Positions 1 to 64,000 of a DNA stretch of 64,000 nt are shown one piece after another. The notes beneath the pieces were generated by a model. That model was not told the origin of the DNA, did not search any database, and saw nothing but the letters and a program-made list of their open reading frames with translations. The position numbers and the translations under genes were made by a program. The stretch is from NCBI RefSeq assembly GCF_007833795.1, contig NZ_CP032704.1:211666-275665 (forward strand), in the 5' to 3' direction. Within the stretch, counting starts at the first letter, position 1, and every line of letters begins with the position of its first letter. Source of the stretch: Candidatus Pantoea soli (GTDB lineage: Bacteria > Pseudomonadota > Gammaproteobacteria > Enterobacterales > Enterobacteriaceae).

Positions 1-1
1 T

Positions 2-1153
2 GCCGAGCAGGATCGGCTCTCGCTGCGCATCATCAGTCCTGACGGGAAAGTCTGGTCACAGTCGCAAAACATGCGCGTGCCACAAGACGTTTACCCTGCC
101 CCAACCGCTGATTTTAACTACCTTGGCTGGAAGCATCATGATGGCGAGTCACATGAAAAGTATTTGATTACTGCCACTACGTTTACCCTGAAAGATCAGG
201 AGTTGTGGACGGTGCAAGCGGCACTGAATGTTTCGCGTAACAATGAGATCATCGAGAATTATTGGGCACGTATGCAAATTGCCGCTGCACTGGCAATTCT
301 GTTGTTTGCCGCTTGTGGATATGGATTAGCGCGCAGAGGATTGCGTCCGTTAAGGGTGATCAGTCGTCAAATCGAAACGATTAACGTTGAAGAGTTACAC
401 ACGCGCCTGGCAACAGAACGCTGGCCATCAGAGTTAGTGGTGTTAGCCTCCTCTTTCGACAGTATGCTGACGCGGCTGGAAGCGTCTTTTGCCCAACTGA
501 CCCGCTTTTCTTCCGACCTCGCGCATGAGTTGCGCGCACCGATTAATAATCTGATTTCCGCAGCCAGCGTGACCTTAAACCAGCCGCGCAGCTCAGCAGA
601 CTATCAGGAGACGCTGGAAGCGATTGTTGAGGAGGGTGAGCGCCTGTCGCGTACGGTCTCCTCAATGCTGTTTCTGGCGCGCGCTGATAACAGCCGCGAG
701 CCTCTGAAAAAAGAGCGACTGAATAGCGCCAGTGAATTCTGCCGCCTGATTGGTTTTTACGACATCCTGGCTGAAGAGAAAAATATTACGTTAACGCATC
801 AGGGTGAGGCGTTATTTCTGGCCGATCCCCTGCATTTTCAGCGCGCCATGGCTAATCTGCTCTCTAACGCGCTGCATTATACCCCTGCTGGCGGGAAAAT
901 TAGTCTGCGTGTCATAAGAGAAAATAGCTGGCTTCATTTTAGCGTCGAAGATAATGGTGAAGGTATTTCGCCTGAGCATATTCCCTTTTTATTCGATCGT
1001 TTTTATCGTGTTGATGCTTCACGTACCAGCACGGAAAATACCGGCTTAGGTTTAGCGATTGTGAAAACCATCGCAGAGTTACACGGTGGAAAAGTCGCTG
1101 TAATCAGCACGCCAGGTAAAGGCAGTACGTTTACCCTTTCCCTTCCACAATAA
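2..1153 (+). CDS. Heavy-metal sensor histidine kinase, 5' end outside window (PcoS/CusS-like)
   Basis: Membrane-bound sensor kinase that would phosphorylate an OmpR-type regulator encoded upstream of the window. The reading frame is open back to base 2, so the gene is cut by the window edge; the ATG at 71 is probably internal. Seen in order: the end of a periplasmic sensor region, one membrane segment (IAAALAILLFAACGYGLA), a HAMP-like linker, the phospho-acceptor box with LAHELRAPINN, and the ATPase domain with an N box (LSNALHYT) and glycine boxes (DNGEGI, NTGLGLAI). The H-box and the LFLARADN segment resemble copper/silver kinases PcoS, SilS and CusS. The following gene is not a recognisable PcoE or SilE. 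Assignment to metal sensing is family inference. Confidence 0.85.
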   Translation, partial: AEQDRLSLRIISPDGKVWSQSQNMRVPQDVYPAPTADFNYLGWKHHDGESHEKYLITATTFTLKDQELWTVQAALNVSRNNEIIENYWARMQIAAALAILLFAACGYGLARRGLRPLRVISRQIETINVEELHTRLATERWPSELVVLASSFDSMLTRLEASFAQLTRFSSDLAHELRAPINNLISAASVTLNQPRSSADYQETLEAIVEEGERLSRTVSSMLFLARADNSREPLKKERLNSASEFCRLIGFYDILAEEKNITLTHQGEALFLADPLHFQRAMANLLSNALHYTPAGGKISLRVIRENSWLHFSVEDNGEGISPEHIPFLFDRFYRVDASRTSTENTGLGLAIVKTIAELHGGKVAVISTPGKGSTFTLSLPQ

Positions 1154-1259
1154 TATTTCCCTGTCAAAATTGTCATCTTCGGGTTTGTGTCTGGTCACCG
1201 TCACAGTGAGAAAATAGGACTGTCAACACAACAGTCCTTTTACCCACGAGGTGAAATAT

Positions 1260-1547
1260 ATGAAACAGAAATTAGTGATGATGCTGGTAGCCGCCGTTTC
1301 TCTGCTGGCCGTCACGCAGGTAGAAGCCAATATCGGTGTGGAACGTACGGCGAATACGTGGCTATTAACGCCTGCCAGTTGGCATCCTGGCACACCCAAT
1401 AAGCTGTACGAGAATTATCCCTTCGATTTAGGAGAGAAAAAAATCAATATGGGTGACGAGGATCAACCTCGCCACTTTGATAATGATAACAACCTGCATC
1501 CGCTGACCGATAAATCGGTACATTCACCGGTCTATCAGCAGCAATAA
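1260..1547 (+). CDS. Small exported protein of unknown function next to metal-sensor kinase
   Basis: About 95 residues. ATG 1260 is chosen because GAGGTG at 1247-1252 sits 7 bases upstream; a GTG at 1251 is also in frame. The N-terminus is a clear signal peptide: basic start MKQK, then a hydrophobic stretch (LVMMLVAAVSLLAV), then a cleavage-like VEA. The mature part is hydrophilic, with several Asp and His residues near the C-terminus (DEDQPRHFDNDNN, VHSPVYQQQ). Its position just after a copper-type sensor kinase suggests a periplasmic metal-related role, as PcoE and SilE have, but it lacks their Met/His repeats and I do not recognise the family. A hairpin terminator follows at 1563-1592. Confidence 0.6.
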   Translation: MKQKLVMMLVAAVSLLAVTQVEANIGVERTANTWLLTPASWHPGTPNKLYENYPFDLGEKKINMGDEDQPRHFDNDNNLHPLTDKSVHSPVYQQQ

Positions 1548-1562
1548 TAGGATGCGATAACG

Positions 1563-1592
1563 GCCACCCCAGCATGCATTAGCTGGGGTGGC
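1563..1592. terminator. Convergent hairpin terminator
   Basis: GCCACCCCAGC pairs perfectly with GCTGGGGTGGC across an 8-base loop, then TTTC. It lies between the small exported protein gene (+) and the PgpB-like gene (-), and could end transcription from both sides. Confidence 0.7.
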
Positions 1593-1594
1593 TT

Positions 1595-2314
1595 TCATAC
1601 CGCCCGCGGACGCAGCCACCACCACAACGCGGGCAAACTCAAATAGAGCGCAATCATAATTGAGGTAAAAAGGTCGCCGGGCCAGTGCATACCCAGCGCC
1701 AAACGGCTGACGATCACACCACACGCCCACAGCACAATGACACTCGCCAGTAACCATCTCTTCCGAGCCATCAACAGCGCCGCAGCCAGCAATCCCCAGG
1801 TCGCGGCGAACACGGTATGCCCGGAAGGGAATGCTGAATCAACCTGCTGAAGCCAGTATTGTTTTTGCCAGTCAGGGATCTGCCGGTTATTCGCCAGATG
1901 CTGGGTAATGAGCTGCTGCCGCTGGGCAGCATCAACCTGAAAAAAATGACGATCTATTTCACTGTCCGTTTGGCTGAGCCACACGACAAAAGGGCGCGGC
2001 TCCTGGTTGGTTTTCTTGATTTCACTCACCGCCAGTTGGCCGACGATTACCGGCAACAGCACGACTAACGTAAATTTAAGCCACTCTCCCTTGCGAATGT
2101 TTAACGCGTACATCAGCACGAAGAGCAATATCCCGGACGTGATGATGCCAAAGGGTCTACTCACCGTCTGCGTCAGCAAATAGAACCAGATTAATAACGA
2201 TGATTGATCGTTGGCATTCCAACGCCAGTGTACTCCCCATGCAAACAGTGGAATAGTAAAAAATAACGCACAGCAGATCGCCAGCACAATATAGGGATTG
2301 CGTAAAAATCGCAT
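1595..2314 (-). CDS. PAP2-family phosphatase, PgpB-like
   Basis: Integral membrane lipid phosphatase of about 239 residues. PgpB of E. coli dephosphorylates phosphatidylglycerophosphate and undecaprenyl pyrophosphate. The three acid-phosphatase motifs are present: K-x6-RP as KTNQEPRP, PSGH as AFPSGHTVFAA, and SR-x5-H-x3-D as SRLALGMHWPGD. Between motifs 1 and 2 lies a long insert typical of PgpB. ATG 2314 fits better than the GTG at 2326 because GGTGAT lies 8 bases upstream. It is the last gene of a six-gene operon, 19 bases after the BcrC-like gene. Two different PAP2 enzymes in one operon point to recycling of the lipid carrier or remodelling of membrane phospholipid; the true substrate is not shown. 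Confidence 0.85.
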   Translation of the reverse strand: MRFLRNPYIVLAICCALFFTIPLFAWGVHWRWNANDQSSLLIWFYLLTQTVSRPFGIITSGILLFVLMYALNIRKGEWLKFTLVVLLPVIVGQLAVSEIKKTNQEPRPFVVWLSQTDSEIDRHFFQVDAAQRQQLITQHLANNRQIPDWQKQYWLQQVDSAFPSGHTVFAATWGLLAAALLMARKRWLLASVIVLWACGVIVSRLALGMHWPGDLFTSIMIALYLSLPALWWWLRPRAV

Positions 2315-2333
2315 GAGTATTATCACCAGTAAA

Positions 2334-2942
2334 TTAATGCTTCACGAGGATCAGCTTTAAACGACCTAATACAAAAACATTCAGATCGCAGAGTCTGTTA
2401 AACAGCGGCGTCAGCAAGTATTCAGATTGCTTCACTGCCCATGCGCAGAACAAGGCCACCAGCGCAGAGCCCAACATATCCGCAGGGAAATGCACGCCCA
2501 TATAAATTCGGCCCCAGGCAATAAAAAGACTGACACATAACAACACCACGCCAGAAATTAGCCGTTGACTCAGCAATAAACTAAACGTAATCGCACATGC
2601 CAACGTCATATGGTCACTCGGGAACGAAGCATCTGCAACGTGAGCAATAAAAGTGTGGCCGATGGGCACCATAAAAGGGCGCGGATGCGGGAAAAAATCC
2701 CCTATCAGCACATTAATACTCAATGCGATGAATGACGTCACCAACGCTAATAACGCGACCTGCTGTTTTTTCCGGTTAAAACTAAACCAATAGATCAACA
2801 ACGCCAGCGGATAAATCAATATGAGCCAGGTCGCACAGACATTGCCGAAATGAAGCATTGCTGACGAAGTCTGTGCTGGCGCATTAAGCAGTAGAAAAAC
2901 CCTATCATTAATATTTTCCGCGCTCTCGGACGTCAGAAACAT
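2334..2942 (-). CDS. PAP2-family phosphatase, BcrC-like undecaprenyl-diphosphatase
   Basis: About 202 residues with several membrane segments. The expected enzyme activity is removal of phosphate from undecaprenyl pyrophosphate on the periplasmic face, which regenerates the cell-wall lipid carrier. Motifs seen: HPRPFM (motif 1), ASFPSDHMT (motif 2, PSDH as in BcrC), and GRIYMGVHFPADMLG (motif 3). ATG 2942 is chosen because AAGGAG lies just upstream; the longer frame to 2981 would run into the kinase stop codon. BcrC-type enzymes give bacitracin tolerance in other bacteria. Located between the sensor kinase and PgpB-like genes in the same operon, with a 20-base gap after the kinase. Confidence 0.85.
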   Translation of the reverse strand: MFLTSESAENINDRVFLLLNAPAQTSSAMLHFGNVCATWLILIYPLALLIYWFSFNRKKQQVALLALVTSFIALSINVLIGDFFPHPRPFMVPIGHTFIAHVADASFPSDHMTLACAITFSLLLSQRLISGVVLLCVSLFIAWGRIYMGVHFPADMLGSALVALFCAWAVKQSEYLLTPLFNRLCDLNVFVLGRLKLILVKH

Positions 2943-2962
2943 ACCTATCTCCTTGTAGATAA

Positions 2963-4303
2963 TTAAACCGTTGGCAGGCAAACCCGCACCTGTAATCCTG
3001 AGGAAAAACGTGTCGCTGCAGATAACGTCACCTCGCCCTGCATCCGCATCAACATCGCACTGACAATCGATAACCCTAAACCTGAGCCATTAGCGTCACT
3101 GCCCTCTATGCGATAAAAAGCATCAAACACGCGTTGGTGTTTATCCGTGGGAATACCCGGGCCGGAATCTTCAACGGTGATCAGCACCCGACTGGCGTGC
3201 CGTTCAATGGCAACATCAATGCCTCCGCCGCTCGGCGTGTACTGAATGGCGTTGTGCAGCAGATTACGCAGCACGGTATAAAGATCGGCGGGACGCGCCA
3301 TTACCTCTGCGTCACTGGCGTTCAGCACCCCCAAGTCCAGCTTTTTCTCTTCAGCTAAGGGGTGCAGATCCGAAATCACCTGCTTGACCACCGTAAACAC
3401 CGAGGTGCGCTCAATGGCTGGCAGCGCTACCGCTTCCCCACTTTGCGCCCGGCTCAGTGTCAGCAACTGTTCAACCAACCAGGTTGCGCGTTCCATTCCG
3501 GCGCGTAGCGCGCGTAAACGCTGTTGACTCTCCTGCGGCAGTTCGCTGCCGCCCAGTCGCTCTGCCTGCAACATCAAGGCCGTCAATGGGGATCGCAGTT
3601 CGTGGGCCGCGTCAGCAACAAAACGTCGCTGTAGCGCAAGCGAATCTGAAGATCGTTGTAACAGGCGGTTGATGGCTTTTATAAAAGGTCGGATTTCACG
3701 CGGAATGCTGGCGCTATCCAGTGACACCAGCGCGCTGTCACGCTGTTGGTCAACCTCTGCCGCCAGTTGGCGGATCGGCCGGAATATCTTCTTCACCAAA
3801 TCGGCCACCAGATACAACAGCACCGGAAAGAGGATGCCAAACGGCACCAGGGTGCGCAGCGCAGATGACAGCGCCACACTTTCACGCACCGAGGCAAGCT
3901 GCGCCACGGCCACCTGTACACCACCGGGCATGTCCTCAATCAGCACGCGATAGCTTCGCTGATGAATATTCAGGGTGTGAAAACCCGGTTCTGGACGGGC
4001 TGGCAGCGGAAAGTCAGCTGAGGGTGCCGCAGCAGGAAGAGTAAAGTGCACCAGAATGCGTGAAGCGGCTTCATCCTGAAGGGGTGGGCTGATGAAGTTG
4101 CTGCTGCGTGGCGTCAACATCCCCTCTTTCGCGAGGCTGGCGATCTGCTGCAGCGACGAATCCTGCAACTCATGCGCTTCATCCCAGGCCGAAAGAAAAC
4201 CCAGCACGCCGCTCAGGAGCGCAATACTGCCCACCGCTACACACAACACCAGTGAAAGCCGCAACTGCACTGACTCACTCAAGCGCCTTTTGAGACTTTC
4301 CAT
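2963..4303 (-). CDS. Sensor histidine kinase of the lipid-phosphatase operon (QseC/PmrB-type)
   Basis: 446-residue inner-membrane kinase. Membrane segment 1 at about 15-38 is followed by a periplasmic region of about 110 residues, membrane segment 2 (LVPFGILFPVLLYLVADLV), HAMP, the H box (FVADAAHELRSPLTALMLQAERL at about 228-250), N box (LRNLLHNAIQYT) and G boxes (DSGPGI, GSGLGLSIV). The start overlaps the end of the response regulator gene by 25 bases, so the two are translationally coupled. It belongs to the QseC/PmrB/TctE group, but the short sensor region shows no acidic iron-binding ExxE I could pick out. The ligand is unknown; cationic peptides, metals or envelope stress are guesses from the operon content. 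Confidence 0.9.
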   Translation of the reverse strand: MESLKRRLSESVQLRLSLVLCVAVGSIALLSGVLGFLSAWDEAHELQDSSLQQIASLAKEGMLTPRSSNFISPPLQDEAASRILVHFTLPAAAPSADFPLPARPEPGFHTLNIHQRSYRVLIEDMPGGVQVAVAQLASVRESVALSSALRTLVPFGILFPVLLYLVADLVKKIFRPIRQLAAEVDQQRDSALVSLDSASIPREIRPFIKAINRLLQRSSDSLALQRRFVADAAHELRSPLTALMLQAERLGGSELPQESQQRLRALRAGMERATWLVEQLLTLSRAQSGEAVALPAIERTSVFTVVKQVISDLHPLAEEKKLDLGVLNASDAEVMARPADLYTVLRNLLHNAIQYTPSGGGIDVAIERHASRVLITVEDSGPGIPTDKHQRVFDAFYRIEGSDANGSGLGLSIVSAMLMRMQGEVTLSAATRFSSGLQVRVCLPTV

Positions 4304-4947
4304 CCCACGCCTCGCACATTTTGGATCGCATCACTGCCGAGTTTCTTACGTAGCGAGTGGATGAAATACTCAATCGCGTTGCTCTCAATTTCCTCGCCCC
4401 AGCCGTAGATTTTGCTTTCCAACTCGCCGCGGGAAAATATCTGGCCTGGCTGCGCCAACAGCGCCTGTAGTAGCGCGTATTCACGGCCTGACAAGGTATG
4501 GGCTTCATCACGGGCAAGATGGCAGACCTGCCGGGTTGCGGGATCGAGCGACAGCATGCCGTTGCTCATCAGCGGCGAGGCATTCCCCGCTTTACGGCGC
4601 ATCACCGCCCGGGCACGCGCCAACAGCTCACTCATGGCGAAGGGTTTAAGGACGTAATCATCCGCACCCGCATCGAGCCCCTTCAAGCGATCCTCCAGTG
4701 CATCGCGGGCGGTGACGATCAGCAGAGGTACCTGATTTCCTTGCTGGCGCAGTTGCCTGAGCACTTCCACCCCGTCTCGACGCGGTAAGCCCAGATCGAG
4801 CAACACCAAATCGTAGCTATGAGTTGCAAGGCTCTGCAGCGCCTGCTCACCGTCACGCACCCAATCAGCTGCATAGGCCGCATCTTTCAACGCGGCGTAC
4901 ACCGCGTCTCCGATCATGCGGTCATCCTCCACCAGCAGCACTCTCAT
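4279..4947 (-). CDS. OmpR-family response regulator of the lipid-phosphatase operon
   Basis: 222 residues. Receiver domain starts MRVLLVEDDRMIG with the acidic pair ED, phospho-acceptor Asp in LVLLDLGLPRRDG (about residue 51), Thr in LLIVTAR and Lys in YVLKPF. The C-terminal winged helix ends NVRGVGWKVSKGA. The longer frame to 5028 overlaps DedA and is rejected: ATG 4947 shares one base with the DedA stop (TGATG), a coupled arrangement. Closest to the QseB/PmrA branch. PmrA-type regulators bind CTTAA direct repeats, and such a repeat lies upstream of the operon at 6405-6421, so autoregulation is likely. Confidence 0.92.
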   Translation of the reverse strand: MRVLLVEDDRMIGDAVYAALKDAAYAADWVRDGEQALQSLATHSYDLVLLDLGLPRRDGVEVLRQLRQQGNQVPLLIVTARDALEDRLKGLDAGADDYVLKPFAMSELLARARAVMRRKAGNASPLMSNGMLSLDPATRQVCHLARDEAHTLSGREYALLQALLAQPGQIFSRGELESKIYGWGEEIESNAIEYFIHSLRKKLGSDAIQNVRGVGWKVSKGA

Positions 4948-5570
4948 CACTCTTCCTGCTGTGCGGGGCGGAACACCGCTGTCAGCACCGGCAACAGCGA
5001 AACGCCGATGATGCCCAACGCCAGCCACTCACGGTGATCGCGCACCCAAGCCAGATCACCGAGCAAATAACCCAGTGCAATAAAACTGCCGCACCAGGTC
5101 AACGCGCCGGTGAAGTTCCACAGTAAAAATGTCTTGCGAGGCATGGCAGAAAGGCCAGCAATGAAAGGGGCGAGAGTACGAACAATGGGTACGAAGCGAC
5201 CAATAAATACGGTGGCTGCGCCGTACTTGCGAAAGAAGGTCTCAGTTTTTTCACGATGCTGCGTTTTCAGCCACTGTCGTCGGAGAATAAAGCGCCCAAC
5301 GGCACCTTTACCCACATGGTAATTAAGCGTGTCCCCAACAAAAGCCGCAGCGGTAAGCAGCGCAACGATCAAGATGGGAGAAAGTGTTGTTGTCGGTAAA
5401 AAGGCGCCCAGAGTAAAGAGCAGCGAATCTCCCGGTAAAAACGGGACGATCACCAACCCGGTTTCACACAAAATAACCAACGCGACTATTGCCACTACCC
5501 ATAAAGGATCGGCATTCACCAATGCAATCAGGTGGCTGCCAGAGAGATAATCCATCAGATGTTGAAGCAT
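4947..5570 (-). CDS. DedA-family membrane protein
   Basis: 207 residues, multi-pass. DedA-family proteins have been linked to undecaprenyl-phosphate or phospholipid translocation, proton-motive-force homeostasis and tolerance to polymyxin. Seen: the glycine-rich FLPGDSLLFTLGAF segment, GDTLNYHVGKGAVGRFI, and the conserved FIGRFVPIVRTLAPFIAG with two arginines. Starts 17 bases after the DUF347 gene and ends in a one-base overlap with the regulator. Its presence with two undecaprenyl-pyrophosphatase-type enzymes makes lipid-carrier recycling the most economical explanation of the operon. Confidence 0.9.
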   Translation of the reverse strand: MLQHLMDYLSGSHLIALVNADPLWVVAIVALVILCETGLVIVPFLPGDSLLFTLGAFLPTTTLSPILIVALLTAAAFVGDTLNYHVGKGAVGRFILRRQWLKTQHREKTETFFRKYGAATVFIGRFVPIVRTLAPFIAGLSAMPRKTFLLWNFTGALTWCGSFIALGYLLGDLAWVRDHREWLALGIIGVSLLPVLTAVFRPAQQEE

Positions 5571-5587
5571 GCTTTCATTCCAGGTTT

Positions 5588-6358
5588 TTAAAGTTTGGAC
5601 ATCTGGCGCGATGAGTGGCCATAGACCGTAGATGCGCCGATTAATATCGCCATCGCCAGCAGGAAAATAATATTGACGGGCGTGGTGCCATAGCCCAACC
5701 CGCCCTCTTTAATCGGTTGGGAAAACAGATCGGCGAGGGAAGCGCCAAGCGGGCGCGTCAGGACATACACGGTCCAGAAGCAGGTGACGCTGCTGAGTTT
5801 GCCAACGCGCCAGAGCACGGAGCTCGCAGCAATTAACACGGCGAACAGCAGGGTTGTGGTGACATAGCCCAGAGACAATCTCTCTGCCAACGCATCACCC
5901 AGTGCCGTACCGAATGCGAAGGTAATCATAATGGCAAGCCAGTAATAGAGTTCCCGGCCTTTGGTATTGATTGAAGAGAAGGCCAGCGTGCCTTCGGTGC
6001 GATGCCAAAACATCAGCACCATCACCAGGCCCGAACCAAACATTGCCACCGAATAGAGCAACGGCACCTGAAGCTGATCGGTTAAAAAATCGGTCAGTAA
6101 CGTTCCGCTAATGCTCACCATTAACACCGTCAGCCAGTACAACCATGGGATATAGCGTGTCGCTCGCACCTGAAATAGCAGCACCAGCAAAAACAGCAAT
6201 GCAGAAATAAGGCAGGTGCCCGTCAGGCCAAATCCCAGTCCAAAATTAATCCAGTCAGCCCCAGTTTCACCTACCGTGGTTGACATCATTTTTAGCACCC
6301 AAAACAACAAGGTGGCCTGTGGCACTTTGGTTTTTAATTTGGTAAAGGTGTCAGTCAT
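5588..6358 (-). CDS. Integral membrane protein with DUF347-type repeats (COG4705-like)
   Basis: 256 residues with about eight hydrophobic segments. Two similar halves can be seen: LLFWVLKMMSTTVGETGADW near the N-terminus and ELYYWLAIMITFAFGTALGDALAE in the middle, the pattern of the DUF347 repeat family (KVP-x-x-TLLFW... TTVGET). No biochemical function is established for the family. ATG 6358 is preferred over an upstream TTG at 6376. It is the first gene of the operon, directly downstream of the CTTAAA repeat, so it should be the most strongly controlled by the two-component system. Confidence 0.75.
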   Translation of the reverse strand: MTDTFTKLKTKVPQATLLFWVLKMMSTTVGETGADWINFGLGFGLTGTCLISALLFLLVLLFQVRATRYIPWLYWLTVLMVSISGTLLTDFLTDQLQVPLLYSVAMFGSGLVMVLMFWHRTEGTLAFSSINTKGRELYYWLAIMITFAFGTALGDALAERLSLGYVTTTLLFAVLIAASSVLWRVGKLSSVTCFWTVYVLTRPLGASLADLFSQPIKEGGLGYGTTPVNIIFLLAMAILIGASTVYGHSSRQMSKL

Positions 6359-6404
6359 GGTCGGTTTCCCGGTCAACCTATTTCACGCATGATGACCGCG
6401 AAAA

Positions 6405-6421
6405 CTTAAATCATCCTTAAA
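6405..6421. promoter_or_regulatory. CTTAAA-N5-CTTAAA direct repeat, candidate response-regulator box
   Basis: Two CTTAAA half-sites separated by TCATC match the PmrA-type arrangement (CTTAA, 5 bases, CTTAA). It lies about 47 bases before the first gene of the DUF347-DedA-regulator-kinase-PAP2 operon, whose regulator belongs to the same DNA-binding family. Binding is inference. Confidence 0.55.
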
Positions 6422-6436
6422 AGTGAAAAACAGTTT

Positions 6437-6450
6437 CTGTACCAGTACAG
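6437..6450. promoter_or_regulatory. CTGTAC-CA-GTACAG palindrome upstream of the operon
   Basis: A 14-base palindrome with 6-base arms, in the same upstream region as the CTTAAA repeat. It could be a second operator. It is too short to be a LexA box, which needs 8 bases between CTGT and ACAG. Confidence 0.3.
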
Positions 6451-6573
6451 TCTTGTCATCTGAAAGGCGCTTCGCTTCTGATAATTATTCAATCGCAGTG
6501 TAAGTATAATTATCTGTTCCGGGAACGTCTTAAGCTGCATCAACTGACCTGCCCCCAGGATTAAATACAAAAC

Positions 6574-7407
6574 TCAGTTAGTAATGTCGGATCCTTCACT
6601 CTCAGAATTACCCTTTCTCCAGCTCGCTGCAAATTCAGACGGCGTCTGATAATTCAGCGTGGAGTGCGGACGACATTCGTTATAATCCTGACGCCATTCG
6701 CTGATGGTTTTCCTGGCATGACTGACGTCGCTGAACCAGTGTTCATTCAGGCATTCATCGCGAAAGCGTCCGTTAAAACTCTCAATAAATCCGTTCTGTG
6801 TCGGCTTGCCGGGCTGGATAAGTCGCAGCTCCACTCCATGCTCAAAGGCCCACTGATCGAGCGCGCGGCAGGTAAACTCCGGGCCCTGATCGGTTCTTAT
6901 CGTAGCCGGATAGCCGCGAAACAGCGCAATGCTGTCCAGAATACGCGTGACCTGCACGCCTGAAATCCCGAAGGCAACAGTGACCGTCAGGCATTCCTTT
7001 GTGAAGTCATCGACGCAGGTAAGACACTTGATCCTGCGACCAGTAGCCAGCGCATCCATGACGAAATCCATCGACCAGGTCATGTTGGGCGCCGCCGGGC
7101 GGAGCAGCGGCAGACGTTCTGTTACAAGCCCTTTACGACGACGTCTGCGTTTAACGCCCAGTCCGTTCAGATGATAAAGGCGGTACACGCGCTTGTGATT
7201 AACCAGAAGCCCTTCACGGCGCAGTAACTGCCATATGCGGCGGTAGCCAAAACGCCTGCGCTCCAGTGCCAGTTCAGTAATGCGCCCTGATAAACGGGCA
7301 TCAGCCGCCGGACGCTGAGCGTCATAGCGGCAGGTCGACAGGGACAAACCTGTGAGTCTGCAGGCACGACGTTGCGACAGACCGGTCGCATCACACATCA
7401 ACACCAC
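6574..7407 (-). CDS. IS3-family transposase OrfB
   Basis: 277 residues with an N-terminal HTH_21 segment ([27 protein letters not shown]) and the rve/DDE integrase core: D in [12 protein letters not shown] in IRTDQGPEF, and E in [20 protein letters not shown]. Usually made as an OrfAB fusion: the frame reads upstream through [19 protein letters not shown], in the -1 frame relative to orfA, without a strong start of its own. It cuts and joins DNA at the element ends. Confidence 0.93.
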
Positions 7408-7430
7408 GACTTCGCGCTTCTGGTCTGTCG

Positions 7431-7694
7431 TCAGTACTTTCGCCCGAGAGCCACCTGAAGCGCCTCCTTATCCAGCATGGCCTCGGCGAGCAGCTTCTTG
7501 AGTCTGGCGTTCTCTTCCTCGAGTGACTTCAGGCGCTTAACCTCAGGCACCTCCATGCCGCCATACTTCTTACGCCAGGTATAAAACGTGGCGTCGGAAA
7601 TAGCGTGCTTACGGCAGAGTTCCCGGGCAGAAACGCCGGATTCAGCCTCGCGGAGAATACTGATGAACTGTTCGTCGGAAAAACGCTTCTTCAT
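7431..7694 (-). CDS. IS3-family transposase OrfA
   Basis: 87 residues. The HTH is in [18 protein letters not shown]...[25 protein letters not shown], followed by a leucine-zipper stretch ([19 protein letters not shown]). It recognises the terminal repeats and provides the N-terminus of the OrfAB transposase by -1 frameshifting near its end (the CGAAAG region before the TGA stop). Confidence 0.93.
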
Positions 7695-7765
7695 GGGGAT
7701 GTCCTCATGTGGCTTATGAAGACATAACTAACATCGCGGTGTATTAATCAACGGGGAGCAGGTCA

Positions 7766-8108
7766 TATCCTCTCATTACCGTCAGCTTCCTGAGCACTGC
7801 TAACAAGGTGAACTGTCGAGCTGAACGGTTGTTCTGGCTTTTGATACTGTTTCAGTCAATAAGCCTGGCGGGAGCGCAGCAGCAATGTTCATGACGTTAG
7901 CCGGAAAAAAACCTTGGCTTCAGGAATGATCCTGCATGAATAGTTCCTCATGACGAGGTCTCTTTTAAAGTGCCGACTCATTAAGCAAGATACCAACTCC
8001 TGTTTTTATCGCTTCACACCAGAAATTCCTTCCTGCTGAAAACCATAAAAAGCCTCGCAAAAGACCTTACGTCCGTGTGCTGCTATGGGGTGTTTAACGT
8101 GTGCTTTT
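7766..8108. other. Gene-free stretch between IS and iterons
   Basis: No open frame or recognisable RNA. Probably replicon flank; it leads directly into the first inverted iteron pair at 8109. Confidence 0.5.
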
Positions 8109-8623
8109 ACTCTCTATAGCTTATATAAGCTGCAGAGAGTGACTATTCTGGCAGGATCATAAGCTATAGTGAGTAAACATAAGCTATAGGGAGTGATGTG
8201 AGTTCTGCTATTTCATAGCGGTGAAGCCGGAAAGGCATATAAACCATTAAAAATCAGCAGGATAAGATCAGATAAGAAAGACTCTGACTTGTTAGTCATA
8301 AGCTGTAGTGAGTAATCAGCTACTCGCCATTACTGCATAAGCTGTAGTGAGTGGAATAAGCGGTAATTTGCGTTCTTTATAAACTGTAGTGAGTAAGAAT
8401 CTTCAGAGGGAGAGGTTATATAAACTATAGTGAGCGACCTCGGCTCCTCAGCGCATAGATATAAGCTATAAGGAGTAAAACGCGCCCTTTGTGCCACAGA
8501 CCTAAGCTGTAGTGAGTGGTTTTTTCTAAAACCAATAAAATTCAGAGAGTTACTATAAGACTGTACTTACAGCCTCATTAATTCTTTGCTCTCCTGATAA
8601 GAGAACCACTCATCACAGCTTAT
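8109..8623. repeat. Iteron array downstream of repA (consensus ATAAGCTRTAGTGAGT)
   Basis: Copies seen on the + strand at 8125, 8159, 8179, 8298, 8337, 8379, 8420, 8461 and 8502, plus inverted copies at 8109-8124 and 8608-8623. The last five starts are 42, 41, 41 and 41 bases apart (39 before those), about four helical turns, so bound initiator would lie on one face of the DNA. The 8109/8125 pair forms a back-to-back palindrome. This is the arrangement of RepFIB-type incompatibility iterons, which titrate RepA and control copy number. Confidence 0.9.
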
Positions 8624-8626
8624 GTG

Positions 8627-9655
8627 TCACTGAGACTTAAAAATCTTCTCCAGATCCTGAAGTGAAATACCGAGCTTATCCAGAAGTTCAATCTTTTCCT
8701 GCAGTTGCGGATCGAGTGGCTCTTTTGTTTTCGTTGTTGCCTTCGGTGCTTCCAGCTGCTCCGTCTTGGGCGCTCTGAGCTTTGGATAACGATTATGCAC
8801 CTGGAAGTAGACGCTGCGTCCCTTCTGAACTTCGCTATAGTCCAGATAACCAATCTCTTTGAGCTGCTCCATCGCACGGCGCACTGTCTGGTTCTGCGAA
8901 AACACAGGAGAACGCAGATTCAGCCTTTCGCGAAGGCGCGCCAGGGAGATAGGGGCCGGGTTCTTGGGAAGGCTTTCGATGTAGGTATAGAGCGCCTGAG
9001 CGGACTCACGGCGTTTAAGCGCGTTGATCGCCTTAAGCTGCAGTAACACCTTGTGATCAAACTCGTAGAGCTCGAAAAGCTTCGGGTCAGCCTGCAGGAT
9101 AACAATGTCCTTTTTGGTATCGTAAAAAGCAGACTGGACCAGATGCGTGATGTATTCTTTTGCGTCGTCGCCGCTTTTTGAAGAGAAAGAGATGGTAGTG
9201 CTGGCAATACGCTTCAAAGACGGGCTGATACGCTCTCTGAGCTGCTTTGAGGAGCGACTTGAGGGAATGCCGCAGAGCTTGGCAAACTCTACAAATGAGA
9301 GCTGTACCTTGTCGCCAATGACCTTGTCTTTGTGCTTTGCAAAGGAATGGATGATCCCGACCCAGGTCTTGAAATCATTATCCATATCCAGGCGCGGGCC
9401 GACTATCTCAACCTTTTCATAACCTTCCGCTTTCGCAAGTGACAGACGCGTCAACTCCTCGGTCGCATCGGTTGTTGAAGAGGTGTTTTTCTTGCTGTTT
9501 TTTAACGACTTAAGCGTAGGGACAAATACGCCCAGGCGCATCAGTGCCACCGGCTGCACGGTATTATTGGCATTCGGCGTCAGGGTTACGATTTCCCCGG
9601 ATTTCGTGTCTTTTTCTTCAAAAAGCTTTGTTAAGTCAAGATTGTCGCTGGCCAC
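8627..9655 (-). CDS. repA: RepFIB-type replication initiator RepA
   Basis: About 342 residues from GTG 9655, chosen because CAGGA lies 6-7 bases upstream; the frame continues to a TTG at 9784, but that stretch includes a DnaA box and has no ribosome site. Initiator of the Rep_3/RepB superfamily with two winged-helix domains; it binds the flanking iterons, opens the origin and represses its own promoter. Recognised from [76 protein letters not shown] and [17 protein letters not shown], which match IncFIB RepA proteins. The basic, Lys/Pro-rich linker and final [18 protein letters not shown] are also typical. The stop is followed immediately by an inverted iteron. Confidence 0.93.
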
Positions 9656-9774
9656 AAGCGTTCCTGCACACGTTTCAGAGGATCGTTGAGCATGATCAAC
9701 CGATCCGGATTGTGAATTGTTAGATAACAACTCGCCAATGATCGAAGTAACCCTCTGACAGGCAATCAGATTAG

Positions 9775-9783
9775 TTATCCACA
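9775..9783. promoter_or_regulatory. Perfect DnaA box TTATCCACA
   Basis: Exact match to the DnaA consensus, located between the repA start and the upstream iterons. It is part of the origin, where host DnaA helps RepA to open the DNA. Confidence 0.7.
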
Positions 9784-9807
9784 ATCAAAACGGGAAATGA
9801 GCGATAA

Positions 9808-9909
9808 ACTCACTATAGCTTATGTGTTTTCCTAATTACAGCTTATATTTTACTTTCTATAGCTTATTGTGATCTCTGTATAGCTTATATTTTACTTGTT
9901 ATAGCTTAT
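9808..9909. repeat. Upstream degenerate iterons over the repA promoter
   Basis: Five copies in inverted orientation relative to the main array, ending in AGCTTAT and starting at 9808, 9831, 9852, 9873 and 9894: 21-23 bases apart, about two helical turns. The first is an exact iteron (ACTCACTATAGCTTAT); the rest diverge in the outer half. The likely role is origin binding and autorepression of repA. Confidence 0.85.
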
Positions 9910-9949
9910 GCGGACCCCTCTTCAGGCCAGAGCTGGTGCGGCCTGCGGC

Positions 9950-10029
9950 GATCGGGGATCTCTTTGGGATCTATAAAGGATCTCATTAGGATCAATTTAT
10001 TGGGATCTATCGCGTGGATAAGTGGATAA
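9950..10029. other. Origin core: Dam-site cluster and tandem DnaA boxes (oriV)
   Basis: Six GATC sites start at 9950, 9957, 9968, 9979, 9990 and 10004; four intervals around the middle are 7, 11, 11 and 11 bases, mostly within GGATCT-like heptamers. Two overlapping near-DnaA boxes follow, CGTGGATAA (10013) and AGTGGATAA (10021). This matches the P1 oriR plan (heptamers with GATC, DnaA boxes, iterons, repA), so replication should depend on Dam methylation state. Origin function is inferred from this layout. Confidence 0.7.
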
Positions 10030-10865
10030 CTCTAAGGGCTTTTTGCTTAACAGGTATACCCGCGCCATCATCAACGGGTCATTTACAGCCGATCTCTGCT
10101 GCAGATAAACCGTCGCTGTAGACCACTCTTTATCAGCCTGCATTTATGTACTGGTAAAAGCCTTGAGGTGCTATGGGGTATCACCCTCACTCTATGAAAA
10201 GAAATGTGATGAGAGACCTCTCTGAAATTGTCTGAGGTGTTGTGTGCTCACTACCAGTTCGTCATACATTCCCTCTTAAACGATTACTCAGCAGTAATGT
10301 CACAGGAAGAGGAGCCAAAATTATGCTCGCATATAAAACCTTAGTCGTATAGGACTGCTAAAAAGTATGCCAAAAATGCTCCCACTTATATTTTAAGCAA
10401 CTGTTATTAAATAACATTTCTATTTTATCAGGCTTGTCAGTATGTTTTTTGCACAGGCCTGTAAGATATAGAAAGTAACGTTACCTGCACGGCCATCACA
10501 ACGATCGGACAAGATCTTTCCATTAAGTTGTACATTGAGACGCGACAGATATCCCTTCTCCTATCATTCAAGCTGTGGACAACGAACAGCGGTTCCAGTT
10601 AACAGACCATATGGCGTCTTGAATGGTGTAACGCCATTAAAATGGTCATTGTGAGTTTCCCTATCACTCCTGCATGTTTGATCGATGATTCTCTCTAAGC
10701 TGAACGTTGAGGATTCAGGGCCAGGCAGATTGTGCTGTTGAGTCAACGGTGAATGCTATGCTGTGCAGAAACAGGATATTCAGGGATGGGAATTTCAGGT
10801 TGAAATCTTCCCAGATTGGCGAGATATAACAGCAGGTTAGAGAGGTTTTTTGGTGGGTATCCAAT
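10030..10865. other. Gene-free stretch between oriV and parB
   Basis: No credible gene; the short frames lack ribosome sites and family features. It contains the palindrome GTAACGTTAC near 10477 and an A+T-rich patch at about 10380-10440. A centromere (parS/sopC) would be expected near parB, but I see no tandem repeats resembling F sopC here. Confidence 0.4.
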
Positions 10866-10898
10866 AAAAAGGGGAGATACTCACTGGAGTAACTCCCC
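10866..10898 (-). terminator. Rho-independent terminator of the par operon
   Basis: On the minus strand an 11-base stem with one mismatch (GGGGAGTTACT with AGTATCTCCCC) is followed by TTTTTATT. It sits 25 bases after the parB stop. Confidence 0.85.
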
Positions 10899-10922
10899 TT
10901 CTCTTTCACGCTGGATTGAAAA

Positions 10923-11894
10923 TTATTTTGCGAGCATCTTTTCAATTACGGCTTTCACCGCATCATCCAGCTCTGCCTGCCAGGCCGCAGGAAGACGCGA
11001 AAACTCATACGTCACAAGGCGCTTTTCGGCGTCCGTTTTTTTCCGCGCAAACTGCTTTTTATCGCTGAATTCCGCTATTTTTTCGGTCACAACTTTCTTC
11101 ACATCACGCGCTGACTTAGGTTCAGCACTGGCTGCACGAAAGTAACCAATAATCTTTGCCTTAACAGCCGGATCATCGTGCTCAGTGAGCGCATCATGCG
11201 CAATACGTTCACGCACGCCCTCAGCCAGTTCCTGGACACTGATTTGCCTGCTCGCCGCTTTCTCTGCAATATCCAGTAAGGTCTTATAGTCGTTAATAGA
11301 GAGCTCGCCGACGGAGGGAAAGACCGCAATCATTTCATCGGGTACCGACGCCGCCTGAAAAGCACGCGTGACTTTTGCCGGCGACAGCCCTTCCGCAGCA
11401 GCAATGTCAGACTGATTCATATGCTCCGGGTACATCAGCTTAAGGCGATTACCCAGTTCACGCAGTGTGTGCTCTTTTGCCGTCTGAATGTCGATGGCCA
11501 GCTGCCGGGCGTCTGAAAGCGACAGCTCATCTTTCGTCACTAACACTTCAAATGGCATACCGCTGTAAAGGCACGCGGCCCTGCGGCGTGAACCGTCCAG
11601 GACTTCAATACGCCCGTCTACCTCACGGCCAATAGCCGGAAAGAACTGCTGCAGTTTAATGGTGCGTGAAATATCGCTGACGGATTCTTCAGTTAAAAAG
11701 GCCTGATCGCGGCCGTTAATCGTGGCATCCACGTAAGTCTGCGTTTCGATGTCATCATGCAGAATCTTGGTAAGCGTAAACCGCGCGGTGGCACCGGATT
11801 TAAGGGTAAACGTACGGGCACTTTCCGTTTCGCTCAGCATTTTGCTGAAGCTGGAGTTACCCAGGGTGCGTCCCATTTTCTTCAGTTCTTTCAT
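10923..11894 (-). CDS. parB: Plasmid partition protein ParB/SopB
   Basis: 323 residues. Binds the plasmid centromere and stimulates the ParA ATPase during segregation. Visible parts: the ParB/Spo0J N-terminal domain with EVLDGSRRRAACLYSGMPFEVLV (the GxRRxxA motif typical of CTP-binding ParB proteins), the KEHTLRELGNRLKLMY segment, the HTH (MNQSDIAAAEGLSPAKVTRAFQAASVP) and a C-terminal dimerisation region. The start shares one base with the parA stop (TAATG). Terminator at 10866-10898. Confidence 0.93.
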   Translation of the reverse strand: MKELKKMGRTLGNSSFSKMLSETESARTFTLKSGATARFTLTKILHDDIETQTYVDATINGRDQAFLTEESVSDISRTIKLQQFFPAIGREVDGRIEVLDGSRRRAACLYSGMPFEVLVTKDELSLSDARQLAIDIQTAKEHTLRELGNRLKLMYPEHMNQSDIAAAEGLSPAKVTRAFQAASVPDEMIAVFPSVGELSINDYKTLLDIAEKAASRQISVQELAEGVRERIAHDALTEHDDPAVKAKIIGYFRAASAEPKSARDVKKVVTEKIAEFSDKKQFARKKTDAEKRLVTYEFSRLPAAWQAELDDAVKAVIEKMLAK

Positions 11895-13102
11895 TATTGC
11901 ATCCCTCTGACAAACTCAATCCGTTTAAACACGGCCTGAGTAAAGCGTTCGGCTTCACGTTTGGCATTTTTAAGCGCTTCTGAACTGCCCGGATATGACT
12001 GTGGATCAGCACTGACGATGGTGTCGAACGTTTCCCCGCAGCGCTCAAACCCATCCAGTCGGGGCAGCGTGGCGTCCAGGATGTAAGACGTAAACACGTC
12101 CCGGGCCAGCCCGTGCGTCATCTCATGATCACGTTTGGACGTCATCTTGGACATGAAGCCGATATTTCCTTTTATACGCGGTGTAATCCCCTCCTCTTCC
12201 AGCTGCTCCAGCATATCGGGTAAGCGGGTGAGATATTTCAGGGTTGAGTGGAAGTCCACCTGCGCGGGCGGTGTTGGCGTGAGAAGCAGATCGCTTGCCG
12301 CAATGGCATTAAGCATGAATGCATCAAGATGAGGCCCGGTGTCGACAAAGATGAAATCATAGTCGCTTCCCACCCTGTCGATAATGTTTCGGCGCAGGAC
12401 TTCAGAAGGCAACACGCCGGGCAGGTGTTCCTGAACCAGGCGATCCCACTGACTGGCCACAAACCCATCATCAATGGAAGCCGGAATAATATCCACACCC
12501 GGAATGATGGTTGGCTTGATGATTTGTTCTCTGAGCTGTTGCGCATCAAGATCATTCAGCATGGCCTGAGCGGCGGTTTCCACAATTGACCCGATGCTGT
12601 TTGCCTGATTCAGGAACATGGTGCTGGATGCCTGCGGATCCAGATCGATAACCAGATTGCGCAAATCATACTGCAGTAAGTCAGGGTGAACGCGTAATCC
12701 ATGCGCAAGCGTCACGGTACTGACCGTTTTGGAAACCCCACCCTTGAGATTGACGACGAAAATCACAAACGGGCCTTCGCCCTTATGGATGTCGCGGTAT
12801 TTTGGCACCTTCCGGTGAGCGTAGATATCAACAACGTCCTGAACAGTCAGCGCGTAATGTTTCGCATTACCGGCATCCTTTTTGCCAAATACATGCCCTT
12901 TGGATTCCATTTCTTCAATGGCCTGCTCAACAGCACGGCGGCTGAGCTTAGGCAGGTTGGCCACGGCATTACGTGTGAACGTCTGATAGAACTGATCGAG
13001 ACCGAATTCCTGGCGCTTATCGATAATGTCATCACTCATACTGCGCAACATAGCATTCGCTCTGCGCGCTGTTTCATCCACTCCACCGTAGTTACTTTTC
13101 AT
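11894..13102 (-). CDS. parA: Plasmid partition ATPase ParA/SopA (type Ia)
   Basis: 402 residues from ATG 13102, with GGAG 6 bases upstream; ATG 13105 and a TTG at 13120 are alternatives. Type Ia ParA: an N-terminal winged helix (about residues 40-100) for operator binding, then the deviant Walker A KGGVSKT at about 121, Walker A' VIDLDPQASST, and Walker B FIFVDTGPHLD. It moves plasmid copies over the nucleoid and represses its own operon. The TGAAATTCCCATG repeats upstream at 13325-13404 are candidate operator or centromere sites. Confidence 0.94.
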   Translation of the reverse strand: MKSNYGGVDETARRANAMLRSMSDDIIDKRQEFGLDQFYQTFTRNAVANLPKLSRRAVEQAIEEMESKGHVFGKKDAGNAKHYALTVQDVVDIYAHRKVPKYRDIHKGEGPFVIFVVNLKGGVSKTVSTVTLAHGLRVHPDLLQYDLRNLVIDLDPQASSTMFLNQANSIGSIVETAAQAMLNDLDAQQLREQIIKPTIIPGVDIIPASIDDGFVASQWDRLVQEHLPGVLPSEVLRRNIIDRVGSDYDFIFVDTGPHLDAFMLNAIAASDLLLTPTPPAQVDFHSTLKYLTRLPDMLEQLEEEGITPRIKGNIGFMSKMTSKRDHEMTHGLARDVFTSYILDATLPRLDGFERCGETFDTIVSADPQSYPGSSEALKNAKREAERFTQAVFKRIEFVRGMQ

Positions 13103-13139
13103 CATCCGCTCCACTGACAATTAATTTCGCCAGTGTACA

Positions 13140-14091
13140 TTTATGAATGCTTTGTGCAACATTTTTCTGTTTTCAATAAAAAGTTGTACAGGCCGGGTGG
13201 TATGATCTTATTGCCTCTTGTTCTGCTTTTACAGGGGATCAGCTAAAAGGCAGCGGGTGAAATGCCGCAAGCCCCTGCCCTTTCCCTGTTTTGCATCTCA
13301 CATATCTGGGTCTGAAAGCAGAATGAAATTCCCATGCGAATTTCAATGTTAACTACTTGATTTAAAATATTTTTATGGATTTATTTCAATGTGAAATTCC
13401 CATGTGGTTTACTGCTCACTCATGGTTTGAACAGAATTTTAACCTGTTTGTCAGGTGGATGGACACACGCAGTTATAAGGCCACGATGAGTAAGCATTAC
13501 GGGCAGTGAAAAGTAGCCGGGCGTTGATTCACTGCCAACAGATACTACATTCAGCCCCAGACTTGTTGAATCCATAGAAGAAGTGGAAAGCTGATCAGGT
13601 CATGGCTCAGCACGCTGGCCTGTTTAACCGCTGCGACGATAACGTGCAGGTGTGTCCTACTCATGAACATAGCAACGGATACTGACCAGACACGAAGTTT
13701 CGCAAAGGCGACCGCCCCGGCATAGGGGGGCGCTGACTGTATTGCAGCACCTGTAATTGGATTGGCTGTCAGATAGTCACGCAGCCAGGGAGAGAATGCC
13801 TGCTGTCAGGCTGCAGATGAACGCATGTGCACACCACCTTTTGTTTTCACCTGTTCACATGCCAAATTCATCGCTGAAAGCTGGGCTTTGCCCTGCCCTC
13901 TTTTATAAAGATTAAAGGAAAGAAATATCGAACGTAAAATACCGACTCAGCATTCCCCGCAAAGATGCTGGTCAGTCTCCTGGACGTTCAGGCACCGTGA
14001 AAGCTTTGCCGCGGAGAGTTGAAAAAAGCGGCGGGGAATGGTTTAGTAAACGTTAATAATCATTCACTATTACTGCATAAGGCCCGTTATT
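13140..14091. other. Gene-free region upstream of parA
   Basis: About 950 bases without a supported gene. It holds the par promoter next to 13140 and the repeats at 13325-13404. The remainder up to the AraC gene looks like decayed plasmid backbone. Confidence 0.5.
13325..13404. repeat. Mirror-ordered repeats upstream of parA
   Basis: Unit A, TGAAATTCCCATG, occurs at 13325-13337 and 13392-13404; unit B, TTTCAATGT, at 13342-13350 and 13384-13392. The order is A-B ... B-A across an A+T-rich centre. GAAATTC (13326) and GAATTTC (13339) also form an inverted repeat with a 6-base loop. Candidate ParA operator or centromere, by position only. Confidence 0.5.
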
Positions 14092-14910
14092 TTGTCGCTA
14101 CAGTCTGCAGAGTGGTTTAGCCGTAACGGCGTGGAATGCTCCCGCGTCAGTGCCTGTAATGCTGGCTTCCCAAAACATCTTCATGATGAGTACGTCATTA
14201 GCGCCAACCTGACAGGTGTGGAGGAAATCTGGCTGGCAGGTAAAACCGCGTACGTTAAGAGTGGGCAGGTGACTTTATATAATCCGGGGACCATTCAGGC
14301 GTCGCGTTTTGACAGTCAGTCCGTTGATTTTATCAGCGTGCACATGCCTCAGAGCGTTATGAAACTGCTGGCTGATGAGGATAATATACGCAGCGACAGC
14401 CATGCGCCCGTTCTGCGCGAAGGCATTATTGAAAACAGACGACTGTTTAATGCGCTGTACCGGTTTGCGGCTTCCGCGCGCGAAGGTGAAGGGGCAAATG
14501 AAGAGCAGGAGCTGATGTTGCTGTGCGGCGAACTGCTGGAGACCCCGGCATTTCTGCAGAGCAATGACGAACAGAGGCTCAACGTTGTGATTGAATACCT
14601 GAAAGAAAATCTCAGCGTAAAACCCCAGCTGGATAGGCTTGCGCAGATGGCGGGGCTGAGTAAATATCATCTTGTGCGCTTCTTTACCCGACATACGGGT
14701 ATGCCGCCCCTGCAGTACCATATGCAGCTTCGCCTGCATCACGCTCGCGACTTACTTCGCAGAAACGTTCATCCGCTTGATGCGGCAATAATGCTGGGTT
14801 TTTACGATCAGAGTCATTTCATTAATGCCTTTCGAAAAGTAATGGGGACGACGCCCCATCACTATGCTTCGCAGGTCTGCTCAGGCCACCATAAATTCCC
14901 GGTATCCTGA
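14092..14910 (+). CDS. AraC-family transcriptional regulator
   Basis: 272 residues from a TTG start; no ATG lies upstream in frame, and I see no strong ribosome site. N-terminal cupin-like sensing domain (HLHDEYVISANLTG), then the AraC double HTH: LDRLAQMAGLSKYHLVRFFTRHTGMPPLQY and AAIMLGFYDQSHFINAFRKVMGTTPHHY. Such regulators usually control neighbouring amino-acid or metabolite exporters. Its 3' end overlaps the convergent LysE gene by 30 bases. Confidence 0.88.
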   Translation: MSLQSAEWFSRNGVECSRVSACNAGFPKHLHDEYVISANLTGVEEIWLAGKTAYVKSGQVTLYNPGTIQASRFDSQSVDFISVHMPQSVMKLLADEDNIRSDSHAPVLREGIIENRRLFNALYRFAASAREGEGANEEQELMLLCGELLETPAFLQSNDEQRLNVVIEYLKENLSVKPQLDRLAQMAGLSKYHLVRFFTRHTGMPPLQYHMQLRLHHARDLLRRNVHPLDAAIMLGFYDQSHFINAFRKVMGTTPHHYASQVCSGHHKFPVS

Positions 14911-15519
14911 CACAATCACATAGAGCGCAAAATAGCTGAAGATAAGGGCCGAGGCGATGTAGGAATATTTAAGCAGCCGCTGACCCAGCATCCTGCCGCC
15001 GAAGCTCCCGACAAGGCAAAGCACGCATGTCCAGAACATACCCGCTATAAAGAACCCGCTCAGAAACCACGATGTACCAGTCAGGCTATGATGACCCATC
15101 CGCGAAATCAGCGCACCGCCCACGGTGGCAAACCACAAGATGGCTGTGGGCGAGGACATGGCTAGTACAACACCCCGTCCGAACTCCCGCAGGAGCGGGC
15201 GAGCCTGGTGAGATTCGCTGACATTAAGTTCTGCTGCCTTTCGGTATGCGGCCACCAGCATTTTACCGGCAAACCATAACAGAAGGGCGCCACCGCCTAT
15301 CCACAGCACCCAGCGGACCACTTCATACTGAAGCAGCACTGCCATGCCTGCCAGCGCCAGTAATGCATAGGCCAGGTCACCGACGCAGGTGCCCATACCC
15401 AGCCAGAACCCATGGAAATACCCGCGCTGCATGGCAAGAGTAATCATGGCGATATTGGCAATGCCGATATCGAGACACAGCGATAAACTCAGTAAAAAGC
15501 CGTTTGAGAATTCGATCAT
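14881..15519 (-). CDS. LysE/RhtB-family exporter
   Basis: 212 residues with about six membrane segments. The start region (SNGFLLSLSLCLDIGIANIAMITLAMQRGYFHGFWLGMG) is the LysE-type amphipathic helix 1 with the family's G-x-G turn, and MSSPTAILWFATVGGA is the second conserved part. The family exports amino acids or their analogues from the cytoplasm. Its ATG overlaps the stop of the upstream gene by four bases (ATGA), so the two proteins are made together. Confidence 0.88.
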   Translation of the reverse strand: MIEFSNGFLLSLSLCLDIGIANIAMITLAMQRGYFHGFWLGMGTCVGDLAYALLALAGMAVLLQYEVVRWVLWIGGGALLLWFAGKMLVAAYRKAAELNVSESHQARPLLREFGRGVVLAMSSPTAILWFATVGGALISRMGHHSLTGTSWFLSGFFIAGMFWTCVLCLVGSFGGRMLGQRLLKYSYIASALIFSYFALYVIVSGYREFMVA

Positions 15520-16817
15520 AATAGAAAACCTTTTATCTTCTGGTCGTATTCAATCATGTCGACCGTTTTGCCAAGCCGGTTGAGCAGCATTGCAGCTTCT
15601 TCACGCTGATGATGCGGTGAATAACGTTGCAGGAACTCCCCGGCTTTTCCGGTATCACCCTGAAGAACGGAGCAAGTCATCGCACTGGCCAGCGCGGTTA
15701 AAGCCGGTTTAACCGCGGCGAGATCCACTTCATAGTGGGTTCCATTCCAGTACAGGCACTGATGTTCCGTCAGCCATTTAAGCTGAATATACGCCGCCCC
15801 GGCATCGGGATAGTCGCAGGGACCACGACGCAGATACCGAAGCATCTCCAGAAGAAACACCCTCAGCTGATGCGTTTCATCCAGCTGCAGTGCCTGTCGG
15901 GTATCCTCTGTGAGGCACATCAGCAGGCCAAACACGTCAGCCAGCGCCTCCTGGATGACCATGGATCCCCACCGGTCCTGCTTGCTCAGGCTGCCGAACC
16001 TCATTTTTTCAATGACAATGGAATGCCCCAAATCGTGACCTCTGAACCACGCAATCAGGTGACGGGCACAGATGCTGCTTTCCGGAATAACGTTTTGTTG
16101 CCAGCCGAGCAGAGAGGCCTGGGTTCGGGCGAAGCGTTCGAACAGGTTAAGATACGTATTTGCAAATACGATGGTGCGTTTTTGAGGTGCGTACTTGACG
16201 CCTTCGTCTTCAGGGAAGAAATAAGCAAAGTGTTTGGGATAGCTGTTGGCTTCACCGGCAATCGCAAACAGATCAACGATTTTGTAACGGCAGCCGGGCA
16301 GAGCAATCAGCCGCGCATCAATATGGCGCTGCAGCCAGGCCAGGTTATCTGAAAAAAGGTCGTCCACCACATCGGAAACCTCCTGCAGGCCGCGATTAGG
16401 TAATCCAAACCATGCGGAATAATGCTGTGCCCTGGATTTACCCACCCATGTCGACATATAACCAATACCCTGCACCAGTTCCTGTTCATCAAGACCGGCT
16501 ATCTGCGGGAGCAGTTCGCCGGCGGTACGGGGATCGGAAAGCACATCAGCGCGTAGTTGCAATGCTTTTCGGGTGTCCGGGTCAGTAAATTCCCGGGCGA
16601 GCTTAAAACAGATAATGCTGAGCTTTTCTTCAACGGACTGAAGCAGAGTGGTACCGGTTCGCGTGGCAACCGGATGAATATGATTTGCTGCATCGGCAAG
16701 CCGGGTAGCCTGATGGATAAGGTCCAGCACAGCCGGAGAAAGTGAGTCTGGCAGCGGAATATCCATCATATGAATGTGATATGAATCAGCAGCAGGCCAG
16801 AATGGTGTCGTAAACAT
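15516..16817 (-). CDS. Unrecognised protein with HDLGH and EALADVFG motifs, coupled to LysE exporter
   Basis: 433 residues from ATG 16817, chosen for GGAAGGGA just upstream; the frame extends to 16853. I do not recognise a characterised family. Two motif blocks stand out near residues 265-310: IAWFRGHDLGHSIVIEKM and SMVIQEALADVFGLL. The first recalls HD-type phosphohydrolases (HDLGH), the second the second-zinc-ligand helix of metallopeptidases, so a metal-dependent hydrolase is plausible. No signal peptide or membrane segment is seen. Overlap with the LysE gene and the AraC regulator beyond it suggest production or release of a small molecule that is then exported. Confidence 0.6.
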   Translation of the reverse strand: MFTTPFWPAADSYHIHMMDIPLPDSLSPAVLDLIHQATRLADAANHIHPVATRTGTTLLQSVEEKLSIICFKLAREFTDPDTRKALQLRADVLSDPRTAGELLPQIAGLDEQELVQGIGYMSTWVGKSRAQHYSAWFGLPNRGLQEVSDVVDDLFSDNLAWLQRHIDARLIALPGCRYKIVDLFAIAGEANSYPKHFAYFFPEDEGVKYAPQKRTIVFANTYLNLFERFARTQASLLGWQQNVIPESSICARHLIAWFRGHDLGHSIVIEKMRFGSLSKQDRWGSMVIQEALADVFGLLMCLTEDTRQALQLDETHQLRVFLLEMLRYLRRGPCDYPDAGAAYIQLKWLTEHQCLYWNGTHYEVDLAAVKPALTALASAMTCSVLQGDTGKAGEFLQRYSPHHQREEAAMLLNRLGKTVDMIEYDQKIKGFLL

Positions 16818-17044
16818 GAAATTCCCTTCCATAATGATTAACGAGACATTCACTTAACCAGTCCGCATGTTTTCGGTATTGGAAAGAATTGCGCTGTGTC
16901 TACAGATCACGTTAACGGACAGGCATACAGCTATTGACAGCGTCTTGTTACTGTCTGAAACCGGCTTTAGCAAACCTCACAGTAAAGTCAAATGCCGCTT
17001 GCCTGTCGGCAAACGCTTTTTCTAAGCGGAGGAGGGGAGGAAAT

Positions 17045-17317
17045 ATGGCAGACCTGATATTACATCAACAGAACGGTATCCTAGTCATCACGGTTCCGGA
17101 TGATGTGGCTGTCCGTGCCGGCTGGACGCCTGGTATCCGGCTTAACGTCACCGTTGAGGGTGAGACAGTGTCACTGACACCGGCTTCACGCCTGCCCCGC
17201 GGCCGTAAAACGCTGGCGCATCTGCTGTCCGGTATCGATCAGAGTGAGATCAGCTACCTCAACGAAGAAAGTCATGACGGACTTAATGACGCGCCGCAGG
17301 GTAAAGAATCAATCTGA
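17045..17317 (+). CDS. MazE/AbrB-type antitoxin, apparently orphan
   Basis: 90 residues. ATG 17045 has a very strong ribosome site (GGAGGAGGGGAGG). The N-terminal swapped-hairpin DNA-binding fold is suggested by NGILVITVPDDVAVRAGWTPGIRLNVTVEGETVSLTPA; the C-terminal tail is acidic and would wrap a toxin. In MazEF/PemIK pairs the toxin gene overlaps or follows directly; here the next intact gene belongs to a different toxin family, 230 bases away. Confidence 0.7.
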   Translation: MADLILHQQNGILVITVPDDVAVRAGWTPGIRLNVTVEGETVSLTPASRLPRGRKTLAHLLSGIDQSEISYLNEESHDGLNDAPQGKESI

Positions 17318-17497
17318 GGGTTCTGTGTTCATGGCAGGCACCGTGTTTAGCAGGCCGGGGCCTGACGCTTACCCTGAGCGTATTCAGTCTGGCTGATGTC
17401 CGGCATATTGCATTTATACAGCCTGCCACCTGCGCGGATATGAAAACCTGGCGATAAAGGATTTTGGTATAGCAGACAGAGCGCAGTATTGAAAAAA
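17318..17497 (+). other. Possible remnant of a PemK/MazF toxin gene
   Basis: Starting inside the antitoxin gene, a frame reads MTRRRVKNQSEGS, a start typical of PemK-like toxins, but it stops after about 36 codons. In another frame 17356-17457 reads GLTLTLSVFSLADV...TCADMKTW and stops. Neither is an intact toxin. Reading these as decay is inference. Confidence 0.3.
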
Positions 17498-17536
17498 TAG
17501 ACTGTGATATATATGCTGTATAGACTGTAATATATA
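17498..17536. promoter_or_regulatory. Direct repeats in the higBA promoter
   Basis: TAGACTGTGATATATA (17498) and TAGACTGTAATATATA (17521) are 23 bases apart, just before the toxin gene. They are a likely operator for the HigA-type antitoxin, and the A+T-rich part may include the -10 element. Confidence 0.5.
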
Positions 17537-17547
17537 AAGGTGGGCGT

Positions 17548-17907
17548 GTGTGGATCGTTGAAACCACGGATTTATTCGCGGAATGGCTCAGAGAGCAGGA
17601 CAGGGCGATGCAGCTGGATGTGCTTGCCGCACTGAACCTTCTGAAGCAGGAAGGTCCGCATCTTGGCCGGCCGCATGTGGATACGCTTTACGGCTCAAAA
17701 ATCCCGAACATGAAAGAACTGAGGGTACAGAGCAACGGGCGGCCCGTAAGAGGGTTCTTTGTGTTTGACCCCATGCGTAAAGCGATTGTCCTGTGTGCGG
17801 GTAATAAAGAAGGCGCAGATGAAAAGCGCTTCTACAAGACCATGATTAAAACAGCGGAAAATGAGTACCACCGACATCTGGACCAACTGAAACGGAGCGG
17901 GAAATGA
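17548..17907 (+). CDS. HigB/RelE-family toxin (Gp49-like)
   Basis: 119 residues from GTG 17548, with AAGG 7 bases upstream. Typical of the phage-derived Gp49/HigB group of ribosome-dependent mRNA interferases: LGRPHVDTLYGSKIPNMKELRV, GRPVRGFFVFDPMRKAIVLCAGNKEG, and the ending DEKRFYKTMIKTAENEYHRHL. Overlaps the antitoxin gene by four bases (ATGA); the toxin comes first, as in higBA. Confidence 0.88.
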   Translation: MWIVETTDLFAEWLREQDRAMQLDVLAALNLLKQEGPHLGRPHVDTLYGSKIPNMKELRVQSNGRPVRGFFVFDPMRKAIVLCAGNKEGADEKRFYKTMIKTAENEYHRHLDQLKRSGK

Positions 17908-18203
17908 AAACGCTTGATGACCTGATGGCTGATCTGACACCTGATGAACTCACTCAGGTTCATGAAAAAGTCGCGGCAATGCGACTTGATTCTCAGCTGT
18001 ATAAACTGCGCGAGGCGCTGTCGAAAACCCAAAAGCAGCAGGCTGAAGCCATGGGTATTGCACAGCCTTCTGTTGCGGCTATTGAAGGGCGCGGTGAAGA
18101 TCTCAAAATTGCCACGCTCAAACGTTATGTTGAGGCGCTTGGCGGTCAGCTGACAATTGGCGTCAATATGCCTGGCGGTGAGCACGTTGATTTTACCCTC
18201 TGA
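17904..18203 (+). CDS. HigA-type antitoxin (XRE HTH)
   Basis: 99 residues. HTH_XRE in LYKLREALSKTQKQQAEAMGIAQPSVAAIEGRGEDLKIATLKRYVEALGGQL. The N-terminal part (MKTLDDLMADLTPDELTQVHEKVAAM) probably blocks the toxin. It also represses the operon, likely at the 17498/17521 repeats. The pair would stabilise the plasmid by killing plasmid-free daughters. Confidence 0.88.
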   Translation: MKTLDDLMADLTPDELTQVHEKVAAMRLDSQLYKLREALSKTQKQQAEAMGIAQPSVAAIEGRGEDLKIATLKRYVEALGGQLTIGVNMPGGEHVDFTL

Positions 18204-18391
18204 GTGATGCTGATTTCCCGGTGCGTCAGCGTACTGCGCCTGACGCATTTTTCGGCGAGTAACGGCGAGCGATGCCCCTGTGAGTCACGCAAAACAGGGA
18301 CGTTATGGCTGGCATCAGGGCCTGTCTGAGAAAGCGTTTCCGATACAGGTTCCTGAGAAAAAAACAGGCGAACTCCCGTTTGCCTGCCCGG

Positions 18392-19430
18392 CTATAATAC
18401 GCGTGCAACAGGAATGTCAGACCAGCGTGTGGTCCAGGCTGGACTGAGCATCTCCCGCTTCATGTTCCATTCGGTATTCACGCCCTGTCCTGCAAACCAC
18501 ACGTTTCCCAGCCCGGACTGATTAATGCCGTCCAGCACTTTCATGAGCTGCACACTGTTCTTTCGTGGCTGCCTGTCATCAAAGAGATTGAGCTGACTCA
18601 CTCCGTCCGGAGTAAAGTCATCGAGCATGATGCCCGCTTTCATGTACCGGCGACCTTCGAGCCAGATGCGATCGAGCGATCGCATGGCCACGTCAATAAT
18701 GTCCCGCGTATCCTGGGTGGGCAGGCTGAGCTTTTCTCCGGCGCTGTTTCCGTAAAACACCTCGTTGACCGCATGCGGCGAGGTGCGAATAAACACGCTG
18801 ACACGCCGGCAGAACTGCCGCTCGCCCCGGAGCTTTTCGGCCGCTCTTGTCGCGTACAGGCACAGCGCCTGCTGCATGGCGACCTTTGAGGTGATGCGCT
18901 CACCAAAAGAGCGGGAGCAGCAAATTTGTTGTTTGGCAGGGGGCAGTTCCTCAAGCGGAATACAGGATTCGCCGTTCAGTTCGCGTACGGTTCTCTCCAG
19001 AACCACGTTAAAGTTTTTCCGGATGAGGGCAGGGTGGGCGCGTGCCAGCTGTAGCGCATTATGGATACCCATCAGATTCAGGCGTTTGCCGATGCGACGT
19101 CCCACCCCCCAGATTTCTTCCACAGGCTGATTTTCCAGAAGAGTAGCGGTGCGCTTTGGGTTGTCTGGCGTAAGCGCGAGCACGCCCCGAAACTGTGGCC
19201 ACTCCTTGCTGGCCCACTGTGCTGACTTCGCCAGCGTTTTGGTCGGCCCCATACCAACGCCAATAACCAGCCCGGTGGTATTCATCACATGTGTTCTGAG
19301 GCGGCGGCCAAAATGTTCATAATCTTCGCAGCCGTTAATGCCCGTCAGGTCGAGGAACATTTCATCAATGCTGTACTGTTCAACACGGGGTGTCAGTTCT
19401 TCCAGGGCTGTCATCACGCGCTGGCTGAGA
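18392..19430 (-). pseudogene. umuC: umuC, 3' part, separated by insertion of the 12.9-kb element
   Basis: The Y-family DNA polymerase V subunit, from about residue 80 to the end: SQRVMTALEELTPRVEQYSIDEMFLDLTGI (palm with catalytic SIDE), VIGVGMGPTKTLAK, PVEEIWGVGRRIGKRL (HhH), little finger and the C-terminal QLNLFDD beta-clamp motif. The N-terminal 79 codons lie 12.9 kb away at 32344-32580 in the same orientation. The open frame runs past 19430 into element sequence (VYSLNVAFHITYY), so no proper start remains. The two native parts add up to about 424 codons, the size of intact UmuC: the insertion was clean. Confidence 0.92.
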
Positions 19431-19437
19431 TAGTAAG

Positions 19438-19452
19438 TTATGTGGAATGCAA
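19438..19452 (+). repeat. Left terminal inverted repeat of the umuC element
   Basis: TTATGTGGAATGCAA, 15 of 15 bases matching the inverse of 32325-32339. Probable recombinase core site. Confidence 0.85.
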
Positions 19453-19503
19453 CATTGAGTGAGTAAACTTTGAGCAGCGATATTGCTGTCAGAGGAGAAC
19501 ACG

Positions 19504-20487
19504 ATGCTGATTCCACCGGATGAACATGCTCTGTTACTGGTAGAGCGCTGGCTGAAGCTTTTATCAGATCTTGGCAGGGCTCAGGCCACACTCTCAGCCT
19601 ACCGTAATGCCTTAAACCATTATTTTTCGTTCTGCAGTCAGAACGGAATTAAACCTGATAAGGCCCGGTTTGAAGATCTGGCCGCCTACATCAGCCCTCA
19701 GTTACCCGGAATGTCGTTCCCCGTGGCCAGCGCCACGCTTCAGCTGCGCCTGTCGGCAATCCGTCTCTGGTATGACTTTCTGATGTACCAGGATCTCTGT
19801 CTGATAAATCCGCTGCCCCGCTCCGGCACGCCCGGCACGCTGAGTTCTGGCAGGGGCTTGGTCCCCCGCGTCGTGAAGCTGCCACGGATCCCTGACGATG
19901 CACAGTGGCAGTCTTTTCTTTTTCATGCGGCCTCGTCCCCGCTGCGTGACCGCCTGATGCTGGCACTAACCTACTACGGTGCGCTGCGGCGATCTGAAAT
20001 TACCTCCCTGAGTCTCGAAGACCTCGACTTTGCACACCGGCTTATCCGTATCCGGGCAGAAACCACGAAGAGCCGGCGGGAGCGTATCGTCTGTTACAGC
20101 CCGGCCGTTGCACCCGTGCTGGCGGCCCACCTTATGCAGATGAAGCGGGCAGGAATCATCAGAGGTGCCCTGTTTCGTTCTGAGTCGGATCGTAATCAGG
20201 GCGCACCGCTCTCATTCTGGACCTGGAGCAAAACGGTACGGGAATGGGCACTGATTTCAGGGCTACCGGATATCTCAACCCATACCTTCCGCCACCTGCG
20301 CCTCACACATCTGGCGCGCGCAGGCTGGAAGCTGCACGAGCTGGCTACCTATGCGGGACACCGCGACCTGGCCACTACCCAGATTTACATCCACCTTTCC
20401 GGGCGGGATCTCGCCGCCAGGATGGCGGGCGCGATAGAAACGGCAGATCTCAGAATGGCGAACCTCATTTTCAGCGCGGAGAAATAG
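19504..20487 (+). CDS. Tyrosine recombinase 1 (TnpA/XerD-like)
   Basis: 327 residues from ATG 19504, with AGAGGAG 6 bases upstream. N-terminal SAM-like core-binding domain (LSDLGRAQATLSAYRNALNHY) and a complete catalytic domain: Arg in YYGALRRSEITSL, H-x-x-R in HTFRHLRLTHLA, His in YAGHRDLATTQIYIHLS, and the nucleophile Tyr in the same segment. It is followed by the second recombinase after a one-base gap. Expected to cut and join at the 15-bp ends of the element. Confidence 0.92.
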   Translation: MLIPPDEHALLLVERWLKLLSDLGRAQATLSAYRNALNHYFSFCSQNGIKPDKARFEDLAAYISPQLPGMSFPVASATLQLRLSAIRLWYDFLMYQDLCLINPLPRSGTPGTLSSGRGLVPRVVKLPRIPDDAQWQSFLFHAASSPLRDRLMLALTYYGALRRSEITSLSLEDLDFAHRLIRIRAETTKSRRERIVCYSPAVAPVLAAHLMQMKRAGIIRGALFRSESDRNQGAPLSFWTWSKTVREWALISGLPDISTHTFRHLRLTHLARAGWKLHELATYAGHRDLATTQIYIHLSGRDLAARMAGAIETADLRMANLIFSAEK

Positions 20488-20488
20488 C

Positions 20489-22606
20489 ATGAGCACTCAA
20501 AGACCGATTGAATGCAACTGGCGTCCGTTCGACATGACTGCATACCGGCTTGAAACGTCACTGAGTTCCGCTGAACAGGTGGCGCTGGCCAGCTCTCACA
20601 GCCGGTCCGGTATGTCACGCATGGATCCCGTACCAGACCTTATCAGACCGCTGGCGGATATTGCCGCCGCAAGCGGATGCGGCAGAAAAATCACCAGACT
20701 TGTAATAACCAGATTGCTGCGTGAAATGCATGTAACCGGCATACCCTGCTGGTGCTGGTCGCAGGAACGCTGGCAGACACTCTGCCGGGAAGTCCGTGAT
20801 GGCCGGCCGTTAATAGCCGCTTTTGCCTGGCATCTTGCTGATTTGCATGACCCGCTCAGCCTGCCCGATATCCGGAAACCCGCCCTGTATGCCTCAGCTA
20901 TCTTTGGCCAGGCTTTTTATCACCAGGAGCTGCAACGACTTACCGATACGCTGACGTCGCTGGGATATGCCCCTGCCAGCCAGAAAAATCATGTCTCTGG
21001 CATACTGGCCACGCTGATGATCGTGAACAGGGATCCCCGGCTTGAGTCATTTACGCCGGAACTGCTCTGGCAGGTCCAGTCCGGCATGGAGGCAGGGACT
21101 TCCCGCTATGTCGGTCGCGTTTCACATGCGCTCGCCGCGCTGGGCATTATCAGCACCCCAATGAGGATGCGAAACTACACGCAGTGGTATGAAAAGCCGG
21201 TGGAAGGCATCGATCCGGCCTGGGTACACTGGTGCCGTCGCTGGCGGGAAACGTCGGTGCTCAGGCCCCGCTCCTGCGAAAGCCTGTACAGTTTTATTCT
21301 GCGATGCGGCCTCTGGCTGGCAGAAGCGCATCCGGAGGTAAGAGAACCGGCTGACTGGACGATGGAAACCTGCGCCAGCTTTATCGCGGCGGTAGGCCGG
21401 ATGAATGTGGATGATCTTCAGCTGGGCACTGAAAGGGGCATCCGCAAATCGGTGCGCTCCGGCGAGCCCATGATGCCGCATTCCAGGGCGAATTTTATCT
21501 ATTCATTGCGCCGTTTTATGATTGATTACGAAAACTGGGGCTGGGGACGCCTGCGTTTCAGCCCTGCCCGTCATCTCTCCACGCCCGATACGCCCCTTTT
21601 CCGCCGTGGGGTCAATCCCCGGGTGATCGACGATCCGGTCTGGCTGAAGCTCATCTGGGCCAGCCTCAATCTGCGTCAGGAAGACCTGCTCACTGAAATA
21701 CACTATCCGCTGGCCATGCTGCAGGCGATGGCCGTTATCTGGACCCATGCAGGGCTGCGGAAAAACGAGTTGCTCCGTCTGACGACAGGATGCATCACGC
21801 CGCAGGCGGATGAAATAGTGAAGGAGGACGGCAGCATTATCCCGGCCGGAACGCTGTGCTACCTGCATATCCCTGCCGGAAAAACCTCAAAAGCCTTTGT
21901 TAAGCCGGTAGCAGCCGTGGTGAAAAAATACGTCGATCTCTGGCTGGATGAGCGCCCGGCAGAACAGGCAATGTTGGCCGACGATCGGACGGGTGAGAAA
22001 GTCCGGCTTCTGTTTCAGTACCGCGGTAAGCCTGCCGGCAGCGCTATCCTCAACCGCACGGTAATACCGATGCTCTGCGCGAGGGCGGGCGTGCCCTCAG
22101 AAGACAGCGGCGGAATGATAACCAGCCACCGGGGACGGGCCTCAGCGGTGACGGCACTGGCCAGCGTCCCACAGGGCATGTCGCTGTATGAACTGATGCA
22201 GTGGACCGGGCATTCAACGCCCCAGTCCACCATGCATTATATTCGTATCCGTCCGACTCAGCTGGCCGCCTCGTTCGCCAAAGCAGACAGGGTCGCTCAC
22301 ATGATAAGCGTGCTGATTGATCACGACCCTGACGCCGCCAGCCTGACAGGCCCCGCGACGTACTATGATTTGGGTGACTCATACTGCACAAATCCCTTCT
22401 GGAGCAGCTGTCAGCACCGGATGGCCTGCATCGGCTGCGATTTCAACCTGCTTAAAGACAGCGCGCGCGGGCTGATACTGGAGAGTAAAGCATCCATCCG
22501 GCGTTACCTCGAAGAGGTTCCGCTCACTCCCGATGAGAGAGCCATACTGGAGCAGGATGCTGAAAAGGTTGGGCATGCTCTCACAAGACCGGGGCCACAA
22601 TCCTGA
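20489..22606 (+). CDS. Tyrosine recombinase 2, large (TnpB-like)
   Basis: 705 residues, much longer than a normal integrase. The N-terminal 350 residues have no motif I recognise. The C-terminal half has the catalytic set: THAGLRKNELLRLTTG (Arg), SHRGRASAVTALA (H-x-x-R), WTGHSTPQSTMHYIRI (His and Tyr). A Cys-rich tail follows (CTNPFWSSCQHRMACIGCDFN), which may bind zinc, as in Tn554 TnpB-like proteins. Two recombinases without a TnpC partner differ from Tn554, where three genes are needed, and from RIT elements, which carry three recombinases. Confidence 0.88.
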   Translation: MSTQRPIECNWRPFDMTAYRLETSLSSAEQVALASSHSRSGMSRMDPVPDLIRPLADIAAASGCGRKITRLVITRLLREMHVTGIPCWCWSQERWQTLCREVRDGRPLIAAFAWHLADLHDPLSLPDIRKPALYASAIFGQAFYHQELQRLTDTLTSLGYAPASQKNHVSGILATLMIVNRDPRLESFTPELLWQVQSGMEAGTSRYVGRVSHALAALGIISTPMRMRNYTQWYEKPVEGIDPAWVHWCRRWRETSVLRPRSCESLYSFILRCGLWLAEAHPEVREPADWTMETCASFIAAVGRMNVDDLQLGTERGIRKSVRSGEPMMPHSRANFIYSLRRFMIDYENWGWGRLRFSPARHLSTPDTPLFRRGVNPRVIDDPVWLKLIWASLNLRQEDLLTEIHYPLAMLQAMAVIWTHAGLRKNELLRLTTGCITPQADEIVKEDGSIIPAGTLCYLHIPAGKTSKAFVKPVAAVVKKYVDLWLDERPAEQAMLADDRTGEKVRLLFQYRGKPAGSAILNRTVIPMLCARAGVPSEDSGGMITSHRGRASAVTALASVPQGMSLYELMQWTGHSTPQSTMHYIRIRPTQLAASFAKADRVAHMISVLIDHDPDAASLTGPATYYDLGDSYCTNPFWSSCQHRMACIGCDFNLLKDSARGLILESKASIRRYLEEVPLTPDERAILEQDAEKVGHALTRPGPQS

Positions 22607-22730
22607 CGGATCAGATGCCTACAATGTCCGGCCTGAGGGTATCGGTGCAGAATCAGTACAGACGACCGAACGTCGTATTGATATAAATTTGATTATAGTG
22701 GGCGTGATGCCGTAACTGATGGAGCAGCAG

Positions 22731-23132
22731 ATGAGAAAACAGAAGCGATGTATGGGGTATGTGGCTGTCGTTGTCGATGACTACGATCGTGCAATTGAGT
22801 ACTACACCGATAAGCTGGGCTTTACCCTGATTGAGGACACGCCGCAGCCGGGTAAGCGCTGGGTCGTCGTGACGCCGGCCCCTGACAGCGACTGTGCTAT
22901 TCTTCTTGCCCGCGCGTCGAATGACCGGCAGGAAGGCTTTATCGGCAACCAGTGCGGCGGGCGGGTTTTTCTGTTTCTGCAGACCGACGACTTCTGGCGC
23001 GATTACAATGCTATGAAGGCAAAAGGCGTCCACTTCTGTCAGGAGCCGCGGGAGGAAGAATACGGAATGGTTGTCGTGTTTGAGGACCTCTATGGTAATC
23101 GCTGGGACCTTTACCAGAACAGGCAGACCTGA
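22731..23132 (+). CDS. VOC-family (glyoxalase/dioxygenase superfamily) protein
   Basis: About 133 residues; ATG 22731 has GGAG 6 bases upstream. The single VOC domain with beta-alpha-beta-beta-beta units is visible: MGYVAVVVDDYDRAIEYYTDKLGFTLIEDTP, RWVVVTPAP, and the end FEDLYGNRWDLYQ with the metal-ligand Glu and the GNRWDL motif. Substrate unknown; proteins of this kind often detoxify small molecules. It reads toward crcB, with a perfect hairpin between the two. Confidence 0.8.
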   Translation: MRKQKRCMGYVAVVVDDYDRAIEYYTDKLGFTLIEDTPQPGKRWVVVTPAPDSDCAILLARASNDRQEGFIGNQCGGRVFLFLQTDDFWRDYNAMKAKGVHFCQEPREEEYGMVVVFEDLYGNRWDLYQNRQT

Positions 23133-23197
23133 AACTCTGTCTCGACAGTGTCCCGGATTTAGGGGAAGCATTACAGGCGTAAACCCTGTCGGGTCAG

Positions 23198-23227
23198 ACC
23201 TCAGTGCAGCGGTCGCTGCACTGAGGT
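23198..23227. terminator. Perfect 14-bp hairpin between VOC and crcB genes
   Basis: ACCTCAGTGCAGCG and CGCTGCACTGAGGT around two bases. It lies between two convergent gene ends, so a bidirectional terminator is likely, although neither side has a clear U-tract. Confidence 0.5.
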
Positions 23228-23258
23228 ATCCCCTGGATTAAAGGCCGTACGGTCCGGG

Positions 23259-23639
23259 TTAACCACACAGCGTCATGATATAAAATCCGGCCGCCGTCAT
23301 GACCAGCGAACCCAGCACGTGTATCAGCACCGAGGCGGCTGCCCAGGCATAGCTGCCGGACTGCAGCAGGGCAAAAACCTCAGCTGAAAATGTGGAGAAG
23401 GTCGTCATTCCGCCACACAGCCCGGTGGTAATGAGCAGCCGCCAGGCCGGATCGAGGCCGGGATGGCGCAGAAAATACGCCAGCGCCGCCCCGATGATAA
23501 ATCCACCCAGCAGGTTGACCAGCAGCGTCCCCGGCGGCAGGTCCGGAAAAAGCGCGTTCAGGCGTGCGCCCAGCTGCCAGCGGATTACACACCCTAAAGC
23601 ACCGCCGGTGATGACGGCAAAAAGCTGATTCACGTTCAC
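23259..23639 (-). CDS. crcB: Fluoride exporter CrcB/FluC
   Basis: 126 residues, four membrane segments. Forms a dual-topology dimeric fluoride channel that lets F- leave the cell. Signature segments: ITGGALGCVIRWQLGARLN, GTLLVNLLGGFIIG (pore Asn), and TGLCGGMTTFSTFSAE (the TTFSTFS phenylalanine-box motif). Last gene of the riboswitch-controlled operon, 5 bases after gpmA. This assignment explains why enolase and pyrophosphatase travel with it. Confidence 0.95.
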   Translation of the reverse strand: MNVNQLFAVITGGALGCVIRWQLGARLNALFPDLPPGTLLVNLLGGFIIGAALAYFLRHPGLDPAWRLLITTGLCGGMTTFSTFSAEVFALLQSGSYAWAAASVLIHVLGSLVMTAAGFYIMTLCG

Positions 23640-23644
23640 TCCTG

Positions 23645-24346
23645 TTATTTTTTTATATTCAGAGCATCACGGGACACGACCTGTGCGGCCGCATCCATCT
23701 GGTATACCGCCGGCACGCCGGTCGGGATATGCAGCTGTGCCACGCTGTCGTGGGGCATGCCGTCCAGAAAGGCGGTCAGGGCGCGCAGCGTGTTGCCGTG
23801 CGCCACGATCAGAACGGTACTTCCGCAGCGCAGCTGTGGCACCACAACGTGGTGCCAGTACGGCATGACGCGACGCAGGGTCATTTCCAGGCTTTCCGTT
23901 GCAGGCAGGTCGGCCAGCGCAACGCGGCGGTAGCGCGGGTCCCGACGCAGCTGAGCCGGCGCCTCCGTGTCCGCGGGAGGAATACCGCTGAAGCTTTTGC
24001 GCCAGAGCCGGACGGTCTCTGCGCCCATCAGCCGGGCAGCCGCGTCCTTGTTCAGCCCCTGCAGCGCACCGTAGTGCCGCTCGTTCAGCCGCCAGTTTTT
24101 TTCCACGGGCGTCCAGCTGCGGTCAATACGGTCCAGCACCCGCCAGACCGTATGAACACAGCGCGTCATCACCGAGGTGAAGACCCGGTCGGGCATCAGG
24201 CCCGCTGCCCGCAGCGCGTCACCGGCCCGGTCGGCCTCCTGCCGCCCCCGGTCCGTCAGCGGCACGTCCGTCCATCCGGTAAATCGGTTTTCCCGGTTCC
24301 ACTGGCTTTCGCCGTGGCGCAGGAGGATCAGCGTTGCTGGTGCCAC
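23645..24346 (-). CDS. gpmA: 2,3-BPG-dependent phosphoglycerate mutase
   Basis: 233 residues from GTG 24346, with GGGAGC about 7-8 bases upstream. This gives VAPATLILLRHGESQWN, the usual GpmA N-terminus; the frame opens upstream to 24439, inside eno. Catalytic LRHGE, ENRFTGWTDVPLT, NERHYGALQGLNK and VAHGNTLRAL are all present. Interconverts 3- and 2-phosphoglycerate in glycolysis, the step before enolase. A plasmid copy next to eno would help carry glycolytic flux when fluoride blocks enolase and 2-phosphoglycerate builds up. Confidence 0.9.
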   Translation of the reverse strand: MAPATLILLRHGESQWNRENRFTGWTDVPLTDRGRQEADRAGDALRAAGLMPDRVFTSVMTRCVHTVWRVLDRIDRSWTPVEKNWRLNERHYGALQGLNKDAAARLMGAETVRLWRKSFSGIPPADTEAPAQLRRDPRYRRVALADLPATESLEMTLRRVMPYWHHVVVPQLRCGSTVLIVAHGNTLRALTAFLDGMPHDSVAQLHIPTGVPAVYQMDAAAQVVSRDALNIKK

Positions 24347-24389
24347 AGGCAGTGCTCCCGTGCCGGGCGCGGACCGTCCGGCGGATGCT

Positions 24390-25679
24390 TTACGTGCGGC
24401 GCACAAACGCATGAAGCCCCGCGTAGTGCGCATCGTCACCCAGCGCCTGCTCGATGCGCATCAGCTGGTTGTACTTTTCCACGCGTTCGCCGCGGCACGG
24501 CGCGCCGGTTTTCAGGTGTCCCGCGCGCAGTGCCACCGTCAGGTCGGCAAGGAACGTGTCCGTGGTTTCCCCGCTGCGGTGGGACATGAACGCGCCCCAG
24601 CCGTGCCGCTGGCAGAGCGCCACGGCGTCCAGCGTTTCGCTGAGCGAGCCTATCTGATTGAGCTTAATCAGCGCGGCGCTGGCGAGGTTTTCGTCTATGC
24701 CGCGCTGAATGTACTTCACGTTGGTGACAAAAAGGTCGTCGCCAACCAGCTCGGCCCGGCCCGCGAGCTGCTGGTGCAGATGCTTCCAGCCCGCCCAGTC
24801 GTCCTCGGCCAGGCCGTCTTCCAGCAGGATGACCGGAAACTGGTCCATCAGCTCGCCGTAGTACGCCGTCATTTCCGCCGCGCTCAGCGCGCTGCCCTCG
24901 GTGCGCAGATGATACTGACCGTCAGCGTAAAACTCACTTGAGGCGGGGTCCATGCAGATGCTGATGTCCTCTCCGGGCCGGTATCCCGCCTTCTCAATCG
25001 CCTGTACGATAAACGCCAGCGGGTCGCGGTTCGACGACACGGCGGGCGCAAAGCCGCCTTCGTCTCCCACTGCCGCCGAGAGGTTTTTGTCCAGCAGGAT
25101 CTGGCGCAGCGCCTGATAGACCTCGCTGCCCTGACGTACGGCCTCGCGCAGCGTGGGCGCGCCGTGCGGGGCTATCATAAACTCCTGGAAGTCCGCGCCC
25201 TGACCGCGGGCGTGCACGCCGCCGTTGATGATGTTCATGCACGGCACGGGCAGCAGGTTCGCCTGCAGGCCCCCCAGGTAGCGCCACAGCGGCTCGTGCG
25301 AGGCCTGAGCCGCCAGCCGGGCCACCGCCAGCGACACGCCCAGAATGGCATTGGCACCCAGGCGACTCTTGTTCTCCGTGCCGTCCAGCGCCAGCATGAT
25401 GTTGTCCAGCTGACGCTGCTCGCGCACGTCGCTGCCGCGCACGGCCTGGCAGATTTCCGTATTAACCGCCCTGACGGCATCCAGAACGCCTTTGCCGCCA
25501 AAACGGTGTGCGTCACCGTCGCGGCGCTCTGCGGCCTCGCGCGACCCGGTGCTGGCCCCGGAAGGCACCGAGGCGCGCGCCATCATCCCGTCCGCGGTCC
25601 GGGCTTCGACTTCAACCGTGGGGTTGCCGCGCGAGTCAAGAATTTCCCGGGCGGTCACGTTATCCAGTGTAAAACGCAT
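24390..25679 (-). CDS. eno: Enolase, plasmid-borne
   Basis: 429 residues, near the usual 430. Residues of the family are present: SGASTG loop, MNIINGGVHA, AVGDEGGFAP, Mg ligands in ICMDPASSEF, LLEDGLAEDDW and VGDDLFVTN, catalytic Lys in ALIKLNQIGSL, and SHRSGET. The C-terminal TGAPCRGERVEKYNQLMRIEQAL differs from the TGSMSRSDR of chromosomal E. coli enolase. Enolase is the classic fluoride-inhibited glycolytic enzyme (Mg-F-phosphate complex), so an additional or less sensitive copy fits resistance. Reduced fluoride sensitivity is not shown. Confidence 0.95.
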   Translation of the reverse strand: MRFTLDNVTAREILDSRGNPTVEVEARTADGMMARASVPSGASTGSREAAERRDGDAHRFGGKGVLDAVRAVNTEICQAVRGSDVREQRQLDNIMLALDGTENKSRLGANAILGVSLAVARLAAQASHEPLWRYLGGLQANLLPVPCMNIINGGVHARGQGADFQEFMIAPHGAPTLREAVRQGSEVYQALRQILLDKNLSAAVGDEGGFAPAVSSNRDPLAFIVQAIEKAGYRPGEDISICMDPASSEFYADGQYHLRTEGSALSAAEMTAYYGELMDQFPVILLEDGLAEDDWAGWKHLHQQLAGRAELVGDDLFVTNVKYIQRGIDENLASAALIKLNQIGSLSETLDAVALCQRHGWGAFMSHRSGETTDTFLADLTVALRAGHLKTGAPCRGERVEKYNQLMRIEQALGDDAHYAGLHAFVRRT

Positions 25680-25694
25680 GGTATTTCTCCCGGT

Positions 25695-26120
25695 TCAGTC
25701 AGTCAGGTGAGTGATAAGCACATCCACCGTAAGGTGGTTGATGTAGTCCGCCGAGTGGGAGGTGAGCATGCCCATAAAGCGGTTGCGGTGCCCGGCAAGC
25801 ACGAGGTCCACGCCCAGCTCCGCGATGCACTTCTCCACGTCCTCAAAACGGCGCATGGTGACCAGCTCCCGCGTATCGACCTCCTCAGGCACGGAGGCCG
25901 CCAGCTCGCTCAGAAACGCCTTGGCTTTAACCACCTCGTCCGACACGACGTCGTCCATCAGGCTGTCGGACACATAGTTCATCTCCCTGTAATCGTCGCT
26001 GATGTGGGCCAGGGTGATTTTCATGCCGAGCGGCTGCGCCAGCGCAACCGCGCGCTTCAGCAGGAGGGTGCCGTCGTCTTTATCGTTCACAAGAATCAGT
26101 GCGTGGGTGTAGCAGGTCAT
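25695..26120 (-). CDS. Universal stress protein (UspA superfamily)
   Basis: 141 residues. Single Usp domain: HALILVNDKDDGTLLLKRAVALAQ at the start, ITLAHISDDYREM, then DLVLAGHRNRFMGMLTSHSADYINHLTVDVLITH, the G-x2-R-x9-G-type nucleotide loop with some substitutions. Its ATG overlaps the ppaC stop by four bases and it ends 15 bases before eno, inside the fluoride operon. Role in fluoride tolerance unknown. Confidence 0.9.
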   Translation of the reverse strand: MTCYTHALILVNDKDDGTLLLKRAVALAQPLGMKITLAHISDDYREMNYVSDSLMDDVVSDEVVKAKAFLSELAASVPEEVDTRELVTMRRFEDVEKCIAELGVDLVLAGHRNRFMGMLTSHSADYINHLTVDVLITHLTD

Positions 26121-27025
26121 AATGAACTCCCGTTCTGGTTAAGGCGGGACTCAAGCCACGGCAGAAGCTGCTTTTTGCGGCTGAGCATGCCCGGTACGGA
26201 GCAGGAGGCCGCGTTAACGCTCTCCCGCCCGGCGAAGTAAAGCGTTGAAAACCCGGCGCGAATGTCGGTCAGCATCAGCACCGCCAGGCCAGCTCCCGAC
26301 TGGTCTGCCAGATACGCCAGGGCTGCGAGCAGGTCGTCCATCACGGGGGCAACCTGTGTCGGTGAGCTGACTTCAATCTGGGCAATACGCACGTCGGTGC
26401 CGGCAATGACGAAGGCCTTGAGGTCCCTGTCCAGCAGCTGCTGTGCGCTGAGGCCGGTGACGTCTGTTTTGGCGGTGAGAAGGTCACGGGCGAAGGCCCT
26501 GCGGTTTACGCCGGACAGCACGCCCAGTTCGGTGGCCGAACGGATATCGTCTTCGGTGGTGGTCGGCGAGCGAAGATTCACGGTGTCACTGAGGAGTGCG
26601 CCCAGCAGAAGCACGGCGAGCGTCGGGGGCAGCGTGCGGCGCGCTTCCGCGTCCATCAGCAGCCAGAGCAGCGTGGCGCTGCTGCCAACCGGACGAATAT
26701 GTACTTCCGGCGGCAGTTGCGTTATCAGCCCACCCAGCCGGTGGTGGTCAGTGATGCCCACGACGTTGCTCCGGAGCAGGTCATCAGGCCCCTGCGCCGG
26801 TTCGGTGAAATCAACCAGCCAGACCCGTTCATCCTGCAGCGGAAATGCGAGCAGCGGCGGCAGCGTAAGGCCGGCGGCGTTAAATATAAAACGGGTTTCG
26901 CGGTTAGCCTCGCCGAGACGCCATGCACGGGCGTCCATGCCGCGCCCGGTCAGCCAGTGCGCGGTGACGACGGCCGTGCAGATGGCGTCGCTGTCAGGAT
27001 TGATGTGGCCAAAAACGTGTATCAA
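26117..27025 (-). CDS. ppaC: Manganese-dependent inorganic pyrophosphatase, family II
   Basis: 302 residues. DHH phosphoesterase fold: VFGHINPDSDAICTA (motif 1), VDFTEPAQ (motif 2), GITDHHRLGG (DHH) and the C-terminal DHHA2 domain with the substrate-binding SRKKQLLPWL. Starts with TTG at 27025, preceded by GGGGAGA. Hydrolyses pyrophosphate. Enterobacteria normally use the unrelated family I enzyme, which fluoride inhibits. A family II enzyme as first gene after a fluoride riboswitch is a clear bypass of a target. Confidence 0.93.
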   Translation of the reverse strand: MIHVFGHINPDSDAICTAVVTAHWLTGRGMDARAWRLGEANRETRFIFNAAGLTLPPLLAFPLQDERVWLVDFTEPAQGPDDLLRSNVVGITDHHRLGGLITQLPPEVHIRPVGSSATLLWLLMDAEARRTLPPTLAVLLLGALLSDTVNLRSPTTTEDDIRSATELGVLSGVNRRAFARDLLTAKTDVTGLSAQQLLDRDLKAFVIAGTDVRIAQIEVSSPTQVAPVMDDLLAALAYLADQSGAGLAVLMLTDIRAGFSTLYFAGRESVNAASCSVPGMLSRKKQLLPWLESRLNQNGSSL

Positions 27026-27109
27026 GGGTCTCTCCCCATAAAGGGAAGTACGCAGGCCGGGAAGAAAGTATGGACGGCCTGACGCACCTCCTGAAAATCA
27101 AGAGTCACA

Positions 27110-27168
27110 TCAGGCGTCATCAGCTCCGGAACGGAGCGGTTGGGAAAGGTGGAACGCCATCACCCTGT
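27110..27168 (-). promoter_or_regulatory. Fluoride riboswitch (crcB RNA motif)
   Basis: On the minus strand, GGTGATGGCGTTCCACC, then AACCGCT, a GGAACGGAGC-type hairpin arm, and GAGCTGATGACGCCT follow the crcB-motif consensus (GGNGAUGG-GUUC-CC, AAC-GCU, GCUGAUGACGCCU). The GGCGT/ACGCC pairing forms the long-range helix. It lies about 85 bases before ppaC. After it, CAGGCCG and CGGCCTG (27048-27087 area) can form a second hairpin, but there is no U-tract, so control may act on translation or on Rho. Binding of F- turns such RNAs on. Confidence 0.9.
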
Positions 27169-27174
27169 ACTCTG

Positions 27175-27203
27175 AGTATAGAACCAGACGGAAAACCTGT
27201 CAG
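27175..27203 (-). promoter_or_regulatory. Sigma70 promoter of the fluoride operon
   Basis: CTGACA (-35, 27198-27203), a 17-base spacer, and TATACT (-10, 27175-27180), each one mismatch from consensus. Transcription would begin just before the riboswitch. Confidence 0.75.
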
Positions 27204-27222
27204 TATTATTCTGCTGGCGCCC

Positions 27223-27822
27223 TCAGCCCGCCAGCGCAGCGCGTGCCTCGCGGAGCACCCGGCGGATGTTTTCCGGCACCGCCGGACTCGTGCAGAGCGA
27301 CAGCGGGCTGGGATGCGGCATCACCAGCACCGTGACGCCGGGGCGCAGGTGACTGACCGTCCCGCGGGACTGCGCCGCTACGGCACCGGCCAGCACCACC
27401 ACGCGCAGCGCGGGCAGATGCGCCAGCACGTCCTCAAGCCAGGCGCAGCCGGTACGGATATCCACCGCTGAGGGCCGTTTCTGCGGCCCGTCGCTGACCC
27501 AGGGCACCGTATTCCACAGCACGCTGTCCTGACGCGCAATGCCCGCTTCCGCCAGAAACCGCCCCAGATTCTGCTGGGCCGGCCCCGGGTTATCACGCGA
27601 CACGAACCGGGGTGACGGGCTGCTGCGCGCCGGTGACTGCAGCAGCACGAGCAGCCCGGCCCCGGCCCCACCGTCGGCCGGATCAAACCACGGCACCTCC
27701 ACACCGGCCTGATTCTGCCCGCTGACCCAGCGATTCAGCGCGGCCACGTGCGGCGCGGTGACCGCCGCGAGGCGTTCCTCGCGTAAAAACGGGTCCAGCA
27801 GCGACGTGCAGGTTTCACTCAC
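27223..27822 (-). CDS. Uracil-DNA glycosylase superfamily protein
   Basis: 199 residues. UDG-fold motifs: LLVLLQSPA near residue 60, SVLWNTVPW (motif with Asn), VVVLAGAVA, and the C-terminal MPHPSPLSLC (HPSP motif in which the His contacts uracil). The family removes uracil from DNA, but divergent members may act otherwise. Its start overlaps the TDT transporter stop by four bases, so both are one transcript; it ends just before the fluoride promoter. Confidence 0.8.
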   Translation of the reverse strand: MSETCTSLLDPFLREERLAAVTAPHVAALNRWVSGQNQAGVEVPWFDPADGGAGAGLLVLLQSPARSSPSPRFVSRDNPGPAQQNLGRFLAEAGIARQDSVLWNTVPWVSDGPQKRPSAVDIRTGCAWLEDVLAHLPALRVVVLAGAVAAQSRGTVSHLRPGVTVLVMPHPSPLSLCTSPAVPENIRRVLREARAALAG

Positions 27823-28979
27823 GGCTTCCGGTCCAGGCCTGCCAGGCAGGGGGAAACAAAGAGTTTACCGCTCCATGCACCGCGCACCGTCTTCACTGCG
27901 ACCAGCAGCCACATGGCGGCCAACATGACAACAAGAAGCGCCCCGAAGCCTTTAAAGAACGCCAGTTCAACGAGTGTAGACAGCTTCAGCGTGGCCACGG
28001 TGTACACGCCCAGCGGGAAGGTAAATCCCCACCATCCCAGGTTGAACGGAATGCCTTCACGGAAGTATCGCACGGTTATCAGCGTGGCCAGCAGCATCCA
28101 CCACAGGCCGCAGCCCCAGAAGAGAATGCCGGCAACGAACCCCACGCCCTGCGCGATGTGACCGATTTCCGGCATACCCGCCGCGGCAAACACCCCGGGC
28201 GCATCGCCACCGATGACCAGCATGCCGAGCGAGCCGGTGCCAATCGGCCCCAGCGCCAGCCAGCTTGAGGCCGCCATACTCTCGTGTGGCAGCTTGTGCA
28301 GCGCCATACGCAGCAGAAGGATGGCAAGGATGCTCAGCGCCACCGGCACAGAGTACGCCCACAACACGTAGCTGGTAATAATGATGCCGAGCTGCGCGTG
28401 GGTGTCGGCAATGTGCGGCGCCAGCAGGCCGCCGCTGACCGCCGCGACCTCGGCAGCCACAACCGGCAGTAACCAGACGGCCGTCATCTGGTCAATGCTG
28501 TGCTGCTGCCGGGTAAACATCATGTAGGGAATACACACGCCGCACAGCAGCGACATCGCCACGTCCAGCCACCACAGGGCGTGTGCCACCGGAATAACGT
28601 CTGCGCCCCAGCGGGGAAGACCGAACGCCAGCAGCCCGTTGATGATGGTCGCCATGCCCATCGGGATGGTGCCAAAGAACATGGACACCGTTGAATGGCC
28701 AAAGATGCGCTTTGCCTCACCGAAGTACATCACCCAGCGCGCCAGATACATCACGGCAAAGACGCTGAACAGCAGGATGTTAAACATCCAGAGCCCCTCG
28801 GCGACGAGGCGTAATCCCGGAACCGGCCAGGGGAACTGCGCCAGAGACAGCGACAGGATACCGGTCCCCATGGTCGCGGCGAACCAGTTAGGCGTGAACT
28901 GACGTATAGCCTCTTTCGGGCTGCTCAGCGCGCTCAGCGGGCGCGCTCCGTTATGCAGGGTAAATATTTTATCGTTCAT
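27819..28979 (-). CDS. TDT-family transporter (TehA/SLAC1 fold)
   Basis: 386 residues, ten membrane segments. Starts with a typical PNWFAATMGTGILSLSLAQFP, followed by GTIPMGMATIINGLLAFG and NLGWWGFTFPLGVYTVATLKLS, segments shared with tellurite-resistance/dicarboxylate transporters and SLAC1 anion channels. The substrate is not shown; an anion channel beside a fluoride operon raises the possibility of halide or carboxylate flux, but the gene has its own upstream region without a riboswitch. Confidence 0.85.
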   Translation of the reverse strand: MNDKIFTLHNGARPLSALSSPKEAIRQFTPNWFAATMGTGILSLSLAQFPWPVPGLRLVAEGLWMFNILLFSVFAVMYLARWVMYFGEAKRIFGHSTVSMFFGTIPMGMATIINGLLAFGLPRWGADVIPVAHALWWLDVAMSLLCGVCIPYMMFTRQQHSIDQMTAVWLLPVVAAEVAAVSGGLLAPHIADTHAQLGIIITSYVLWAYSVPVALSILAILLLRMALHKLPHESMAASSWLALGPIGTGSLGMLVIGGDAPGVFAAAGMPEIGHIAQGVGFVAGILFWGCGLWWMLLATLITVRYFREGIPFNLGWWGFTFPLGVYTVATLKLSTLVELAFFKGFGALLVVMLAAMWLLVAVKTVRGAWSGKLFVSPCLAGLDRKP

Positions 28980-29131
28980 GCCGGGATCTCCTGTGTAAAC
29001 AGAGACAGTATAGGCATGCAGACGTAAATCTTTAAAACAGGTTATTCAGCTAAAATAAATCTGTAAAAGTGGTTTACCATCCCCCACTCTGCAAAGGACT
29101 ATTACAGCACCGGAGTGAGGGAGGGACTGAA

Positions 29132-30130
29132 TCAGGCCTTCGGCGGGCTTTTAATCGTGGCCGTGACGCGGTTCTGTTTCAGGTCAACCACCGAAATACT
29201 GAGGTCTTTATTCAGCACCCACGCGCGGGCACCGTCTTTACTGAAAACGATGGCCTGACGGGGCGCATCCAGTCCGGTAACGGTGGCGACCACCTTACCG
29301 GCCGCGGTATCAATAACGGAGAGGCTGTTGTCACCCAGGTTGCCGCTGTAAACATAGCGGTTATCCGGTGTCAGCGCGGCACCGTAAGGGTCCTGCCCCA
29401 CGGGAATGGTTGACGTAATGGCGCGCTTCTGCGTGTCAACCACGGCGATGGTGTTGCTCCCGCTGTTAGCCGCGTAAAGCGTGCGGCCGTCGGCGCTGAC
29501 AGAAATGGCGCGCAGCTTGCTGAAGCCGGTTATCTCGCCGCGAATCTCGCCCGTTACGGCGTCAACGAGGGTGATTTTATCGCCCTTAAAGTTGGTGACG
29601 TAGACGGTTTTGCCGTCCGGGCTGATTTTGATGCCCTGACGGGGCTGAGCAAAACCCGTCACGACCGAAACGGGCCGGTTGTGGGTCAGGTCATACACCG
29701 AAAGTGTGCTGGCGGCTTCGTTATTCACATACAGGCGCTGACCGTCACGGCTGATAGCTGTGCCGAATGCCCCGGGACCCAGCGGCAGCGAGGTCTCCAC
29801 GTCAAGCGTCCCGGTACTGATTTTTCTGACCACGCCCAGACTGCTGTCAGAAAGAAATATGGCCTTACCGTCCGGAGTAAAAAGCGCATTACGGGGGGTG
29901 ACGTATCCCTTCAGCACCTTCCTGACCTTACCGGTGGCAAGGTCGTAGACCACCACGTCAGGGCGCTCACTGTAGGACGCCACCGCCGTTTTTTCATCGG
30001 GACTGACAGCAAGAGAATTGTTGTGGATATCGCCATCAAACGTCCAGCGCGCCTCTGCGGCACCGGCGAGGGTGCTGATGAGAAGAAGCGCCACCGCGGT
30101 CAGTCCCGGGATCCTGTATTTTTTTATCAT
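29132..30130 (-). CDS. Exported YVTN-family beta-propeller protein (YncE-like)
   Basis: About 332 residues from ATG 30130 (an adjacent ATG lies at 30133; AGGA upstream). Signal peptide MIKKYRIPGLTAVALLLISTLAGAAEA. Seven blades of the YVTN type with repeated SPDGKTVYVTN-like units: VSPDEKTAVASY, TPDGKAIFLSD, SRDGQRLYVNN, SPDGKTVYVTN, SADGRTLYAAN, TPDNRYVYSGN and SKDGARAWVLN. E. coli YncE is a periplasmic DNA-binding propeller of unclear function. Divergent from the chemoreceptor gene. Confidence 0.88.
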   Translation of the reverse strand: MIKKYRIPGLTAVALLLISTLAGAAEARWTFDGDIHNNSLAVSPDEKTAVASYSERPDVVVYDLATGKVRKVLKGYVTPRNALFTPDGKAIFLSDSSLGVVRKISTGTLDVETSLPLGPGAFGTAISRDGQRLYVNNEAASTLSVYDLTHNRPVSVVTGFAQPRQGIKISPDGKTVYVTNFKGDKITLVDAVTGEIRGEITGFSKLRAISVSADGRTLYAANSGSNTIAVVDTQKRAITSTIPVGQDPYGAALTPDNRYVYSGNLGDNSLSVIDTAAGKVVATVTGLDAPRQAIVFSKDGARAWVLNKDLSISVVDLKQNRVTATIKSPPKA

Positions 30131-30419
30131 CATTTTTCCTGCATAGGGGTGGTAAGGGATAAGACTCATTGCCCGCTTAAGGGCTTCAGAAGAAGCGTGG
30201 CAGATAAACCCCGCTCAGGGAAATCGATTTTCCGGCTATGCCTTACCAGCCACCATAACCGTAAGAACGGCATAGTTTTTAATGAACATAAAAAGCCTGA
30301 TGATTCAGAAGTATGGTGCATAACTATCTGCTCCCTCCCCCCGACCCGCTTCATCAGACCTGTCCTGACGCCCACTTCTGCCGATACTTCCCCTGTCACT
30401 TAACACTCAGGGCTACCCA

Positions 30420-31964
30420 ATGAAAATATCAACCCGTCTGGCCGCAGGTTTTGGCCTGCTTATTCTGCTGTTCATCTTCTGCACCGGACTTTCGTTAAAG
30501 GCGCTTTCCGGCGCCCGCGAAGGAATGGATGACGTGATTAATGTCAAAATGAAAAAATATCAGATCGTTCTGGACATGCGGGGCGCATTACGCGACATGG
30601 CCATTGCGGCCCGAAATCTGGCCCTGCTGTCCGATCCGAAAGCCATGCAGCCCGAGTGGGAGCGCCTTGAGGCACAGAAAACCTTATATATACGCAGCCG
30701 GGAAGCACTGGAGTCCATGCTGGCAGATGACGCCTCATCCGCAGGACGCGCTGCCTTCACCATAGTCCGTGAAAATGAAGCCGCCGTTCTGTCAGGTCTG
30801 GAACAGGCCGGTCAGTTCGGACTGCAGAACCGTCCACAGGAAGCCACAGCGTATCTGATGAATACGGTCAGGCCGGTGCAACGTACTCTTCTGGATAATC
30901 TGAATGAAATGACGAATATCCAGATGCACAGCAGCCAGGACGCCGTTCGTGATAACAGTCGTAACGTGAGCCGGGCCTCTCTTACGCTGATCATTCTGGC
31001 CGTAATCTCGGTTATCGTTTCCATTTTTACGGGTGTCATTATCGTCCGCGTGCTGATGCGGCAGCTGGGTGGTGAACCTCAGCAGGCACAGGTACTGGCG
31101 GCCGCCATTGCAGCAGGTGACCTGACATCACCGGTGCCACTTCGCCGCAATGATAAAACAAGTCTGCTGGCATCGCTCGCCCGCATGCAGAGTCAGCTGC
31201 GCGGTTTGGTATCAAAGATCAAAGAAACCGCATCCGGTGTGGCGCTGGCGGCAGACGAGATCGCTCAGGGAAATACAGAGCTTTCATCACGCACTGAGCA
31301 ACAGGCGGCTGCATTGCAGGAAACGGCCGCCAGCATGGAACAACTCACGGCAACAGTGAAAAGTAATACGGCCGGCGCACAGCAGACGGCAGCTTCAGCG
31401 CGAGAAACGGCGGTGCTCGCGCGATCAGGAGAGACAGATGTCCGCCGCATGTCAGAAACCATGAATGACATATCCCTGAGTGCTAAAAAGATCCGCGACA
31501 TTACCGGTGTCATCGAGGGCATTGCCTTTCAGACCAACATTCTTGCACTGAATGCAGCTGTTGAAGCCGCCCGGGCAGGCGAGGATGGCAGAGGATTTGC
31601 TGTTGTTGCCGGTGAGGTTCGTACACTTGCACAGCGAAGTGCAACTGCAGCAAAAGAAATAAAGTCGCTTATTGAGCAGGCTGTAGAACAGGTTGAAAGT
31701 GGTGTGAGCGTGGCATCAGGTACCGGACAGAGCATACTCAATATTGTGGGTATGGTCGGGGAACTGGCGGAATTAATGGACATTATTTCGCTGGCATCCT
31801 CTGAGCAGATGCAGGGTATCTCGCAGGTCAGCATTGCGGTCAGTCAGATGGACGGTGTCACGCAGAATAACGCTGCTCTCGTCGAGGAGTCGTCATCGGC
31901 CTCCCGATCGCTTTCTGAACAGGCGCACTCCCTTCGTGGCATGGTCGAGACGTTTCGGGTCTGA
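30420..31964 (+). CDS. Methyl-accepting chemotaxis protein 1
   Basis: 514 residues. Membrane segment 1 at about 8-28, a four-helix-bundle sensor region of about 160 residues (4HB_MCP type), segment 2 at about 188-212, HAMP, and the signalling hairpin with tip [37 protein letters not shown]. Methylation helices contain [18 protein letters not shown]. It lacks the C-terminal NWETF pentapeptide that recruits CheR/CheB. A close full-length relative of the same size lies at 49448-50992. Located at the right end of the umuC element. Confidence 0.93.
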   Translation: MKISTRLAAGFGLLILLFIFCTGLSLKALSGAREGMDDVINVKMKKYQIVLDMRGALRDMAIAARNLALLSDPKAMQPEWERLEAQKTLYIRSREALESMLADDASSAGRAAFTIVRENEAAVLSGLEQAGQFGLQNRPQEATAYLMNTVRPVQRTLLDNLNEMTNIQMHSSQDAVRDNSRNVSRASLTLIILAVISVIVSIFTGVIIVRVLMRQLGGEPQQAQVLAAAIAAGDLTSPVPLRRNDKTSLLASLARMQSQLRGLVSKIKETASGVALAADEIAQGNTELSSRTEQQAAALQETAASMEQLTATVKSNTAGAQQTAASARETAVLARSGETDVRRMSETMNDISLSAKKIRDITGVIEGIAFQTNILALNAAVEAARAGEDGRGFAVVAGEVRTLAQRSATAAKEIKSLIEQAVEQVESGVSVASGTGQSILNIVGMVGELAELMDIISLASSEQMQGISQVSIAVSQMDGVTQNNAALVEESSSASRSLSEQAHSLRGMVETFRV

Positions 31965-32324
31965 CGTAAGAATCAACTGAACTGACTCTCCACTTACAAG
32001 CCCTTCAACTACAAAATGAAGGGCTTGCTCCGGTCACGAGGACTATAGTGCAATGATGAAATTCCAGGTTCTCTTCAGAGCGCCTGACGGGCGCGCTCAA
32101 AGTGGTCTTCCCACTTCCAGATGTATGCTGGACGGAAAACACAGTCTGTCATTCATTTAATCCATGAGCACATTTCCATACCTTTCGACACTCCCCATCA
32201 GAAAAAACGCGAAACTCCAACGATAAGCGCCCCGCCATTAAACAGCCTTTCGTGCCACTTATCCGATTGATTGTCTCGTCCCGATATCAACTTTCGAGAA
32301 TAATTTGCTAATTATTTGTACAAA
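31965..32324. other. Gene-free right end of the umuC element
   Basis: Holds the hairpin at 31997-32027; after that nothing coding up to the right terminal repeat. Confidence 0.5.
31997..32027 (+). terminator. Hairpin after chemoreceptor gene
   Basis: CAAGCCCTTCA pairs with TGAAGGGCTTG, 11 of 11, with a 9-base loop. No U-tract follows, so termination strength is uncertain. Confidence 0.5.
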
Positions 32325-32339
32325 TTGCATTCCACATAA
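32325..32339 (-). repeat. Right terminal inverted repeat of the umuC element
   Basis: TTGCATTCCACATAA, exact inverse of 19438-19452, five bases from the broken umuC codon. Confidence 0.85.
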
Positions 32340-32343
32340 TATG

Positions 32344-32580
32344 GTAAAGCCCGTAGTTCGAACTGAAGATAAATACCTTTTCGGGATAGAGCTGGTTCTT
32401 TATCTGAAACCATGGCGTGCCCATTTTTATGCCAAGTTTTTTTGCGCTGGCGCTGCGCGCAATGACGCAGCCGTCGTTGTTGCTCAGTACCACAACCGGC
32501 TTACCGCGCAGATCCGGGCGGAACAGCGCCTCGCAGCTGGCATAAAATGCGTTCACGTCGGCCAGTCCGAACATGGGCAT
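32344..32580 (-). pseudogene. umuC: umuC, 5' part (79 codons)
   Basis: ATG 32580 follows GGAGGTGATT and lies two bases after the umuD stop. Reads MPMFGLADVNAFYASCEALF, RPDLRGKPVVVLSNNDGCVIARS, LGIKMG and FSSNYGLY: the N-terminal fingers and palm of a Y-family polymerase with the first catalytic Asp in LADVNAFY. After GGGCTTTAC it enters the element, reading a short foreign tail and stopping at 32308. The product would be inactive. Confidence 0.93.
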
Positions 32581-32582
32581 AA

Positions 32583-33029
32583 TCACCTCCGCGCGCGCGT
32601 GCTGTTGAAAAACCACGTCACCACGCCGAGCAGCTGCAGCTCCTCCGGATAAATCACGGGGTAGGCGGGGTTCATCGGGAGCAGGGCGGGGCGGGGATGC
32701 AGCTGCAGGCGCTTGACCGTAAATTCTCCGTTAACTTCGGCTATAACAATATCGCCGTGGGAAGGCTTCTCGGCGCGATCGACAACCATGACGTCGCCAT
32801 CGCACAACCCGAGATCGCGCATGCTGTTGCCGCTGGCGCGGACAAAGAAAGTAGAGGCGCGCCGGCGGATGCAGAGTTCATTCAGGTCCAGCTCTTTCTC
32901 AACGTAATCTGCCGCCGGAGAGGGAAACCCTGCGGCGCAGGGCTCTGCATAGAGGGGTACCCTGACGCGGGGAGTAAAAAGCGGGGGCCAGAGCAGTGTC
33001 AGGCCCCCGGCAAAACTGCCCGGATTCAT
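32583..33029 (-). CDS. umuD: UmuD-type SOS mutagenesis protein (S24 self-cleaving)
   Basis: 148 residues. LexA-like self-protease; the RecA-stimulated cut is expected at Ala-Gly in PCAAGFPSPAADYVE, as in MucA/ImpA. The catalytic Ser is in ASGNSMRDLG and the Lys in GEFTVKRLQL. Cleaved UmuD' joins UmuC in polymerase V and otherwise helps delay replication. It has an intact frame while its partner umuC is split, so a lone UmuD could still act with another UmuC in the host. Start overlaps the leader peptide stop. Confidence 0.92.
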   Translation of the reverse strand: MNPGSFAGGLTLLWPPLFTPRVRVPLYAEPCAAGFPSPAADYVEKELDLNELCIRRRASTFFVRASGNSMRDLGLCDGDVMVVDRAEKPSHGDIVIAEVNGEFTVKRLQLHPRPALLPMNPAYPVIYPEELQLLGVVTWFFNSTRARR

Positions 33030-33097
33030 GATCCGGTCCCCGGGAAAATGGCTGACCTGCCGGTAATTGCTGTCATTGCTGTAAATAAAGTGCGCAT
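33026..33097 (-). CDS. Short leader peptide before umuD (23 aa)
   Basis: ATG 33097 follows GAGGAGG with a 5-7 base gap; the frame reads MRTLFTAMTAITGRSAIFPG and then TGS before a TGA that overlaps the umuD ATG (ATGA). The strong ribosome site and coupling suggest that it is translated and feeds ribosomes to umuD, much as small genes precede impA/mucA on other plasmids. Function of the peptide unknown. Confidence 0.45.
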   Translation of the reverse strand: MRTLFTAMTAITGRSAIFPGTGS

Positions 33098-33117
33098 AAA
33101 AATCCTCCTCTGAATTA

Positions 33118-33137
33118 TACTGGTTATACGTACAGTA
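33118..33137. promoter_or_regulatory. LexA-type SOS box upstream of umuD
   Basis: On the minus strand TACTGT-ACGTATAA-CCAGTA: CTGT and CCAG eight bases apart, one mismatch from CTGT-N8-ACAG, with the flanking TA on both sides. Placed about 20 bases before the leader start. Confidence 0.7.
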
Positions 33138-33322
33138 TTATTGAGGTGAAATTATCTGGCAAGTAGCAACGAAACGGCGGCTGATAGTTAATTTGACATA
33201 TCACTGAAAAATAAAATATTTCAGTAATCCTTCCGGACAGGGGCGTGCAATAGTGGTGCCACCTGCTTAGTGCGTTTTTTAATCAATCGTCGTGAGCTAC
33301 GGGCAGAAAAGGTTGCCGCAGA

Positions 33323-33368
33323 CTATCCACAGCTTTATACCCCGGGTGTTCAGACAAAGTGTGGATAA
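33323..33368. promoter_or_regulatory. Pair of opposed DnaA boxes
   Basis: CTATCCACA at 33323 (one mismatch) and TGTGGATAA at 33360 (perfect) face each other 28 bases apart, far from the main origin. Confidence 0.4.
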
Positions 33369-33713
33369 AGCCGTGCAGAGCTGACGCACTTCACTTGTTA
33401 GCTTCACCGTACCGTTAAATGCGTGTGAGGCTGAACCGCAGATGGACTCAGATCTGAAGTCGATGCACAAGGCAGCTGGCGCTCCTCTGAAAAAACAGGT
33501 GAAGGCTTTTTAACCGGAGACCGGCGTGTATGATTGCTGTCCGTTTCAGGGAGCTTTCGCATAAGGACTATGTTTTGAAAACCATCTCATCCTACCCCCC
33601 TCTGTTTTTACCACTCGTGACCGGCCTCAGCGCCAGTATCGCAAACCCCTGACGGCCGTAATCCGGCCATACCACAGCGCAAAGACAATGGCAGGGCCAC
33701 AGCCTGACCTGCA

Positions 33714-33731
33714 GCCAGCCCGCGGGCTGGC
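33714..33731. repeat. 18-bp perfect palindrome in the leading region
   Basis: GCCAGCCCGCGGGCTGGC, self-complementary, next to further GC-rich pairing sequence (CGCGAACCGCG). It could fold strongly in single-stranded DNA entering a recipient cell. Confidence 0.6.
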
Positions 33732-34138
33732 GCGAACCGCGCCGGCTAAAATCCGCCGCCGCTCTGAGGCGCAACGTCGTTTCGCTGCCGCAAAGCCGCC
33801 GTTGCCGCTGCATCGTGCTGTGCTTTTCCGCCAGGCTTCACCGGTTTAAGTCCATTCGCCGGGGCTGAGACAAGCACAGGCACCGTGGTCGTCCAGGGTG
33901 AAATTCACGCCGTGAAAATTTTTTTCCGGCCACTGCGTCAGACCAGAAATAAATTTCCCCGTCGCCCCGGACGCCTGCCGTCACCCGCGCTGGTTTACGC
34001 CCTCGCGGCGAAGGATCTCAAACGGGTGAAGTGAATACCGGAGGAAAAACCAGCCGATTTCCACAAAACGTCAACACCGCGGCTCCCGAAACTCAACGGG
34101 TGAGGTGGTTTTAAACCAACTGCATGAGGAGAACGAAC

Positions 34139-34678
34139 ATGGCTTCACGGGGCGTCAACAAGGTCATCCTGGTCGGAAATCTGGGGCAGGACCCCGAGGT
34201 GCGCTACATGCCAAACGGCGGCGCGGTCGCAAACATTACGCTGGCCACGTCGGAAAGCTGGCGCGACAAGCAGACCGGTGAGAACAGGGAGGTAACCGAA
34301 TGGCACCGCGTGGTGCTGTTCGGAAAGCTTGCCGAGGTGGCGGGGGAATACCTGCGCAAAGGTTCGCAGGTCTACATCGAGGGCCAGCTGCGCACGCGCA
34401 AGTGGCAGGGCACGGACGGACAGGACAAATACACCACCGAGGTCGTGGTCAATGTCGGCGGCACCATGCAGATGCTGGGCGGGCGAGGAGGCAACACAGG
34501 CGCACAGACCGGACAGCCGTTCAGCAGCCAGCAGAGCGGTCAGCCTCAGCAGACACCTGCAGGGGCAGGTAACGGTGGCAAGGGCGGGCGCGGTACGGCT
34601 CAGTCGCAGCCGGAACCCCTGGCACCGCCGCAGGGCAACTATCCGCCGGCAGATTTTGATGACGATATCCCATTCTGA
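34139..34678 (+). CDS. ssb: Single-stranded DNA-binding protein
   Basis: 179 residues from ATG 34139 (GAGGAG upstream); the frame opens at 34124. OB-fold with [77 protein letters not shown]; a Gly/Gln/Pro-rich linker, and the acidic tip DFDDDIPF that recruits SSB partners. Plasmid SSBs in the leading region protect DNA entering the recipient. Confidence 0.96.
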
Positions 34679-34824
34679 ATGACGTGGCTTCGCTTACGCG
34701 GGGCGGCGACAGAGGTGAAAACAGCGGGAAACAAAGCAGAAAGGCGGCCGGAAAGGCCGGGGTTGCCCTGGCGGAGCGGACACTCCGCGCAGGGCATGAC
34801 ACATCAGATATGAAGGACCCAAAT

Positions 34825-35367
34825 ATGTCAGCGACTCAGTCTAAAGGAAAAAAACGCCACGACAAGACATCTGCGTATTACGGCCGCCGGCGCGCGGGTT
34901 ACCGCTGCTGCTCCGGCAGCGAGCTGACGCGCGATGAAAGCGTGACGCTGCAACGTCTGCAGACATTCAGCTCTGACGATTTCGAAGCCTACCGCGCGCG
35001 GGGCGAGGCGTTTCGCCGGCGGCTGTGTGGCGCCGTGCTGCACGCGCTGCCCGTCAGCCATGCCTGGCGGGCCGACTGCGAATGTCGGGGCGAGTGGGGC
35101 GGGGTGTTCCCGGTACACCTGCGCCTGACGCACCAAAAAAATCCTCACGTCACGCTCGATATCCTGAGTCCGGGCAGTGAGTCACCGTTCTGGCACGGGC
35201 TTATCTGGGTTAATCCCGATCACACCGGCCTGTACGTGCTGAACACAGAGCACTTTGAGCCGCAGGCTATTGGTGAGCTTCTGGCGCGCGTAGAGAACAT
35301 GTTAGCCGACGGCTTCATACCATCAGAAATTGTGGCTGTTCTGGGCAGAAGAGGCGGGTGCGCATGA
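34825..35367 (+). CDS. psiB: PsiB-like SOS inhibitor
   Basis: 180 residues from ATG 34825 (AAGGA 7 bases upstream). PsiB binds RecA and damps the SOS response while DNA enters single-stranded. Recognised from SVTLQRLQTFSSDDFEAYRARGEAFRRRL, WRADCECRGEWGGVFPVHLRLT, and VENMLADGFIPSEIVAVLGRRGG, which match the order of conserved blocks in F PsiB. Longer than F PsiB (144) because of a basic N-terminal stretch. Follows ssb and overlaps psiA by four bases. Confidence 0.8.
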   Translation: MSATQSKGKKRHDKTSAYYGRRRAGYRCCSGSELTRDESVTLQRLQTFSSDDFEAYRARGEAFRRRLCGAVLHALPVSHAWRADCECRGEWGGVFPVHLRLTHQKNPHVTLDILSPGSESPFWHGLIWVNPDHTGLYVLNTEHFEPQAIGELLARVENMLADGFIPSEIVAVLGRRGGCA

Positions 35368-35894
35368 ACTCAAAGGGCGCTTTCTCCGAAATCACACCAC
35401 GATGCAACGTCGATTCGGGCGCACCGCACGGCAGCGCGTTACAGAACTTCGAGGATGCACTTGCCTCAGCGTGTGCCGGGCCGGATATTAATCGCGTGTT
35501 TCCCGGACATCTCCTCCGGTTTAACGCTGCCCGCCCGGCCGGGGCTTCATCATCGCGGCCGACCATTGTCACGTCTTCTGCAAGGGCACTGCGCCGACGG
35601 GCAGAGGAGCAGGAAGCATTACTCTGCGCGGCGGAACTGGCGCTTGCGTTCCAGACTGCCGGTACTTACCGTCGCTGGTACGCCGGGTGGCGCCAGCGCG
35701 GAGTGGGCGTCAGCGATCTGCTGGATTTGACCTGGAGCTGGTGTCAGCGTGCCTGCGTGACGAACACATCCCGGTCACATAAAGTCGCAGCGAGCGGGAG
35801 ACTGCATGCCCGTTGTGCGCAGGCGGATATCAATGCTGTAAAAGTCAGTCAGGGAACTGAACGGGAGGCAGGCGATGTTTCAGAAAAGGGTTGA
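35364..35894 (+). CDS. psiA: PsiA-like protein, short form
   Basis: 176 residues; ATG overlaps the psiB stop (ATGA). The central ARALRRRAEEQEALLCAAELALAFQTAGTYRRWYAGWRQ matches the C-terminal half of F PsiA (239 residues), while the N-terminal part is short and not clearly similar. It may be a reduced or partly degraded family member. The role of PsiA is not well known; it travels with psiB. Confidence 0.65.
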   Translation: MNSKGAFSEITPRCNVDSGAPHGSALQNFEDALASACAGPDINRVFPGHLLRFNAARPAGASSSRPTIVTSSARALRRRAEEQEALLCAAELALAFQTAGTYRRWYAGWRQRGVGVSDLLDLTWSWCQRACVTNTSRSHKVAASGRLHARCAQADINAVKVSQGTEREAGDVSEKG

Positions 35895-35997
35895 GTGTTC
35901 TGAACGGCGATCAGAAGAGGGGCCTCAGCACCCCTCGAGCCATCGCGTACGCTTTTTCAGCCGGCTTTTCGCCCTGAATGAGAAGGGAGAATACGTG

Positions 35998-36444
35998 ATG
36001 GCGAGCGACAGTCAGGTTCTGGCTGAGGCCATGCTGGCCATCGATTATCGATATCCGGTCGGTGCGCCTTTTTCCAGCGCTGCCGATACAAAAGCGTACT
36101 TCCGGGCAAAACTTGCCCGCCACGAATACGAGGTGTTTGCGGTAGCGTTTCTGGATAATCAGCACCGGCTTCTCGCCTGCGACGAAATGTTCAGGGGATC
36201 GGTGGCCACGGTAGACGTGCATCCGCGCGAGATTGCCCGGCGTGCGCTGCAGCTGAATGCATCGGCGGTGATTTTGAGTCACAACCATCCGTCGTTTAGG
36301 CCGCAACCTTCAGAAGCGGATGTTGCCATTACCCTGCGCATTCAAAAAGCGCTCAGCCTTATCGCCGTCAGGGTGATTGACCACATTATCGTTGCCGGCA
36401 ATGAAACGTTGTCCCTGGCCGGGCAGGGATTTTTAAACCGTTAG
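35998..36444 (+). CDS. RadC/JAB-domain protein (YeeS-like)
   Basis: 148 residues from ATG 35998 with AAGGGAG 8 bases upstream, the same length as YeeS; the frame extends back to 35875 inside psiA. JAMM-type metal site: E in the N-terminal half, then SHNHPSFRPQPSEADVAIT (H-x-H-P-S ... S-x2-D). Ends RVIDHIIVAGNETLSLAGQGFL as in the family. Frequent in plasmid leading regions; the biochemical function is uncertain. Confidence 0.88.
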   Translation: MASDSQVLAEAMLAIDYRYPVGAPFSSAADTKAYFRAKLARHEYEVFAVAFLDNQHRLLACDEMFRGSVATVDVHPREIARRALQLNASAVILSHNHPSFRPQPSEADVAITLRIQKALSLIAVRVIDHIIVAGNETLSLAGQGFLNR

Positions 36445-36651
36445 CGGTTTTGTTCCTGCTGTCATTCGGGCTGAGTCAGCCAGCGGTAACCCGCATGAAC
36501 GCTGCTGGTGGACCGGCCCCTTGCTGTCATCATTGGCTTTGCCGATGCCAAAACCATTAACCCGGTGTAAAAGGACAAAAATGATCGTCATTGCCCCTCA
36601 CATACAGTGGCGTTCAGGTTTGCGGCCGTTAGAGCGCGTGCGGACGAATTC

Positions 36652-37122
36652 TTATTGATGACGGGTAACAAATTCAGGCTCATAGCGAACCGGAAAATTC
36701 ACTGACCTTGCTATAAAACAGACTTTATGGATTTCATGATGAATGGCCATTGCAGAGTCAAGATTAGTGCCGTTTGCTACCGTGATTTTGGGTCTCAGTA
36801 CAGCCGAAGTAAATCTGCCCGCACCGCCTTTCAACACCTCCCCCGTGGCTATCGGAGAATCTTCATATTCCAGAACAGCGATCCCTGCATCTGAGGCAAG
36901 GTGCAGGTACCAGAGCATGTGGCATGCAGAAAGCGAGGATAGCAGAAGGTCTTCAGGATTCATTTTAGTGGCATCGCCACCCAACAGGGGATCGTTTGAG
37001 CAATGGATAACCTCTTTGCCGGTAATGGCGATGTCCCAGGTCCTCGCATACGCCTTATATCCCGATGTTCCAGTGCCTTGATTCCCGGTCCAGAATATGT
37101 GCGAGGTATATTGATGTTCCAT
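36652..37122 (-). CDS. OsmC-family peroxiredoxin-like protein
   Basis: 156 residues from ATG 37122 (AGGAGA 8 bases upstream). OsmC fold: SNDPLLGGDATKMNPEDLLLSSLSACHMLWYLHLASDAG with catalytic Cys 1 (SACHM) and the second Cys in HEIHKVCFIARSVNFPV. The family reduces organic hydroperoxides using both Cys residues. Stands alone on the minus strand after the leading region. Confidence 0.9.
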   Translation of the reverse strand: MEHQYTSHIFWTGNQGTGTSGYKAYARTWDIAITGKEVIHCSNDPLLGGDATKMNPEDLLLSSLSACHMLWYLHLASDAGIAVLEYEDSPIATGEVLKGGAGRFTSAVLRPKITVANGTNLDSAMAIHHEIHKVCFIARSVNFPVRYEPEFVTRHQ

Positions 37123-37277
37123 TGCTGATTCTCCTGTAGAGGATAAAAACTGTCTCCAGCCCCATAAGCGGTACGGGACGCTTGTGCTGCTGACTAAACT
37201 ACACGATATAGCGTTGTAAATTCCGCGCAATAGACCTTGTTGCATCTCTGCTCTGGCAGCGGGCTGACATGATAAAA

Positions 37278-38852
37278 TTAACGTCCGCCATCTTTCTCGC
37301 TCAGGATTTCATCCCCTTTTCTGGTCAAAATCGTGCTTGCCGGACAAGGTTCTGCTTTCCTGCTTAACATGACTCCTGTCACGAGCGCACAAAACAGCGT
37401 GATGGCCGCCAGCACGCTGAAAAGCGTCGTATAGGCGCTGTCATAGCTGTCGTGTAGTAGCCATCCGGGAAAACCGGGTAAAATCGTAGCGGCTTCATCA
37501 CTATTACCACTTCCCAGCCAGGCAGCCGCCCGATGAATCACCTCTGGGGGATACCCGTGCGCATTTTTCTCAAGCGTGAATGTGTTCATGACGGTTAAAA
37601 AAGCAGACACCATTGCCAGCGCGATCCCCTCTCCGGCAACGCGTACGGTATTAAAGAGGCCTGCGGCCATGCCGGCTTTCTCAACAGGCACCGCAGAGAG
37701 GGCCAGACCGTCCATCAGCCCCCAGGGAAAAGCCGCGCCGGTGCCGGTCAGCATCAGTGAAAGCACAAGAAAGCTACTGCTATCGCCGGTTAAGGCGTAT
37801 CCGAGTAAAAGCAGCCCACCCGTTGACACAGTAAGCCCCATGGCTGAAACGGTTCCCGGCGAAAACCATCGTGTCAGCACTGCGGCAACGGATGGGAAAA
37901 TCAGCATCGGAGACGTCAGCGCCATAAGATAAACAGCGCTTTGAGCCTCACTCATTCCGTCACCGCCCATAAAATGCTGCGGGAGAATAATCAGCAACAC
38001 CACATAGCAATAGCATGTTGCTACCGGAAGCAGCAGGACGCCGGCAAAGTGTGGACGCAGCAGCAATGAGATATCCAGAACCGGATTTTGAATACGCAGG
38101 CACCGCACCACAAAACCGCTTAAAAACAGCCCGGCTGAGACAAGCAAAACGAGCACGGCAAATGATAGCAATCCGAAGGCCGGTATCAGCATTACCGCCG
38201 ATGTGAAAAGTATCAGGGCTGCAGTAAACAGCATTAACCCCGCTATGTCGGGTTTCTGCTGTGCGCGTTCCTGTGATGCAGGCAGAAACGCAGCCCCGAT
38301 AAATAACACAATGCCTGCAAGCAGCGCTAACAGGGCATACAGCCAACGCCAGCCCAGCGCATCCGTGATAAAGCCCTGTAATACCGGGCCGAAAGCCAGG
38401 CCTGCGCCAAACATGGTACCTAGTAAGCTGAAAGCGCGTGTCCTGCTGGTGCGTTCGTGAAGGCAGGCCAGCGCGGCACTGCCACTGGCTAATATCAGGG
38501 CCGCCGCCAGCCCCTGTAGTGACCTGAATAACCCAGCCATAAAAAGACCCTGCGCCAGACCGATCACCACACTGCTCAGAAAAAACAGAACTGCACCTGC
38601 AGTAAAAATACGCTTCCTGCCGATGGCATCCGCAGCAACGCCGGCTGGCAGCAGGCAACTGCCGAAAGCCAGCATAAATCCATTCGTCAGCCATGACAGC
38701 GCCGCCGGCGAGCCGCCAAGCGTATGATGAATTGCCGGCGTTGAGATGACACCGCCAGTAAAACTTAAGGGCAGCAGTACCGCTGCCAGATAAACAGAAA
38801 AGGATGCCATTCTGCTGATGTACCGGCTGCGCTTTCTGAGTGAAGTAAGCAT
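37278..38852 (-). CDS. MFS multidrug transporter, 14-TMS (DHA2) type
   Basis: 524 residues from ATG 38852; the long upstream extension to 39128 overlaps the LysR gene and is rejected. Segments seen: SWLTNGFMLAFGSCLLPAGVAADAIGRKRIF (motif A, G-x-x-x-D-x-x-G-R-K-R), FRSLQGLAAALILASGSAAL, and GTMFGAGLAFGPVLQGFITDALGWRWLYALLALLAG (motif C, G-x3-G-P-x2-G). Proton-driven efflux of drugs or toxic metabolites. Divergent from the LysR gene, which probably controls it. Confidence 0.88.
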   Translation of the reverse strand: MLTSLRKRSRYISRMASFSVYLAAVLLPLSFTGGVISTPAIHHTLGGSPAALSWLTNGFMLAFGSCLLPAGVAADAIGRKRIFTAGAVLFFLSSVVIGLAQGLFMAGLFRSLQGLAAALILASGSAALACLHERTSRTRAFSLLGTMFGAGLAFGPVLQGFITDALGWRWLYALLALLAGIVLFIGAAFLPASQERAQQKPDIAGLMLFTAALILFTSAVMLIPAFGLLSFAVLVLLVSAGLFLSGFVVRCLRIQNPVLDISLLLRPHFAGVLLLPVATCYCYVVLLIILPQHFMGGDGMSEAQSAVYLMALTSPMLIFPSVAAVLTRWFSPGTVSAMGLTVSTGGLLLLGYALTGDSSSFLVLSLMLTGTGAAFPWGLMDGLALSAVPVEKAGMAAGLFNTVRVAGEGIALAMVSAFLTVMNTFTLEKNAHGYPPEVIHRAAAWLGSGNSDEAATILPGFPGWLLHDSYDSAYTTLFSVLAAITLFCALVTGVMLSRKAEPCPASTILTRKGDEILSEKDGGR

Positions 38853-38970
38853 AGTGTGACCCTGGATCCGTGATGTGAATACGTCAAAAATTGCAGGGAT
38901 GTTATTGCAGACGTAAACGCGGATAAATACACTGGAATTCCCTTCTTTGCGGACATCAGGTTTATAATCG

Positions 38971-39861
38971 ATGGACAGTCTGACGTCGCTCACTTCTTTT
39001 GTCCGGACAGCCGAAACGCGGAGCTTTGTGCAGGCGGCAAGGCTGCTTGGGATATCTGCCTCCGCGGTCGGAAAAAATGTGGCCAGACTTGAGCAAAAAC
39101 TTGGCGTACGCCTTTTAAACCGCAGCACGAGAAACGTGAGTCTGACGGAGGAGGGGGCTGCTCTCCTGGTCCGCTGTCAGCACATACTTGAACAGCTGCA
39201 TGAGGCAGAGTCAGAACTGACGAACAGCGTGGCACAGCCCGCCGGGAAGCTCAGGGTCTCACTACCTGTTATTGGCTACAGGCTGCTCCTTCCGCTTCTG
39301 CCTGCGTTTTCACGCCGTTACCCTGAAATAGAACTGGATCTGGATTTCAGCGACCGGCTGGTCAACATCATTGATGAAGGATTTGATGTGGCCATTCGAA
39401 GTGGTGAGCTCGCGGACTCGCGACTGAAATCAAAAAGGCTCGGAGACTTTCGTTTTATCCTCTGTGCTAGTCCTGATTATTTGAAAGAGCACGGTGTGCC
39501 CGACTCCCCTGAAGCGTTAGCGATGCACAGATGCATTTCTTTTCGTTTCCCCTCAACGGGGCTGCTCCAGCCCTGGGAGCTGCGCGACATGAAGCCCCAT
39601 GCTGACGTGAAGGCCGCTTCTTTTCTGACAGTAAATAATATAGAAGCGTCTGTTCGCCTGAGCCTTGCGGGCATGGGGATAAGCTATGTGCCCGATTTTG
39701 TTGTGCGCGAATCCATGAGCAGCGGGCAGCTGGTTGAAGTATTACCGGGCTATTGCATCAGGCAGGGCTATTTCTCGGCACTCTGGCCGGCCAGCCGGTA
39801 TCTCTCTCCGCGGATCCGCTGCTTTGTTGATTTCATCGCTGAGTCAGGTTTATCTCTTTGA
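38971..39861 (+). CDS. LysR-family transcriptional regulator
   Basis: 296 residues. N-terminal winged HTH (SFVQAARLLGISASAVGKNVARLEQKLGVRLLNRSTR) and a periplasmic-binding-like effector domain (GKLRVSLPVIGYRLLLPLLPAFSRRYPEIELDLDFSDRLVNIIDEGFDVAIR). It belongs to the group of regulators that control a divergent efflux gene; the shared promoter is 38853-38970. Confidence 0.93.
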   Translation: MDSLTSLTSFVRTAETRSFVQAARLLGISASAVGKNVARLEQKLGVRLLNRSTRNVSLTEEGAALLVRCQHILEQLHEAESELTNSVAQPAGKLRVSLPVIGYRLLLPLLPAFSRRYPEIELDLDFSDRLVNIIDEGFDVAIRSGELADSRLKSKRLGDFRFILCASPDYLKEHGVPDSPEALAMHRCISFRFPSTGLLQPWELRDMKPHADVKAASFLTVNNIEASVRLSLAGMGISYVPDFVVRESMSSGQLVEVLPGYCIRQGYFSALWPASRYLSPRIRCFVDFIAESGLSL

Positions 39862-40096
39862 TGCCTCTCAGGCGGTGAGTGCCGCCTGAAACTCACCGGT
39901 TATTCGTCTGATGGAATGGAGCGTCATCCTTTGCCTGAAGCGGGTAGGTCGCGGGCTTAGCAAAAATGCCGTATTCAGTTCGCCTTGTTTGATTTTTGCT
40001 GTCATATTTTTGAATCGAAATAAAAAACCTCACCTGTAGCAGCCAGTTGTCTGCCGGCTGTTGCGCTAGGATAATCTGAACAGGAAGCTGACTACA

Positions 40097-40531
40097 GTGA
40101 ACGATACTGCATTGTTAAACGAGAAATACCCTGGCGCACTGACATGGCAATTTGGCGACAGTCCGGCACTGGCAGACGAGCTTGCGCAGCTGGTTCTCGA
40201 TGGCCTGAAAACGGCAACCTGTACCTCTATGGTGGCTTATCAGAAGGAAACTGCGCGGGGTGAAGCGCCTGCCATCGGGAGTTACAGTATTATTTTAAAC
40301 GGCAAAGGGCAGGCGGTATGTGTAATCAGGACCCTCGCAACATCCGTTACCCGGTTCTGCGATGTCATGCCTGAGCTGGCAAGAAAAGAGGGCGAAGGTG
40401 ATTTGAGCCTTGAGTACTGGAGGCAGGAGCACCGCCGCTTTTTTGAGCGCGAAGGGACCTTTTCAGAAGAAATGGAGTTAGTTTTTGAAGAGTTTGAAGT
40501 AGTGGAAAGGCTGGATGTACGCGAGACTTAA
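40097..40531 (+). CDS. ASCH-domain protein
   Basis: 144 residues from GTG 40097. The ASCH fold (PUA-like, suspected RNA binding or nucleoside deacylation) is seen in GLKTATCTSMVAYQKE, the G-x-K-T/S-like turn, IGSYSIILNGKGQAVCVIRTLATSVTRFCDV, and the end GDLSLEYWRQEHRRFFEREG. A close layout exists in many enterobacteria (144-150 aa). No operon partner. Confidence 0.82.
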   Translation: MNDTALLNEKYPGALTWQFGDSPALADELAQLVLDGLKTATCTSMVAYQKETARGEAPAIGSYSIILNGKGQAVCVIRTLATSVTRFCDVMPELARKEGEGDLSLEYWRQEHRRFFEREGTFSEEMELVFEEFEVVERLDVRET

Positions 40532-40795
40532 ATTGAAAATACGATGGTGTGCCTGGCAGATCATCTTTGCGTGCATCTTACCTGTGTGACTTCTGATAAT
40601 GGCAAACCTGGATGTCAGACAGGCATTTAGCCTGCAGAGGCAGCGATATAATGCGGCAGCTTGCAGACACTGGGCGTGTTTGCTGGAACACCGTAGGTTT
40701 ACCGGACAGTCAGTCCCGCTACTGTGTAGACCGATAGAACGGATCGGTTTTAAAAAGTGAAATGCAGTAAACCCGCTTGCGGGAATGGGGTAGGG

Positions 40796-42355
40796 TCAGA
40801 GAATCAGCGTGTCTCCACACAGGTAGGCAAGGCTGCTGATGAAGGATGAAACGGGAAGTTTTTTCTTTACCGGAAAGTTAATAAGCCTGAGTCCGTTGAG
40901 CAAATGTACATCGCAGCGCCCCTCAGCAGTATGCAGAAACAGCCTGTCTATGTGCCGGGCGGCGTAGTCGCGGCATCGTTCACGGTTACGCCTGTCAGCG
41001 AGGTTAAGTCCGGCTATCCACTCCCCGGAGCCGGCCACGCCCCGGTTTCTGAGGGCACGCAGCTTCAGTTCACCCGCCCGCAGCTCTTTACTCAGTTCCC
41101 GCACCTTCATGGCCAGCTCCGGAACGTCCGGCGCAATCTGCAGCGCAGCGATAAGCCGGTTGATGCTCATGTTGAGTTCGACCAGACGGTTTTCCAGCTG
41201 ACTGGCGGTACCCATGACGGTTCCGTTTGCCTGCAGCATATCCATGCTGCACAGCAGGACGCCCACCAGCGCTGCATCAACGTGATCGCGTCGTATGGCC
41301 GGTTCGCTGCAGCGATGCAGGCGCCTCATCGGACAGGCGTAATAACCCGCGCCCTTTTTGTCGACGCTGGTCAGCATGATGGAATGCCCGCACGTTCCGC
41401 AGTACATCAGGGATCTGAAAATATTAATGAGGTAAGGATTCTCGCTGACGCCGGGGTTACCGAACCGCGCGAGACGGACGCCCTGCACGTCGTGGAACAG
41501 TTTGTCCGGAACCACCGGGGGAAAATAGCCGCGGATTTCGCTGACGCCTTTTGCCATCGTCTGATAAGACGGCGTAAACGTGCCCGTCAGGGCTTTGTTA
41601 CCCAGCAGACTCTCAATGGTGCTGGGATTCCACCGCCCGATTTCCCCCGTCAGGGTGGGAACACCGCGTTCGTTGAGCGTTTTCGTGATGCCATTGAGTG
41701 AGCAGCCTTTCAGCCTGAGCCTGAATATCAGGTTAATGGTCCTGGCATGTTCTTCAATCAGCTCAAACTTCTCACCGCCAGGGGAAACAGTCAGCCAGCG
41801 CGGGCAGCTGCGCGTGATGAGCTTCCCGGTTGCCGCTGCATCTTCCCGTTTTTTCTGCCAGGCCGCGCGCATGCGACGTGACTTCGTCTCGCTCTCCTCA
41901 TTTGCACGTTGTGCGATGAGAATAGCTTTGATGAGAACATAGGGGTCATCAAGCGAGTCGATGCTGTAGTGAGTATGATCGCACAGCGTGACGACTTCGA
42001 CGCCGGACCGCAGAATGCTCTTGAGTCGTTCGGTGGCATCGCTGATTTTTTCACGTGACAGCCTGTCCAGGCTCTCAACCAGAAGAACAGTTCCGGCAGC
42101 TATGTAGCCGTGCTCTACGGCGTCAAGAAAGTCGTAAAGCGCGCCGCGGGTGGCGTTCATGCCGCTGTAAGCACTGAGCCCCAGATCCTGATAGGTGATG
42201 TCATCGAGCTCATAATCCGGATGCTGAGACAACCACTCAGAGATGAGCGCGTTCTGACGCCGCAGGGAATCACCGTACTGCTGGGAAGCAGTTGAGAATC
42301 TCACATAGGCTATGGCTTCTTTATCATGATGCCCTCCTTCATATCGCGACAGCAT
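40796..42355 (-). CDS. Large serine recombinase, start region possibly frameshifted
   Basis: 519 residues from ATG 42355. Resolvase domain with YVRFSTASQQYGDSLRRQ (catalytic Ser), LLVESLDRLSRE, then recombinase and zinc-ribbon domains (YCGTCGHSIML and YYACPMRRLHRC) and a coiled-coil tail (LENRLVELNMSINRLIAAL). The best ribosome site (AAGGAGGG) sits before another ATG at 42327, which reads MIKKP then stops; deleting one base there would give MIKKAIAYVRF. So either a 1-base deletion removed the natural start, or the protein starts upstream. No att sites were identified. Confidence 0.85.
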   Translation of the reverse strand: MLSRYEGGHHDKEAIAYVRFSTASQQYGDSLRRQNALISEWLSQHPDYELDDITYQDLGLSAYSGMNATRGALYDFLDAVEHGYIAAGTVLLVESLDRLSREKISDATERLKSILRSGVEVVTLCDHTHYSIDSLDDPYVLIKAILIAQRANEESETKSRRMRAAWQKKREDAAATGKLITRSCPRWLTVSPGGEKFELIEEHARTINLIFRLRLKGCSLNGITKTLNERGVPTLTGEIGRWNPSTIESLLGNKALTGTFTPSYQTMAKGVSEIRGYFPPVVPDKLFHDVQGVRLARFGNPGVSENPYLINIFRSLMYCGTCGHSIMLTSVDKKGAGYYACPMRRLHRCSEPAIRRDHVDAALVGVLLCSMDMLQANGTVMGTASQLENRLVELNMSINRLIAALQIAPDVPELAMKVRELSKELRAGELKLRALRNRGVAGSGEWIAGLNLADRRNRERCRDYAARHIDRLFLHTAEGRCDVHLLNGLRLINFPVKKKLPVSSFISSLAYLCGDTLIL

Positions 42356-42853
42356 GCCACCTGTGTCGCTCAGGTTATGTGAAGGCGGGCACACCATCCG
42401 TTTTACTGGCCGGGCATTTTTATCGTTAAGGAGTGCCTTACAGGCAAGGACGGGGTTTATCTTGGCACACGCGTTAAGAAAGCCGGTTCACGAAAGCGGG
42501 CGCCCGGTATTATAACCGGGTTTCTGACATGACGATTGAAGCCGATGATGAAGAGTTTTCAGCCGCTGCACATTTCATCAGCCATGAGTCAACACTTGTT
42601 ATCCCCGCCGAAATACCCAAATGGAATGACTTCATTCTGGCCTGATGCTTAATCGCTGCGCAAAAAACTAATGGCATTAGGTTAATAGAAGGAATGATAA
42701 GGACGCCAATTTATGCTTCGAGCGAGAGAGCGGCGTCACCAGTCCTGAAGTGAAACAATGATGACTGTAAGTAATATCTTACATAAAGCTCGCTCTTCCA
42801 GAATGTTTAATGCAGATCACACTTTAAATCTCAAGATGCGGCACTTTGTTCGG
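42356..42853. other. Mostly gene-free region upstream of the sugar cluster
   Basis: It contains one small frame (42529-42645) and a hairpin CCCGGT-ATTATA-ACCGGG at 42503-42520. Nothing else recognisable. Confidence 0.5.
42529..42645 (+). CDS. Small open frame, 38 aa, unrecognised
   Basis: Reads MTIEADDEEFSAAAHFISHE, ending LVIPAEIPKWNDFILA. No strong ribosome site. May be the tail of a lost gene. Confidence 0.2.
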   Translation: MTIEADDEEFSAAAHFISHESTLVIPAEIPKWNDFILA

Positions 42854-42871
42854 ATGAGGGTTTTACCTCAT
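42854..42871. promoter_or_regulatory. Operator candidate ATGAGG-N6-CCTCAT before the iolE-like gene
   Basis: TGAGG and CCTCA spaced by 6 bases. The same core occurs at 47262-47277 in front of the LacI-type regulator, so both are probably bound by it. Confidence 0.6.
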
Positions 42872-42943
42872 TCAAACGATAACAGTTAGACTGACGCCCT
42901 TTTTATAGTGCTCTTAAATTGACCTGTAAGGAGCACTTTCGCA

Positions 42944-43861
42944 ATGAATCCACGTATCCAGTTAGGTGTCAGCCCATTGAGCTGGACCAATGACGTTCTG
43001 CTTGATTTAGGCAATAACATCCCTCTTGAAACCTGCCTTGAACAGGCCGCATCTGCTGGTTACCGCGGTATAGAGTTAGGCAGAAAATTTCCCCGCACCG
43101 CGGCTGAACTAGCCCCTTTACTGAAAGGAGTTGACCTGCGACTCGCTTCTGGCTGGCACAGTGGATTTCTTGCCGAACGAAGCGTTGAAGATGAAATCGC
43201 TGCCGTAAAAACTCACGCAGAGTTACTGCGGTCATTAGGGGCAAACGTCATGGTCTATGGCGAATGCGCAAAAATGCCTGGCGTTCATCCGCTGGACGAG
43301 CCGCTCTCTCTGTCCCCGGTTTTAACCAGCCTGAATGTTGACGTTTATGCCTATAAAGTCAATGAATTTGCAGACATTTTGCTGAACAGGTTTGGCCTCA
43401 AACTTGCTTATCATCACCATCTGATGATGCTGGTCGAACAGCATCAGGAGTTGGATGAATTTTTGGCAAAAACCTCCGATAGCGTCGGGCTGGTTCTGGA
43501 CTCCGGGCATGCTTACGCTGGTGGCGTTAACCTGACACAGACATTAAAAAAGTATGGCCACCGTGTGGTCCATATTCATCTGAAAGATGTTCGCCCGGAT
43601 GTCCTGCAACGAGTGAGAAGAGAGGATCTCAGTTTCAATGATGCGGTACGTGCTGGGCTGTTTACGGTGCCGGGTGAGGGATGTATCGATTATTCACCTC
43701 TGATTGAGTTTGTTGCGATGTCAGATTATCAGGGCTGGCTGATTGTTGAAGCCGAACAGGATCCGAGAAAAGAAGAGCCGTTTGCTGCGGTCTCTCGTGC
43801 ATTTAACTGGGCACAACATGCTTTCCAGTTGTCCGCGCCAGCAGAGGAGATTGCTCAATGA
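42944..43861 (+). CDS. Sugar phosphate isomerase/epimerase family, IolE-like dehydratase
   Basis: 305 residues, TIM-barrel AP-endonuclease-2 family. Similar to myo-inosose-2 dehydratase: MNPRIQLGVSPLSWTNDVL, GYRGIELGRKFPRTAAEL, LAYHHHLMMLVE, VGLVLDSGHAYAGGVN, VVHIHLKDVRPDVL, VPGEGCIDYSPLIEF and WLIVEAEQDP supply the metal ligands E, D, H and E. Would remove water from a keto-inositol or a related keto-sugar. AAGGAG precedes the start. Overlaps the next gene by four bases. Confidence 0.8.
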   Translation: MNPRIQLGVSPLSWTNDVLLDLGNNIPLETCLEQAASAGYRGIELGRKFPRTAAELAPLLKGVDLRLASGWHSGFLAERSVEDEIAAVKTHAELLRSLGANVMVYGECAKMPGVHPLDEPLSLSPVLTSLNVDVYAYKVNEFADILLNRFGLKLAYHHHLMMLVEQHQELDEFLAKTSDSVGLVLDSGHAYAGGVNLTQTLKKYGHRVVHIHLKDVRPDVLQRVRREDLSFNDAVRAGLFTVPGEGCIDYSPLIEFVAMSDYQGWLIVEAEQDPRKEEPFAAVSRAFNWAQHAFQLSAPAEEIAQ

Positions 43862-45033
43862 AAGAGAAGCTTAATATTGGTCTTATCGGCTCAGGTTTTA
43901 TGGGGCAGGCGCATGCTGATGCTTATCGTCGAGCTGCCATGATTTATCCCGATCTGCCAAAGCGTCCCCATCTGTATGCATTGGCCGATCAGAATCAATC
44001 GCTCGCTGACGCAAATGCGGTGCGCTTTGGTGCAGATAAAGCCTATGGCGACTGGCGCGAATTAGTAAATGATCCAAATGTGGATGTGGTTGATATCACC
44101 TCACCCAATCATCTGCATTACGAAATGGCACTGGCAGCGATTGCCGCCGGCAAGCATGTTTATTGCGAAAAGCCGCTGGCCGTCAGCATGGAAGAGGCGC
44201 TGCAGATGACCTTGGCAGCCGAACAGGCAGGTGTCAAAACGATGGTGGCTTTTAATAATATTAAAACGCCGGCAGCGCTACTGGCAAAACAGATTATTGA
44301 ACGCGGTGATATTGGTACGCCGATCCGTTTCAGGGGCACCTTTGACCAGGGTTTTTATAACGATCCCGAACTACCCTGGTCCTGGCGCTGTTCCAGGAAA
44401 CTTGGCGGCAGCGGTTCACTAGGCGATCTGGGAGCTCACACCCTTTCAATTGCGCAGTTTCTGATGGGGGGGATCAGCGAGGTGACCGCCAGCGCCCAGA
44501 CTTATTTGCATCAGCGGCCGGTACCACAGGTCGATGCTGGTTATGCCAGTCATATTAATGAGCATGCGGAATGGCGCGAGGTCGAAAATGACGATCAGGT
44601 GCAGTGCCTGGTGAACTTTACGAGCGGTGCCAGCGGCGTAATCGAAGCATCGCGCATCGCGGCAGGACGCATTTTCGGCGTGTTCTGGGAAGTGTCCGGT
44701 ACCAAGGGCACAATTTATATGGACGGTGAACGCTTCAATGAGCTGCAAATTTATCGCTTGAGTGATGACAAACACGATCGCGGTTTCAAAACCCTTTTTG
44801 CAGGCAGCCAGATTCCGGCCTATGCGGGCTTCTTCGGCTTTGATTTTGGCGGCGGCGGTCTCGGTTATTTTGATGTAAAAGTCATTGAAGTTCACGATCT
44901 GGTGCAGGGGGTTTGCAGCGATAACGACTGTTATCCGAATTTTGCGTTTGGTCTGCAAAATCAACAGATCCTCACCGCCATTGAACAGTCCATTGTTTCC
45001 CGTCAGTGGGTTGCAGTGGCCGGTAACCGCTGA
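43858..45033 (+). CDS. Gfo/Idh/MocA-family dehydrogenase (391 aa)
   Basis: N-terminal Rossmann domain with GLIGSGFMGQAHADAYR, then the EKP motif (HVYCEKPLAV) with catalytic Lys, and LGDLGAHTLSIAQFLMGG holding the GxH-type site (D-L-G-A-H). Length and sequence layout resemble the larger members that oxidise inositols or anhydrosugars such as levoglucosan; that comparison is from memory. NAD(P)-linked oxidation of a sugar ring OH is likely. Confidence 0.85.
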   Translation: MKEKLNIGLIGSGFMGQAHADAYRRAAMIYPDLPKRPHLYALADQNQSLADANAVRFGADKAYGDWRELVNDPNVDVVDITSPNHLHYEMALAAIAAGKHVYCEKPLAVSMEEALQMTLAAEQAGVKTMVAFNNIKTPAALLAKQIIERGDIGTPIRFRGTFDQGFYNDPELPWSWRCSRKLGGSGSLGDLGAHTLSIAQFLMGGISEVTASAQTYLHQRPVPQVDAGYASHINEHAEWREVENDDQVQCLVNFTSGASGVIEASRIAAGRIFGVFWEVSGTKGTIYMDGERFNELQIYRLSDDKHDRGFKTLFAGSQIPAYAGFFGFDFGGGGLGYFDVKVIEVHDLVQGVCSDNDCYPNFAFGLQNQQILTAIEQSIVSRQWVAVAGNR

Positions 45034-45058
45034 ATCAGTACCTTAAAAAGGAATCACT

Positions 45059-46111
45059 ATGTTTCCCTCCTCTCTACCCGTTCCGCGCCTGCCCTCTGAA
45101 AAGGCGATACCCGTATTGCGCTGGGGCATTATGGGCCCCGGCTGGATTGCCGAACATTTCGCCCGCGCATTAAAGGAACACACTGGTCAACAGCTGGTTG
45201 CAGTGGCCGGAAGAAACCGTGCAAAAGTGCAGGCATTCGCTGAGCGATGGACGATCCCGGCTGTTTTCAGCTGTATTGATGACATGCTGTTAATGAATGA
45301 TCTGGATGCGATTTATATCGCCACTCCGCATAACCATCATTATCCTGATGGCCTGAAGGCACTCAGCGCAGGTAAGCATGTGCTGATTGAAAAACCCCTG
45401 GCTTTAAATGTCAGAGAGGGGGAGGCCCTGCAGACCCTGGCCCGACAAAAAGGGCTACTGTGTATGGAGGGTATGTGGTGTGACTTTACGCCGAAATATG
45501 ATGTATTGCGCCAACTGATAACAGACGATGTACTAGGAGACATTCACACTTTGATTGCTGATCATGGTGAGTTTTTTACTCCCGATCACCGTATTTTTAA
45601 TGCTGATCTGGCCGGGGGACCTATGCTGGATTTGGGCAGCTATCTGGTTTCACTTAGCGTGATGGTGGCAGGAGCGCCTGTTAAAATCCAATCAAGTGGG
45701 CAATCCGCGGGAGATAATGTCAACGGACAGGCTTCAATGCTGTTTGAACATGCCAGCGGTATGCATTCGGTGCTGAATACAACGCTTTTCAGTAATACAC
45801 CCGGCAGTGCGGTAATTGCAGGACGTAATGCAACTCTGGTTCTGGCGGGGCAGTTTTACGCGCCGGGCGGATTTGTACTGACCTCAAGCCAGGGCAGACA
45901 GTCATTATGCTGGGAAGAACCCTCTAACCGCTACACCCAGCTTTACCATGAGATTCAGCATTTTTCCTGGTGCGTAGGACAGGGGTTGAAAGACTCCCCG
46001 GTTCGCCCGATGTCTACCGTATTGATGACCCTGACTGCCATGGATACCGTCCGGGAGCAACTGGGGATTGTATTCAATGAAGAACAGCAATCTGCTGACA
46101 GTAAGAGCTGA
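45059..46111 (+). CDS. Gfo/Idh/MocA-family oxidoreductase (350 aa)
   Basis: Rossmann start VLRWGIMGPGWIAEHFARALKEH, AIYIATPHNHHYPDGLKALSAGKHVLIEKPLALN with the EKP lysine, and GGPMLDLGSYLVSLSVMVAG where the usual His of the catalytic dyad is replaced by Tyr (D-L-G-S-Y). This matches the trans-dihydrodiol dehydrogenase/glucose-fructose oxidoreductase branch. Third gene of the plus-strand operon; terminator follows. Confidence 0.85.
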   Translation: MFPSSLPVPRLPSEKAIPVLRWGIMGPGWIAEHFARALKEHTGQQLVAVAGRNRAKVQAFAERWTIPAVFSCIDDMLLMNDLDAIYIATPHNHHYPDGLKALSAGKHVLIEKPLALNVREGEALQTLARQKGLLCMEGMWCDFTPKYDVLRQLITDDVLGDIHTLIADHGEFFTPDHRIFNADLAGGPMLDLGSYLVSLSVMVAGAPVKIQSSGQSAGDNVNGQASMLFEHASGMHSVLNTTLFSNTPGSAVIAGRNATLVLAGQFYAPGGFVLTSSQGRQSLCWEEPSNRYTQLYHEIQHFSWCVGQGLKDSPVRPMSTVLMTLTAMDTVREQLGIVFNEEQQSADSKS

Positions 46112-46122
46112 ATATTAATGGG

Positions 46123-46162
46123 AACCAGAGGCCGCATCCCTAAAGGATGGGCTCTGGTTTTT
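46123..46162 (+). terminator. Rho-independent terminator of the iolE-gfo operon
   Basis: AACCAGAG pairs with CTCTGGTT around an inner GCATCC/GGATGG stem, then TTTTTC. It may also serve the convergent iolG gene, which ends at 46166. Confidence 0.85.
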
Positions 46163-46165
46163 CTG

Positions 46166-47176
46166 TCAGATCACCTTATCAATCGGGCACGACCTTTTTG
46201 TTGAAAGAGATAAGACCGCTGCTTCTGCAATTGCCTGTGCCTGAACGCCATCCAGCAAACCCGGTAGATCAGCGACCTCTTCGTCGTTCAGGTACCGGAC
46301 AAACGCGTCAAGATGCTGATAATAAGTACCCTGCACACGACTGAACCAGTCTGGATAAACCCCTTGTTTTATTATGGTTTTATCCTGAAAAAGTTTTAGC
46401 CCTGGCGGACTCTGAGGTCCTGACTCTGCCAGTCCCTTCTCACCCATTACACAGATCCTCTCGTCATAGCCATAGCCAGTGCGACGTGTATTATCCAGCT
46501 GAGCGAGACCGCCCTGTTGCATCTGCATGATCAGGACAGACGTATCCACATCACCAAATTTACTGATGGCGGGCATTGCCAGTGCTGCCCCCATTGCAGC
46601 AATTGATGTCACTTCATCCCCTGTCAGCCAGCGCAGCAGGTCAAAGAAATGGATTGCCTGGTCACGCATCTGACCTCCGGATGTCTGGAGATAACTAAGC
46701 GGTGGAAGTTCGGAAGAGCGGCAAACCATCTGGATTAATTCAGGCCGGCCGATTATTCCCTGATCCAGCAGACGCTTTAACTGCTGATGGCTGCTGTCAA
46801 ACCGGCGATTGAAGCCTACAGTAATTTTTGTGTTCAAATGCAGCACGTTTTCGGCCACCCGCATTGCTGTTTGCAGTGACAAATCGATCGGTTTTTCGCA
46901 ATAAACAGCTTTGCCTGCCCGCGCCGCGGCTTCAAGTAATTCGGCATGTGAAGGTGTTGCGCTGGCAATAAGCACCGCGTCAACATTATCACTGTTAATA
47001 GCGGCGCTGACCTCGCCTGCCCTGCAATGCATTTGTCCGGCCAGAGTAGAGGCCCGTGTGCTGTCTGCATCGGCCAGCATTACGAGTTCAACACCCGGAT
47101 GAGTTGCGAGATTTGCTGCATGGACCTGTCCGATAAATCCACAGCCAATCAGGGCAAAACGTTTTTTATGAATCAT
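46166..47176 (-). CDS. Inositol 2-dehydrogenase-like protein (IolG family)
   Basis: 336 residues. FALIGCGFIGQVHAANLATHPG, AVYCEKPIDLSLQTAM, VGFNRRFDSSHQQLKRLLDQGIIG, and SGGQMRDQAIHFFDLLRWLTGDEV with the D-x-x-I-H catalytic pair are typical of myo-inositol 2-dehydrogenase, which makes the keto-inositol used by IolE. Divergent from the LacI gene; the shared promoter includes the operator at 47259-47280. Confidence 0.87.
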   Translation of the reverse strand: MIHKKRFALIGCGFIGQVHAANLATHPGVELVMLADADSTRASTLAGQMHCRAGEVSAAINSDNVDAVLIASATPSHAELLEAAARAGKAVYCEKPIDLSLQTAMRVAENVLHLNTKITVGFNRRFDSSHQQLKRLLDQGIIGRPELIQMVCRSSELPPLSYLQTSGGQMRDQAIHFFDLLRWLTGDEVTSIAAMGAALAMPAISKFGDVDTSVLIMQMQQGGLAQLDNTRRTGYGYDERICVMGEKGLAESGPQSPPGLKLFQDKTIIKQGVYPDWFSRVQGTYYQHLDAFVRYLNDEEVADLPGLLDGVQAQAIAEAAVLSLSTKRSCPIDKVI

Positions 47177-47258
47177 GCTGGTTACCTGTCTGTAGGTCTA
47201 ATTTTAGCGATAAAGTCATTGCCAAAATAGCCTGCCGCTTTACCCTGAGAAATCCATG

Positions 47259-47280
47259 TTTTGAGGGGATCACCTCAAAA
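47259..47280. promoter_or_regulatory. Operator TTTTGAGG-N6-CCTCAAAA before the LacI gene
   Basis: Inverted repeat with 8-base arms, core TGAGG-N6-CCTCA identical to the site before the iolE-like gene. It lies between iolG and lacI-type genes and would serve both. Confidence 0.7.
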
Positions 47281-47289
47281 GGAGCTGTC

Positions 47290-48315
47290 ATGAAAACAAC
47301 CACTCTTGAAATGTTGGCAGAACAGGCGGGGGTGAGTCTGGCAACGGTTGACCGGGTGCTGAATGAACGCGGTGGCGTTTCTCCACGCACAACGCAAAAA
47401 GTACTGGATGCTGCGCGAAAGGCCGGACTGAAGCGCATTCTTCCTGAAGAGCGCCGGCATGCCTGGCAGATCGAAGTTTTGTTAAATGATGACGACTCAT
47501 TCTTCTTCAGACAGCTTGCCAGCGATTTCGCCGCTATCGCGACCGCACTCGGTTATCGCCGGGTTGTGCTGCATCGTACTTTCGTGTCTGTATCCCGACC
47601 AGAAAAGCTGGCTTTACTCATTGAAGAGCGCAGCAAAACGCGTGATGCGTTAATTGTCTTCGGGCATGAACATCCTGCTATTTATCAGGCTCTGCAACGG
47701 TGTAAAAAGCGCGGAGTTCCTGTAGTCACTCTGATAACCGATCTGCCAGGCGCAGAACGACTGTGTCACGTAGGAATTAATCAATTGCAGGCAGGACGCA
47801 CCGCTGGATTGATGATGGGCAGCCTGGTCAGGCAGCATGGAGAGGTGATTGTTGTAAGCGGCCGGATTGAGTATCGGGCGCATCAGCAACGTATTCAGGG
47901 TTTTCGCGACATTATTGAGGAGCGCTTCCCTGAGGTGAAATTACGGGAGGTTCTGGCGGGCCAGGAGAGTCGCATGACCATCAGCAGACTACTGGAAAAG
48001 CAGCTTCAGCAATCTAATCATGTCGTCGGGCTCTATAATACCGGACTGGGGAACACTGAAATCAGCGAAGCGTTGGCCCGTCATCGCCTCACTAACACCT
48101 GTATTCTTATTACGCATGAGCTTTATTCAACTACCAGAGCACTGCTTGCTAGAAAAGCACTGTCTCTCACTCTCGACCAGAATACGGTTCGCCATGCGCA
48201 ACTGGCGGTGAATATCCTGCTAAGTTATTTCGAACATGGCGAAATGCCTAAGGAATATGAAACCGGCAGGGTCAATTTCATGCTTTATACGCAGGAAAAT
48301 TTCCTTAATCATTAA
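47290..48315 (+). CDS. LacI-family transcriptional regulator of the sugar cluster
   Basis: 341 residues. HTH and hinge: TTLEMLAEQAGVSLATVDRVLNERGGVSPRTTQKVLDAARKAGL; the T-V-D-R form of the recognition helix occurs in regulators of inositol-type genes. Periplasmic-binding fold follows (DALIVFGHEHPAI, GERLCHVGINQLQAGRTAGLMMG with minor change). It likely releases the TGAGG-N6-CCTCA operators when a sugar intermediate binds. No sugar transporter is encoded in the cluster. Confidence 0.92.
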   Translation: MKTTTLEMLAEQAGVSLATVDRVLNERGGVSPRTTQKVLDAARKAGLKRILPEERRHAWQIEVLLNDDDSFFFRQLASDFAAIATALGYRRVVLHRTFVSVSRPEKLALLIEERSKTRDALIVFGHEHPAIYQALQRCKKRGVPVVTLITDLPGAERLCHVGINQLQAGRTAGLMMGSLVRQHGEVIVVSGRIEYRAHQQRIQGFRDIIEERFPEVKLREVLAGQESRMTISRLLEKQLQQSNHVVGLYNTGLGNTEISEALARHRLTNTCILITHELYSTTRALLARKALSLTLDQNTVRHAQLAVNILLSYFEHGEMPKEYETGRVNFMLYTQENFLNH

Positions 48316-48316
48316 T

Positions 48317-48933
48317 TCGGCTGGGATAAGCCATGTTATCTCGTCCACGCTCCCGACGTTGAATCTGTCAGTCAGGGTGAATTCAGACTCCCGCAGTTTA
48401 CAAATAAAGCCAGAATAGACAGTCTGGGCAAAGCTGCAAACTTCACGTATTACACCTTTGTTGTGCCGCCGGCATATTATCAGAACTTCGCAGGTCCTTT
48501 TGGCCCACAAAAACAACAGGACGGGAGTTATGGCTGGATTCTGCCGATTAACCCCGACGTTCGCTGCATTCATAAGGGCGACATAAACGAGCTTGGGAAA
48601 ATTGTGGCCGGCGCGTTTACTAATCCTGACAGCGCAGGAAAGGGAGCTTATCTGCCGCTTGTCGGTGATTTCATGAGCTTCAGTGACATTGTTACTACCC
48701 TGAATCAACTCGGACATCACGTCACTTTTAAACAGGTTCCACGTGACGTTTATGCCGGCTTTTTCCCGGGTGCGGAAGCGTTGGCCGATACGCTGGCCTA
48801 TTACGAAAAATATACCTACCTTGGTCCGGGCTCGCATGAAGCAGCCATTGCACTGGCTAACCGTATTGCTGACTTTCAGCCGGCCACTTTTGAATCATGG
48901 GCCAGAAACAATTTTGCACTGAACAGGAAATAA
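48317..48933 (+). pseudogene. NmrA-family NAD(P)-binding protein, truncated and frameshifted
   Basis: Right after the lacI stop, one frame reads AGISHVISSTLP and then the next frame continues DVESVSQGEFRLPQFTNKAR, IDSLGKAANFTYYTFVVPPAYYQNFAGPFGP and on to the stop at 48933. Together these are the C-terminal two thirds of an NmrA-like protein (AGV-HVI-STLP, then P-F-K). The Rossmann N-terminus with GxxGxxG is missing and one base shift lies near 48355. An internal start at 48463 could give a 156-residue fragment, unlikely to be active. Confidence 0.75.
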
Positions 48934-49447
48934 ATGCCCCAGGCTGCCGTCATTTTCCACGGACGGAATAAATCATTTTGCAGCGGTCCTGTTTTGCCGA
49001 ATCCTGCAGTGCTCGCAAATTAATGCAGTAATCAATTTTACTGTCCGCTCTGGCACAGAGCGGAAATGCAGATCTACGTTCTGATGGGCCTGTTAAACTC
49101 AACGGCGCTGCAGATTCATAGAGTCCTGTGGCATAAACCGGTAGAGCGTGTATGCATCTATGAACTCCGGGTTCGTTTCTGAGTGGCAGGGGCAACCCCT
49201 GCCGTTGGCTTTCACCGTACGTTACCGCCAAAAAACGCAGAAGCTCAGAGCCGAATTCGTACCGCGTTGTGCCTTTCCAGTCCCGTATCCCACTCATCCC
49301 TTTTTTCCGGGTTATAGACAAATAATTGTGCTGTTTATGAAGTCCTTTCCAACAGCATTCTAAATAAAAAATCTATAAATGCATTCTAAACGAAACTTAA
49401 ATGGAGCCGATAGTAACGGAGAACCTTAATCACTCCGGTAAATTGCT
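48934..49447. other. Gene-free stretch before chemoreceptor 2
   Basis: No gene. It contains one copy of the GTCCGCT...AGCGGA dispersed repeat (49043-49064) and the promoter region of the chemoreceptor. Confidence 0.5.
49043..49064. repeat. Dispersed GTCCGCT-type repeat, copy 1
   Basis: GTCCGCTCTGGCACAGAGCGGA, an imperfect hairpin shared with copies at 52920, 58532, 59272 and 60459. Confidence 0.6.
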
Positions 49448-50992
49448 ATGAAAGTTTCTGTCCGCCTTGCCATTGGTTTCAGCCTGATGGTGCTGCTGCT
49501 AGCTGTATGTACCGGCGTTGCAATTAATGCCTTAGGTAATGCACGCGAAGGTATGAATGACGTGGTCAACGTCAAAATGAAGAAATACAAGCTTGCGCTT
49601 GATATGCGCGGCAACGTGCGCGATCTGGCCATTGCGGTACGTAACCTGGCGCTGCTGACCGATCCAAAAGAGATGCAGCCTGAATGGGATCGGGTGCAGA
49701 AGCAAAAGGCGCAGTTTGCCAGCAGCCGGGAGGAGCTGATGCGTATTATGCAGACTGATTCTACTCAGGCCGGGCGTGATGCCATGAAGCTGATTATTGA
49801 GCGCGAGAAAGCGGCAATGCCCGCCTTTGACAAGGCTGCTCAGCTGGGGCTGCAAAATAAGCAGGCTGAAGTTGTTCCTTATTTAATGAACGTGACGCGG
49901 CCGGCGCAGCGTGCGCTGCTGGATGCGCTGAGCACCATGACTGATATTCAGATGAATAACGCGAGCGGTGCCGTGGAGCAAAGCAGTAATGAAAGCCGAC
50001 AGGCTTCGGTAACGCTCTTTATACTCCTGGCCGTTTCAGTCCTGCTGGCCGCAGCTATCGGATACCTGACCACACGAGTACTGATACGCCAGCTGGGAGG
50101 CGAACCGGTGCAGGCTCAGACCCTGGCTGCTGCCATCGCAGGCGGCGACCTTACCACGCCGGTCGCCCTTCGACAGGACGACAGTACCAGTATGCTGGCA
50201 TCACTTGCCCGCATGCAGAAAGGGCTCAGCGACATGGTTTCACAGATTAAAGACGCTTCCGCAACCGTTGCCCTGGCATCTGATGAGATTGCCCGTGGAA
50301 ACACTGAGCTTTCTGCGCGGACTGAGCAGCAGGCGGCGGCTCTGCAGGAAACCGCGGCCAGCATGGAGCAACTGACCGCAACGGTGCGCAGCAACACATC
50401 GGGTGCAACCCACACGGCAGGAGCTGCGCGGGACACGGTTGCCTTTGTTAAAGGCGGAGAAGAGAACGTCCGTGCAATGACGAAGACCATGGCGGAGATA
50501 TCCACTAGCGCAGCCAAAGTTGGCGAGATCACTGGCACGATAGAAAGCATCGCTTTCCAGACCAATATCCTTGCCCTCAATGCTGCCGTTGAAGCCGCGC
50601 GTGCCGGCGAGCATGGCCGTGGCTTTGCTGTGGTTGCCAGTGAAGTGCGTAACCTTGCCCAACGCAGCGCCACGGCCGCCCGGGATATTAAAGCCTTGAT
50701 TGAAAATGCCTCAGCGCTGGTCAGGCAGGGCGTTTCGGTTGCCGACAGCACGGCCGAAAATATCATGAACGTTAATGTGCGGGTCAGTGAACTGGCAGGG
50801 GCTATGGATGAAATCGCGCTGGCATCTAACGAGCAGATGCAGGGTATTGCTCAGGTTACTGTAGCCGTCGGGCAGATGGATGGTGTGACGCAAAGCAATG
50901 CTGCACTGGTTGAGGAATCTTCAACTGCTTCGCAGTCACTGGCTGAGCAAGTGCATGCGCTGCGCGGGATGGTCGAAACCTTCAGGGTCTGA
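49448..50992 (+). CDS. Methyl-accepting chemotaxis protein 2
   Basis: 514 residues, same architecture and length as the receptor at 30420 and very similar over the signalling half ([41 protein letters not shown]). Sensor region of the 4HB type, with [37 protein letters not shown] almost matching the paralogue, so the two may sense related ligands. Ends [10 protein letters not shown], no CheR-binding pentapeptide. Followed after 70 bases by a diguanylate cyclase. Confidence 0.93.
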
Positions 50993-51062
50993 TAAGCCCC
51001 TGACTGGATGACGGGGGTATCAACCTTTACCCTGAGGGCACCTATATTATTCATAAAATGTT

Positions 51063-52640
51063 ATGTGTGACTGGAGCGCCGGTTTCTTGGACAAAACATC
51101 AGACAACTTGTCTTCACCGCTTATGCGAACATCGCTGGGCCGGAGCCTGGCAGTATTTTTATGTGTCATTGTACTGACGGTCACAGGCATCAACACCTGG
51201 TCTCTCTGGCATGACTGGCAGCTCAAGCTGGCGCAGCGTGAACTCGAAGCTCGTAACCTTTCTGTATCACTGGCCAGGCAGGCGGAGGACGCGTTCCTGC
51301 AGGTGGACATTATTCTTTCTGAAGCGGTCAGAGAGCTTATCCAGAATGGACCGGCGTACGCAGCTACGCCAGCCTTTAAAACACACATCCGGGCGCAGCA
51401 GGGGAAAATCCCCCAGCTGCACGGCCTGTTTATTTATGACAAACAGGGAAACTGGGTCGCATCCTCCGCCAGCTACGTGCCGGCAAAAGCCAGTAATGCC
51501 GACCGGGACTATTTCATCTGGCATCGCATGCACACAGATGATGGCCTTCATATCAGCCGCGTGATCCGGAGTCGTTCCACAGGAGATTTGGTCATACCCG
51601 TATCATTTCGACTGAACGATGCGGCTGGCAACTTTGCCGGCGTGGCGCTGGCGACAGTGAGGGTGGACTATTTCAGACAGTTTTACAGCTACTACAGTCT
51701 GGGTGAAAAGGATGTACTGGCGCTAATCCTCGCCAATACGTCAGTACTGTACATTCGTCCTCTGCCGGATTCATTTATAAACCGCAGTCTTTCCGCCAGT
51801 CCGCTATTCAGAACGGCGCTTAAAGCCTCTGATAGTGGCAGTGCTACCTGGCGATCGGCGCTTGACGGGGTGGAGCGGGTGTTCGGCTATGCCCGGCTGG
51901 ACAGATACCCATTGATTGTCACCGCAGGCTTTGACCGTGATGCGGCGCGCAAGGAATGGCTATCTGAGAATCTGGTGGATCTGGCACTTAACGTTGTGCT
52001 GCTGTTTATTATCAGCGGCATGGGCTTCTTTATGCTGAGGCAGATCAGGGTCAACGTGAAAAACCATCTGGAGCTGACGCTGGTCAGGGATGAACTAACC
52101 GGCATCAACCATACGCTTCAGTCTCTGGCTCTGGTAGACGGTCTGACGGGGCTTGCTAACCGCAGACAGTTTGACGTGCTGCTGGAGAAAAATCTGGAAC
52201 GTTCAGCGAAGTCAGGCGAACCGCTGTCGCTTATCATGGTGGATATCGATTTCTTTAAGCGCTATAACGATTCGTACGGTCATGTAACGGGAGACCAGTG
52301 CCTGAGAAGCGTTGGTATTGCGCTGAAGAGCGTAATTCATCGAAGCGATGATATTGTTGCCCGCTACGGTGGGGAAGAGTTTGCGATTATCCTGCCGAAT
52401 ACTGGTGCCGCTGATGCGCTAAAAGTGGCGCAGCGGGCAGTACAGGCCGTGTCAGACCTCAGCCTGGCGCATCGGGCATCGGCTGTACCGGAAGGGGTAG
52501 TGACCATCAGCGCCGGGTGTGGGACGATAACTGCCAGTGGCGATGCCAGTGAAGAGGAAAGGCTTAAAGAACAAGCGGACAATGCCCTTTACCATGCTAA
52601 GCGAAGTGGTAGAAATCGTGCTGTCAGCGCAAGCGATTAG
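51063..52640 (+). CDS. Membrane diguanylate cyclase with dCache-like sensor
   Basis: 525 residues. Membrane segment at about 27-47, a periplasmic domain of about 250 residues with PAS/Cache pattern (GLFIYDKQGNWVASS, ADRDYFIWHRMH, IPVSFRLNDAAGNFAGV), second membrane segment (LALNVVLLFIISGMGFFML), then GGDEF: LVDGLTGLANRRQFD, MVDIDFFKRYNDSYGH, and the active site RYGGEEFAIILP. The RSDD five residues before the site is a product-binding inhibitory I-site. Makes c-di-GMP, promoting attachment. ATG at 51063; a start at 51123 is possible. Confidence 0.92.
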   Translation: MCDWSAGFLDKTSDNLSSPLMRTSLGRSLAVFLCVIVLTVTGINTWSLWHDWQLKLAQRELEARNLSVSLARQAEDAFLQVDIILSEAVRELIQNGPAYAATPAFKTHIRAQQGKIPQLHGLFIYDKQGNWVASSASYVPAKASNADRDYFIWHRMHTDDGLHISRVIRSRSTGDLVIPVSFRLNDAAGNFAGVALATVRVDYFRQFYSYYSLGEKDVLALILANTSVLYIRPLPDSFINRSLSASPLFRTALKASDSGSATWRSALDGVERVFGYARLDRYPLIVTAGFDRDAARKEWLSENLVDLALNVVLLFIISGMGFFMLRQIRVNVKNHLELTLVRDELTGINHTLQSLALVDGLTGLANRRQFDVLLEKNLERSAKSGEPLSLIMVDIDFFKRYNDSYGHVTGDQCLRSVGIALKSVIHRSDDIVARYGGEEFAIILPNTGAADALKVAQRAVQAVSDLSLAHRASAVPEGVVTISAGCGTITASGDASEEERLKEQADNALYHAKRSGRNRAVSASD

Positions 52641-52796
52641 CTTTGGACATGTCTCATAACATTACGCTGGCGGGTTATTGCATTATGAGATTTCCCGCCA
52701 GGAGCGGACCTGGAGGCCAGGGGCAGGTTAGCCTCATTAGCTTACTCACAGTCTGATATGAGGGAGAAACGGATGTCCCGTACATATTAAGATCGT

Positions 52797-52819
52797 AAAA
52801 AACCGCCTTACGGCGGTTT
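52797..52819 (-). terminator. Rho-independent terminator downstream of polygalacturonase gene
   Basis: On the minus strand AAACCGCC-GTAA-GGCGGTTT followed by a run of T. It sits about 170 bases past the polygalacturonase stop, and can also stop plus-strand transcripts. Confidence 0.8.
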
Positions 52820-52919
52820 AGCTATCCAGTTATGACGTTGCGCTTGCGAGTCATGCTGCAAAATCAATAAAGAATAGACCTGCACATCTCTGTGTTACCT
52901 CTTGAGAAAATACACAACG

Positions 52920-52943
52920 GTCCGCTTCTGGCACAGAACGCAA
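52920..52943. repeat. Dispersed GTCCGCT-type repeat, copy 2 (degenerate)
   Basis: GTCCGCTTCTGGCACAGAACGC; the right arm has lost its match. Confidence 0.5.
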
Positions 52944-52988
52944 CTAGCAAGCCCAGAGGTAATTCCATGTATATATCGAATCATTCCG

Positions 52989-54329
52989 TTAATTTATCTT
53001 TTGACTCAACTGCAGTCTTACATCGGGGCCTTTTTCCATCGCAGAACCTTCCTTTACGGAAATGCTCACATTGTTCCCTTTACCTGCAACATATCTTGCC
53101 TGCACACCATAACGGGCATCGATCCTGAGATTATGCAGTGAGACGTCCTGGATCGGGGATTCAGGCAGACCGCTGAAAATCATGGCATGGGTCGCTTTAG
53201 TCGCTATTACATCGGAGAGAATGATCCCTCTGATTTTTGGCGTTGAAGCCGTAAGCGGGGCCGTTTCTATCGGCTGCGTTAGCGTATGCCCTTGTGCCCC
53301 TGCCTGGCCGCTGTAGCTGCTGGTCACCAGGATGGGGGTGTTTACATTGGACATGGTAAGGTGACTGGCGATAAGGGGGCCTATGGTGTTGCCACGGTCC
53401 CGCGCTGACTTTATCCTCACGCCATTTTCCGTATTCAGGAAGGCGACGGACCTGACAGTCACCTTTCCGATACCGTTTGCGGTTTCACTGCCTACAGAAA
53501 TACCGTGGCCGTCACGCATGATGGAGTCGTGGATGACAAAATCTTCCGATGCTGCTCCCGTGCCGTTAACCAGTCCGGATTTAATGGCAATATTGTCATC
53601 GCCCGTTGCAATATCCATGTCTGAGACAGTGATTTTTTGGGACGAGACAATATCTATGCCGTCAGTGTTTGGCGAGGTAACAGGATTGGTGATCGTCACT
53701 TTATTCACATGAACATCAACGCTGTTGCGAATAACAATATTCCACATGGGCGAATTAGTCAGGTGTAGATTGTCAATCTTACCCTGCGAGACCTCATTAA
53801 ATTCTACAAACCAGGGCCGTGGGACGCCATTTGCCAGAGGAATTCCCGGAAAGCGGTCGGTGAAGATTTTTTTATTCCCGCCTCTTACTTCGCCCCGAAT
53901 TTTCAGTGCCTCAGGCCACCAGGTTTTCTCGCCGTCGCCATCCAGTGTGCCTCCGCCCGTGATGGCGATATTGTTTACATTACTGGCAAAAATAAAGGAC
54001 TCATTAACCCTGGCGGGGTGCCCGATAAACGCTGAAATAAATTTTCCTTCCTGATTGTTAGATTTAAGGGTTGCCCCTTCTTCAATTTTTAGCGTGATAT
54101 TATTTTGCAATTGCAACGGCCCACTCAACCATAGCCCGGGTGAGAGTTGAACGGTTCCTCCACCGCGACGGCTGCATTGCTCGATAGCCTGTTGGATAGC
54201 TTTTGTGTTAAGGGTTGCTCCATCAGCTTTGCCGCCAAATGCCTGAGGGCGGCAGACTGATTCGTTGGCTTGCGCTAAACAAGACGAAAAAGAAACACAG
54301 CAGAGCAGGGTCATCAGAGACTTATTCAT
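52989..54329 (-). CDS. Exported polygalacturonase, GH28 family
   Basis: 446 residues. Signal peptide (MNKSLMTLLCCVSFSSCLAQA) and right-handed beta-helix. All four GH28 hallmark sites are there: NTDGID in SPNTDGIDIV, GDDNIAIKSG (catalytic Asp pair), GHGISVGSE, and RIKS. Splits alpha-1,4 links of pectin to release galacturonate. It points to a plant-associated host. Independent promoter region 54330-54449. Confidence 0.95.
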   Translation of the reverse strand: MNKSLMTLLCCVSFSSCLAQANESVCRPQAFGGKADGATLNTKAIQQAIEQCSRRGGGTVQLSPGLWLSGPLQLQNNITLKIEEGATLKSNNQEGKFISAFIGHPARVNESFIFASNVNNIAITGGGTLDGDGEKTWWPEALKIRGEVRGGNKKIFTDRFPGIPLANGVPRPWFVEFNEVSQGKIDNLHLTNSPMWNIVIRNSVDVHVNKVTITNPVTSPNTDGIDIVSSQKITVSDMDIATGDDNIAIKSGLVNGTGAASEDFVIHDSIMRDGHGISVGSETANGIGKVTVRSVAFLNTENGVRIKSARDRGNTIGPLIASHLTMSNVNTPILVTSSYSGQAGAQGHTLTQPIETAPLTASTPKIRGIILSDVIATKATHAMIFSGLPESPIQDVSLHNLRIDARYGVQARYVAGKGNNVSISVKEGSAMEKGPDVRLQLSQKIN

Positions 54330-54449
54330 GCATCCTCAGTAAAGCAGACTTATTGGACGGCCGTCAGCAGGGCGACTGGTTTCATGCAACCAGCGGCGTG
54401 AATACGCCACCATCGACTCTGCAGGTATGATTTTATTTATATTGCTTTC

Positions 54450-55793
54450 TTAGCGAACCAGCGATGGACGTTTAGCGTCATAGCGCCAGTTATCTATCAG
54501 GAATTGCATGCCTAACGCATCGTTTCGGTTTTTATCCGGCAGCGTGTTGTAAAGCGCATGCGCCTGTTCGACGCGCTCCATATTCAACTCAATGCCCAGG
54601 CCTGGGCCGGGTGGTAATTCCAGATAGCCATCGCGGATCTGCGGCGGCTGGTGCGTCAGTTGCTGTCCGTCCTGCCAGATCCAGTGCGTATCAAAAGCGG
54701 TCAGACGCTCACCTGGCGCCGCCGCGCCAAGGTGCGCCACCATGGCCAGGGAAATGTCAAAATGATTATTTGAGTGGCAGCCGGTGGTCAGCCCCCATTC
54801 GTTGCACAGCTGCGCCACCACGTTGGCGTTGCGCATCGTCCAGAAGTGCGGGTCGGCGAGCGGGATATCTATGGCGTTTAGTTGCAGCGCATGGTGCAGC
54901 TGACGCCAGTCGTTCGCTATCATATTGGTCGCGACCGGCACGCCCGTGGCGCGTCGGAATTCCGCAAGCGTCTCCCTGCCAGAGTAGCCTTGTTCAGCCC
55001 CACAGGGATCTTCCAGATACGGCACTTTTCCCGCCAGCTGTTTACCAAAACGAATGGCCTCATCCAGCGACCAGCATGCATTAGGATCGACGGTTACGCG
55101 TGCGTGAGGAAATCGCCTCAGCAGTGCTTCTACCGTTTCAACTTCCAATTCGCCTGCCATCACTCCGCCTTTGAGCTTGAAGTCACGAAAGCCATATTGC
55201 TCAACCGCCGCTTCGGCCAGCCGCTGCACTCCAGCGCTGTCCATCGCTGCCTCATGACGTAAACGGAACCAGCCATCGGGCGCCTGTTCTCCCGAGCGAT
55301 AATGCATATTGGTGAGCCTGCGATCGGCGATGTAGAACAAGTATCCCAGTACCGGAATACGATCCCGTTGTTTTCCGCTGGTAAGCAAATCGGCTACTGG
55401 CAGGTTAAACAGCTTGCCTTGTAAATCCAGTAGCGCAGCCTCAATGGCTGCAGCAGCGTTATAAAACTTCTCCGGATTCATCTGCGGAATATGGATCTCG
55501 TCAGTATGTGCGGTTTGTTGCTGACGCGCCTCGCTGTTAAAAAGCTGGCTCAGCGTGGCATTCAGGCGCAGCAGCGAGCTGCCTTCAATTAAGGGGCGAA
55601 ATTGCTCCAGCAGCTGTAAGGTAGATGCATGACAGGGCGTTTCGCCGACGCCGGTATGCCCGGCAGAATCGGTCAGGATGACGATAATGCGTGTAAAGAA
55701 ACAGTTATGGGCTCCCCCGATATTCAGAAGCATGCTGTCGTAACCAGCTACCGGTACGATGCGCATTGAGTTAATGACTGGACTGTCTGACAT
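54450..55793 (-). CDS. Glucarate dehydratase-like protein (enolase superfamily)
   Basis: 447 residues; AAGGAGAG precedes the ATG. Very similar in layout to GudD/GudX: MRIVPVAGYDSMLLNIGGAHNCFFTR, FRDFKLKGGVMAGE (Lys base), RVTVDPNACWSLDEA, YLEDPCGAEQGYSGRE and TNMIANDW (metal ligands), CHSNNHFDISLAMVAH (His base). Would turn glucarate or galactarate into 5-keto-4-deoxyglucarate. GudX paralogues are often less active; which type this is cannot be told. It overlaps the transporter gene by 23 bases. Confidence 0.9.
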   Translation of the reverse strand: MSDSPVINSMRIVPVAGYDSMLLNIGGAHNCFFTRIIVILTDSAGHTGVGETPCHASTLQLLEQFRPLIEGSSLLRLNATLSQLFNSEARQQQTAHTDEIHIPQMNPEKFYNAAAAIEAALLDLQGKLFNLPVADLLTSGKQRDRIPVLGYLFYIADRRLTNMHYRSGEQAPDGWFRLRHEAAMDSAGVQRLAEAAVEQYGFRDFKLKGGVMAGELEVETVEALLRRFPHARVTVDPNACWSLDEAIRFGKQLAGKVPYLEDPCGAEQGYSGRETLAEFRRATGVPVATNMIANDWRQLHHALQLNAIDIPLADPHFWTMRNANVVAQLCNEWGLTTGCHSNNHFDISLAMVAHLGAAAPGERLTAFDTHWIWQDGQQLTHQPPQIRDGYLELPPGPGLGIELNMERVEQAHALYNTLPDKNRNDALGMQFLIDNWRYDAKRPSLVR

Positions 55794-57123
55794 GGTGTCT
55801 CTCCTTGTAACCCAATGAGGGGGGGACAGGTTTACTGCGCAGTAACAGCCACAGGCCGGTAGCCGCTGACACGCTGGTCAGCGCGTAGAGGCCACCGGTG
55901 GTGCTGCCTGTATGCATTTCAAGATAGCCGAACACCGTAGGGGCGAAAAAACCGCCAAGATTACCAATGGAGTTGATCATCGCGATGCCGGGTGCAGCGA
56001 TCACGGCGGGCAGTTCGCTTTGCGGCATTGGCCAGAAGAATGCGGCGCTGACTTTGGAACCAATGCAAGCCACAATCATTGCCACAAAACCAAACCATGG
56101 CGTACCAAGCGTGGCCATAAAAGTACCGCATGCGGCGAGCAGCATGGCAATACCGAGACCTTTATCCAGCTTATCGCGATAACGATCGGTGACCTTGCCC
56201 AGCAGAAACAAGGCAATAATGGCGCATAACCAGGGGACGGCAGTCAGCAGTCCGGTTTCGAAACTGTTGTACCCCTGAATACGCTGTATGATTTGGGGTA
56301 ACCAGAATACCAGTGTGTAGCCGGTCATGGTCATGGTGAAGAAGAGCAGGCAGTAGGAGAGAAGGCTGCGATCGGTTATTAGCCCCCAGCGACCATGCGT
56401 AATGGCGTGCTCATCACGGGCAGCGTCTTCAAGAGCCAGTTGCTGTGCCAGTGCCTGTTTTTCTGCATCACTTAGCCATTTTGCCCCTTCTGGTTTTGAC
56501 ACTAAAACAAGCGCCGCCAGCAAGCCAATCACTATCGATCCGCCGCCTTCCATGAACATGACCCATTTCCAGCCCGCGAGCCCGCCCACATCATGCATCA
56601 TCAGGATTGCGCCTGTAAGCGGGCCGGAAAACAGAAAAGCGCTGGCAGTTGCACTCAGTACCATTGCAGTAGCGCGCCCCCGCCAGGCATTTGGAACCCA
56701 TTGACGAAAATAGAACAGAACGCCTGGAAAGAAGCCTGCTTCAGCAACGCCAAGCAGGAAACGTAGCAGATAAAAATGCAGCGGCGTGCTGACAAAACCG
56801 GTCAGAACCACCACCGCGCCCCAGGTTATCATAATGCGCGTGAGCCACACGCGTGCGCCGAATTTTTTCAGCATCATATTGCTGGGCACTTCAAACAGCG
56901 CATAACCAATAAAGAAAAGCCCCGCGCCTAAACCGAAAGCCGCGGCGCTGATGCCAGCATCGGTTTGCAGCTCGGCTTTGACGAAGCCGATGTTGGCGCG
57001 ATCAATCTGGTTGACAATGAGCATCAGCGCCAGCATTGGAATAATGCGACGGAAAAACTTGCCTACTGCTGAAGCAATAAGAGCCTCGTGATCGGCTGTT
57101 AATTCATGGAGTTGTTGTGCCAT
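55771..57123 (-). CDS. MFS hexarate transporter (GudP/GarP-like, ACS family)
   Basis: 450 residues, twelve membrane segments. Signature parts: LMLIVNQIDRANIGFVKAELQTDAGISAAAFGLGAGLFFIGYALFEVPSNMMLKKFGARVW, RFLLGVAEAGFFPGVLFYFRQWVP, NSIGNLGGFFAPTVFGYLE. The ACS family takes up organic acids such as glucarate with protons. First gene of the operon with the dehydratase, so it imports the substrate. Confidence 0.92.
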   Translation of the reverse strand: MAQQLHELTADHEALIASAVGKFFRRIIPMLALMLIVNQIDRANIGFVKAELQTDAGISAAAFGLGAGLFFIGYALFEVPSNMMLKKFGARVWLTRIMITWGAVVVLTGFVSTPLHFYLLRFLLGVAEAGFFPGVLFYFRQWVPNAWRGRATAMVLSATASAFLFSGPLTGAILMMHDVGGLAGWKWVMFMEGGGSIVIGLLAALVLVSKPEGAKWLSDAEKQALAQQLALEDAARDEHAITHGRWGLITDRSLLSYCLLFFTMTMTGYTLVFWLPQIIQRIQGYNSFETGLLTAVPWLCAIIALFLLGKVTDRYRDKLDKGLGIAMLLAACGTFMATLGTPWFGFVAMIVACIGSKVSAAFFWPMPQSELPAVIAAPGIAMINSIGNLGGFFAPTVFGYLEMHTGSTTGGLYALTSVSAATGLWLLLRSKPVPPSLGYKERHHVRQSSH

Positions 57124-57755
57124 GCGTCACCTGTAGGGGGAAAAAACACCGTTACAGGTATACGCAGCAGAGCGGGTGCGTAGATATGTGCTTTTGCCCT
57201 GGAACTATCAGGCAAATGCCGTGTGTATTTATAATTTCATGAAATTAGGTGATTTTACGCCGACAGGTTTTGTGCTCCTTTGTGCACTGGCTCACATCGA
57301 AGTTCACGTCTGCTTGAACAAAGCGGTCGCAATCACTAGCTGCTGTCTGCTTCAGGCACCATGCGGCTTAGTCACAATTTCGCGAGAATTGGTCAAAGGT
57401 AGGGTCCTGGTGAATGATTCCGCCTGTTCCCACATAAAGTGAAGCAGACCAGGAAGACGCATGGCTGGCTGGCGTCTATGCTTTCCTTCATTATTTTTTG
57501 TCGAAAGCGGTAGGCAATACAACCTGCTTTCTAAATTTGCAAAAAGCTCAACAATTTTCTGATGTCCATCGCATTACTGACCAGCTTCCCATGAATTAAC
57601 ATAACTCAATGTTAACAACGTCCGCTATGAGCGAGAAGCGGACGTTTTGTATTTCATATTTAAACACTATAACCAGCACGATTTTTACTAATCTTTCAGA
57701 AATTGTGAATAAAAAACGAAAGCAAGGACGTTTTACTGAGCGATGATAAATAGCA
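57124..57755. other. Gene-free region with repeat copy 3
   Basis: No supported gene in about 630 bases; includes the promoter of the hexarate operon and the hairpin repeat at 57618-57645. Confidence 0.5.
57618..57645. repeat. Dispersed repeat, copy 3 (perfect hairpin plus T-tract)
   Basis: ACGTCCGCT and AGCGGACGT enclose ATGAGCGAGA, then TTTTGT. It could also terminate transcription on the plus strand. Confidence 0.65.
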
Positions 57756-58439
57756 TTACCCGGCTTTAACGATGGCCATAACGAAACCATCCCATCCTTT
57801 TTCACCCACAGTTTGCACTGCTGTCGCTTCAAGTCGCTCGTCCTCAGAAATCATGTCGACAAATTTTCGCAGGCCTATAACGTTCGGATCCTTACTGCTG
57901 GAGTCGATGACATTGCCACCGCGCACAGTGTTGTCTCCTATAATAACAGTGCCCGGTTTTGATAGTCTGATCGCCCATTCAAGGTAGTGGGGATTATTTC
58001 CTTTATCGGCATCGATAAAAATCAGGTCAAAGGGAGCAGCAAGCGTGGGTAAGACGTCAAGCGCAGCTCCTCTGTATAGCGTGACGCGTTTATCCAGCCC
58101 CGCATTTTTAATATTCTGAATGGCCACTTGTGCATGATGTTCGTTGAATTCAATTGTTGTGATGCTTCCATGTGGTGGAAGAGCCTTGGCCATCCATAAG
58201 GTGCTATATCCCCCAAGCGTGCCTATCTCAAGCACACGCGCGGCTCGTGACATTTGAATGAAAATAGCCAGCATCTTTCCCTGTAAAGCCGAGACATCGT
58301 GTGTGGGTAATCCCTGTTCGGCGTTATTGGCGAGAGCATATTTTAAATCTGCATCTTCAGGGGCGAGTTTTTCAGAAAACCAGGCATCTACCTGAGCCCA
58401 ACTCTCAGAATCTTGTGAAGGATAATCCGGAATGCGCAT
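57756..58439 (-). CDS. Class I SAM-dependent O-methyltransferase
   Basis: 227 residues from ATG 58439 (AAGGAGA about 11 bases upstream); the frame continues to 58886 through repeat copy 4 and is rejected. Methyltransf_3 pattern: VLEIGTLGGYSTLWMAKALPPHGSITTIEF (SAM loop and acidic end), FDLIFIDADKGNNPHYLEWAI (metal-binding DADK), VIIGDNTVRGGNV (metal ligands D-N). Catechol or caffeoyl-CoA-like acceptors are typical. Neighbouring TetR at 59615 may regulate it. Confidence 0.9.
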   Translation of the reverse strand: MRIPDYPSQDSESWAQVDAWFSEKLAPEDADLKYALANNAEQGLPTHDVSALQGKMLAIFIQMSRAARVLEIGTLGGYSTLWMAKALPPHGSITTIEFNEHHAQVAIQNIKNAGLDKRVTLYRGAALDVLPTLAAPFDLIFIDADKGNNPHYLEWAIRLSKPGTVIIGDNTVRGGNVIDSSSKDPNVIGLRKFVDMISEDERLEATAVQTVGEKGWDGFVMAIVKAG

Positions 58440-58531
58440 ATGAAATCTAATCTCCTTAAAAAAACGACGTGAGCTTAGTTGTCTGGTTACCCATGGCGAC
58501 GTTATCTGAAGAGTAACGTCACCAAGGTACG

Positions 58532-58732
58532 ATTTTGGCACAAAGCGGACGTTAGTATCAAAATCTGATGGCCTCCTCCGGGTCACCGGCGTTGCCGTGT
58601 CGTCAAGCCCTACTGCGCTAATCGGCTGCGCCGAATCCCCCAGGTGATCGTGACTAACTGCCAGTTTTTGAAGGCTGACGGCAAGGTCACCCCCTGCAGC
58701 CGACCTATTTTCCATTATGAGCGAAAAACGGA
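58532..58732. repeat. Dispersed ~200-bp repeat, copy 4
   Basis: Begins with TTTTGGCACAAAGCGGAC, then GTTAGTATCAAAA and CTGATGGCC, ends TTATGAGCGAAAAACGGA. The internal part is recognisably the same as copy 5, with many small differences. Confidence 0.7.
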
Positions 58733-59271
58733 TATAGAACTCGAAATAGCTGATTTTAACTGCCGAAGCGAAGCTCTTATTCAGCCCTAAAAAGATGGTA
58801 ATGTTTTTAAAGTTTCCAGAACCGTGCATGTAGGAATTTGAAATGAAAGTATCGTGTTTGTGAGGGACAGTTGAATTTGAACTCACTACTAAACCAGCAA
58901 TGTTTTATTGTTGTCATTGCTCGCTTTGCAGAAAGTAGAGTGGAGTAGGTTACAATCTCGCCACGCTAGTAAAAGACAGTGAATTTAGCTGGATTAAAGG
59001 AGAAAACTGCATCGCCTCATGGTCTAAGCCAACGGGCAACCGTGCAGATTTTTGCAATGTATGCAACTCAACTGTGCCTAACACCCTGCGAGACGTCCCT
59101 TATGTCTGGGTTCCAGTTGGTTTAATGGATGAACGTATTAGAATGGAATGTGCAGGAGACTTCTGCACTGATGATGCAGTGCCCTGTGATGAAACACGCT
59201 CATGCCGGCATCACTCAGGACCTCTCGAGTCACTCGCATCTCTTTTAGAGTGCCTGAAGCTAATATCCTAA

Positions 59272-59491
59272 ACATCCGCTTCTGGTACTTAACGGACATT
59301 AGTATCAAAAACCTGATGGCCTCTCCGGCTCGCCTGCGTTGCCGGGTCGTCAGCCCCACAGCGCTAACCGGCCGTGCCGGTAAGCTCCGCCGGACCGGGA
59401 GGCGTTCCAGTTCTGACGGCTAAGGTCTGATGGCAACGGCAAGGTTAGCCTCAGCAACCTGCATACCGTCCGCTATGAGCGAAAAGCGGAC
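59272..59491. repeat. Dispersed ~200-bp repeat, copy 5
   Basis: Begins CATCCGCTTCTGGTACTTAA, then ATTAGTATCAAAA, CTGATGGCC, GCGTTGCCG, and ends GTCCGCTATGAGCGAAAAGC before GGAC. Same order of segments as copy 4. Confidence 0.7.
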
Positions 59492-59565
59492 ATGCCATTG
59501 TTATACATAAAGCACTACTTAGCAGACAAAGTGGGTTTGAAAGCCAGAAATGTACAGGTACTTTT

Positions 59566-59591
59566 AATTGTAGATTGTTCGATCTACAATT
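59566..59591. promoter_or_regulatory. TetR-type operator, perfect palindrome
   Basis: AATTGTAGAT-TGTTCG-ATCTACAATT: 10-base arms, 6-base centre, 23 bases before the TetR ATG. Most likely the self-repression site. Confidence 0.8.
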
Positions 59592-59614
59592 GATAATTAC
59601 CAAAGGAGAATGAA

Positions 59615-60241
59615 ATGAAATCATCTGTTGGCAGACCCCGAGAGTTCGATCCAGAGGATTTTTTGAATACTGCGCTGGAATGTTTCTGGCAGAAAGGATA
59701 TCGGGCAACGTCTATGGCCGATCTTATGAAAGCGTCAGGCTTAGCAAGCGCCAGTATTTATAAACTCTATCCTGATAAGCGAGCGATCTATCTTGCGGCA
59801 TTACAGCAATACATGGATGAAGGCATTACCAGAGGAGCGAAACGTAAAGCAGACTTATCGCCAGAAGCGGCATTGCGTGAAACGCTCGAATTTGTAGCTC
59901 TGTTATCATCTGCTCCTGATGGAGAGAAAGGCTGCTTTACCATTGCCGCTGCCAGTGAACTGTTACCGGGCGATGAAGACGTACAAAGAAAGGTCTCTAC
60001 TAAATTTAATGCAATAATCAAAACTTTAGAAGGTATATTGTGCAAGGGACAGGCGCAACAGGTCTTTCGGCGGAATGAGGACGCGCGAGTCATGGCCCTG
60101 AGTATTTTTATGATGCTGGAAGGGATGCGTATATACGGAAAAATTCAGCCTGACAGGGAAGATCTCAAAAGGTGTAACGAATTTATTATCAGAACTGTGC
60201 TCTTAGATGAGAAATATCCCACCAGACAGGCATCAACATGA
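59615..60241 (+). CDS. TetR-family transcriptional regulator
   Basis: 208 residues; AGGAG upstream of ATG 59615. HTH: FLNTALECFWQKGYRATSMADLMKASGLASASIYKLYPDKRAIYLAAL, followed by a C-terminal ligand domain (TetR_C type seen in regulators of oxidoreductases and efflux pumps). Overlaps a small downstream gene by four bases (ATGA). Confidence 0.93.
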   Translation: MKSSVGRPREFDPEDFLNTALECFWQKGYRATSMADLMKASGLASASIYKLYPDKRAIYLAALQQYMDEGITRGAKRKADLSPEAALRETLEFVALLSSAPDGEKGCFTIAAASELLPGDEDVQRKVSTKFNAIIKTLEGILCKGQAQQVFRRNEDARVMALSIFMMLEGMRIYGKIQPDREDLKRCNEFIIRTVLLDEKYPTRQAST

Positions 60242-60420
60242 TGGAAGTGGGCACAGTTGTTCGGCGTCGCAATAGAAGAAGAACAATGGTTGTGCTTGAA
60301 TGCGAAGAGGGCATGGCCTTATGCGGTTGGGTCGATAAAGGACGTTTTTTCAAAAGACGTTTCCTAATGTCTCAGCTAAAAGTATGTATCCCTTATTCAA
60401 ACTTTTGGCCTTTTACCTGA
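60238..60420 (+). CDS. Small basic protein, DUF2158/YodC-like
   Basis: 60 residues. VGTVVRRRNRRRTMVVLECEEGMALCGWVDKGRFFKRRF has the pattern of DUF2158 (V-x-L-K-x-G-G-P-x-M-x-V ... V-x-C-x-W), a family of about 60 residues with no known role. ATG overlaps the TetR stop, so it is co-translated. The tail IPYSNFWPF could come from a shift in frame. Confidence 0.5.
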   Translation: MMEVGTVVRRRNRRRTMVVLECEEGMALCGWVDKGRFFKRRFLMSQLKVCIPYSNFWPFT

Positions 60421-60458
60421 CGCGCCATGATATTACCTGTCGGTCGCATGATACTGAT

Positions 60459-60519
60459 GTCTGCTCCTGGCACAAAGCGGAAGGGATCAGATAAACGTCC
60501 GCTCCGAGCGAAAAGTGGA
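60459..60519. repeat. Dispersed repeat, copy 6 (short form)
   Basis: GTCTGCTCCTGGCACAAAGC then GG, followed 15 bases later by ACGTCCGCTCCGAGCGAAAA. Both end motifs are present without the 150-base middle, suggesting deletion. Confidence 0.6.
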
Positions 60520-60578
60520 AGCCAAAATCACAGGAAAAGGATGTTATGCAAATTAGACATAACATCCCGGTCATTAAC

Positions 60579-60950
60579 CTAAACACCACATGCTGCTGGC
60601 GTTCCCTGGTGAAAAAACAGAGTCCATTGTCCTTCCTCTGAACACAACCAGCATGAAGTACGTAATGCAGGGCGGCTGCCGTCAGCATAAGACGTCCTGT
60701 AGTGAAGCATGACGCAACCCTTTGCCATTTCGGTAAGCCGGAAATCGCTGCTGATAATAGCCGATGCCATTTTCTCGCCTAACAGCGACGTGATCGTCTC
60801 TGAACGGTCAACCATCAAGCCTGACCGGGTAATTTCGCGAAACTCAGGGTGAAGAAGCCGCTCAAGCCACTCGCGATCGTTGCGCCTGTCACCATTAAGG
60901 CTGCATTCAAGCAACCTGAGCTTTTCCAGAAGCATTCTGTTCATCCTCAT
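60579..60950 (-). CDS. DUF4440/SnoaL-like (NTF2-fold) protein
   Basis: About 123 residues from ATG 60950; starts at 60944 or 60935 are also possible, none with a good ribosome site. Pattern LLEKLRLLECSLN...REWLERLLHPEFREITRSGLMVDRSETITSLL...HYRTSYADGSRPALRTSCWLCSEEGQWTLFFHQGTPA is typical of DUF4440. Small cone-shaped NTF2-fold; no function assigned. Confidence 0.75.
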   Translation of the reverse strand: MRMNRMLLEKLRLLECSLNGDRRNDREWLERLLHPEFREITRSGLMVDRSETITSLLGEKMASAIISSDFRLTEMAKGCVMLHYRTSYADGSRPALRTSCWLCSEEGQWTLFFHQGTPAACGV

Positions 60951-61274
60951 GTGATTCTGCCGGATATTCTCTTTTAACATAACTGTGCTTGGGCGCCCCC
61001 CTGAGAGGCCCTTAGCGCGATTCTGGCGCGGGCGGGTCGTTGCCGGCACCTTTCCCTGTCCGAAACCCTGAAAAACGCCCATGATTCCTGTATATCTGTA
61101 TGGTTATGCTGTGAAAGCTATTCTCCACTGATTAGTGTATGCAGATGCTGGAAACGTCCGCTTTTGACATGGAGCTGCCGTCGATAGGATTTAACGGGCA
61201 TCTTTGAGCGAATAGCGAACTGTTGAAATGTTCAACGTGTGCTGTCAGTGCATTTACGCTCTGGATGTTTTTTG
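60951..61274. other. Gene-free region with a repeat remnant
   Basis: Includes ACGTCCGCTTTTGACATGG at 61154 and TTTGAGCGAATAGCGAAC near 61205, the two ends of the dispersed repeat, heavily decayed (copy 7). No other feature seen. Confidence 0.5.
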
Positions 61275-61655
61275 CTATTTCGACGATGGCTGCGGCAGAT
61301 TCTTTGCAGTTGATTCCTGTGTAAGCGCATCATTTTCCACTGCACCCAGCAGGACATCGAGAAGCCCGGGGAAGCGGGCATTCAGGTCTTCCCGGCGCAG
61401 CGACAATAAATTTTCACGACCGAAGGGACGCTGTCGGATTACGCCGCTGTCCCGCAATACACGCCAGTGGTGAGTCAGCGTTGATTTGGGGATACCGCTC
61501 AGCACGGCGCTACAGGCATGCTCACCTCCGCCTGCCAGTACACGCACCACAGTCAGGCGTAGCGGATTTCCCAACGCAGTCAGCACGTTTTCAAGACGTA
61601 TTTCTTCAGTGTCAGGATGGTTAGAAAGCATTCGGTTTCTCATCTGGTTGGCCAT
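61275..61655 (-). CDS. ArsR-type winged-helix repressor
   Basis: 126 residues. HTH: LENVLTALGNPLRLTVVRVLAGGGEHACSAVLSGIPKSTLTHHWRVLRDSGVIRQRPFGRENLLSLRREDL. It lacks the classic CxC metal site of ArsR (ELCVCDL) and matches the DNA-binding part of drug- or redox-sensing members. Divergent from the MFS gene with a long operator between them. Confidence 0.88.
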   Translation of the reverse strand: MANQMRNRMLSNHPDTEEIRLENVLTALGNPLRLTVVRVLAGGGEHACSAVLSGIPKSTLTHHWRVLRDSGVIRQRPFGRENLLSLRREDLNARFPGLLDVLLGAVENDALTQESTAKNLPQPSSK

Positions 61656-61688
61656 TTAGCAACACTCTACTTTAAATTTTATTAGTTG

Positions 61689-61743
61689 ACTAATGTACGA
61701 GTACATACATACATTAAATGTACGCATGTACTCGTACATTAGT
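61689..61743. promoter_or_regulatory. 18-bp perfect inverted repeat operator between arsR-type and MFS genes
   Basis: ACTAATGTACGAGTACAT (61689-61706) and ATGTACTCGTACATTAGT (61726-61743), separated by 19 bases; each arm is itself almost a palindrome, and a third related core (ATGTACGCATGTAC) overlaps the centre. It probably binds several repressor dimers. Confidence 0.85.
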
Positions 61744-61767
61744 TTTGTTTTATATGGAGATTGTTCA

Positions 61768-63201
61768 ATGGCAATTGCCTCACCGGTTTCAGACACTCCT
61801 CGCTTACAGCACTGGAGTCTTGCGCTGCTTGCATTCGCCCAGCTTATCTACTCTCTGGATATCAATATTGTGTTTGTGGCTCTGCCAGAGATTGGCGCGG
61901 GACTGGGATTTTCAGAGCATACGCTTCAGTGGGTGGTCAGTGCTTACACGGTATGCTGCGGAGGATTTCTACTGTTTGGTGGACGGGCTGCCGATCTTCT
62001 GGGGCAACGTCGCGTATTTATCGGTGCGTTATGGCTGTATGCATTTTCTTCGCTCGCCGGTGGTTTAGCGTGGAGTCCTGCTGTTATTGTTATCGCGCGC
62101 GCCATACAGGGCATAGGCGCAGCATTACTGTTTCCTTCCACGCTTTCGCTTATAAACAGACTCTTTGAGGAAGGGCCCTCACGCAATCGGGCATTGGCGA
62201 TATGGGGCGGAGCAGGAGCAAGCGGCCTGACGCTGGGATCGCTGGCCGGGGGCGTTCTCACCAGTTTCTGTGGCTGGCCAGCGGTATTTTTCGTCAATGT
62301 TGTACTTGCAAGTGTCGCGATTTTTGCAGCATTTTTTGTCTTACCCAAAGACAGCCTTCGGAACGAGCGCCGCAGTTTTGATTTTCCGGGTGCTGTGACA
62401 GTAACGATGGGATCAACCCTGCTCGTCTATGCCCTGGTCCAGGGACCGGAAGAGGGCTGGCTGTCAGGACATATTCTTTTATCACTGGGCCTGGCCGCTC
62501 TGTTTCTGCTGGCGTTTGCTGCCATTGAGTCCCGCAGCCACGATCCACTGATGCCGGTACGTTTATTCAAAAACCGTAGTCTGGCAACAGGCATGGTGAT
62601 TACATTCATTTATATGGGAACCTTTGGTGCTCTGCCTTACTTCCTGACCGTCCTGTTTCAAAGCGTTATAGGGTACAGCGCTCTGCAGACGGGTCTGGCG
62701 TTTATTATCCCTTCGCTGGCTATTTTTGCCGGAACGCAACTCGGCGCCCGGCTGGCAAATTGCCTGCCAGTGCGCGCAACACTACTGGTCGGTTTTTCAA
62801 CCGGGATTGCGGGTACGCTGGCACTGGTGCCGGCAGCCTTTTCAGATGCGTCATATGCGGAAATACTGCCCGGCCTGGTCATTTCAGGAGCAGGCCAGGG
62901 GATTGTGTGGACGGCAATGTGGATAGCTTCTGGTTCAGGCGTAAAGCATAACGAGCAGGGGATCGCTTCAGGTATGGCTTCTACAACGCTGAACGTAGGT
63001 AATGCTATCGGTATCGCTGTACTGATAGCATTATCCGGGAGCGGGGCTGAAAACCTACGGGGGGAAACATCCGCAGGTAATCTCGAAAACGCCTTACAGC
63101 TCGCTTTTTATCTGGCAGCGGCCGGACAGATTGCGGGAATTCTTGTTTCTCGTCTGTTACCCCTTAAATCAGCGACGGGTATATCAGCAGAGACGACGTA
63201 G
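61768..63201 (+). CDS. MFS drug transporter, 14-TMS EmrB/QacA type
   Basis: 477 residues from ATG 61768 (GGAGA 7 bases upstream); the frame opens at 61693 inside the operator. Motifs: LDINIVFVALPEIGAGLGFSEHTLQWVVSAYTVCCGGFLLFGGRAADLLGQRRVF (motif D1 and A) and GGAGASGLTLGSLAGGVLTSFCGWPAVFFVNVVLA (motif C). A proton-driven efflux pump, probably derepressed when the ArsR-type protein senses its ligand. Confidence 0.9.
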   Translation: MAIASPVSDTPRLQHWSLALLAFAQLIYSLDINIVFVALPEIGAGLGFSEHTLQWVVSAYTVCCGGFLLFGGRAADLLGQRRVFIGALWLYAFSSLAGGLAWSPAVIVIARAIQGIGAALLFPSTLSLINRLFEEGPSRNRALAIWGGAGASGLTLGSLAGGVLTSFCGWPAVFFVNVVLASVAIFAAFFVLPKDSLRNERRSFDFPGAVTVTMGSTLLVYALVQGPEEGWLSGHILLSLGLAALFLLAFAAIESRSHDPLMPVRLFKNRSLATGMVITFIYMGTFGALPYFLTVLFQSVIGYSALQTGLAFIIPSLAIFAGTQLGARLANCLPVRATLLVGFSTGIAGTLALVPAAFSDASYAEILPGLVISGAGQGIVWTAMWIASGSGVKHNEQGIASGMASTTLNVGNAIGIAVLIALSGSGAENLRGETSAGNLENALQLAFYLAAAGQIAGILVSRLLPLKSATGISAETT

Positions 63202-63311
63202 CTGAAAATTAGTCTTCTTCTGTATCCGCTTTAAGAGGGAAAGAGGCGTATTAAAGACCTGTTGTCAGGCAGGTCTCACTGACAGTAAATTTTTGCGGTA
63301 ATGACTCCAAC

Positions 63312-63815
63312 TTATTGATAGTGTTTTATGTTCAGATAATGCCCGATGACTTTGTCATGCAGCTCCACCGATTTTGAGAACGACAGCGACTTCCGTCCCA
63401 GCCGTGCCAGGTGCTGCCTCAGATTCAGGTTATGCCGCTCAATTCGCTGCGTATATCGCTTGCTGATTACGTGCAGCTTTCCCTTCAGGCGGGATTCATA
63501 CAGCGGCCAGCCATCCGTCATCCATATCACCACGTCAAAGGGTAACAGCAGGCTCATAAGGCGACCCAGCGTCGCCATAGTGCGTTCACCGAATACGTGC
63601 GCAACAACCGTCTTCCGGAGCCTGTCATACGCGTAAAACAGCCAGCGCTGGCGCGATTTAGCCCCGACATAGCCCCACTGTTCGTCCATTTCCGCGCAGA
63701 CGATGACGTCACTGCCCGGCTGTATGCGCGAGGTTACCGACTGCGGCCTGAGTTTTTTAAGTGACGTAAAATCGTGTTGAGGCCAACGCCCATAATGCGG
63801 GCGGTTGCCCGGCAT
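63312..63815 (-). CDS. insB: IS1 transposase InsB
   Basis: 167 residues. DDE-type: [76 protein letters not shown]. Made as InsAB' by -1 frameshifting at an A-rich site in the overlap with insA. Confidence 0.96.
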
Positions 63816-64000
63816 CCAACGCCATTCATGGCCATATCAATGATTTTCTGGTGCGTACCGGGTTGAGAGGCGGTGTAAGTGAACTGCAGTTGCCATGTTT
63901 TACGGCAGTGAGAGCAGAGATAGCGCTGATGTCCGGCAGTGCTTTTGCCGTTACGCACCACCCCGTCAGTAGCTGAACAGGAGGGACAGGTGATAGAAAC
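63734..64000 (-). CDS. insA: IS1 InsA, 5' end outside window
   Basis: The frame is open to the window edge (89 of 91 codons). Zinc-finger-like [33 protein letters not shown], and [27 protein letters not shown]. Binds the IS1 ends and represses transposition. Confidence 0.95.

Follow-up and report, generated by a model that had tools for sequence, protein, structure and literature searches.

A plasmid umuC gene in the window, the 64,000-nt stretch of Candidatus Pantoea soli DNA analyzed here, is interrupted at one exact position by an element of 12,908 bp (19432–32339). Judged from its sequence and that of its relatives, the element is very probably a site-specific transposon related to Tn554 and lacking TnpC, whose recombinases would cut it out as a circle and insert it at a hexamer in umuC codons 77–79, and which carries a predicted fluoride operon.

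Borders of the Element and the Split umuC

The sequence-only reading had placed exact 15-bp terminal inverted repeats close to both broken ends of umuC, and we found them there. The ends and the interrupted umuDC region comprise:

18392–19431, minus strand: umuC 3′ part, 1040 nt up to the stop (alignment to intact UmuC)
19432–19437, plus strand: left-end hexamer AGTAAG, element-borne (comparison of junctions)
19438–19452, plus strand: left-end terminal inverted repeat TTATGTGGAATGCAA (repeat search and alignment of ends)
32325–32339, plus strand: right-end terminal inverted repeat TTGCATTCCACATAA (repeat search and alignment of ends)
32340–32345, minus strand: target hexamer ACCATA (umuC sense), retained beside the right end (comparison of junctions)
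32340–32574, minus strand: umuC 5′ part, 235 nt, stopping within codon 79 (alignment to intact UmuC)
32583–33029, minus strand: umuD (tblastn, 86% identity to UmuD of locus L012)
33118–33137, minus strand: LexA-like box TACTGTACGTATAACCAGTA, upstream of umuD (pattern match; putative function)

As had been proposed, nothing of umuC is missing: the pieces of 235 and 1040 nt add up to 1275 nt, or 424 aa plus stop, with zero bases lost. Intact, element-free homologs that read through the site also exist, and all five that we inspected measure 1275 nt. The same repeat search returned a further perfect 15-nt inverted pair internal to the element (19973–19987 and 24061–24075), so the terminal repeat by itself is not beyond chance; we take it as real because it is located at both umuC breaks and is conserved among relatives, which rules out a chance origin. 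The right border stands as first placed, and the left border was moved 6 bp outward, to 19432, because AGTAAG travels with the element. The LexA-like box was matched at 31 of 35 loci, with a loose pattern that has no chance rate attached.

Recombinases and Cargo

The interior of the element holds two recombinase genes and the cargo:

19504–20487, plus strand: TnpA-like tyrosine recombinase, 327 aa (PF00589, PF02899)
20489–22606, plus strand: TnpB-like long tyrosine recombinase, 705 aa (PF00589)
22719–23132, plus strand: VOC/glyoxalase-fold protein (Pfam PF00903)
23259–23639, minus strand: crcB fluoride exporter (NF010792 and TIGR00494, over cut-off)
23645–24439, minus strand: phosphoglycerate mutase (Pfam PF00300; longest ORF)
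24390–25679, minus strand: enolase (TIGR01060, 587 bits against a cut-off of 300)
25695–26120, minus strand: universal stress protein (Pfam PF00582)
26117–27025, minus strand: ppaC-like manganese pyrophosphatase, DHH/DHHA2 (Pfam; NCBIfam PRK05427, 272.6 bits, slightly below the cut-off of 283)
27104–27173, minus strand: fluoride riboswitch (Rfam RF01734, 50.8 bits against a cut-off of 34)
27175–27203, minus strand: sigma-70-like promoter, immediately before the riboswitch (consensus match alone)
27223–27822, minus strand: uracil-DNA glycosylase family protein (Pfam PF03167)
27819–28979, minus strand: TDT/SLAC1 family transporter (Pfam PF03595)
29132–30169, minus strand: YncE-like beta-propeller protein (profile match; relatives' copies annotated as beta-propeller)
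30420–31964, plus strand: methyl-accepting chemotaxis protein (NCBIfam matches below cut-off; best plasmid matches ∼70% identical and annotated as MCP)

The two tyrosine recombinases of 327 and 705 aa are as the sequence-only reading described them. In our motif reading, R162, H260-x-x-R263, H286, and Y295 of the TnpA-like protein align with XerD, and the TnpB-like protein shows R424, H547-x-x-R550, H575, and Y584 together with a Cys cluster at the C terminus. The genes are adjacent and codirectional, short then long, which is a trait of the Tn554 family. When compared with a member of that family, which we take to be Tn558, the TnpA-like protein was 23% identical to TnpA (E 1e-20) and the TnpB-like protein 20% identical to TnpB (E 1e-4), the latter being a weak link; for the TnpB-like protein, searches found no PDB sequence at E 0.01 and no NCBIfam model at E 0.001. 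The comparator has two recombinases and, behind tnpB, a small DUF6262 (TnpC-like) protein. TnpC is absent behind the tnpB-like gene of the window, where the sole ORF of at least 80 aa on the tnpB strand before crcB is the VOC gene. The two recombinases had been contrasted with three in Tn554 and RIT elements; the number three holds for RIT elements (PMC3414803, in the text accessible) and not for the Tn554-family comparator. Because two recombinases are the Tn554 number, the part missing relative to Tn554 is TnpC, not a recombinase. An integron was rejected, as the best NCBIfam integron integrase match reached 58 bits against a cut-off of 265.

The cargo includes the complete fluoride-resistance operon that had been claimed: the riboswitch is followed by ppaC-usp-eno-gpm-crcB, with all genes present. 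The start of the phosphoglycerate mutase is probably farther inside than that of the longest ORF, as in relatives. Going by homologs that others have tested, fluoride would bind the riboswitch and allow expression of ppaC-usp-eno-gpm-crcB, whose products would export fluoride and provide additional copies of fluoride-inhibited enzymes. The chemotaxis gene is additional cargo; the gene lists of the three related fluoride islands inspected (L003, L004, and L005) do not include it.

Landing Site among Relatives

We collected 43 TnpA relatives in genome contigs and could read the left end in 39 of them. At 33 it lies at one hexamer in umuC codons 77–79 (29 forward and 1 reverse by tblastn, 3 by flank translation), 3 were uninformative, and 3 lie elsewhere (L025, L032, and L046); of the three left ends in pEM02, two are likewise outside umuC. 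As many of the relatives share ancestry, the counts are not those of independent events. At 38 of the 39 left ends, the hexamer is the element's own, A[G/T]TAAG, and the right end keeps the target's hexamer in all 26 cases examined, found with an exact pattern (TTCCACATAA or TTACACATAA) such that deviant right ends would escape detection. Rows continuing with CTTACT or CTTAAT, which are left ends read outward, were excluded (four known: the window, L017, L052, and L091). None of the 24 forward right ends adjoining umuC has the element's hexamer. At the insertions umuC is neither shortened nor duplicated, and its frame is preserved in the window and in 23 of the 24 forward cases, L039 being the exception. 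The left end of L032 reads AGTATG, not AGTAAG.

A second scan, using the left-end pattern without any umuC sequence, gave 21 places in 14 of 392 family genomes, 17 of them exactly at the umuC site; the scan overlaps partly in organisms with the first one, and 2 of the 21 places are in the window's own genome. A reversed control pattern gave no matches in the 392 family genomes and one in an order-wide scan. At L046, the element lies within a TonB-receptor-like frame, behind CAACTACGCGCTGT; this sequence resembles the umuC target, which suggests specificity for the DNA sequence and not for the umuC gene. Relatives with other cargo occupy the same umuC spot in many Enterobacterales and Pseudomonas, and some combine other metal or stress cargo with a spare umuDC adjoining the right end, which may offer a new place to land. 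Complete genomes of Escherichia coli contained nothing close to the 3.2-kb left-end/tnpAB stretch of L030, and four records of Escherichia plasmids match the end query. The window's own contig also contains a remnant left end without tnpA, and for L071, a second copy on the host contig, the pattern found no right end within 19.9 kb. A 2015 paper gives the insertion site as residue 88 and that of ICEPanBD442 as after residue 37 (PMC4458695, accessible portion), implying either several umuC landing sites or a different numbering.

Orientation, Mobility, and Predicted Mechanism

The element occurs in both orientations, and the window has the rarer, reverse one, with the recombinase genes adjoining the umuC 3′ fragment. 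In the reverse insertions of the window and L003, the target hexamer is in native orientation on the right-end, umuC 5′ side (ACCATA and ATCACA, respectively), and AGTAAG is on the umuC 3′ side. Perfect 15-bp inverted repeats might recombine, and the reversed state could then have arisen by inversion in place instead of a separate insertion; such an inversion predicts AGTAAG or a flipped target hexamer on the umuC 5′ side, which both junctions contradict in the window and in L003 alike, making this origin hardly credible. The many copies with common backbones and ancestry, and the tnpA-less remnant in the same contig, would also agree with an island that has lost self-mobility and is spread by its plasmid and by homologous exchange within the flanking umuDC. 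We consider this unlikely. Among 861 pairs of forward insertions, 31 have the first ∼1 kb of the element at least 95% alike and the 225-nt umuC flank at most 80% alike (53–80%), in a comparison of 42 rows chosen for an NY-x-L ending that included L046 (TonB-receptor-like), which is in none of the listed pairs. Given this choice of rows, base frequencies at the positions of the NY-x-L ending were disregarded. The borders, moreover, are base-exact, whereas homologous exchange would bring the umuC flank along. In one pair, the same umuC flank is occupied by two elements just 80% alike.

The joint expected of a circle or tandem, right end–AGTAAG–left end, was used as a query and found in NZ_CP034472.1, in which its context was read, and in NZ_CP034477.1; these Pantoea plasmids look like sister strains, and the two joints therefore count as one event. 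The joint pattern had no match in the 392 family genomes. The claim of a self-bounded, site-specific island of mobile type that uses umuC as its landing site is supported by these sequence comparisons.

The site of a tyrosine recombinase usually consists of two arms around a spacer. The circle of the proposed transposon would join its ends as TTGCATTCCACATAA-AGTAAG-TTATGTGGAATGCAA, giving two 15-bp arms and a 6-bp spacer, and the joint would read CCACATAA-AGTAAG-TTA. TnpA and TnpB would exchange strands across the spacer of the circle site and the umuC hexamer AYCAYA, and the product would have the element's A[G/T]TAAG at the left end and the target hexamer at the right end, a pattern that the junction sequences support. 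Insertion in either orientation, which is seen, may follow from the lack of TnpC. In the more common forward orientation, the umuD promoter, which has the LexA-like box, would precede tnpA and tnpB and point the same way, and DNA damage could switch the two genes on; the reversed element of the window would not use this promoter.

More tentatively, and with slightly less than even confidence, we envisage a family of TnpC-less two-recombinase transposons for which, across Enterobacterales and Pseudomonas, a single hexamer of the SOS polymerase gene serves as the landing pad, with insertion in either orientation and with a 6-bp spacer of fixed polarity. In some members, insertion would restore the polymerase and bring a fresh pad by means of the spare umuDC next to the right end, so that fluoride, arsenic, cadmium, and thiol-stress islands could nest and swap cargo; the trigger might be DNA damage acting via the captured umuDC promoter. 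Scattered "umuC islands" would become one testable system, with a possible mechanism by which these gene sets pass from one replicon to another, plasmid or chromosome, in bacteria that include plant-associated ones. With the ends, spacer, and target known at single-base precision, PCR or a short pattern can be used to look for the unoccupied site, the occupied site, and the predicted circle. That the hexamer has a fixed polarity and that both orientations occur without TnpC is also relevant to the working of paired tyrosine recombinases; in Tn554, what exactly each recombinase does has not been established (PMC3414803, accessible text).

Comparison with Known Systems

The suggestion that the island may be undescribed does not hold, as this cargo in umuC is already in print. 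De Maayer in 2015 reported an ∼11-kb "umuDC island" in umuC with xerC/xerD, gpmA, eno, ppaC, uspA, and mae1, hosted by ICEPan elements, Pantoea vagans C9-1, pEI70, and pEb102 (PMC4458695), and a 2018 paper reported the 10.7-kb R4′ of pPV989-94, with crcB too (PMC5971314). These islands share with the element in the window the umuC insertion, the two recombinases, and the gpmA-eno-ppaC-uspA-mae1 cargo, and R4′ also crcB, ung, and HET-E-1; the copy in the window differs in its reversed orientation, the added chemotaxis gene, and its length of 12.9 kb. In the umuDC island, xerC/xerD are at the umuC 5′ fragment (PMC4458695), whereas the recombinases of the window are at the 3′ fragment. The accessible parts of the two papers give no ends, hexamer rule, or family-wide target, the 2018 paper naming only umuC, and a literature search limited to open-license papers found no description of the umuC landing rule. 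The island type is known; the landing rule is what the present analysis adds.

Both papers mainly propose a role of the cargo in energy metabolism or general stress, enolase, mutase, and pyrophosphatase being enzymes of glycolysis and phosphate metabolism (PMC4458695, PMC5971314; the latter also brings up fluoride, for crcB). We find this improbable as an alternative to fluoride resistance, since the operon is headed by a fluoride riboswitch and ended by crcB, and a matching, homologous gene set confers fluoride resistance in Enterobacter cloacae FRM, as a knock-out test showed (PMC5533749). The accessible text on GI3 of that strain describes the same ppaC-uspA-eno-gpmA-crcB operon with a fluoride riboswitch and, unlike the window, a genomic island with two flanking transposase genes and a sixth operon gene. 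The target gene brings to mind the three-recombinase elements of rulB/umuC: rulB is a hotspot for ILEs, and those in rulB of pWW0 resemble the window in landing in a umuC homolog and in having a conserved recombinase side and a variable cargo side (PMC4542609). ILEs, however, carry three recombinases plus tetR and make a 3-bp direct repeat (PMC4542609), RIT elements have three adjacent recombinases (PMC3414803), and GInt has three integrases plus ginD (PMC5385486), as far as the accessible texts go; with just two recombinase genes and no duplication in the window, membership in any of the three groups is very improbable. Tn554-related two-recombinase transposons, mainly of Actinobacteria, resemble the element in the window in having one long (611–828 aa) and one normal recombinase, some without TnpC; the accessible text does not mention umuC (PMC3414803).

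With the Tn554 family, the window shares the short TnpA followed by the long TnpB, both tyrosine recombinases. That family targets radC, makes no target duplication, and inserts in a fixed orientation. The window and the relatives examined likewise show no target duplication, but they differ from the family in the umuC target, in the lack of TnpC (DUF6262) behind tnpB, and in the occurrence of both orientations. According to the accessible texts, Tn554 integrates at a unique site (PMC3414803), and TnpC determines or influences orientation (PMC5385486, PMC3414803).

Ends and gene content of the element

The element occupies 12,908 bp (19432–32339) of a contig of 275,665 bp. Its left end consists of the hexamer AGTAAG and then TTATGTGGAATGCAA, and its right end is TTGCATTCCACATAA, the exact inverse of TTATGTGGAATGCAA. 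The sequence-only reading had placed exact terminal inverted repeats at the broken ends of umuC, which agrees with these sequences; of its borders, 19438 and 32339, the right one stands and the left one moves to 19432, where the element starts with AGTAAG. The 5' part (235 nt) and 3' part (1040 nt) of umuC sum to 1275 nt, as long as each of the five intact homologues examined, and the gene was split without loss, as first read. The two tyrosine recombinases that it had noticed, of 327 aa (TnpA) and 705 aa (TnpB), were both found, and by motif reading (for TnpA also against XerD) both contain the R, H-x-x-R, H, and Y motifs. The other features are as follows.

After the recombinase genes: VOC protein gene
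Strand opposite to the VOC gene: UDG, TDT transporter, beta-propeller protein, and fluoride operon
Head of the fluoride operon: fluoride riboswitch (50.8 bits, cut-off 34)
Directly upstream of the riboswitch: sigma-70-like promoter
30420–31964: methyl-accepting chemotaxis (receptor) gene, extra cargo that occupies most of the stretch up to the right end

PMC4458695 mentions a chemotaxis gene in a different umuC insertion, that of ICEPanBD442.

One umuC site across hosts

A TnpA protein search of a bacterial and archaeal genome collection gave 43 loci. Their hosts extend from Pantoea and Erwinia as far as Kluyvera and Pseudomonas, and TnpA identity falls from 92% to 54%. The left end, on the tnpA side, was readable in 39 of them (not in L020, L053, L054, and L055). 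In 29 of the 39 the element is in forward orientation, with tnpA next to the umuC 5' part, and the left end adjoins umuC codons up to 76/77; in 1 (L035) it adjoins umuC in reverse, and in 3 (L027, L034, and L040) it is preceded by SSNY-x-L in the translated flank; 3 others (L029, L036, and L038) have flanks of at most 7 nt, and 3 (L025, L032, and L046) lie outside umuC. A separate scan of 392 family genomes with the left-end pattern TAAGTTANRTGGAATGC alone found 21 places in 14 genomes, the control pattern giving 0. Seventeen of them fall on this umuC site, namely 16 forward insertions and the element of the window; the remaining four comprise one cut by a contig end, two in plasmid pEM02 outside umuC, and one without umuC or tnpA. 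The proposed search of other umuC genes for the end and the recombinases thus locates 33 of 39 TnpA left ends and 17 of 21 pattern places at the umuC site, the two tests overlapping because several records are common to both. In a wider order sample, the pattern occurred in 3 of 394 genomes at 4 places, all already in the TnpA set (control matches, 1).

On the contig of the window but outside it, a second umuC (L002, G000:C3:137771-138045) is broken at the same codon and carries a 47-bp left-end remnant with no tnpA adjoining. A second umuC break, near residue 33–37, recurs beside the codon-77 insertion in L024, L044, L045, and L051, where the adjacent umuC aligns only from residue 33; in L024, umuC residues 1–34 sit 4.2 kb away.

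Junction rule and predicted joint

The target reads ...CTNT-AYCAYA-GYCT..., its hexamer being variable in Pseudomonas. With a slash marking the border, the junctions of forward insertions are CTNT/AGTAAG-TTA on the 5' side, ATTAAG replacing AGTAAG in many Pseudomonas, and CACATAA/AYCAYA-G on the 3' side. The reversed element of the window has CTTT-ACCATA/TTATGTGG as its 5' junction and AACTTACT/ATCTCAGCC as its 3' junction, so that forward insertions abut one edge of the hexamer and reverse insertions the other. The left end carries its own hexamer in 38 of the 39 TnpA-set cases, the exception being L032 with AGTATG, and the target hexamer is kept at the right end in 24 of 24 forward cases beside umuC and in 2 of 2 reverse ones (the window and L003). 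Of 24 forward cases, 23 preserve the umuC frame and one, L039, is out of frame. Had the element of the window inverted in place, the 5' side of umuC would show AGTAAG or the target hexamer flipped; it shows neither. In the Xenorhabdus locus L032:9911, the AGTATG hexamer is preceded by a flank like a degenerate right end.

With two arms flanking a 6-bp spacer, a circle or tandem is expected to contain the joint CCACATAA-AGTAAG-TTA. Only 2 of 121 matching records, NZ_CP034472.1 and NZ_CP034477.1, covered 80% of the joint query, both matching 55 of 65 nt at 98% with the joint included; the joint was found in 0 of 392 family genomes. In NZ_CP034472.1 (L103:14952-14990) a right end, AGTAAG, and a left end are directly joined; the start of tnpA-like sequence follows, and a second right end, adjoining umuC, lies 8.3 kb further, an arrangement that fits one element inserted at the right end of another. 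The two plasmid records have the same length and source, apparently come from sister strains, and probably represent one event.

Probable mobility and sites outside umuC

Forward left ends at 42 loci, 41 of them in umuC and the other being L046, were compared in 861 pairs. In 31 of these the element was at least 95% identical over about 1 kb and the adjoining 225 nt at most 80%, many Pseudomonas pairs showing 100% against 53–78%; in the opposite case, L018 and L022 share a 100% identical umuC flank with elements only 80% alike. The comparison suggests that the elements are mobile.

In Pseudomonas antarctica (L046:4483) the element interrupts a TonB-receptor-like frame, read by eye, directly after CAACTACGCGCTGT. 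Because this site resembles the umuC target stretch, the target appears to be a sequence rather than a gene. L025 lies at a different site, with AGTAAG as left hexamer and ATTGGA on the right side. Plasmid pEM02 (NZ_LN907829.1; L097 and L098) carries three recombinase pairs, and two of its left ends are at sites other than umuC.

Cargo of relatives and additional umuDC copies

Among the seven match records listed (H50, H51, and H53–H57), H50 and H53 were examined. The relative in NZ_CP143400.1 (L072:17709-28230) is an arsenic-resistance member of the family, with arsenic genes as cargo. That in NZ_CP143406.1 (L073) carries a Tn3-family transposase, a copy of umuC, and a gor/osmC/dsbA/thioredoxin cluster, which we take to resemble a published thiosulfinate-tolerance cluster. 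The pEM02 cargo includes a cadmium-type P-ATPase and arsenic genes, and copper genes adjoin a further recombinase pair.

Immediately internal to the right end of the NZ_CP143400 element is an intact umuDC, and beyond that end comes the split umuC 3' part. The umuC copy of NZ_CP143406 occupies the corresponding place and is read by tblastn as two overlapping pieces, with no annotated umuD, and in pEM02 right-end sequence comes at most 40 nt after an annotated umuDC, the flank beyond not being umuC. In L011, too, an intact umuC precedes a right end, after which another umuC 3' part comes. Both of the right ends in L006 adjoin a umuC 3' part, an arrangement from which we infer nesting and then cargo loss.

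A LexA-like box lies upstream of umuD in the window; 31 of 35 loci have one by a loose pattern that carries no chance rate. In forward insertions umuD, the umuC 5' part, and tnpA all run in one direction. The 3.76-Mb contig of the host has a full-length umuC match with no stops.

Comparison with known systems

The open-licence literature searched did not yield the exact ends, the 6-bp polarity rule, insertion in either orientation, or a single umuC site shared by Enterobacterales and Pseudomonas. The suggestion that the island may be undescribed is not supported: an island with the same cargo in umuC was published in 2015 (PMC4458695) and 2018 (PMC5971314), the fluoride operon was published with tests in E. 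cloacae FRM (PMC5533749), umuC-type genes are known as hotspots (PMC4542609), and two-recombinase Tn554 relatives without TnpC were published from Actinobacteria (PMC3414803). SOS-driven expression or excision had also been proposed in PMC4458695, and PMC4542609 cites a similar, earlier idea for rulAB. PMC4458695 puts its umuDC islands at umuC residue 88, whereas the site described here follows codons up to 76/77; it places the insertion in ICEPanBD442 after residue 37, which suggests another landing site within umuC.
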